Positions 1-27,565 of a stretch of DNA of 27,565 nt are shown one piece after another (within the stretch, counting starts at the first letter, position 1; each line of letters begins with the position of its first letter). The notes beneath the pieces are model-generated. The model saw nothing but the letters and a program-made list of their open reading frames with translations, ran no database searches and was not told the DNA's origin. The translations under genes were made by a program, and so were the position numbers. The DNA comes from a virus. The stretch is taken from positions 1 to 27,565 of IMG/VR virus record IMGVR_UViG_3300037101_000256; one strand, 5' to 3'.

Positions 1-1596
1 GGTGGCGCGCCGCAGTATCCCGCCGATACCGTTGCTGCCGTCGCCGAACTCATAGCTCGGCCACCCCCCGTTGAGCGGCTCAACGCTGTTGGACCAGGCC
101 ATCTGTGCGGGCTGCTGGTTGGCAATGGCGTCCTCCACCCGAACCTGGACAACGCCATTCGCGCCGTACGTCAACAGCAGCCGGCCGCAGTTCCGCACCC
201 CGCGCGCAAGGTCCCCCGCGCTCCGCTGGCTCTTTAGCGCCAGATTGCATTGGAAGCGCGGCAGCGTGATGGGGTTGCCGTAAATGTCCAGCGCGTCGAT
301 CCCCTGGTCGCAGTAAGCCGCCGCCGCCGCGAAGCTCGGGATGTCGATTTCATCCGCGCTCCAGCCGGTCCGCCGCAGGATGTCGAGCAGTATCCATGCC
401 GGGTTGCTGGTGAATTGCTCGCCCGCCGCCGATCCGTCGGCGTTGTACCACGGGAGCTTGAGACCATCCACCAGGACTTTGACCGAAGGCAGCGTTGCGC
501 CGTCGTTCAACACGTTCGGAACCACCACCGATAGGTACGCCATGCTGCCGTACGGGTCCCCCGCGGGCTGCCCGGACCCGTCCACAAAATCCGGGTTCTG
601 CGTTCCCGCCCGCGTCCCCAAAGTGGGGATATTGTACCACCCGGTCCCCGTCATGTTCGCGCCGGCGATGCCCGGCGGAATCTGCACGCCGCTCACCAGC
701 ACCGTCCGAACGCCCTCGATTTCGCCGATCCCCAGCAGGACTTCCATGTGGGTGAGGTTTCCATCGTTGCGCGCGAATACCACCGGGGGCGCATACCACG
801 CCGTGCCGTAGACCAACGGAACGAAATCGTTGTAGCGGGCCGCGTTTACGGATTCCGCCGAAGTGTGCCAGGCCTTGGTGCCCGCCGTGCGCACCGAGAT
901 GGTCGGCGGCACGTACTCGATCCCTCCGAAATCCCGGAACATCCCCCGCGCCACGCAGTCCGTGCGCGCGAACCCGCAACTGGTGAATGGCGCACTGCCG
1001 TTCAGGTTTCCGGCGCCGCCCGCAATCCCCGCCGAGTACCCGCACCGGTAGTACAAAGAATATTTCCCGTTGCTCCCGCCGTCCGACGCCTCGGCGCATT
1101 GCGCCGGATTCGCCGGAAAGTTCCAGGGGCAGCGTTTCTGTATCCGGACCTGCGGCATCAGCGCCCTTTGCAGGCTCATCCGGTTGGTCGCCGTGATCCG
1201 GAAGGTCGCTTCCCGTATCTCGTCCGGAGGGTTGCATATCCCCTGAAACAGAACCCGGGTCTCGCTCGCGGGTGCCGCGTTGGGCAAGTCGTAAAAAAGG
1301 AACCCCACGGTGAGCTGCGCGCCCTTCCATCCCGTCGCCCGCTCGATCTCGGAGAAGTGGGAGTCGGCGTTGGCCAGCACAATCGAGATGCGCGGGATAC
1401 CATCCACGCCTTGTTCGGACGCCGTTTGCATTTCGAAGACGTTGTGCTGCAGGACCCGCGCTTCGTACGTCGTGCCCGCGTTAATCACCCGGTGCGTGCT
1501 CCAGCTTTCCTTTTGCCCGCCCGGTAGGACGCAGTCGAACAGCAGTAGCGGCGTGTCCGTGACCGCCTGTTCCTTCAGCTCAAAGATGGTTGACAT
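1..1596 (-). CDS. Tail hub / tail-tip protein (L- and J-like regions), cut by the window edge
   Basis: The frame is open from ATG at 1596 to base 1 (532 codons), so the C-terminus lies outside the window. The start overlaps the end of the preceding gene by 17 bases. Residues 1-230 resemble siphovirus hub proteins (lambda gpL / DUF2163-BR0599 type). They contain five spaced cysteines (about 156, 167, 185, 207 and 214), a pattern compatible with the Fe-S site known in gpL. The later part, with WILLDILRRTGW and a YCDQGIDA segment, resembles the gpJ-like phage tail attachment family, so the protein may be an L-J fusion. It would sit at the distal end of the tail, following the two distal-tail proteins encoded upstream. 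The hub assignment rests on motifs and gene order; the fusion is less certain. Confidence 0.65.
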   Translation of the reverse strand, partial: MSTIFELKEQAVTDTPLLLFDCVLPGGQKESWSTHRVINAGTTYEARVLQHNVFEMQTASEQGVDGIPRISIVLANADSHFSEIERATGWKGAQLTVGFLFYDLPNAAPASETRVLFQGICNPPDEIREATFRITATNRMSLQRALMPQVRIQKRCPWNFPANPAQCAEASDGGSNGKYSLYYRCGYSAGIAGGAGNLNGSAPFTSCGFARTDCVARGMFRDFGGIEYVPPTISVRTAGTKAWHTSAESVNAARYNDFVPLVYGTAWYAPPVVFARNDGNLTHMEVLLGIGEIEGVRTVLVSGVQIPPGIAGANMTGTGWYNIPTLGTRAGTQNPDFVDGSGQPAGDPYGSMAYLSVVVPNVLNDGATLPSVKVLVDGLKLPWYNADGSAAGEQFTSNPAWILLDILRRTGWSADEIDIPSFAAAAAYCDQGIDALDIYGNPITLPRFQCNLALKSQRSAGDLARGVRNCGRLLLTYGANGVVQVRVEDAIANQQPAQMAWSNSVEPLNGGWPSYEFGDGSNGIGGILRRAT

Positions 1597-2362
1597 GGAT
1601 GATGTTCACCGTGCACGAATGCCGGTTTACGCCGGTGCTGGTGACCGCCAGCTCGTCGTCGCGCAGCCTGGCGTTCGTGTAGACGCCGCCCAGCGTGCTG
1701 GCCCGATAGATGGATGCGCCTTCCTGCGGCTCCGCCTGAGGTCCGTACACATCCACCGTCGCGCCCGCCGGAATTTCCAATCCGAACTGAACCGATTCCG
1801 CCCCGGCGCCGCCCGTCTCCGTAAACACGATCCGGTTCCAGACCGCCGTCACGCTTTGCGTTTTGCGCCCTTGCCCTAACAGAGCCGTCACGTTCGTGTT
1901 TGCCAGCGCGCGCGCGTAGACGCTGAAACAATATACGTAGTCGCCCGGCGCGGCCAGCGTCTGTGTAATGGTCTGCGGCCCGGCGCCGCTGTTGACTAGC
2001 CGCCACGCCAGCGCCCCGCCGGCGGGGTCCGCTTCGCCGCCCGCCAGAGAAAGCATGGGCCCGCAGGCCCAAACCGCATCGTCCAGTTGGCCGCTCCAGG
2101 CCAGCAGATTCCCCGCCGGGTCCAGAAAGGTGAACCCGTTCAGCGTTCCCTCCGCCGCGGAAAAGAAAGCTTCCAGCGCGGCGGCTTCGGAATCCGCCAG
2201 CTCCGCGTACCCAAGTTGCCACTCGGTGGTCACGGCTGCGGGGTCCGCGAGTCTTACAGTCCTTCCGTCCGTGGTTGAATTGATCACGGTCCGCGCGCGT
2301 CTCTGTTTTCGGATCGGGAATTGGCCCAGCGCTCCGGTTCCGAGTTGTGGATAGACCAGCAT
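1580..2362 (-). CDS. Distal tail protein with N-terminal DUF2460-like domain (second paralogue)
   Basis: 260 aa. ATG at 2362 was chosen because it lies 2 bases after the stop of the preceding gene (TGACAATG); the longer frame upstream is a shadow of that gene. The first ~100 residues have the same plan as the neighbouring 119-aa protein: a beta-rich start, an acidic segment before AALEAFFSAAEGTLNGF, then FLDP. The remaining ~160 residues are beta-rich (YVYCFSVYARAL, VTAVWNRIVFTETGG) and look like a carbohydrate-binding or jelly-roll module. It probably forms part of the tail-tip baseplate. Its tail role follows from position and the DUF2460 resemblance; the C-terminal fold is a guess. Confidence 0.6.
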   Translation of the reverse strand: MLVYPQLGTGALGQFPIRKQRRARTVINSTTDGRTVRLADPAAVTTEWQLGYAELADSEAAALEAFFSAAEGTLNGFTFLDPAGNLLAWSGQLDDAVWACGPMLSLAGGEADPAGGALAWRLVNSGAGPQTITQTLAAPGDYVYCFSVYARALANTNVTALLGQGRKTQSVTAVWNRIVFTETGGAGAESVQFGLEIPAGATVDVYGPQAEPQEGASIYRASTLGGVYTNARLRDDELAVTSTGVNRHSCTVNIIHVNHL

Positions 2363-2364
2363 TG

Positions 2365-2724
2365 TCAGCTCCGGTTTTCGACCACCGTCAAGGCGGTCGC
2401 ACTGCTCATGTCGGCTACCGCCGCCACCCCCAGCGCATCGGTCTCCAGGCTGCAATCCGGATAAGTCGAGCCATCGAACGGGTCGGTGAACGCGAAGCTG
2501 CCGAACGCGCCCTGGTTGGCCGTGAAGAACTCCTCCAGCACCGCCATTTCGCCCTCGTCCAGTTGGCTCAGGCGGATCTCCCATCGCCTCAGCGGGGCCT
2601 CGCTGTCCCTATAGCGCTGCTCCGTCCCGTCCACGAACCGCAGCGCCTGGTTTTGGTAGCGGATTCGCCGCGTCGCCGGGTACTGCGCCACAGCCCCTGT
2701 CTTCAAGCTGGGAAAATTGGCCAT
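2365..2724 (-). CDS. Distal tail protein, DUF2460-like (first paralogue)
   Basis: 119 aa, starting with MANFPSLKTGAVAQYPATRR. The order of elements (FP start, R-rich strand, RRWEIRLSQLDEGEMAVLEEFF, AFGSFAFTDPFDG) resembles DUF2460 / gene-transfer-agent gp12-like distal tail proteins, which follow the tape measure. It starts only 2 bases after the tape-measure stop and is followed 2 bases later by a longer paralogue. It probably forms a ring between the tail tube and the hub. The family call is from pattern memory, not a search. Confidence 0.6.
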   Translation of the reverse strand: MANFPSLKTGAVAQYPATRRIRYQNQALRFVDGTEQRYRDSEAPLRRWEIRLSQLDEGEMAVLEEFFTANQGAFGSFAFTDPFDGSTYPDCSLETDALGVAAVADMSSATALTVVENRS

Positions 2725-2726
2725 GC

Positions 2727-3359
2727 TCAGAGATCCGTCACCACATCGTTGATGCTGTTCAGATTCAGCATCGCGTCCCGAACCGCCGCGGCGATGTCCG
2801 CGCTCCGGTCCAGGAACGACCGCGCGTCCATTGCCTGCACGCTGACCGTGATTTGCGATGGGGAAGCGCCGCTCGCGGGCGCGGCCTGGCCCCCGCCCGA
2901 TCCCGAAGCGGCAGCGCCCGCCGGCGGGTTCCCCGCCCCGTCGTACGCGCGCGACGTACCCGTCTGATCGTAGTCCGCGTTGCTCAGCCCTTGCCCCGTA
3001 TCGGCCGCCTCGATATTGAGGGCCGACGGCATGGCGTACTTGGTCAGTGGCGCCGGAGCGGACGACCCGCCCCCGCCGAAGAGCCCCAACAGCCCGCCGA
3101 TCAGAGGCGCCAGGCCGAACCCGCTCTCGAGAATCAGCATGCCCGCCGATGTCCCGCCGCTCGATCCGCTGGTGGAGCTATTGCTTGAGGCGCGGACCGT
3201 GCCGGGTTGAACGGGCGGGTCCGTGTCGCCGACCTGCAATCCGCCGTAATCCGTGCCCGCCCCGCCGGCCGAATCGGCCTGCGCCGTCCCCATGGCATCG
3301 TTCAGGTTGTTCGCCAGAGTCGCGAAATCATCGAGTAGATCTTCTTGTGTGCTGGCCAT
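2727..3359 (-). CDS. Short tape-measure-like tail protein
   Basis: 210 aa. It lies directly after the frameshifted tail chaperone, where the tape measure is always found, and before the distal tail genes. Visible parts are an acidic helical N-terminus (about 1-30), a Gly/Ser/Thr-rich linker, a hydrophobic Gly-rich segment at about 74-98 (GMLILESGFGLAPLIGGLLG), another low-complexity linker and a C-terminal helical block (VSVQAMDARSFLDRSADIAAAV). It is far shorter than usual siphovirus tape measures, which have many hundreds of residues. If it is the true tape measure, the tail is very short, as in gene transfer agents. Alternatively it is a minor tail protein in a phage that has lost its tape measure. 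Confidence 0.5.
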   Translation of the reverse strand: MASTQEDLLDDFATLANNLNDAMGTAQADSAGGAGTDYGGLQVGDTDPPVQPGTVRASSNSSTSGSSGGTSAGMLILESGFGLAPLIGGLLGLFGGGGSSAPAPLTKYAMPSALNIEAADTGQGLSNADYDQTGTSRAYDGAGNPPAGAAASGSGGGQAAPASGASPSQITVSVQAMDARSFLDRSADIAAAVRDAMLNLNSINDVVTDL

Positions 3360-3678
3360 CGTTCATCTCCGCCTCAAGCGCCTTTTCCAGAACCAGGAAC
3401 GCCTCCATCCGGCGCGCATCCAACTCGGCGGCGCGTATTCCTCCCAGCCGCCGCCGGACAACGAACTCCTCCACCAACGCCAGGCTCTCGCCCGTAACGT
3501 ACGATTTCGGGCAGGTCGCGATCGCCACGCCCCCTCTCGCCCATACCGGCGGCCCGGCGGATTCCTCCGCTCCTTCGATCCACCCGCAGCGCCGCCTTTT
3601 CTCCAGGCCGGCTTTCCGGCACGCGTCGCACTTCCAACCAGCCTGGTTGGAGAATTGGAAATGGAAGGCGACCGTCAG
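3328..3678 (-). CDS. -1 frameshift extension of the tail assembly chaperone (GT-like)
   Basis: This frame has no start of its own at its 5' end. It is open from the slippery site at 3684-3678 to a TGA at 3330-3328, adding about 116 residues to the upstream 125-aa protein (fusion of about 241 aa). The extension contains a CDACRKAGLEKRRRC cysteine cluster and conserved-looking segments (AIATCPKSYVTGESLALVEEF; RRMEAFLVLEKALEAEM). This is the lambda G/GT arrangement: a short chaperone and a rarer fusion, both needed for tail assembly and usually not found in the particle. An internal ATG at 3528 could start a shorter product, but the coding-like stretch begins well before it. Confidence 0.75.
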   Translation of the reverse strand: MTVAFHFQFSNQAGWKCDACRKAGLEKRRRCGWIEGAEESAGPPVWARGGVAIATCPKSYVTGESLALVEEFVVRRRLGGIRAAELDARRMEAFLVLEKALEAEMNDGQHTRRSTR

Positions 3679-3684
3679 TTTTTT
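3633..3684 (-). promoter_or_regulatory. Programmed -1 ribosomal frameshift signal (A AAA AAC, then stop)
   Basis: On the minus strand the heptamer A AAA AAC occupies 3684-3678, in the correct phase (codons AGA AAA AAC), and is followed at once by the zero-frame TGA. A perfect 8-bp hairpin lies downstream, pairing TCCAACCA at 3633-3640 with TGGTTGGA at 3644-3651 (plus-strand bases) across a 3-base loop. The hairpin starts about 26 bases after the slip site, farther than the usual 5-9 base spacing, so it may or may not be the stimulator. Confidence 0.75.
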
Positions 3685-4052
3685 CTTTGCGCCGCGGTGA
3701 GCCCCGCCTCCGCTCGCACCGCCGCCAGCGCCTCTTGAAACAGGCTCTCGGGTCCCGCGTCCGCCAGCAGCTCCGGCGTGGCCACCGCTCCGTCTACGTT
3801 TAGACCCGCGATTCCGCGCAGCCCCCAGAGCAGATACAGCCGGCCAACCTCCGCCTGCAGCAGCGTCGCCTCCATCCGGTCTCCGGCCCGCCCGCTCGAT
3901 TCCAGAAACTCCACGCGCCGGGCTACTTCCCGCACCCGGCGCATGAGTTCCACCCGCCGGGCAAATGACATCCGCGCCACTTCGAACGTCACCCCCGGCG
4001 CCACCGCCGATTCCACCGTCTTAACGCTCTCGTAGATCATTGGTTTTGACAT
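3675..4052 (-). CDS. Tail assembly chaperone, zero-frame product (G-like)
   Basis: 125 aa (MSKPMIYESVKTVE...TAAQRKN). It lies between the tail tube gene and the tape-measure gene, the standard place for the siphovirus G chaperone. It has a beta-type N-terminus and then a long helical, arginine-rich segment (FARRVELMRRVREVARRVEFLE). Its last two codons form a slippery sequence immediately before the stop, so part of the translation should continue in the -1 frame into the next feature. The sequence identity is not recognisable alone; function comes from position and the frameshift. Confidence 0.75.
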   Translation of the reverse strand: MSKPMIYESVKTVESAVAPGVTFEVARMSFARRVELMRRVREVARRVEFLESSGRAGDRMEATLLQAEVGRLYLLWGLRGIAGLNVDGAVATPELLADAGPESLFQEALAAVRAEAGLTAAQRKN

Positions 4053-4089
4053 TTCGCCCGGCCATGCCGGCCGGCCCGCTAGTTTGTGG

Positions 4090-4109
4090 GGCAGGCGCTT
4101 CCGCCTGCC
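4090..4109. repeat. REP-like hairpin between tail tube and chaperone genes
   Basis: A perfect 8-bp inverted repeat with a 4-base loop (GGCAGGCG cttc CGCCTGCC) sits in the 121-base gap between two late genes. No T-tract follows on the minus strand, so a processing or REP-type role is more likely than termination. Confidence 0.5.
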
Positions 4110-4173
4110 AACATCTGGTTCCGCCTTCTCCGCGTCTCTGCATCTGCGTCAAACCTGGAGCGCGTGTACCGCC

Positions 4174-5349
4174 TTACCCGAAAGCCACCACGATCTCGTT
4201 GTCCAGCGTGCCCTGCGCGCGCGCCGGACGGAATTGCCACTGCAGCCGGTTGCCGCTGTCGTCGAACTCCGGCGCCACCGGGATCACGCTCTGCAGGTAT
4301 ACGCCCAGCAGTTGACCCTGCTGCGCGCCAAGCTGAAACATGACGCTGATGGGCGATTGCTGCCGCGCCGCCTGGTAGAGTCCTTGCGTCGCCGGATCGT
4401 CCATGCTGAAGAGTTCGAAAGCGGCGGTTACCGTTCGCTGGCCGGGCGATATGGCCCGCGGCAGGCTGCTTCCGAACTCCTTCTCCCGCGTATCCAGGTT
4501 GTTCTTGAGCGTGATCGTCCCGCTGGTGATCGTCAGGAACTGGGTGGGCGACGCGCCTAGCCACGCCTGGCCCATGTTCCCCGGCACGATCGAGTAATCG
4601 AAGGCCGCCAGGGACGGCTCCGCGGGGAAGCTCTGCAGCGCCCCCATCCGACCGGAGGAGAAGCTGCTGCTATCCACCACGTCCTGCGCCAGGCCGCGGA
4701 AGTGGAACTCGTGGAAATCGCCGTTGATCGAGATGCCCATCTGGTCCACCGCCGCCCCGCAGAGCAGGCGCTGCACCGCCGTCGCCGGCGACCAGTAGTC
4801 GAACAGGCTCACGCTGGGCAGCGCCGTGGCGGGCGCGTACGTCACCGCCGCCGCCACCGCGCCCCCCGTCGCCGGCGGTATGGTGAATGGCGCGTTCAAC
4901 TGCACCGTAGTGGCATCCACGATCGCCGCCGCGAATCGGATTTCGCCCCCGCACGCCACCGCCTGCCCCGGAGCGAGGTTATGGGGCGCCTGGAAGGCCA
5001 GTCTGCCGGCGGTCGTGATAGAAGCCACCGTTCCGCCCGCGAATGCCATCGGAGCGGCGCCCAATGCAGCCTGAAAGAACGGCCCGTACGACGGCCCCGG
5101 CTGGCCGCTCGGCCATGTCGTCATATACGTCTTCAGGTCGAAATCCGTGCGCCGCCGGCCGCCCGGCGGCAATCCCGCGAAGGTTCGGCTGCCCGTCTTG
5201 TCCTGGCGCTTGACGCTCTCCAGTTGCTGTGTGACCCCCAGCTTCAACGCCGGGATGCGGTTCGCCGCCGAGATGGCGCCCACCTGCCCGTAGGACTCTT
5301 CCAGCGCCGCGTAGAATCGGTTTGCGTTAGAGGAAATATAGGAGGACAT
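4174..5349 (-). CDS. Tail tube-like (major tail) protein
   Basis: 391 aa. ATG at 5349 lies 1 base after the previous stop and has AGGAG upstream; the ATG at 5370 lies inside the preceding gene. The protein is beta-rich throughout, with a central block (about 95-185; SITTAGRLAFQAPHNLAPGQAV...ATTVQLNAPF) that looks like an inserted Ig-like or adhesin domain. The C-terminal part (ISVMFQLGAQQGQLLGVYLQ...DNEIVVAF) is typical of tube strands. Its position just before the chaperone supports the major tail protein role. It is larger than many tail tube proteins, which the inserted domain would explain. Confidence 0.6.
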   Translation of the reverse strand: MSSYISSNANRFYAALEESYGQVGAISAANRIPALKLGVTQQLESVKRQDKTGSRTFAGLPPGGRRRTDFDLKTYMTTWPSGQPGPSYGPFFQAALGAAPMAFAGGTVASITTAGRLAFQAPHNLAPGQAVACGGEIRFAAAIVDATTVQLNAPFTIPPATGGAVAAAVTYAPATALPSVSLFDYWSPATAVQRLLCGAAVDQMGISINGDFHEFHFRGLAQDVVDSSSFSSGRMGALQSFPAEPSLAAFDYSIVPGNMGQAWLGASPTQFLTITSGTITLKNNLDTREKEFGSSLPRAISPGQRTVTAAFELFSMDDPATQGLYQAARQQSPISVMFQLGAQQGQLLGVYLQSVIPVAPEFDDSGNRLQWQFRPARAQGTLDNEIVVAFG

Positions 5350-5350
5350 G

Positions 5351-5851
5351 CTAGCTCCTGCCGACTTCAATGTCGAATGTGATTTTGGCCGGCTGGACGA
5401 AGTTCTTCCCGCCGTGTTTTGCCGCTCCGAACGACGCCTCGTAGGCCCCCGCGAAGAACATGCCGTCGCCCCAGTCGCCTCGCGACGCGTCCAGCATTTG
5501 CGCCACCGCGTCGGCGTACAACTCCAGCCTGCCCTGCAGTCCCTCCAGGCGGTCCTGCGAATAACGAACCTCGATCGCCATCTGCGCCGTCCCCGAGAAC
5601 TTCCGGAATTTCTCCGTCAGCTTGTTGACCAGTTTTTCGCAATACACGTTGGCGGTCGGGTATTCGGTCCCGCTGCTGCGCTCCACCAGGTCGGCGGCCG
5701 CGTTCTGCGCCCGCACCTGCGAAACCCGCCACAGCCCCGCCGCCGTCTGGTCCGGCGGCGCCAGCGCCGCGAGTTCCGCGCTCACCCCTTGCGGCGCCGT
5801 CATTCGGGCGATGACTTTGGATGTGATCGCGCTTCCGATGCGTTTGCTCAT
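5351..5851 (-). CDS. Putative tail-completion / head-tail joining protein
   Basis: 166 aa, starting MSKRIGSAITSKVIARM. The start overlaps the preceding stop (TAATG) and has AGAGGGG just upstream. Nothing in the sequence is diagnostic. The region YCEKLVNKLTEKFRKFSGTAQMAIEVRYSQDR and the C-terminal KNFVQPAKITFDIEVGRS resemble the small proteins that close the tail or join it to the head. The slot between a connector gene and the tail tube gene supports that. Function is inferred from position only. Confidence 0.5.
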   Translation of the reverse strand: MSKRIGSAITSKVIARMTAPQGVSAELAALAPPDQTAAGLWRVSQVRAQNAAADLVERSSGTEYPTANVYCEKLVNKLTEKFRKFSGTAQMAIEVRYSQDRLEGLQGRLELYADAVAQMLDASRGDWGDGMFFAGAYEASFGAAKHGGKNFVQPAKITFDIEVGRS

Positions 5852-6627
5852 TAGCCCCTCTGCAAAATGCGGGGCGCGGGCCAAAGGTAGCTCGGCGCTT
5901 GCCCCGAGCCGGCCGTCCGCCCCGCTGTGGTAAGCGCCGGCGGCTGCGTCCAACTCTGCCCTGGCGCCAGGGGGGACCCGTTTTGCAGGGTCATGCCGTC
6001 CGCCGAAACGCCTATGTACACGTTCCAGCCGGCGGCCCCCTGGGGCGCCGCCCCGGGATGCGCGCTCAGCGTACTGCCCGTGGTCGTCGTCACGGCCGGC
6101 GCCGCGCTCGCTCCCTCTTCGCCCGCGCCGTTGACCCACGCCATCGTCACATAGTAGGTTCCCGCGGCGAAAGATCCCTGCGCCGGCGCCACCGCCGGCG
6201 TCGCGGCCCGGGGCACGGGGTTCCATGCCATCCCGATTCCCAGCAGGATCAGCTTCTCCCGCGCCCACCCCGCCATTTCGTGAAACGCATCGCGCTTCCC
6301 CGCGTAGCGGTCGTTTAGTGCGTTGTTGTATGCATCCCGGTAGACCGTCTCCAGGGTGCGGAACGTGTGCCACATCTTCAAGGGAGGAGTGACCACTACG
6401 TGACGGATATTCGCATTCCCGACATAGCCCAGCGAGAGCCAGCCGAGCGGGTCCCACGGACCGGCCCGGTCCAGGAGCCCGTGCAGGTCCATTCCCAGCT
6501 CTTCTTGCGCCAGCGCCAGCTTGACCCCCAGGTCGATCCCTTCCGTGCTGGCCACATTCAGAAGCTGCGAGTCCTGCGCCGTCAGATCTTCCGTCGTGGA
6601 TATCGCGCCATCTAGGAACAGAGCCAT
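5851..6627 (-). CDS. Phage head-tail region structural protein with C-terminal Ig/Fn3-like domain
   Basis: 258 aa. The start is 6 bases after the upstream stop; no strong Shine-Dalgarno is visible, which fits translational coupling. The N-terminal ~140 residues are helical (DLGVKLALAQEELGMDLHGL; FRTLETVYRDAYNNALNDRY), as expected of a connector-type protein. Residues ~150-220 (GSFAAGTYYVTMAWVNGAGEEG...AAGWNVYIGVSADGM) look like a fibronectin-type or decoration domain. I do not recognise the family. The role as an adaptor or decoration protein is inferred from its position after the coat gene and before the tail genes. Confidence 0.45.
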   Translation of the reverse strand: MALFLDGAISTTEDLTAQDSQLLNVASTEGIDLGVKLALAQEELGMDLHGLLDRAGPWDPLGWLSLGYVGNANIRHVVVTPPLKMWHTFRTLETVYRDAYNNALNDRYAGKRDAFHEMAGWAREKLILLGIGMAWNPVPRAATPAVAPAQGSFAAGTYYVTMAWVNGAGEEGASAAPAVTTTTGSTLSAHPGAAPQGAAGWNVYIGVSADGMTLQNGSPLAPGQSWTQPPALTTAGRTAGSGQAPSYLWPAPRILQRG

Positions 6628-6633
6628 GTTCGT

Positions 6634-6960
6634 CTAGTCCTTCGCGTGCTTCCCGGGGTTCTTCAGCCGGTTCAGGTCGTCCGTTGTCAGCACCGTCAGT
6701 TGCACTTTGGCGGCGGCCACCGCCTGATCGGCCAGGCGCTTCGCCTCGATCTGTCGTTCCCGGAATTCCTGCGCTTCCTCCAGGCTCGCGCGTCGCGCCG
6801 ATCCTTCGACGATCATCTTCGCGGCCACTTGCCGCGTGACCTCGCTCGGCGTGCCCGCCCGTCCTCCGTCGCCCGTCGCCAGGCTGACGATGATCGGAAA
6901 GGGTTCTTCGATCGCCGCCGCCGCATCGTGAATATTCTGATAAAACACTCTCATGTCCAT
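6634..6960 (-). CDS. Small head-associated phage protein, unknown function
   Basis: 108 aa, MDMRVFYQNIHDAAAAIEEPFPI.... ATG at 6960 is preceded by GGAGA; the longer frame up to 7125 enters the coat-gene tail region and is rejected. The second half is helical and charged (RRASLEEAQEFRERQIEAKRLADQAVAAAK), probably a coiled coil. It is the first gene after the coat gene and could be a head-completion or decoration partner. No family is recognised. Confidence 0.5.
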   Translation of the reverse strand: MDMRVFYQNIHDAAAAIEEPFPIIVSLATGDGGRAGTPSEVTRQVAAKMIVEGSARRASLEEAQEFRERQIEAKRLADQAVAAAKVQLTVLTTDDLNRLKNPGKHAKD

Positions 6961-6993
6961 GTTTTTTCTCCGCGGGGCAGAATGAAATCCCGC

Positions 6994-7012
6994 GGCGGGT
7001 TGGCAACCCGCC
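6994..7012. repeat. Hairpin downstream of the coat gene
   Basis: A perfect 8-bp inverted repeat with a 3-base loop (GGCGGGTT ggc AACCCGCC) lies between the coat stop at 7080 and the next start at 6960. No T-run follows, so it may stabilise or process the abundant coat mRNA rather than terminate transcription. Confidence 0.4.
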
Positions 7013-7079
7013 CGGCGCCAACCGGCCCGCAAGCTTCCCACGCTGCCCCACAATCGAATCGCTCCCGGCTGTCTGGCTG

Positions 7080-7166
7080 CTACGTCTGCACCTGCACGCC
7101 CAGTATGTTCTGCAGGACGCCGCACCCGTACAGCGTGTCCACCGTGAACTGCTGCGCCAGCGTGTT
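7080..7166 (-). pseudogene. Severed 3' end of the coat protein gene
   Basis: Read on the minus strand from 7166, this encodes N-T-L-A-Q-Q-F-T-V-D-T-L-Y-G-C-G-V-L-Q-N-I-L-G-V-Q-V-Q-T and a TAG stop at 7082-7080. It has no start. Its first two residues (NT) duplicate the last genuine coat residues on the other side of the insertion. The phase is exact: joining 7166 to 23250 gives an uninterrupted coat gene of about 304 codons. In the present arrangement the fragment is not attached to a coat reading frame. Confidence 0.88.
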
Positions 7167-7185
7167 GGCTTGCCGATTACATCAC
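7144..7185. other. attL: left recombination junction of the inserted element
   Basis: Bases 7162-7166 (GTGTT) are also found at 23245-23249. The left half (7144-7161) is coat-gene sequence. The right half (7167-7185, GGCTTGCCGATTACATCAC) is element sequence, and its reverse complement matches the inner end of attR (23223-23241) at 14 of 19 positions. This symmetry about the core is what serine integrase attP sites look like. Confidence 0.8.
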
Positions 7186-7205
7186 GGATACGATATGCTG
7201 AGAAT

Positions 7206-8690
7206 ATGGAGAAGCCACGCCATGTTCTCTCACTCGTCCGGGTTTCCGGCAAACCTCAGATTGACCGAACCGGCATACCACGGCAATTGGAGACCATTGC
7301 CGACATCTGCAAAGAAGAAAACCTCACTGTTGCCAAAGGCGACCAATACCGCTTTGAAGGATTGAGCGGCGCATCGGTGGACAAGTTTCCAGAATATCTG
7401 GCGATGCTGGACCGGCTCTCAGATCCGAAAATATCAGGAATCGTGTTCAGCGAAGTCTCACGCCTGTTCCGCCCGGAATTTGCGGACCAACTTGCCATAT
7501 CAAAACCATTCCGTGTGAATGGCAAGCTCATGTGGTACGAAGAAGGCGTGTTGGATCTTCGCAGAGAACGGGACATTGGGATTTTTGTCAAGGCAGCAAT
7601 GGAGGCCGGGTCTCATCGAAAGCGCATCATCAAATGGACGCAATGGGGCCGGAATGAACGGCGGCGGCGTGGCGATTGCAGGAGCGATCCCTTACCCGAA
7701 GGCATGAAGTTCGTTCCGCATCCGAAGACCAAGGATGAACTTGTCACCGGGCATTTCGAGTACACGCACGATGTTCATTCTGACCGGGTGAAAGAAGCAT
7801 TCCGCCGTGTGCGTGCCGGTCACTCACTGAGCCAGATTGCACGTGATTTGAAGTTTGGGAAGCCTGGAAGACCCAACCCGAATGTTGTACGGAACGTGCT
7901 TCGTTCGCACTGGTGGATAGGCGAGAAAGCATCACTGCGGAAACGTGAGAACTACGGCTTGCGTGAAGATGGTACCATGTACGGCGGCTACCGGGCATTA
8001 CGCAAAGAACCGCTGATTGTCAGAGCGAAGTTCGATTGTCTTGATTGCCCAACACTGCATAAGGACGTTCATTCAGAGCCACTTGTTTCCCGTGAGGACT
8101 TTGAAGCTGTACAGAAGCTCCTTGATGCCGCCCACAAAACATGGACCCGGCAAAAGGACAGTTGGGGCACCGACGAATCACCTTTCCTTGGTCAAGGGAT
8201 TCTGTATTGTCAATGTGGGCGGAAAGTTTATACCAAACCCAACAAGCAAGGCGACAACATCAAGCTCTATTATCGTTGTTCAAGTCATAACAACCACAAT
8301 ACACCATGTGGCGCTCCACACTTCCATCAAGAAGAGATTGACGCTGAACTTCGGAAATGGGCTATGTTGAAGCTCACCAGCAGGTCATACTTAAACAGCA
8401 TCAAGCCGGTTGAGACGGTCACTGACCGGGAACTGATTCAACGCCAGATTGCAAGCCTTGAGAAAGTGAAGGCATCGCTGTATTCCAAGATTGGACGCCA
8501 CAAGGATGAAGCGATGTTGGACAAGCTCATTGATGAAAACCAATCTACGATTGATGAACTTCAAAAGGAATTGAAAGCAAAGCCAGTGAAGAAGGCAAAA
8601 CTTGATGTTGACAAGACGCTGAAAAGATTCGCAGCTTTCCCGACTTTGCCGCTTGCAGAACAGAAGAAAGCGTTTCGTGAGACCACTTAG
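7206..8690 (+). CDS. Large serine recombinase (integrase of the element)
   Basis: 494 aa from ATG at 7206; the ATG at 7170 lies inside the att arm and adds residues not typical of the fold. It has an N-terminal resolvase domain with the catalytic serine in VRVSGKPQ (Ser14) and RTGIPRQ. A Recombinase domain spans about 170-255 (YTHDVHSDRVKEAFRRV...SLSQIARDL...NVVRNVLRSHWWIG). A zinc ribbon follows with cysteines at about 335, 337, 358 and 368 (YCQCG...YYRC...PCG), then a coiled coil (RELIQRQIASLEKVKASLYSK). Length and domain order fit the integrases of phages and integrative elements, which join attP and attB through a short crossover. It should have inserted the element into the coat gene. 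Excision would need a directionality factor; the RHH proteins are possible but unproven candidates. Confidence 0.93.
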   Translation: MEKPRHVLSLVRVSGKPQIDRTGIPRQLETIADICKEENLTVAKGDQYRFEGLSGASVDKFPEYLAMLDRLSDPKISGIVFSEVSRLFRPEFADQLAISKPFRVNGKLMWYEEGVLDLRRERDIGIFVKAAMEAGSHRKRIIKWTQWGRNERRRRGDCRSDPLPEGMKFVPHPKTKDELVTGHFEYTHDVHSDRVKEAFRRVRAGHSLSQIARDLKFGKPGRPNPNVVRNVLRSHWWIGEKASLRKRENYGLREDGTMYGGYRALRKEPLIVRAKFDCLDCPTLHKDVHSEPLVSREDFEAVQKLLDAAHKTWTRQKDSWGTDESPFLGQGILYCQCGRKVYTKPNKQGDNIKLYYRCSSHNNHNTPCGAPHFHQEEIDAELRKWAMLKLTSRSYLNSIKPVETVTDRELIQRQIASLEKVKASLYSKIGRHKDEAMLDKLIDENQSTIDELQKELKAKPVKKAKLDVDKTLKRFAAFPTLPLAEQKKAFRETT

Positions 8691-8912
8691 ATGCCAAAGG
8701 TACAATCAGCAGCGTACAGCTTCATAGCTGTTTGCCAAACGAATATTTGGTCATCGTTGGCGAACACAAAGGAATCCCACGGTGGGCTTGGGACATTTGC
8801 ACTGAAAAGTGACTAGCAAGTTCGGCGTTCCCTGAACATTGGTCACGTCCGTGCCGCCCTCTCCGGTGCCGCCCGCAACGGAGCAAGGAGCACCCGCATC
8901 TTCCTCTGCCGT
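8691..8912. other. Intergenic, no feature recognised
   Basis: This stretch lies between the convergent recombinase and small-gene operon. The one minus-strand frame here (8722-8916) is Arg/Gly/Cys-rich and not protein-like. No convincing terminator is visible. Confidence 0.4.
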
Positions 8913-9209
8913 TCACGGGTCGGCAACATCCGGCTCATCAACGCCACGGCGGTCCATCTCGCACAAAATGGCGTAAAAAGCAGTTTCCGCCGCATGAATC
9001 GGACCTTGATTCGCAACGATCACCAGGAGGTCGTTGATCCAATGTGAATGGCTGTCGAGGCCGCAGACGAGTTCCAAGCCCAACTGCCGTAAAACATCCA
9101 AATAGGCGTCTTTCAGTTCGCCATCACTGAGCGCCGCCAACAGTTCGCTCCGCTCGTTATCCGACTGGAGAAGTTCGTTACAAAGGTCTTCAAGAAATTG
9201 GAGGTTCAT
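8913..9209 (-). CDS. Hypothetical protein, third gene of the small operon
   Basis: 98 aa, acidic and helical (MNLQFLEDLCNELLQSDNERSELLAAL...HSHWINDLLVIVANQGPIHAAETAFYAILCEMDRRG). Its start overlaps the stop of the upstream gene (ATGA), which supports translational coupling and a real gene. No family is recognised and no motif points to an enzyme. It has the composition of a small soluble adaptor or antitoxin-like protein. Confidence 0.55.
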   Translation of the reverse strand: MNLQFLEDLCNELLQSDNERSELLAALSDGELKDAYLDVLRQLGLELVCGLDSHSHWINDLLVIVANQGPIHAAETAFYAILCEMDRRGVDEPDVADP

Positions 9210-9430
9210 TGCGCTTCCTCATCGCCCTGGCGTCTTGCTTCGGCATCCCGCATATGGGCTTGCCAATTGCCCCACGCTTCGGTAGCTTCGTCGCCCCTAA
9301 AATGTAGTTCGCAGAAGTCTTGGCGCATCGTCCACACTTCTACCCAAGGCTTTCCATAGCGCTCAGACAAGTCAATGATGTCGATGCTGTCCGATTCGAT
9401 GTAAAACGTGTCCGTCAATTTGATGTGCAT
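9206..9430 (-). CDS. Hypothetical protein, second gene of the small operon
   Basis: 74 aa (MHIKLTDTFYIESDSIDIIDL...WGNWQAHMRDAEARRQGDEEAQ). ATG at 9430 has AGGAGAAGGG just upstream. It begins 10 bases after the RHH stop and overlaps the next gene by 4 bases. A beta-rich N-terminus is followed by a charged helix. The family is not recognised; the operon layout and strong ribosome site support expression. Confidence 0.55.
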   Translation of the reverse strand: MHIKLTDTFYIESDSIDIIDLSERYGKPWVEVWTMRQDFCELHFRGDEATEAWGNWQAHMRDAEARRQGDEEAQ

Positions 9431-9440
9431 ATCCCTTCTC

Positions 9441-9638
9441 CTACGGCATCAGCACCGCTTGTATTTCACGGCCAGCCACGATTGGAAGCTCGTGCTCCAC
9501 GTTGTACGCTAAATTTCTGGCGACGGCTTTCCGCAACCACGTTGTGCGATCCATCCGCATTGGGTGGCGGGCGCTGTCTATTCTGTGTAGAGTGTTTTCA
9601 TCGAGCCTCAGTACGATTGCTCTTCTCGCTTTCTTCAT
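9441..9638 (-). CDS. Small ribbon-helix-helix (CopG/Arc-like) protein
   Basis: 65 aa from ATG at 9638, with GGAG 9 bases upstream; an alternative start at 9668 adds 10 residues with no better signal. The pattern MKKARRAIVLRLDENTLHRIDSARHP...RTTWLRKAVARNL fits the RHH fold: a short strand for DNA contact, then two helices. It heads a three-gene operon (RHH, 74 aa, 98 aa) transcribed away from the probable structured RNA. As a DNA-binding protein it could repress its own operon, control the RNA, or act as a recombination directionality factor. The RHH call is reasonable; the role is open. Confidence 0.65.
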   Translation of the reverse strand: MKKARRAIVLRLDENTLHRIDSARHPMRMDRTTWLRKAVARNLAYNVEHELPIVAGREIQAVLMP

Positions 9639-9681
9639 GTATGTCTCCGTTGGTCGGCAACAACCCATCCCGCCAATCCTG

Positions 9682-10720
9682 ATAGCCGGGTTGGGCTATG
9701 TCCCAATGGATGTATTTAGATGTCCATGAAAAGGTATCTTCTACGGTGTGTGTTGCCGGATTCGACATGGCAACGTGCCCCGGAGTTGACAGATTTGAAA
9801 TCCGTGCGATCATAAAGTCGGACTTCGCAGTGCTCCTTTGGAACGGAGCCATCTGAGGATGTCTAAATAGAACGTGAGGATAGGAAACGGGCAGGTTCGC
9901 TGCGTGGAGATAACACGCTGGCGTCTGCGACTGTTCCAGCCTGGAGAAGTCCAGAGGGCGCATCTTGAGCCGCTGGCAAATTGGAACAGAAATGTTCCCG
10001 GCAAGAAATCCACTAAGACGAAAGGTGGGGATCGAAGTCGTGATAGTCGAGCTTACAGCGGTTGGAACCATCAGAACCCAATTAGCCTAAACCAGAGCAA
10101 TCTGGCACCTGAGTAACCGGGAGCGGAAGAAAGGGCGGCGAAGGCCGGGTAGCCTAAGAGCGAGATCCCACAACGAGTCTACGCAGCGGACGCTAAGATC
10201 AAGTTCCGACTCTCCCATGTCAGAACATGGTGGAAATGAGGAAAGCGGCAACGCCTGTACTCATTTCCATTTCAGCAACCCTGTCAGAATAATCAATAAG
10301 AATCCTGAGCCATGCGAAGGCCGAAGGCTGGTTGCGGAATTGGTTCAAGATTGGTTGAAAAGCAGTGCTTCGCACCGTTCCGGTTCCAGTTGAGACCATT
10401 TTGGTGGTGTGTAGGGATGAATACCGCTTCGCTGGAACCCAAAGGCAATGTGGATGCCATGAATAATTTTGTGAACCATGAAACCGGCAACACCAAAGGA
10501 TGCGGTAGCGAAACGAGTACCGGGCGATCAGTCCCACGTTGAAGACGCCATCCAGAAGGAGAACATGGACGGCCACACAGCAGACCGGACGAACATGATG
10601 CCGTGATTCTTGCGGCCCCGATTGCTCTGTGTGCGCCGAATGTGAAAGGTGATGGCGACCAGCCTTCGTGGGCGGTCTCCAGGCTTTCTAGCCCTTGCTC
10701 ACCTTCACCGCCGCCATCAC
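9682..10720 (+). ncRNA. Candidate large structured noncoding RNA (about 1 kb)
   Basis: No convincing gene occupies this gap on either strand, but it is dense in hairpins. A 13-bp long-range stem (9713-9725 with 9857-9869) includes two pairs that are G-U wobbles only in the plus-strand RNA. It encloses further stems (9748-9757 with 9769-9778, again with G-U pairs; 9832-9836 with 9845-9849). Stems 9983-9988/9993-9998 and 10092-10096/10101-10105 carry GAAA and GCAA (GNRA) tetraloops, also only on the plus strand. Others are 9902-9906/9914-9918, 9941-9945/9950-9954, 10215-10220/10225-10230, a perfect 10-bp stem 10231-10240/10260-10269, 10503-10507/10518-10522, and 10571-10580/10627-10637 with one bulge. 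A last 9-bp stem pairs 10649-10657 with 10712-10720. Size, density and mobile context recall large ornate RNAs (GOLLD, ROOL), but I cannot match it to any class. Exact ends are unknown. Confidence 0.6.
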
Positions 10721-12097
10721 TCAAGCCTTCTGCTGTGCCAACGCCTTCAGCCTTTTCCGTGTCATCTCCACGTACTCAGGGTTGAGTTCGATGCCGATGT
10801 ACGAACGGCCATTCTGTGCTGCCACCAGCAAAGTCGTACCCGACCCGGCGAAACAATCGAGGACGGTGCCACCGGGAGGACAACCGGCCTTCAAGCAGAG
10901 TTCGGGCAGTTCTGGCGGGAAGGTTGCAAAATGCGCCCCGTCGTAAGATCCCGGATTCATGGACCAGACGGAACGCCGGTTCTTTGTTTCTCGATTTCCC
11001 CACATCGCATCGCAGCGGTTGTTATCGTTCCGGTCTGGATTTCCTGAAGCGTGAACGTGTAGCTTCGATGACCTTGGCTCCGCTGCCGCATCCGCATCAT
11101 AGAAGTACTTCGCTGACTTCGTAAGCAGGAGAATCTGTTCGTGATTTCGGGTTGGACGATCTTTGACGGATTCGGGCATCACAGAGGGCTTGGACCATAT
11201 GATCTCAGAGCGCAGATACCAGCCGTCCGCTCTGAGTGCGAACGCCAGCATCCAAGGGATTCCAACGAGATCCTTCGGCTTAATGTCCGGGCCGAAATAG
11301 ATGCCTGACTTGTCAGGTCGTCGGATCTGGTCTCTGGATGGACGATTTCGGTTGAACTCTGGATTGCCCTGTAAGTTCGAGTGCTCTTTAGGGCGGATAC
11401 AATTGGTTCCATCGCCTTCGTGTGACTTCCCGGAACCGGCGTAGGTGTCGCCAATGTTGATCCATACAGTTCCATCAGGCGTCAGGACTCGATGAACTTC
11501 TTTGAAAACGGCAACCAGCTTTGCGATGTACTCTTCTGGTGTTGATTCCATCCCGATTTGCCCGGCGACTTCGTAGTTCCGCATCTGAAAATATGGTGGG
11601 CTGGTAACGCAGCAGTTGACCGATTCCGGCTTCAACGTCTTCAGCAGTGCAAGACAGTCTCCATGCAGAAGAGTGCCCTGGACTTTGCCGTATTTCGTGT
11701 CAGAAACGATGTGGAGCGGTTTCCGTGCCGGTTTGCCGAAGTGCTTCAACTGCCTGACGGTGCTGCGTAGGACAACCGGCGAGATCGTACCGTCTTCAAT
11801 CGACCTTTGAAATACTTTGGGCCGTGTCGAAGCCAATTGCCACGCCGCAATTAGGGTGCTGCGACTCGCCGGGAGTTTATCCAGGTTGGAGAGGATGAGA
11901 GGGCATTGCGAGAGGGAACGAATATCGGACGCCTCCTGGTAACTGAGGTCAATGCCCCACTCGCTCCACGTTGATTTCGGAAGATGAGTTCCGAACATGT
12001 TCGTGAGAGTCTGTCCCACCCATATGATGCTTTCAGGCGTGTCGGTGAGCCGGGAATTGATGGCTCTCACTAGGTCATGTTGCGAATCAGGCGACAT
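10721..12097 (-). CDS. Orphan site-specific DNA methyltransferase (beta class, N4C or N6A)
   Basis: About 458 aa from ATG at 12097, or 480 aa from 12163; neither start has a good Shine-Dalgarno. In the longer numbering, the catalytic motif TSPPY is at 187-191 and the SAM-binding motif FAGSGTT at 438-444, followed by IELNPEYVEMTRKRL. This order (catalytic before SAM motif) is the beta class; TSPPY is common in N4-cytosine enzymes but also seen in N6-adenine ones. The N-terminal ~150 residues are an extra domain with no recognised family. No matching endonuclease lies beside it, so it looks like an orphan enzyme, perhaps protecting the element from restriction or regulating it. Confidence 0.85.
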   Translation of the reverse strand: MSPDSQHDLVRAINSRLTDTPESIIWVGQTLTNMFGTHLPKSTWSEWGIDLSYQEASDIRSLSQCPLILSNLDKLPASRSTLIAAWQLASTRPKVFQRSIEDGTISPVVLRSTVRQLKHFGKPARKPLHIVSDTKYGKVQGTLLHGDCLALLKTLKPESVNCCVTSPPYFQMRNYEVAGQIGMESTPEEYIAKLVAVFKEVHRVLTPDGTVWINIGDTYAGSGKSHEGDGTNCIRPKEHSNLQGNPEFNRNRPSRDQIRRPDKSGIYFGPDIKPKDLVGIPWMLAFALRADGWYLRSEIIWSKPSVMPESVKDRPTRNHEQILLLTKSAKYFYDADAAAEPRSSKLHVHASGNPDRNDNNRCDAMWGNRETKNRRSVWSMNPGSYDGAHFATFPPELPELCLKAGCPPGGTVLDCFAGSGTTLLVAAQNGRSYIGIELNPEYVEMTRKRLKALAQQKA

Positions 12098-12100
12098 GGG

Positions 12101-12125
12101 GAAGGAAAGGCGGGGCCTTTCCTTC
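12101..12125. promoter_or_regulatory. Perfect 11-bp palindrome at the 5' end of the methyltransferase gene
   Basis: GAAGGAAAGGC (12101-12111), 3-base spacer, GCCTTTCCTTC (12115-12125). It ends 3 bases before the ATG at 12097 on the minus strand. If translation starts there, the hairpin would occlude ribosome entry; as DNA it could be an operator. It lies inside the coding frame if the upstream ATG at 12163 is used. Confidence 0.5.
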
Positions 12126-12284
12126 TTGTGGAAATCCAGGACGGATCGAAGGGCTGGTTGCATGGTCGCTGATCGCCAGCTTAACGCCGTTCGCCGTGGA
12201 GGTACATACTACGATGGTTAGCAATGCTGAGAAAAACGGCAACCTGAAATACGCAGGAAGGCGCTGCTTTGACGGGAACGCCGC

Positions 12285-12386
12285 CTACGCTTGCCCCTGC
12301 ACGATTCTGTGAATGCTGGTATGGCTGACCTTCAGTTTGGCGGCAATCGCTCTGGTGGACATCCCGCCAGCCGGACGCCGGGACAT
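12285..12386 (-). pseudogene. Helix-turn-helix remnant of a recombinase-like or regulatory protein
   Basis: 33 codons starting MSRRPAGGMSTRAIAAKLKVSHTS and ending IHRIVQGQA. The STRAIAAKLKVSHTSIHRIV segment matches the C-terminal helix-turn-helix of resolvase/invertase-type proteins. No catalytic domain lies upstream in frame, so this is probably a relic or a very small HTH protein. It lies in the 320-base gap between the methyltransferase and the tyrosine recombinase. Confidence 0.4.
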
Positions 12387-12429
12387 GCGCCACCAGCGGT
12401 GGTTTTGGATGGCTTTATAGACGCTTGTA

Positions 12430-12477
12430 CTTTGTAAGGACGAGGACTTTACAAAGCACCATAAGAAGTGTTATGAT
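12430..12477 (+). promoter_or_regulatory. Sigma70-type promoter with overlapping operator for the tyrosine recombinase
   Basis: -35 TTTACA (12448-12453), 18-base spacer, -10 TATGAT (12472-12477). A perfect 8-bp inverted repeat, CTTTGTAA (12430-12437) and TTACAAAG (12449-12456), covers the -35, as a repressor or recombinase binding site would. The -10 ends 6 bases before the ATG at 12484, so the transcript would be leaderless or nearly so. Confidence 0.55.
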
Positions 12478-12483
12478 GTATTC

Positions 12484-13356
12484 ATGACGGCTCTCGTTCC
12501 GGCTGTTTCCGCCCTAGTCCAACCCTCCACGCAAGCCGACACCGATGCTCAATTGATCGAACTTTGGCTCCACGGACGCAGCGGCAACACCCAAGCTGCC
12601 TACCAGCACGATATCGGCAAGTTCTTCAGCTTGGTTGGCAAGCCGATCCGGGAAGTCACGCTCCGGGACTTTCAAAACTTCGCTGACGCCATCGAAGGCG
12701 CAATCGGAACCAAGCGCCGGGTGATCGCCGCCGTCAAGAGCCTTTTCAGCTTTGCGCTGAAATTGGGCTACGTCAGATTCAGCGTTGCCGCCGCCGTGCG
12801 TGCGCCCAAGGCGATGGACACGCTGGCCGAGAGGATATTACCCGAAGCGAAGATTCACGAGATGATCGCCTTGACACCGGAAGGCCGGGACCGAATGCTC
12901 CTGCGGTTGCTCTACGCCACGGGCGGCAGGGTTTCCGAAATCTGCGCTACGAAGTGGCGGCATGTCCAAGCCAATGGCGACTCCGGGCAGGTCACGCTGT
13001 TTGGCAAGGGCGGAAAGACGCACGCCGTAGTCCTGCCAGCTTCGTTGTGGGCAGATCTCGTGGCGTACCGTGCTGATGCTGATGCTGATGCGCCGGTCTT
13101 CGCATCTCGCAAAGGCGGCGGGCACCTGGACCGCTCACAGGTGTTACGGATCGTTCAGCAAGCGGCCCGGAGAGCACGTATCCGGCGCAAAGTGTCGCCG
13201 CACTGGTTCCGCCATGCTCATGCTTCGCACGCAATGGACCGGGGTGCCGGGATTCATCTGGTGTGCGCCACTCTCGCCCATTCGAGCATTGCGATCACCG
13301 GGCGCTACCTTCACGCCAAGCCAACGGAAAGCTCTGCGAAATTCTTGGCGGTCTGA
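12484..13356 (+). CDS. Tyrosine recombinase (XerC/D-like integrase)
   Basis: 290 aa. A SAM-like core-binding domain (about 22-105; LIELWLHGRSGNTQAAYQHD) is followed by the catalytic domain with all key residues: Arg149 (TGGRVSEI), Lys around 175-178 (FGKGGKTH), His240 and Arg243 (HWFRHAHASH), His266 (LAHSSIAITGRY) and Tyr275. The length fits the Xer family. It cannot be the enzyme that made the coat-gene junctions, which have the serine recombinase's features. It may mobilise an inner cassette, resolve dimers, or be passenger DNA. Codons around 198-203 are a GCTGAT repeat (Ala-Asp)3. The predicted start leaves no room for a Shine-Dalgarno if the promoter above is used. Confidence 0.92.
   Translation: MTALVPAVSALVQPSTQADTDAQLIELWLHGRSGNTQAAYQHDIGKFFSLVGKPIREVTLRDFQNFADAIEGAIGTKRRVIAAVKSLFSFALKLGYVRFSVAAAVRAPKAMDTLAERILPEAKIHEMIALTPEGRDRMLLRLLYATGGRVSEICATKWRHVQANGDSGQVTLFGKGGKTHAVVLPASLWADLVAYRADADADAPVFASRKGGGHLDRSQVLRIVQQAARRARIRRKVSPHWFRHAHASHAMDRGAGIHLVCATLAHSSIAITGRYLHAKPTESSAKFLAV
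13072..13089 (+). repeat. (GCTGAT)x3 hexanucleotide repeat in the tyrosine recombinase gene
   Basis: Three tandem in-frame copies encode Ala-Asp repeats in the loop between the Lys strand and the HxxR motif. Copy changes would not shift the frame. Confidence 0.7.
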
Positions 13357-13376
13357 ACGCAATGATGGGTACGCCC

Positions 13377-13416
13377 GGAGTCCCAAAAACACAGTGTTTT
13401 TCGGAATGAGGACTCC
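13377..13416. terminator. Two-tier hairpin after the tyrosine recombinase
   Basis: The outer 7-bp stem GGAGTCC (13377-13383) / GGACTCC (13410-13416) encloses the inner palindrome AAAAACAC-a-GTGTTTTT (13385-13401). It lies about 20 bases after the stop. It could be a terminator using the inner T-run, or a recombinase-binding site, given the nearby tyrosine recombinase. Confidence 0.4.
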
Positions 13417-13590
13417 ATGCTCAAGGGTTATACTAACCGACGTACTGTTGGTGGGATCGGGAAGAATCAGTCCAGTGAAAGTTTCAACAAAGGTACTCCG
13501 GGCAAGATTCCAGGGCCGGGAATCCACAACAGTTTCGATGCGCCGAAGAATTTTCTGAAGGGGTCCTATCCCGCCAGAACTGGCATTCTG

Positions 13591-13625
13591 ATTCCGGGTC
13601 ATTTTTCGGTGCGACTACCCGGAAT
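13591..13625. promoter_or_regulatory. 9-bp inverted repeat upstream of the restriction-modification operon
   Basis: ATTCCGGGT (13591-13599) and ACCCGGAAT (13617-13625) are perfect complements separated by 17 bases, 68 bases before the RHH gene that leads hsdM. The form fits an operator for a dimeric RHH protein or an attenuating hairpin. Together with 13377-13416 it accounts for most of the gene-free stretch 13357-13692. Confidence 0.4.
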
Positions 13626-13692
13626 CGCAGTTCCCTCCGGGTTTCTGTGGGAAGCCACCAATCAACAATTGGCAAGAGGTACACTGGTGCTC

Positions 13693-13908
13693 ATGGCAAA
13701 GCGGACATCGGCATCTGAACCACCGAAGCGCCCTTACAAGACAACGGGACTTCATCTGCCAGCGGACCTATGGGAATTGCTCAACAGGCTTGCTTTTGAG
13801 CGGGCCAGGACCAAGGGCGGTAGGGCGTCAGCATCAGCGATCATCGTTGAACTGATCGAGCGCCACCGCAAAGAACTCGAAAAGGAACTGGCTTCCGCAA
13901 GCCGCTAA
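13693..13908 (+). CDS. Small RHH-type protein leading the hsd operon
   Basis: 71 aa from ATG at 13693 ([33 protein letters not shown]...[22 protein letters not shown]). The [23 protein letters not shown]...[13 protein letters not shown] pattern fits the ribbon-helix-helix fold. A longer frame from 13417 covers inverted repeats and is not protein-like. AGAGGT lies 15 bases upstream. Only 5 bases separate its stop from hsdM, so it is probably cotranscribed and may control expression of the restriction system. No toxin partner is adjacent, so an antitoxin role is unlikely. Confidence 0.7.
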
Positions 13909-13913
13909 CCGCC

Positions 13914-15464
13914 ATGCCAGCCAACACAACCGAACTCGAAAAACGCCTGTGGGGTGCCGCCGATGAACTCCGGGCCAACTCAAAGCTAAAATCTTCCGAA
14001 TACAGCGTGCCGGTGCTTGGGCTGATCTTCTTGCGCTACGCCGATCACAAGTTCACGGTGGCGAAGGCCAAGCTCACCAGCCAAGGCACGGGGCGGCGCA
14101 CCATCGGCAAAGCTGACTATCAGGCACGGGGCGTGCTCTACTTGCCGGAAGCCGCCCGGTTTTCTACGCTGCTTAATCTGCCGGAAGGTGCCGATATCGG
14201 CAAGGACATCAACGATGCGATGAAGGCCATCGAAGCAGATAACGAAGACCTGAAGGATGTTCTGCCCCGGACGTACAATCGCCTGGACAAAGAACTCCTG
14301 GTCTCGCTTCTGAAAAACTTTGCAGCCGTGCCAATGGACATCGAAGGCGATGCGTTCGGGAAGATTTACGAGTACTTCCTTGGCAAGTTTGCAATGTCGG
14401 AGGGGCAGAAGGGCGGCGAGTTCTTCACGCCTACCAGCATCGTCAAGCTGATCGTGGAAATCATCGAACCCTACCACGGACGTTTGCTGGACCCCGCATC
14501 GGGATCAGGCGGAATGTTCGTCCAATCGGCGGCATTCGTGGAGCACCACCGAAAGGCCGTCACGGACATTTCGATCTACGGCCAGGAAAAGGTTGCCGAA
14601 ACCATTCGGCTCTGCAAAATGAACCTTGCCGTTCACGGTCTCGCTGGCGACATCCGGCAAGCCGTCACGTACTACGAAGACATCCACAAGAGCGTAGGCA
14701 AGTTCGACTTCGTAATGGCAAATCCGCCATTCAACGTGGATAAGGTGGACAAGGAACGGCTGAAAGACGATCCACGTTACCCGTTCGGGATGCCGAAGAA
14801 CGACAACGCCAATTACCTGTGGATTGAAATCTTCTACTCTGCATTGAATGAGACCGGGCGGGCAGGATTCGTGATGGCGAACTCTGCCGGTGACGCACGA
14901 GGCTCCGAACTCGACATTCGCCGGAAGATGCTCGAAGACCGGGCCGTCGACGTGATGGTTTCCGTGGGGCCGAACTTCTTCTACACCGTCACGCTGCCTT
15001 GTACGTTGTGGTTCCTGGACCGGGGCAAGAAGAAGACAGGGCGCAAGGACAAAGTACTCTTCATTGATGCCCGCCATATCTTCCACCAGCTTGATCGGGC
15101 GCACCGTGATTGGACGCCGGATCAGATTGAGTTCATCGCCAACATCGTGCGGCTGTACCGTGGCGAAGCTGCGGAGGCCGACGCTGGAAGCCAGCCTTTG
15201 ATGAAGGAAAACTTTCCGAAGGGCAAGTACAGCGATGTTCTTGGACTATGCAAGGTCGCTACGCTTGCCGAGATTGAAGCGCAAGGCTGGAGCCTGAATC
15301 CGGGTCGGTACGTGGGTGTGGCGGAACGGGCACCGGATGATTTTGAATTTGCAGAACGACTGGAGGAACTGAACGAAGAACTAGAGGCGCTGAACGTAGA
15401 GGCACGGGAGTTGGAAGAGCGGATTGCGGAGAACATCGCCACGATCTTAGAGGCATCAAATTGA
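13914..15464 (+). CDS. hsdM: Type I restriction-modification methyltransferase subunit HsdM
   Basis: 516 aa. An N-terminal HsdM helical domain (about 8-155; [37 protein letters not shown]) is followed by the N6-adenine methyltransferase domain. SAM motif [11 protein letters not shown] is at about 192-202 and catalytic NPPF at 270-273. The [19 protein letters not shown] segment is characteristic of the family. The C-terminus is a coiled coil ([24 protein letters not shown]) likely to contact HsdS. With two HsdS-bound copies it methylates the bipartite recognition site; with HsdR it forms the restriction complex. Its stop overlaps the hsdS start (TGATG). All motifs are intact, so it is probably active. 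Confidence 0.96.
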
Positions 15465-16783
15465 TGCGGCCACCAACTCGCTGGCCCACGGTCCCGTTGG
15501 GAACCCTTGCGGACTTCCGCAACGGCGTCAACTACAACAAGTCGAACTTCGGGACCGGCATCAAGATGATCGGCGTGAGCGATTTCCAGGATCACGTCAG
15601 AGCCTCTTTCGATCAGCTTGAAGAGATAAACCCGGAAGGCGTTGTCCGCAAAGAACACCTGTTGCGGGACGGCGACATTCTGTTTGTCCGTTCTAATGGA
15701 AATCGTGAACTGATCGGCAGAAGCCTCTTCGTGAGCGGACTCCACGAAGATGTTACGCATTCGGCGTTCTCCATCAGATTGCGTTTTGTCTCTCCGCATT
15801 GCTGCCCACGCTTTTACGCCTATCTTTTCCGTTCCACGCTCATTCGTCAAGCTCTATCGATGTATGGCGGCGGAACGAACATCTCGAACCTCAATCAAGG
15901 GATTCTCGAACGGCTTGAGGTTCCATTACCGGCGATGCCCACTCAGAACCGTATCGCATCCATCCTGTCCGCTTACGACGATCTGATTGAGAACAACACC
16001 CGGCGCATCAAGATCCTGGAAGAGATGGCACAGATGCTCTACCGGGAGGGGTTTGTCAATTTTCGCTTTCCCGGCCACCAGAAGGTGAAGACGGTGGAAT
16101 CGGAGTTGGGGCCGATACCGGAAGGATGGAGTGCGCCGCCACTTGAACAAGTCTTGGAACACGTCATTGGTGGCGGATGGGGTCAAGACCTACGGTCAGA
16201 TGAGTGTTCGGTCCCGGCATACGTCATCAGAGGAACGGACATACCCGGCGCTAGGCATGGTGCCGTCGCCAATTGCCCACTGCGTTGGCATAGGGAATCG
16301 AACTTCAGAACGAGAAGACTTCAAGCTGGTGATCTGGTCTTTGAGGTTTCTGGCGGGAGCAAAGGACAGCCGGTAGGCCGCTCGTTGCTTGTTGGGCAGA
16401 CGCTTTTGAGCCAATGGCAAGGCGACGTGATGTGTGCGAGTTTCTGTAAGCTCTTGCGGCCCAAGAGTGGATTGTCAGCCGCCCTGTACTGCTTTCTGGT
16501 GGAAGCCTACACGAACGGAGTGATCGAAAAGTATCAAGTCCAATCGACGGGCATCTCCAATTTCAAGTTCACTGCTTTTGCGAACGAAGTGCGGATACCG
16601 TTGCCGCCGCCCACCGTCATGGCACGTTTCAGGGAACTTATTACGCCAACGCTCGACGCTGTAGCGGTTTTCGGAAAGCGCAATGCCAACCTCCGTACCA
16701 CCCGTGACTTTCTTCTCCCGAAGCTGATTTCTGGCGAAATTCCAGTCGAAGCCGCCGCCGAACTTGTGGAGCAAACTGCGTGA
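15464..16783 (+). CDS. hsdS: Type I specificity subunit HsdS
   Basis: 439 aa from ATG at 15464, overlapping the hsdM stop by one base; the TTG at 15461 is a less likely start. It has two target recognition domains: TRD1 from about residue 7 (WPTVPLGTLADFRNGVNYNK) ending with the conserved helix (TQNRIASILSAYDDLIENNTRRIKILEEMA), and TRD2 from about 210 (GWSAPPLEQVLEHVIGGGWGQD) ending with FRELITPTLDAVAV. This is full family length. It determines the bipartite sequence recognised; which sequence cannot be read from the protein. No second or inverted hsdS copy is nearby, so specificity shuffling is not evident. Confidence 0.94.
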   Translation: MRPPTRWPTVPLGTLADFRNGVNYNKSNFGTGIKMIGVSDFQDHVRASFDQLEEINPEGVVRKEHLLRDGDILFVRSNGNRELIGRSLFVSGLHEDVTHSAFSIRLRFVSPHCCPRFYAYLFRSTLIRQALSMYGGGTNISNLNQGILERLEVPLPAMPTQNRIASILSAYDDLIENNTRRIKILEEMAQMLYREGFVNFRFPGHQKVKTVESELGPIPEGWSAPPLEQVLEHVIGGGWGQDLRSDECSVPAYVIRGTDIPGARHGAVANCPLRWHRESNFRTRRLQAGDLVFEVSGGSKGQPVGRSLLVGQTLLSQWQGDVMCASFCKLLRPKSGLSAALYCFLVEAYTNGVIEKYQVQSTGISNFKFTAFANEVRIPLPPPTVMARFRELITPTLDAVAVFGKRNANLRTTRDFLLPKLISGEIPVEAAAELVEQTA

Positions 16784-19700
16784 GCTACATCAATCCCGAT
16801 TCCGAAGACGCCGCAATCGAACAACCCACGATTGCTCTCTTCGCTGAATTGGGATGGGAGACGCTGAACTGCTACCACGAGAATTTCGGGCCGCTGTCCC
16901 TGCTTGGCAGGGAGACGATGGCTGATGTTGTGCTGCCGCATCGTCTTCATGCCGCCATCGAGAAAGTGAATCCCGGCGTCTCAGCCAACGCAATCGAAAT
17001 CGCAATTCAGGAGTTGACCAAGGATCGCAGGGTGATGAGTCCCGCCAGAGCGAATCAGGCCGTCTACAAGCTCCTGAAGGACGGCATCAAGGTTTCGTAC
17101 AAGAAGGGCGATGACGAAGACGAAGCCGTCGAGACCATCAAGCTGGTTGACTGGACTGAACCCGGCAACAACGATTTCTTGCTGGCATCACAGTTCTGGA
17201 TTTCCGGCGACTACGGCAAGAAACGTGCCGATCTCGTTGGCTTCGTGAACGGCATCCCGCTGATCTTCATCGAACTGAAGGCATCGCACAAAAAGCTCGA
17301 ACTCGCCTACCAGAAGAATTTATCCGACTACAAAGACACGATTCCACAAGTGTTCTGGTTCAACGGATTCATCATTCTCTCGAACGGCTCGAAGGCCAAG
17401 ATCGGCAGCATGACAGCCGGGTTTGAGCACTTTGCCGAATGGAAGAAGATTGACGAAGAGAAGGAACCCGGCATCATCAGTCTGGAGACGATGATCCGGG
17501 GCACGTGCGATCACCGCAAGCTCCTGGATCTGGTGGAAAACTTCACGCTCTTTGACGAACGAAAAGGCGATCTCAACAAGCTGATCGCCAAGAACCACCA
17601 ATTCCTTGGCGTCAACAACGCTATCGCCGCCGTCCAGGAGATCAAAGCCAACAAAGGAAAACTTGGCGTCTTCTGGCATACCCAAGGTTCCGGCAAAAGC
17701 TATTCGATGGTTTTCTTCAGCCAGAAGGTGCTGCGGAAGATTCCGGGCAACTGGACCTTCGTGGTTGTCACCGACAGAGAAGACCTGGACGGCCAGATTT
17801 ACCGGAACTTCGCCAACACCGGAGCCGTGCTGGAGGATGAGAAGCGAGTTCGTGCGGACAGCGGTGAAAGCCTGAAGCGGATGCTGAACCAGGAAGACCA
17901 CCGCTACGTCTTCACGCTGATTCAGAAATTTCGCACGGAGCATGGCGAACGCTACCCGGTCCTGTCCACACGTTCAGACATCATCGTCATCACCGATGAG
18001 GCCCACCGGAGCCAGTACGATATCTTTGCGTCGAACATGAGGAACGCCTTGCCAAGCGCCAGCTTCATCGGCTTCACCGGCACGCCGCTGATGGCCGGTG
18101 AAGAACTGACGAAGGAAGTTTTTGGCGACTACGTTTCCATCTACAACTTCAAGGAATCCGTTGACGATGTGAACACGGTTCCGCTGTACTACGAGAACCG
18201 CATCCCGGAACTTCAACTCACCAACGAGAATCTGACTGAAGAAATTGCGGCAATCTGCGAACAGGCTGACCTGGACGAAGACCAGGAACGGAAACTGGAG
18301 CGAGAGTTCGCCAGAGAATACCATCTCATCACCCGTGAAGAGCGCCTGGAAAGAATCGGTGAAGACATCGTGGCGCACTTCATGGGCCGGGGTGTGCTGG
18401 CGAAGGCAATGGTCATCTCAATCGACAAGGCCACGGCGGTTCGCACGTTCGACAAGGTTCAAAAGCACTGGAAGACGGCCATCGCCAAGCTGCGAAAGGA
18501 ACTCACTACTGCCGATCCGATGGACAAGCCGGAACTCGAAAAGCGCCTGGAGTTTTTCGAGCAAACGGACATGGCAGTGGTAGTCTCCCAATCGCAGAAC
18601 GAGATCGAAGAATTTCAGAAGAAGGGTCTGGACATCGCCACTCACCGGAAGCGCATGGTGAAGGAAGACCTTGAAATAAAGTTCAAGAACCCGGATGATC
18701 CGTTGCGAATCGTGTTCGTCTGCGCCATGTGGATCACCGGCTTCGACGTGCCGTCTTGCTCCACCATCTACCTGGACAAGCCGATGAAGAACCATACGCT
18801 CATGCAAACCATCGCACGGGCCAACCGGGTATGGAAGGACAAGCAAAACGGCTTGATCGTGGACTACGTGGGAGTGTTCCGCAATCTCCAGAAGGCGCTG
18901 GCGATTTATGGGGCTGTCCAGGATGGCGGCAACACGCCGATCCATGACAAGAGCGAACTGGTGCGGCAACTCCGGGAAGCGATCTTCACCACCACGGCGT
19001 TCTGTGTGGAGCGGAAGGTTGATCCGGCCACGATCAGGGACACCAGAGGCTTCGAGCGAGAGAAGCTGAAGGAAGATGCCGTTGCCGCTCTGGTGGTGAA
19101 CGATGAGACCAGACGCCAGTATTTGAATTTGGCGGCGGCGGTGAATGCGCTTTTCAAATCGCTCCTGCCGGATGCGTCCGCTTTCGAGTTCGGGCCGGTC
19201 TGCAACGTGTTCAAGGTGGTGGCAGAGAAGATCCGGTCAGAGCTTCCAGTTGTGGACATCTCTGCGGTGATGGCCGATGTGGAAGCGCTGCTGAACAAGT
19301 CCATTGCGGCGGGTGGCTACGTGATGCCGCCCGTCTCGAATGATCCGGCCCGGTACATTGATCTCAGCCAAATTGATTTTGAGGCGATGAAAGCGCAGTT
19401 CGCCAATGGCCGCAAGACCGTTGAGGTTCAGAAGCTCCGGGCGCAGATCGCCTTGAAGCTGGCGCTGATGGTGAAGCTGAACCGAACCCGGATCGACTTC
19501 CTTGAAGAATTTCAGAAGATGATTGACGAATACAACGCCGGGTCTTCCAACGTAGAGGCGTTCTTCGCCAAGCTGATGGCTTTCACGAAAAAGCTGAATG
19601 CGGAAGAGAAGCGTGGCATTGCGGAGCAATTGACCGAAGAAGAATTGGTGATTTTCGATCTGCTCACCAAGCCCAACATCACGTTGACCCCGCAGGATAC

Positions 19701-19941
19701 GGCGGAAGTGAAGAAGGTGGCGAGATCGCTCCTGGAGAAGCTGAAGCAGGAGAAGCTGGTGCTGGACTGGCGGAAACAGCAGACCACCAGAGCAATGGTG
19801 CTCGTTACGATTCAGGAGATCCTGGACGGTCTACCAAGGGCGTTCACGAAGGAACTCTACGATCAGAAGTGCGATGTTGTCTACCAGCATTTCTACGAGA
19901 CGTACATGGGGCAAGGGAAGAGCGTTTATGTGGTGAATTGA
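16780..19941 (+). CDS. hsdR: Type I restriction endonuclease / translocase subunit HsdR
   Basis: 1053 aa. It starts at GTG 16780, overlapping the hsdS stop (GTGA), so the three hsd genes are translationally coupled. The N-terminal PD-(D/E)xK nuclease has Asp151 (RADLVGF) and ELK at 165-167 (IFIELKAS). The SF2 motor follows: Walker A TQGSGKS at 301-307, DEAH at 406-409, a GFTGTPL segment and motif VI QTIARANRVWKDK. The C-terminal helical region binds the core enzyme. It translocates DNA with ATP and cuts unmethylated DNA, such as incoming phage. No truncation or frameshift is seen. Confidence 0.96.
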   Translation: MSYINPDSEDAAIEQPTIALFAELGWETLNCYHENFGPLSLLGRETMADVVLPHRLHAAIEKVNPGVSANAIEIAIQELTKDRRVMSPARANQAVYKLLKDGIKVSYKKGDDEDEAVETIKLVDWTEPGNNDFLLASQFWISGDYGKKRADLVGFVNGIPLIFIELKASHKKLELAYQKNLSDYKDTIPQVFWFNGFIILSNGSKAKIGSMTAGFEHFAEWKKIDEEKEPGIISLETMIRGTCDHRKLLDLVENFTLFDERKGDLNKLIAKNHQFLGVNNAIAAVQEIKANKGKLGVFWHTQGSGKSYSMVFFSQKVLRKIPGNWTFVVVTDREDLDGQIYRNFANTGAVLEDEKRVRADSGESLKRMLNQEDHRYVFTLIQKFRTEHGERYPVLSTRSDIIVITDEAHRSQYDIFASNMRNALPSASFIGFTGTPLMAGEELTKEVFGDYVSIYNFKESVDDVNTVPLYYENRIPELQLTNENLTEEIAAICEQADLDEDQERKLEREFAREYHLITREERLERIGEDIVAHFMGRGVLAKAMVISIDKATAVRTFDKVQKHWKTAIAKLRKELTTADPMDKPELEKRLEFFEQTDMAVVVSQSQNEIEEFQKKGLDIATHRKRMVKEDLEIKFKNPDDPLRIVFVCAMWITGFDVPSCSTIYLDKPMKNHTLMQTIARANRVWKDKQNGLIVDYVGVFRNLQKALAIYGAVQDGGNTPIHDKSELVRQLREAIFTTTAFCVERKVDPATIRDTRGFEREKLKEDAVAALVVNDETRRQYLNLAAAVNALFKSLLPDASAFEFGPVCNVFKVVAEKIRSELPVVDISAVMADVEALLNKSIAAGGYVMPPVSNDPARYIDLSQIDFEAMKAQFANGRKTVEVQKLRAQIALKLALMVKLNRTRIDFLEEFQKMIDEYNAGSSNVEAFFAKLMAFTKKLNAEEKRGIAEQLTEEELVIFDLLTKPNITLTPQDTAEVKKVARSLLEKLKQEKLVLDWRKQQTTRAMVLVTIQEILDGLPRAFTKELYDQKCDVVYQHFYETYMGQGKSVYVVN

Positions 19942-20071
19942 CCAGACCGTATGGAAGGGGTGGCACCATGACGAACCCAAGGTGACCGGCGAAGGGCTGA
20001 AACGGTAGTGATGTGGGTGGCGTTGTCGCCGGGTTCCATTTGGAGTGTGTATCGGCTTGCCGGTGAAGACG
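19942..20071. other. Gap between convergent hsdR and OLD genes
   Basis: A 130-base spacer between two stops facing each other. I see no strong hairpin with T-run and no reading frame worth reporting. Confidence 0.4.
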
Positions 20072-22072
20072 TTACGCTGATGTCGAACGGGCTTCTACTT
20101 TCGGCTGCGATTGCGGCAAGAGGTTGTTCAACGCAGCAAATAGAGCTTCAAACCGGACCAAAGCGGCATCGACTCCCGCACCGTCTTGCGAGAGGGTGTC
20201 TTCATTCGACGCCAGCCAGCTTGCAGGGCGGTAATGGTCAAACTCTGGTAAACTCGGCGGCATCGTCCGAAAGATCGCTTCGACACCGATCAGCACTCGT
20301 TCGGCGCTTCCAAGATTCGCCTTGACCAATCCCGGCGAAAGCTGATGCGGTGAAGGCAATTCAAAAGCTCGGTTCACGATTTCAGCGTAGAGGTCCGACC
20401 CGATCATGTCCTCCACATCGGCCTCGTTCTGACCGCAAAACTCTGCCACGGTCAGAATGTGGCTGTCGGTGAGAATTTTCGAGCGGCGAAGATTTTCGAT
20501 CTTGTTCTTGATTCCCTTTGCAACGTCAGTGAGAACGGCGACATGCAGTCGATTCCCACCGAACAGGCTGACGAACGCTGGAACTTTGTCGATGCCACCA
20601 GACGGACAAATAGTCCACCGCTGATCGAGTCCAATGCGCTTGAGCCGTTTCAGCGCATTCGAGAACGCCTTCAGGTACAAGAGGTCGGACGGCCCTTCCA
20701 CCAGCAGCGTATGTTCGCCAATGAAAAGCGACTGCGTGATCTCGTACCCCAATGCGCTCTGCAAAGGGAAAACGGTATCTCGATCCCTGCTCAATACCTC
20801 CTCGCCAACCTTTGTCCCTTCCGAAACGATATCGCCGTCCGGGTCGTATCGGACCACATCTTCGACTGTGCGGACGGAGGACAAGTCTTCCACTGGAACC
20901 ATGAAGGGCGAATGCGTTGTGTACAACACCTGATGGCTGGACAGTTTTTGTCGAATATAGCGGAGAAGGTCGTTTTGCGCCTTGGCGTGGAGATTCAGCC
21001 CCGGCTCATCTAGCAGGATAATGACGTTGCCGTGGCGCTTCTTCACTTGCGAAAACATCGCCAAGAACGAGAAGAACCAGACGAATCCAGCAGATCTTTC
21101 ATTGAAATCGACGGTCATCTCGTGAACTCGGTTGAGAATACGAGTACGCATGATCGTACCGGAGTTCAATGGGTGCGGATCATGTGGCCTAGCGGCATCC
21201 ACGCTAAATTCGACCTTCAGGTTTTTGTTCTGTGACCAAAACTCGAAAATCTGCCTGGAAATTTTGATGGACGCCGATTCAACTCTTGCCTTGAGAGCTT
21301 CATATTTCAGCGTGCTCTGAATCTCTTCTGGCTTGACACCGGCGAACTCCAAGAATGCCTGGAACACCTTGTCTTCCTTTGAAAGCGTGTTCTGTTGCGC
21401 CTCTTGAGCAAATTTCTCAAGTTGAACGCTGCCATTCATTCGATCATACGAGGAGAAGTAGAGGAACTTCGGCAGAAATGCTGACAGGACATTCGACACC
21501 GCCGTTTCAAGGCCGGTATTCAGCAGGTTTGTGACAGTCTGGAAAAGCGATTGTAACCCCGGCGTGGCCGTTGGATTCAGAGTTTCGAGGCGCTGCTTCA
21601 GGCCAATGAGATTTGCCGTTTCGCCAAGTTGCTGTCGGTCATCATCCGTCAAGCTGGCATGAGTTACGAGGTAAGCGGCAGCGTGAGCATCGTCAAGATT
21701 GATGACCCACGAAGGCTTGTTGCTGAAACCCTTGCGGATACACACCGCTCGGTCCTTCAAGACCCCCGATCCAAATTGTTTCTCGACGGCCTCGACCTCC
21801 ACTTGTTCGAGGCTCCAGAAGGTTTCCAGGACGTTCGCATCACTACCCGGATAAAGCTCTTCATAATCCGCAAGATGCTTTCTCGGATAATCCACGAGCC
21901 TGTCGAAATTGGCTCGGCTCGGATCGTAAGGGTTGAGATGTTCAAGCGCCAATAGCAAGGCGGTCTTCCCTGATTCGTTCTTCCCGACCAAACAGGTCAC
22001 GGAACCAAGCGTGAACTCGTTCGAGTCATCGACGCAGCGGAAGTTCTTCACGGACGCCTTTTCGAGCTTCAT
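20072..22072 (-). CDS. OLD-family ATPase with TOPRIM nuclease domain
   Basis: 666 aa (MKLEKASVKNFRCVDDSNEFTLGSVTCLVG...). The N-terminal ABC/SMC-like ATPase has Walker A GKNESGKT at 30-37, a signature-like FNERSAGF at 323-330, Walker B LLDEP at 353-357 (LLDEPGLNLHAKAQ) and an H-loop TTHSPF at 385-390. The C-terminal TOPRIM begins with TLLVEGPSD at about 455-463, followed by AVLTD and an acidic EADVEDM. This order defines OLD (overcoming lysogenisation defect) nucleases, which act in phage defence. No UvrD-type helicase or AriB-like partner is adjacent, so a stand-alone class 1 OLD is most likely, rather than Gabija or PARIS. It is transcribed towards hsdR. Confidence 0.88.
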   Translation of the reverse strand: MKLEKASVKNFRCVDDSNEFTLGSVTCLVGKNESGKTALLLALEHLNPYDPSRANFDRLVDYPRKHLADYEELYPGSDANVLETFWSLEQVEVEAVEKQFGSGVLKDRAVCIRKGFSNKPSWVINLDDAHAAAYLVTHASLTDDDRQQLGETANLIGLKQRLETLNPTATPGLQSLFQTVTNLLNTGLETAVSNVLSAFLPKFLYFSSYDRMNGSVQLEKFAQEAQQNTLSKEDKVFQAFLEFAGVKPEEIQSTLKYEALKARVESASIKISRQIFEFWSQNKNLKVEFSVDAARPHDPHPLNSGTIMRTRILNRVHEMTVDFNERSAGFVWFFSFLAMFSQVKKRHGNVIILLDEPGLNLHAKAQNDLLRYIRQKLSSHQVLYTTHSPFMVPVEDLSSVRTVEDVVRYDPDGDIVSEGTKVGEEVLSRDRDTVFPLQSALGYEITQSLFIGEHTLLVEGPSDLLYLKAFSNALKRLKRIGLDQRWTICPSGGIDKVPAFVSLFGGNRLHVAVLTDVAKGIKNKIENLRRSKILTDSHILTVAEFCGQNEADVEDMIGSDLYAEIVNRAFELPSPHQLSPGLVKANLGSAERVLIGVEAIFRTMPPSLPEFDHYRPASWLASNEDTLSQDGAGVDAALVRFEALFAALNNLLPQSQPKVEARSTSA

Positions 22073-22108
22073 ACCGGCAGTACCTCACAACGTGCGTGTG
22101 TTCCGTAA

Positions 22109-22136
22109 CAATTATCCCTCAAAATGCTTTTGTAAA
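22109..22136 (-). promoter_or_regulatory. Weak promoter candidate for the OLD gene
   Basis: On the minus strand, -35 TTTACA (22136-22131), 16-base spacer and TAATTG (22114-22109) as a poor -10. The -35 and following bases (TTTACAAAAGCA) closely resemble those of the tyrosine recombinase promoter (TTTACAAAGCA), which may mean a shared regulator. The start codon lies about 37 bases downstream. Confidence 0.3.
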
Positions 22137-22190
22137 CTAACGGCCCGGATGGGAGAGCGATTTTCTTGGAGCACGGCACTGTGCGTCCTA

Positions 22191-22250
22191 CCGGCTGGTG
22201 CGAATGCGCCTGTGCGATCCTGTGGGCCGTGGCGGGTATTCTGGCGGCGG
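22191..22250 (+). repeat. Imperfect ~60-bp direct repeat, copy 1
   Basis: It matches 22901-22962 along most of its length; shared blocks are GGCTGGTGCG, ATCCTGTG, GCCGTGG and ATTCTGG. Copy 1 lies just before the GTG-start zinc-finger gene. The two copies do not share a reading frame, so the conservation is at DNA level. Confidence 0.55.
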
Positions 22251-22295
22251 CGAACCCGGCCCCGGCCCCTCTATTCCTCCGGGAAATAGGCTACC

Positions 22296-22493
22296 GTGGA
22301 AACCGTGGACCACGCCGCCGATGACGATCTCGAACGCTACTCCATGCGGACCCTGCCAGCGCCGGAAGTCGAGATCCTGGAAGAGCACCTGCTGATTTGT
22401 TCGGCTTGCCGGGACCGGCTGACGGCGGTGGATCAATACGTGGCTGCAATGAGGGCGGCGGCGGTGACGATCAGGCGGGGTGGAAAAGGCTAG
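22296..22493 (+). CDS. Small zinc-finger (zf-HC2-like) protein
   Basis: 65 aa from a GTG start at 22296. DLERYSMRTLPAPEVEILEEHLLICSACRDRL has the His-x3-Cys-x2-Cys pattern of anti-sigma-type zinc fingers (zf-HC2). This form is common in acidobacterial genomes. It has no membrane segment or sigma-binding partner here, so it is a free-standing domain of unknown role. Its 3' end overlaps the end of the convergent 112-aa gene. A second member of the family lies near the right end of the element. Confidence 0.6.
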   Translation: METVDHAADDDLERYSMRTLPAPEVEILEEHLLICSACRDRLTAVDQYVAAMRAAAVTIRRGGKG

Positions 22494-22809
22494 GAGGGGC
22501 GGTCACGAGTACCTTCGTCGCTTGTAGCCCGTCAAGCCGCTCCCGAAGCTGTTGGAACAGCGCCTTCAATTCCTTTTCAACTTCTGGCGTCATTCCTCTG
22601 GCCCGAAGAAAGTACCGGAGCATGTCGGAATAGCCCTTTTCCGCATTGGCAATGTTCCGTTCGCCGTGTTCCCGACGCCCCATGCTGTATGCCGTCTCCG
22701 CAACCGTGGCGAACACAAGGCAGAGATCCAAGTCCGTCCTGATGAAATCAAGAAGTGCTTGGTCGGTTTCGGCCCGGAGCCTGAGGTTTTCTTGGAACGA
22801 GTCGCCCAC
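22471..22809 (-). CDS. Conserved hypothetical protein of acidobacterial type
   Basis: 112 aa, mostly helical (FQENLRLRAETDQALLDFIRTDLDLC...ERNIANAEKGYSDMLRYFLRARGMTPEVEKELKALFQQLRERLDGL). It resembles short uncharacterised proteins frequent in acidobacteria; this is recollection of pattern, not a search. It overlaps the zinc-finger gene's 3' end by 23 bases tail to tail. The function is unknown. It may be chromosomal DNA picked up by the element. Confidence 0.6.
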   Translation of the reverse strand: MGDSFQENLRLRAETDQALLDFIRTDLDLCLVFATVAETAYSMGRREHGERNIANAEKGYSDMLRYFLRARGMTPEVEKELKALFQQLRERLDGLQATKVLVTAPPSLFHPA

Positions 22810-22900
22810 ATTCAGATTCTACGGCGAAACCACAGCGGCGGCGGAACCTGAATCTGCGGTTTGCACGCCGTCCGTCGCCGGGAATGCCTGTTGGTGTCCA

Positions 22901-22962
22901 CCTGGCTGGTGCGGAGCGATTCTGAGCCATCCTGTGCGCCGTGGTGGGGCATTCTGGTGGAG
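22901..22962 (+). repeat. Imperfect ~60-bp direct repeat, copy 2
   Basis: Partner of 22191-22250. It lies immediately after the 3' end of the second zinc-finger gene. Together the two copies bracket the 112-aa gene and the first zinc-finger gene, which could mark an acquired segment. Confidence 0.55.
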
Positions 22963-22970
22963 GCCGTGCC

Positions 22971-23159
22971 TTACCCCAAATCGAAATTCCCCATGATGGT
23001 TCCCGCCCGGATCGCATCCACGTAATCGGCGGATTCCTCCGCACGTTCAACGCACTTGGGACACGCCAACAGGTGCTCTTCGAGCGGCGCAAGTTCGGCT
23101 TCGTCCACAACCATGCCAAGGTGGTAGCGTTCAAGATCGTGGTCAGAAATGTGGTTCAT
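22971..23159 (-). CDS. Small zinc-finger (zf-HC2-like) protein, second copy
   Basis: 62 aa from ATG at 23159 (MNHISDHDLERYHLGMVVDEAE...EEHLLACPKCVERAEES); AAGAGAA lies upstream. An alternative ATG at 23177 adds six residues. It has the same DLERY...EEHLLxCxxC core as the protein at 22296, so the two are paralogues. It is the last gene before the right junction and is transcribed inwards. The role is unknown. Confidence 0.6.
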   Translation of the reverse strand: MNHISDHDLERYHLGMVVDEAELAPLEEHLLACPKCVERAEESADYVDAIRAGTIMGNFDLG

Positions 23160-23222
23160 ATCATAATTCTCTTGCATATGGCTGTCGGTGCAATCCTCTT
23201 CATTCTAAACAAATTCCATGTT

Positions 23223-23269
23223 GTGATATAATTAGCAGTCCATTGTGTTCGGCTGGTAGCTCATGGTCA
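23223..23269. other. attR: right recombination junction of the inserted element
   Basis: The element arm GTGATATAATTAGCAGTCC (23223-23241), 3 bases, then the GTGTT core (23245-23249), then coat-gene sequence from 23250. The element arm is the imperfect reverse complement of the attL inner arm (14 of 19). In the integrated state the coat gene reads through the core and gains only three foreign codons (Met-Asp-Cys) before a stop. Confidence 0.8.
23227..23232 (+). promoter_or_regulatory. Outward-facing TATAAT inside attR
   Basis: A perfect -10 hexamer lies in the right att arm, pointing rightward. No good -35 is seen at the usual distance. In the excised circle it would lie 57 bases before the serine recombinase start; when integrated it would read antisense into the coat gene. 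Confidence 0.25.
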
Positions 23270-24077
23270 CCCGCATACCGAAATTGCCCAGTTCGGCGTA
23301 TTCCGCAATCGCGCCCGTTCCCGGCAGCGGCTGCGGCAACCGGCGGACCACCAGCCCGATCGCGTTCTTCGTGAACGCCAGGTTGTGCGTCGTCACCGGG
23401 TTGCCACCCGTTTTCGGCACCCACTGAGAACGGAAAACGAAGAAGTCTTTCACCCTCCCCACCGTCCCGTCGATCAGCGCGCGCAATCCGGCGTCGCCCG
23501 CCGTCTGGAACTCGCTGAACCGCGGTATCTGCCGCCAGGCCGAATACGCGGCCGCGTCCACCACGATGAACTTCTGGTCGGTGGACGGGACCTTCGCCAG
23601 AAACAGAGCCGTCTCCGCCGCATCGATCGTGGCCTCGGTGATCGCCGAGCCCGCCGTTCCCACCGTCGGGTTCAGCGTGAATCCGGCATACAGCGAAAGC
23701 AGATCGCTCTCGATCCTCTGTGCGATCGCCGCCACCGCCGGCTGCATGTAGACCTTCATCAGGTCCGGGACCGCCAGCACCTTGGTCACGTCCGGAATCT
23801 GGAAAGTCGCTTCCACGTGTGTGTTGAGCACAATCTGGGCGTTCCCCAGCGGCGGGTTCTGAGGCTGCACCAATCCGGTCCCGTCGATGATGTTGTTCGC
23901 CACCATCACCGGCGGAATCGGTACATTAATCGTGTCCCCGGCCTGCGCCAGAACCGGTTCGTAATCTCGATTGACCAGGTTCCCCATCACGAGGTTCCCC
24001 ACCAGTACCGGCAATGCTTCCGCCGCCACCAGCTTGACAATCGCAGTCGCGACGTTTGCTGAAGTAATAACTGCCAT
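23232..24077 (-). CDS. P22-type coat (major capsid) protein, truncated by the insertion
   Basis: 281 aa as it stands, of which the last three (MDC) come from the inserted element. The undisturbed protein would be about 304 aa ending in VQVQT. AAGGAG precedes the ATG. The N-terminal pattern (LPVLVGNLVMGNLVNRDYEPVLAQAGDTINVPIPP) and the absence of a maturation protease, with a scaffold gene directly upstream, suggest the P22 coat family. Loss of the C-terminal 26 residues, including FTVDTLYGCGVLQ, probably prevents capsid assembly; this is inferred. The intact gene would be the main shell protein of the virion. Confidence 0.82.
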   Translation of the reverse strand: MAVITSANVATAIVKLVAAEALPVLVGNLVMGNLVNRDYEPVLAQAGDTINVPIPPVMVANNIIDGTGLVQPQNPPLGNAQIVLNTHVEATFQIPDVTKVLAVPDLMKVYMQPAVAAIAQRIESDLLSLYAGFTLNPTVGTAGSAITEATIDAAETALFLAKVPSTDQKFIVVDAAAYSAWRQIPRFSEFQTAGDAGLRALIDGTVGRVKDFFVFRSQWVPKTGGNPVTTHNLAFTKNAIGLVVRRLPQPLPGTGAIAEYAELGNFGMRVTMSYQPNTMDC

Positions 24078-24180
24078 CTGTTCTCCTTACTGTTTGTTGC
24101 TGCCGGCCGGTCGGGGTCCGTGCGCGGGGCCCGCGCCTTCGATGGCGCGGTCGTTTGCGCTCCCCGTTTTGGCCGTCCTT

Positions 24181-24732
24181 CTAACGCCCGCGCAGGCTCT
24201 GTGAGGCCACCCGCACGATTTCCTCTCGCACGCGCCGCATTTCCTCCGCGTCCATGCCAGGACGAATACGCTCCAGGTCCACCGTCTCACGGCTGGCCCC
24301 TGGCGCTTTCGGCGTCGCCGAGAGCCCGCTCCCGCCCGCAATCCGCGCCGGCAGGAATTCCGGATTTTCCGCCACGAACGCGGCCAGATAGTCCTTCACG
24401 GAGGTTTCCCCGCCGTCCGTTTTCGCCACCAGCCGCCCGTCGTCGGCCCGTACGACCGCGTCCTGCACGGCTTTGAACGCCAGGTCGAGCTTCGCCACGC
24501 CCAGCCGCTGCAGTTCGGCTCGCACCGCCGAACCCCGCTCCGCTTCCTCCGCCACGCGCCGGCTGCGCTTGTTCTCTTCCACTAATTCGTTCACCCGGCG
24601 TTCCAATTGCTCCCGCCGCTTGCGCTCTTCCTGCAGTTCCGCCTTGTGGGCCGGTTCGCTCTTGGCTTGCTCCTGGCCTACGAACTCGTGGATCGCTTGC
24701 CGCACGATCGCTTGCACGTCGATTTCTTCCAT
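24181..24732 (-). CDS. Capsid scaffolding protein
   Basis: 183 aa (MEEIDVQAIVRQAIHEFVGQEQAKSE...). ATG at 24732 has a perfect AGGAGG upstream; the long frame from 25428 is a shadow over the portal gene. Residues ~25-75 form a strongly charged coiled coil (LQEERKRREQLERRVNELVEENKRSRRVAEEAERG), and the C-terminus is short, helical and basic (RRVREEIVRVASQSLRGR), as in scaffold proteins that bind coat. It lies between portal and coat, the expected place. No protease motif is visible. Confidence 0.75.
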   Translation of the reverse strand: MEEIDVQAIVRQAIHEFVGQEQAKSEPAHKAELQEERKRREQLERRVNELVEENKRSRRVAEEAERGSAVRAELQRLGVAKLDLAFKAVQDAVVRADDGRLVAKTDGGETSVKDYLAAFVAENPEFLPARIAGGSGLSATPKAPGASRETVDLERIRPGMDAEEMRRVREEIVRVASQSLRGR

Positions 24733-24794
24733 AACCCTCCTCGCTCCTATCCCCAACCTGGCCTGCCGATCCAACCCGGGACTTTTCACCCCGT

Positions 24795-26165
24795 CTACGC
24801 CCGATCGATCTCCTCCGCCACCTGGTTCTTGATCTCTTGCCGCGCGTCGCACAGGTACTGGAAAGCCAGCCTCTTGAATATCTGCTTCTTCAAGGTCTCC
24901 GACCCAATCCCCAAATCGAGGAGCTTCTTCGCGTCGTCCAGTTCCGTGCCGTAGTCCTGAATGTCGAATTCGTCCAGACCCGAAACCTCGATGGAGATCT
25001 CGTCCCGTCGCGCCGCCGCGATGGCCCACAGCACCTGCTTCATGGCCTCTTTCACCATGTCGCCGTATGCTCTCAGAACCTCCTCCGTGATGCTGAAGTC
25101 TATCTGCTTGCTGAGCGCCGACTGCCGTTGCGCTCCCGCCGACGACCCGCCCGCCTGCGCCATCGCATAGCACACCCGGTAGATCTCGTCCTTCAGCGCC
25201 ACCAGGTTGTCGGCCGCGATCTGGTAGACCTTCCCCTCCGGCTCCGTCCATCCGAAGCGGTCTTGCGGCCCCAGTTGGATGTAGTAGGATTCCCCCACTA
25301 CCTGGCTGAACTCCCTCTCCGAATACACCACCGGGCTGGCGAACAGCCCCATCGTCAGCGCCCACCCGAGCGCATTCGATTTGTTGAAGTGTTCCAGTTG
25401 CAGCAGCGCCGCCTTGTTCATCAGCCACAACCCCTCGCTCGCTTCCATCCGGAACAGCGGAACCCGCTGCTCGGCCGCCAGCCCGTGCCGCCCCTCATCC
25501 ACCAGATCGATCTCGCTCGAGTCGTTGCCCTGCCGGAATATCTGAAAGCGCTCGCGATCGTAGTAAATCCACCGCGTCTCCCGTTCGCACTTCGCGTCCG
25601 TGACTTTCGATTGCTGCAGGCAGGATGTCCGAATAACCGCCCACTCCAGCCCGCCGCTCGCGTCGTAATTCCAGTTGATGACGTCCTCCGCCCCGTAGTC
25701 CACCAGGAATGCGCGCGATCTGCCGGATGCATCCTCTCCCGCGCGGGTCAGCGCCCGCCCGCTCGCTCGCGGGAAATCCACCACAATGTAGCTGCATCCG
25801 CACACCAGTGTTTGTATGAACTGCCGCCGGAAGAACTGGTGCAGGTTCGTTCCGTTCCGGTCGCAGTCGTCGGTCAGAAGGCTGTAGAAGCTCCTCGCCG
25901 CGGCGTCGTTCCCTTCGAATAGCAGCATCGGCTCGCGCCGCATCAGCGTGGCGGCGTACCAATCGATCACCGAGCCGATGTAGTTCTCGTAGAACACCCT
26001 GCTCAGCCGCTCGCCGTATATGTCCCTCGGCTCCTTGTGCCTCGGCACGAGATACTCCGATGCGCTCTGCCTCAGGCGCTCGCCGCCCGCGTACAGGTCC
26101 TTGTACCGCTTCCACATCGCTTTCCGCGCGACGTACTCCGGATGCTCGCGATTGATGTTCTGCAT
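24795..26165 (-). CDS. Phage portal protein
   Basis: 456 aa from ATG at 26165, which has GAGGGGG immediately upstream; the frame continues to 26438 but that part overlaps hairpins and the terminase end. Features fit portal families such as DUF4055: MWKRYKDLYAGGERLRQSASEYL, VDWYAATLMRREPML, IQTLVCGCSYIVVDFPR, ALLQLEHFNKSNALGWALTM, QIAADNLVALKDEIYRV, and a long C-terminal helix region. It forms the dodecameric ring through which DNA enters, working with the terminase encoded just upstream. Confidence 0.85.
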   Translation of the reverse strand: MQNINREHPEYVARKAMWKRYKDLYAGGERLRQSASEYLVPRHKEPRDIYGERLSRVFYENYIGSVIDWYAATLMRREPMLLFEGNDAAARSFYSLLTDDCDRNGTNLHQFFRRQFIQTLVCGCSYIVVDFPRASGRALTRAGEDASGRSRAFLVDYGAEDVINWNYDASGGLEWAVIRTSCLQQSKVTDAKCERETRWIYYDRERFQIFRQGNDSSEIDLVDEGRHGLAAEQRVPLFRMEASEGLWLMNKAALLQLEHFNKSNALGWALTMGLFASPVVYSEREFSQVVGESYYIQLGPQDRFGWTEPEGKVYQIAADNLVALKDEIYRVCYAMAQAGGSSAGAQRQSALSKQIDFSITEEVLRAYGDMVKEAMKQVLWAIAAARRDEISIEVSGLDEFDIQDYGTELDDAKKLLDLGIGSETLKKQIFKRLAFQYLCDARQEIKNQVAEEIDRA

Positions 26166-26183
26166 GTCCCCCTCTGTAAGTGG

Positions 26184-26252
26184 GACAGACCATCGCTTGT
26201 CGTGGTCTGTCATGCCCGAGTGTGAAACGGATCGTCGCTTATCGTGGTCCGT
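26184..26252. repeat. Tandem REP-like hairpins between terminase and portal genes
   Basis: Two related ~27-base units. The first has a perfect 9-bp stem GACAGACCA/TGGTCTGTC (26184-26192 and 26203-26211); the second is ACGGATC/GGTCCGT (26227-26233 and 26246-26252) with one G-T pair. Both share the loop core TCGCTT. They resemble short repeats seen in acidobacterial genomes. Confidence 0.55.
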
Positions 26253-26263
26253 CCCGCCGCGCT

Positions 26264-27565
26264 CTACAACAGCCTTCTGGGCTGTTCCCCCACCGGCGCC
26301 GACGATCTGCATTCCTGCCAAACCATGTAGCCCAGCGCGTCCGAAAGGTGCGTCCGCATGCGGTCGCGCTCCTTGTCGATCTGCCCGCTGTCCGCTTTGT
26401 ACATCACCTGCTCGAAATCCTTGATCAGGTCCTTGCACTTGCCATCCACCAGCAGGTCGACCCGCCCCGCCGCCGTCCGCAGTTTCGCGTTCATCAGGTT
26501 GACGCGCAGCCTCACGCCCGGGTTGGAGTGCGGCGTGCGATGCTGCGTCGTCAGGTTCGAGTGCGCCCGAAAATACTCCTGGAGCATTTCGTAGTCCGAT
26601 GCCCCGGATGTCATCTGGTGGTGTCCCGATGCGTCTCCGAACACCACCACGTCCGCCCGATGCTTCCCGTACCGCGCCAGAAACTCGGCGCAGGCTTCAT
26701 GCGTGGTTCCATGCCGGATCACGATCTCGTCCAGCACGCTCACCTGTCCGTGCGCCATTTGCGCCACCACCGACGACATCGGGTCCACGTTAAAGTCCAG
26801 CGCCCAAAAAAGCGGCAGATAGGGATCTATCTTCAGTTCCTTCACGTGCGTGGTCCTGTCGAAGGCCGCGTACACCCGCGTGCCCTCCAGGCTCAGGTAC
26901 TCGCCCAGCGCCTCCTGTTGGAAGAAGCGTTCGTCGTAGCTTCCTCGCAACTGCTCGTAGTAATCCGGGATTTTGTCCAGCAGAAACCGGTTCTCGTAAG
27001 GCTTCGCGATCACCGTATCGTAGCCGCGCACGCGGTCCGCTAGGAACTTCCGGTAGACCCAGTCGTAACCCTTCGGCGTCCACACCGCGAACCCGCACAG
27101 CCGCTTCGCCCGCGGATCCCGCAAGCGGCCTTCCAGCCGAAGCCACGCCTCTTCCTGCGTGTAGGTCAGCTCGTCCAGCCCGAACCACGCCAGGTTCGTT
27201 CCCCTCAGCCGCTCGAATTCGTCCACCGGCCGGAACAGTATCCGCGAACCGGTGTCCTTCATTCGCAGCGTGTTCTCGGCTTTGTTGTGCTCGAACGGAA
27301 TTTCGTTCGAATCCAGAATTTCCAATAGCGTCGCCTGCGTCGCGTCCCGCAGCATCGGGTACGTCGGCGCGCCCAACAGGCCCAGACGCCCCGGATTCAT
27401 ATAGCTCAGCCGCACCGCTTCCTGGCACAGGGCCTGGCTTTTGCCGCTGCCGATGGGCCCCGAAAACCCCTTGAACCTGGCCCCCGATTCGTGGAATCTC
27501 CGCTGCGAAGGCAGCGGCGTATACTCTATTCCCCTGAGTTTGACGGCTCCGTCGGTTCGACCCAT
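26264..27565 (-). CDS. Terminase large subunit
   Basis: 433 aa, beginning with an ATG at the very edge of the window, so the true start could lie further upstream. Walker A GPIGSGKS is at 36-43 and Walker B WFGLDE ends at Asp131-Glu132. The nuclease domain has the three acidic sites expected of the RNase H-like fold: Asp257 (WALDFNVDP), Asp311 (VVFGDASG) and Asp409 (HLSDALGY). It packages phage DNA into the procapsid through the portal. All key residues are intact, so the packaging enzyme is not the defect in this prophage. The small subunit is not in the window. Confidence 0.93.
   Translation of the reverse strand: MGRTDGAVKLRGIEYTPLPSQRRFHESGARFKGFSGPIGSGKSQALCQEAVRLSYMNPGRLGLLGAPTYPMLRDATQATLLEILDSNEIPFEHNKAENTLRMKDTGSRILFRPVDEFERLRGTNLAWFGLDELTYTQEEAWLRLEGRLRDPRAKRLCGFAVWTPKGYDWVYRKFLADRVRGYDTVIAKPYENRFLLDKIPDYYEQLRGSYDERFFQQEALGEYLSLEGTRVYAAFDRTTHVKELKIDPYLPLFWALDFNVDPMSSVVAQMAHGQVSVLDEIVIRHGTTHEACAEFLARYGKHRADVVVFGDASGHHQMTSGASDYEMLQEYFRAHSNLTTQHRTPHSNPGVRLRVNLMNAKLRTAAGRVDLLVDGKCKDLIKDFEQVMYKADSGQIDKERDRMRTHLSDALGYMVWQECRSSAPVGEQPRRLL

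Follow-up and report, generated by a model that had tools for sequence, protein, structure and literature searches.

What ties a large noncoding RNA to the small genes that are read away from it? In the window, by which we mean the whole stretch of DNA analysed (the linear IMG/VR virus record IMGVR_UViG_3300037101_000256, 27,565 nt), a gene for a small RHH-fold protein heads a row of three small genes on the minus strand, and a noncoding region that probably specifies a structured RNA runs the other way. The original prediction was that the RNA, the RHH protein and the two proteins behind it could form one regulatory or defence module. Do these parts make a four-part machine, or can some of them be exchanged? 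We give about an even chance to the view that the locus is a mobile cassette of two parts, an RHH regulator and a divergent RNA, with exchangeable cargo and with the RHH protein autoregulating the control region, carried by viruses and by what seem to be mobile islands in acidobacteria; a two-part cassette is preferred to a four-part machine because the small genes behind RHH are exchangeable.

A phage accessory region and its relatives

The window carries minus-strand phage head genes at 23.2-27.6 kb (terminase, portal and major head protein), along with genes for tail and connector that lie below 6.7 kb, all confirmed with PHROGs. Between them lies an accessory region that holds a large serine recombinase (7170-8690), the three small genes and the noncoding region, and, further on, a DNA methyltransferase, a tyrosine recombinase, a type I restriction system and an OLD/AriA-like ATPase. 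The ATPase (20072-22072) has a TOPRIM match and neighbours the type I restriction system; the two are likely to be phage-carried defence genes. An accessory region between head and tail/connector genes is present both in the window (7126-22900) and in phage contig L004 (about 3000-11600), and the DNA of the two phages is 85% identical over the recombinase stretch and 64% over an adjacent stretch of a connector-type gene. The recombinase frame ends earlier in the window (8640-8700) than in its 537-aa relative in L002, and the window copy is probably truncated, since its reading frame is lost near the C-terminus. Two similar small frames (22296-22493 and 22971-23177) share the pattern DLERY...LEEHLL.C..C, the second with a weak, below-cut-off likeness to zf-HC2; they are 92% identical to L004 DNA over 180 bp, next to a head gene at 78%.

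The nearest relatives of the window are a Bryobacterales fen MAG (locus L005, in genome G001) and genomes of its family. Close relatives of the RHH gene place four loci side by side: the window, viral contig L002/L004, L005, and L017 in G005, with G001 and G005 being two genomes of one Bryobacterales family. Among 237 family genomes, close RHH matches were confined to G001 and G005, with a weak one in G016; 399 class genomes returned the same two, with weak matches in G016 and G334; and the viral contigs gave one contig. The weak matches were dropped from the count: that in G016 (24 bits) adjoins a primase-polymerase gene with no RNA-like block seen, and around that in G334 (21 bits) only open frames were seen. 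Viral counts are lower bounds because the viral-contig scans need near-exact words; the 74- and 98-aa proteins, searched singly against viral contigs, found no relative although L002 holds both, a recombinase scan returned the known contig only, and a scan with the RNA mid-domain pattern had no match. DNA searches of phage and plasmid records likewise gave no match, nor did protein searches with RHH and the 98-aa protein against phages or with the latter against plasmids.

Our sample comprises five loci only, on metagenome/MAG contigs or genomes, and co-occurrence within it may partly reflect common descent. The surroundings of the four RHH loci differ: the two phage contigs have the large serine recombinase, and the two genome contigs lack it in the stretches read. 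A role for RHH as directionality factor of that recombinase was rejected, as L005 and L017 have RHH and the recombinase is absent from their listed frames (L017 has a smaller resolvase).

The RHH gene and the exchangeable genes behind it

The first gene of the operon (9441-9638, minus strand) encodes a protein of 65 aa that is 72-94% identical in three loci, with substitutions falling mainly at third codon positions, as expected of a real gene. Its ATG stands at 9638, 5 nt downstream of a Shine-Dalgarno-like AACGGAGA (9644-9651, minus strand) that is invariant in the four loci; an alternative 75-aa reading from 9668 adds residues that are not common to the relatives. The predicted model (mean pLDDT 69) has an N-terminal stretch, helices at residues 14-27 and 31-48, and a C-terminal tail. 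Judged by this model, the protein appears to have the fold of the RHH superfamily, an N-terminal strand and two helices, the strand not being visible in the monomer model. A search of the model against the PDB gave 45 fold matches, each weak (best single E 0.79), most of which we take to be RHH proteins; they include the antitoxins AtaR, KacA, TacA, VapB12 and MazE. Curated RHH profiles gave no Pfam family for the window protein and 0 families over the 4 members, NCBIfam had none above cut-off, and PHROGs offered weak repressor matches (E 0.04-0.1).

Behind RHH come the 74-aa gene (9206-9430) and the 98-aa gene (8913-9209), both also on the minus strand. The same three genes stand in the same order and orientation in L002 and L017, which bears out the prediction of three small co-directional genes. 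Gaps of 45-75 bases had been given for the locus; the actual spacing is 10 nt from RHH to the 74-aa gene, which in turn overlaps the 98-aa gene by 4 nt, and the predicted RNA start (~9820) lies ~180 nt from the RHH ATG. Identities to the window for RHH, the 74-aa and the 98-aa protein are 72%, 37% and 56% in L002 and 72%, 81% and 64% in L017. In the 98-aa gene, too, substitutions fall mainly at third codon positions; this test covered two genes, RHH and 98, and the aligner put some non-triplet gaps in the latter. None of the three proteins has a family above cut-off in Pfam or NCBIfam. The 74-aa protein has a sub-threshold, 14-residue match to HOK_GEF in Pfam (E 0.033, 14.2 bits against a cut-off of 22), and the model of the 98-aa protein, built for 2 sequences, is all helical at middling confidence (mean pLDDT 66), with no relative in a fold search.

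What happens to these two genes elsewhere? Of 257 genomes in the order, 22 contain the 98-aa family (39 rows, 12 of them in G048 alone). Among the 30 loci fetched for this family, which span at most 3.3 kb each and include two that overlap, RHH and the control block stand at one, L029 of G005. The 74-aa family has seven matches in 5 of the 257 genomes; all seven have a 98-like row no more than about 0.85 kb away, and one of them is beside RHH. Conversely, L005 has RHH and then a 39-codon frame whose first 13 codons match the 74-aa gene save for one residue, after which unmatched genes of 82 and 99 aa with overlapping starts stand where the 98-aa gene would be. The 74- and 98-aa genes are thus, on comparison of these loci, a pair separable from RHH and the RNA.

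Several loci of the 98-aa family have neighbours worth recording. Some 98-like genes adjoin Rhs/Cdi-type tip genes, with Pfam matches to CdiA_C in L044 and to Tox-REase-7 in L033. Rhs-like frames were seen by eye beside 98-like genes in L036, L038, L052 and L056, with no Pfam match; L052 and L056 have serine recombinase pieces too, and a 74-like gene is present in L038, L044, L052 and L056.

These distributions bear on two explanations in which the small proteins are essential. In the first, the RNA, RHH and the 74- and 98-aa proteins make up a four-part functional module for regulation or defence, with the proteins binding the RNA. The three genes are tightly coupled, and all three proteins accompany the control block at three of the four RHH loci; yet L005 does without intact 74- and 98-aa genes, and 29 of the 30 loci fetched for the 98-aa family are without RHH. 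As for defence, nearby restriction genes alone point there, and PADLOC gave 0 families for the three proteins at E up to 0.1. We therefore consider this module very unlikely. Of the unit originally proposed, the pairing of RNA and RHH holds up, in that the block is present at four of four RHH loci in a small sample, and the inclusion of the 74- and 98-aa proteins does not. In the second explanation, the locus is a type II toxin-antitoxin system, with RHH as antitoxin and the 74- or 98-aa protein as toxin. The RHH fold with its tail, the antitoxins among the PDB matches, the small coupled genes and the Hok/Gef-like stretch of the 74-aa protein all fit; set against them, no toxin family is above cut-off for the 74- and 98-aa proteins in Pfam or NCBIfam, no PHROGs or PADLOC match of theirs has a toxin name, and RHH and its supposed partners occur apart in L005 and in those 29 loci. 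With no fixed partner, the genes behind RHH being replaced at one of the four RHH loci, a type II system seems more improbable still.

The divergent control region and its predicted RNA

Upstream of RHH, a noncoding block of ~240 bp (9639-9880), devoid of codon periodicity, is common to all four RHH loci. Its identity is 75-82% in the four pairs measured, and 127 of 245 alignment columns are invariant in the four loci; similarity to the window ends near 9880 in L002 and L017 and near 9941 in L005. Among invariant runs, the top five in length are GATGTATTTAGA (site A), TGCGATCAT (the -10), TCTCCGTT, TTGACAGA (the -35) and GATGTCTA (site B), of which TCTCCGTT is the RHH Shine-Dalgarno read on the opposite strand. 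At 9786-9813 on the plus strand, TTGACA, a 16-bp spacing and TGCGATCAT (TGC-GATCAT) form a predicted extended -10 promoter that faces the RNA and has 10 of 12 consensus bases. All 15 of its columns are invariant in the four loci, compared with 5 of 13 spacer columns, a placement reached in 125 of 20000 column shuffles in a test made after the site was seen. Promoter-like sites as such are not rare in the region (3 found, 1.2 in shuffles).

Two outward-facing GGATGTCTAWATA-type sites flank this promoter. Site A, GGACATCTAAATA in the window and GGATGTCTAAATA in L005 and L017, lies at 9713-9725 on the minus strand and faces the operon; site B, GGATGTCTAAATA, lies at 9857-9869 on the plus strand and faces the RNA. 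Their spacing is 144, 147, 144 and 145 bp in the window, L002, L005 and L017. The operon-side site has 2 mismatches in the window and in L002, and the RNA-side site has none in the window and 1 in L005. Allowing at most 2 mismatches, the pattern matches four times in the window, a number that 0 of 100 shuffles reach; the two unrelated matches, each with 2 mismatches, are at 12407 and 25623. Of 257 order genomes, 2 carry the promoter-plus-site pattern, both with a close RHH; among viral contigs it is present in L004 only, where RHH is also present. Site A is a candidate RHH operator and/or promoter element of the operon, and sites A and B could instead serve as promoter elements or be bound by some other protein. 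The original proposal called for a co-occurrence check in other genomes; the 74- and 98-aa genes were found to occur independently, as was one RNA domain, described below, but RHH with its promoter block was not.

Could the block be part of the RNA itself? Its fold over four loci has a z of -2.3 on the plus strand and -1.0 on the minus strand, pairwise folds give little signal and do not consistently favour plus, and in the window alone the minus strand is ahead (-2.2, with -1.2 on plus). Because pair covariation over the four loci is near zero, the block is better read as control DNA, and an RNA domain here was rejected despite the plus-strand fold.

The RNA itself is predicted to run on the plus strand from ~9820, a fold- and comparison-based assignment that reaches the end of a mid domain at 10287. 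The mid domain (9944-10287), which is the best-supported part of the RNA, is 82% identical to a stretch of genome G226. In G226 we noted by eye TTGACA-16-TATGAT ahead of the RNA mid domain; an excisionase-like gene (PHROGs E 5e-8) is divergent from the domain, and the family-genome search gave no RHH match there. The consensus fold of the two mid domains has a z of -2.1 on plus and -0.5 on minus, and a GAAA hairpin in it contains one compensated pair as well as one that is preserved as G-U; over the whole domain, compensated pairs number 3 on plus and 4 on minus and do not tell the strands apart. A second conserved noncoding block of ~295 bp (10352-10645), 80% identical to L005 1416-1711, is a putative further part of the RNA, with a z of 0.1 on plus and -3.0 on minus. 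No plus-strand terminator-like site was found near 10645-10720.

Is the plus strand truly the favoured one? Over 9669-10640, the z is -2.2 on plus, where 0 of 20 shuffles do as well, and -1.2 on minus, where 3 of 20 do. Beyond the control block, plus and minus values, from single sequences with 60 dinucleotide shuffles per strand, are -1.5 and -0.8 for the window mid part, -3.7 and -3.4 for L005, -3.4 and -2.4 for L002, -2.5 and -1.5 for L017, and -1.2 and +0.2 for G226, such that plus is the more extreme in five of five loci, with minus marked too in L005 and L002. An alignment of four loci (the window, L019, L005 and L002; 40 shuffles in each of two modes) gave z values of -4.0 and -5.8 on plus and -1.7 and -2.6 on minus; it is a rough alignment, because identity between RNA bodies is 37-51% for all pairs other than window/L019. 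Counted over the five loci, candidate GNRA hairpins (4-bp stems) come to 10 on plus and 0 on minus, with shuffle averages of 3.9 and 2.0, respectively, and 4 of 500 plus-strand shuffles reaching 10. Together with the promoter, this strand bias supports, by sequence comparison, the prediction that the operon is divergent from the RNA.

For the relatedness of the RNA bodies, only ranking against shuffles was used, since the scoring is too permissive and gives long alignments even in shuffles. By this ranking, 1 of 200 shuffles is as good for window/L002 and 0 of 200 for the mid parts of the window and L005; the figures, again of 200, are 22 for L005/L002, 14 for L019/L005 and 30 for L019/L002. 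The L017 stretch has no detectable relation to the others (92-145 of 200 shuffles as good in four pairs). A decayed gene was rejected as the origin of the RNA region, which lacks codon periodicity and has gaps that are not in threes, unlike RHH and the 98-aa gene. DNA matches of 20-32 nt in G072, G024, G167 and G055 were treated as chance, and the G072 stretch (L024) was left out of the comparisons. Rfam gave only HOTTIP_2, a lncRNA, for window 8700-10800, taken for chance at 16 bits against a cut-off of 80, and only a tRNA elsewhere in L017 for L019, L005 and L017; no group I or group II intron or other Rfam RNA matched.

A quite different reading would make the noncoding region a DNA site (an origin, att or oriT) or a long minus-strand leader of the RHH operon. 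In its favour, proteins of the RHH type are also employed at oriT and partition sites, inverted repeats are many, and the minus strand folds well in the 3' block and in some other parts. What speaks against this reading is the conserved plus-strand promoter, the restriction of GNRA hairpins to plus, and z values that are more extreme on plus for the mid parts of five loci and for the four-locus alignment; we regard it as very improbable. Somewhat more weight, while still unlikely, goes to the idea that RNA and RHH are adjacent simply through the descent of all loci from a single mobile island, with RNA and operon acting independently. The loci are few and every one has a tie to Bryobacterales, G226 has the mid domain and no RHH, and the 74- and 98-aa genes are clearly separable. 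Inheritance alone sits less well, however, with a block that keeps its promoter, spacing and sites while its surroundings differ and the RNA bodies retain so little identity.

The cassette model and known systems

We return to the two-part cassette. Its head, composed of the RHH gene, the control block and the RNA promoter, appears from the comparison to be kept together, with an RNA body that drifts fast and tail genes that are exchanged. We infer that the RNA is transcribed and acts in the cell, and that the RHH protein binds the sites and represses. In molecular terms, the fixed head would be an RHH gene and, on the opposite strand, a sigma-70-type extended -10 promoter driving a large, quickly diverging structured RNA, the two sharing the ~240-bp control region with its outward site pair. 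An RHH dimer would most likely bind the paired sites, possibly looping the DNA, and binding would repress the RNA promoter as well as the dimer's own operon. The cargo would be small, translationally coupled genes, the 74- and 98-aa pair here and other genes in L005, swapped by recombination and not needed by the head. The RNA may have a regulatory or a structural role in the element.

How does this arrangement compare with known systems? Arc/CopG/ParG-type RHH regulators and RHH antitoxins are small autoregulators with repeated operators, and the window protein is like them in its modelled fold, its small autoregulator-like gene and the repeated operator-like sites nearby. It differs from them in having no Pfam, NCBIfam or PADLOC match above cut-off, with weak PHROGs matches, and in that, if the model holds, it controls a large divergent RNA. 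In type III toxin-antitoxin systems (ToxIN-like), an antitoxin RNA made of tandem repeats precedes the gene for an endoribonuclease toxin on the same strand. Our locus resembles them as an RNA-protein locus on mobile elements, but 8700-10800 has no tandem repeats, no toxin family is above cut-off and the RNA is divergent. The large RNAs GOLLD and ROOL are often located by tRNA genes, whereas no tRNA was found in the 27.6-kb window. Like them, ours would be a large folded noncoding RNA of phages or prophages, and it has a less conserved part, as GOLLD does (PMC12286853). It is set apart by the absence of an Rfam match (E up to 5 for window 8700-10800 and up to 2 for L019, L005 and L017) and by the adjoining divergent RHH gene. 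Among the titles and abstract openings surveyed, which cover part of the matching literature, no unit of RHH and divergent RNA is named.

A bolder proposal, to which we assign a low probability, is that these loci represent a new class of Acidobacteriota mobile-element unit in which a large, structured, fast-evolving and promoter-driven RNA is paired divergently with a small DNA-binding regulator (RHH, or the excisionase-like HTH protein of G226), the RNA being the working product and the regulator timing its release. Such an RNA might have, for example, an anti-host, superinfection or GOLLD/ROOL-like RNA-cage function.

To our knowledge, the large folded phage RNAs GOLLD and ROOL have no described function. 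Where such a family has a conserved promoter and a defined regulator beside it, the timing of RNA synthesis and the role of the RNA could be addressed directly. A second pair in need of explanation, the 74- and 98-aa genes, now has a neighbourhood, and the 98-aa family is spread over a bacterial order.
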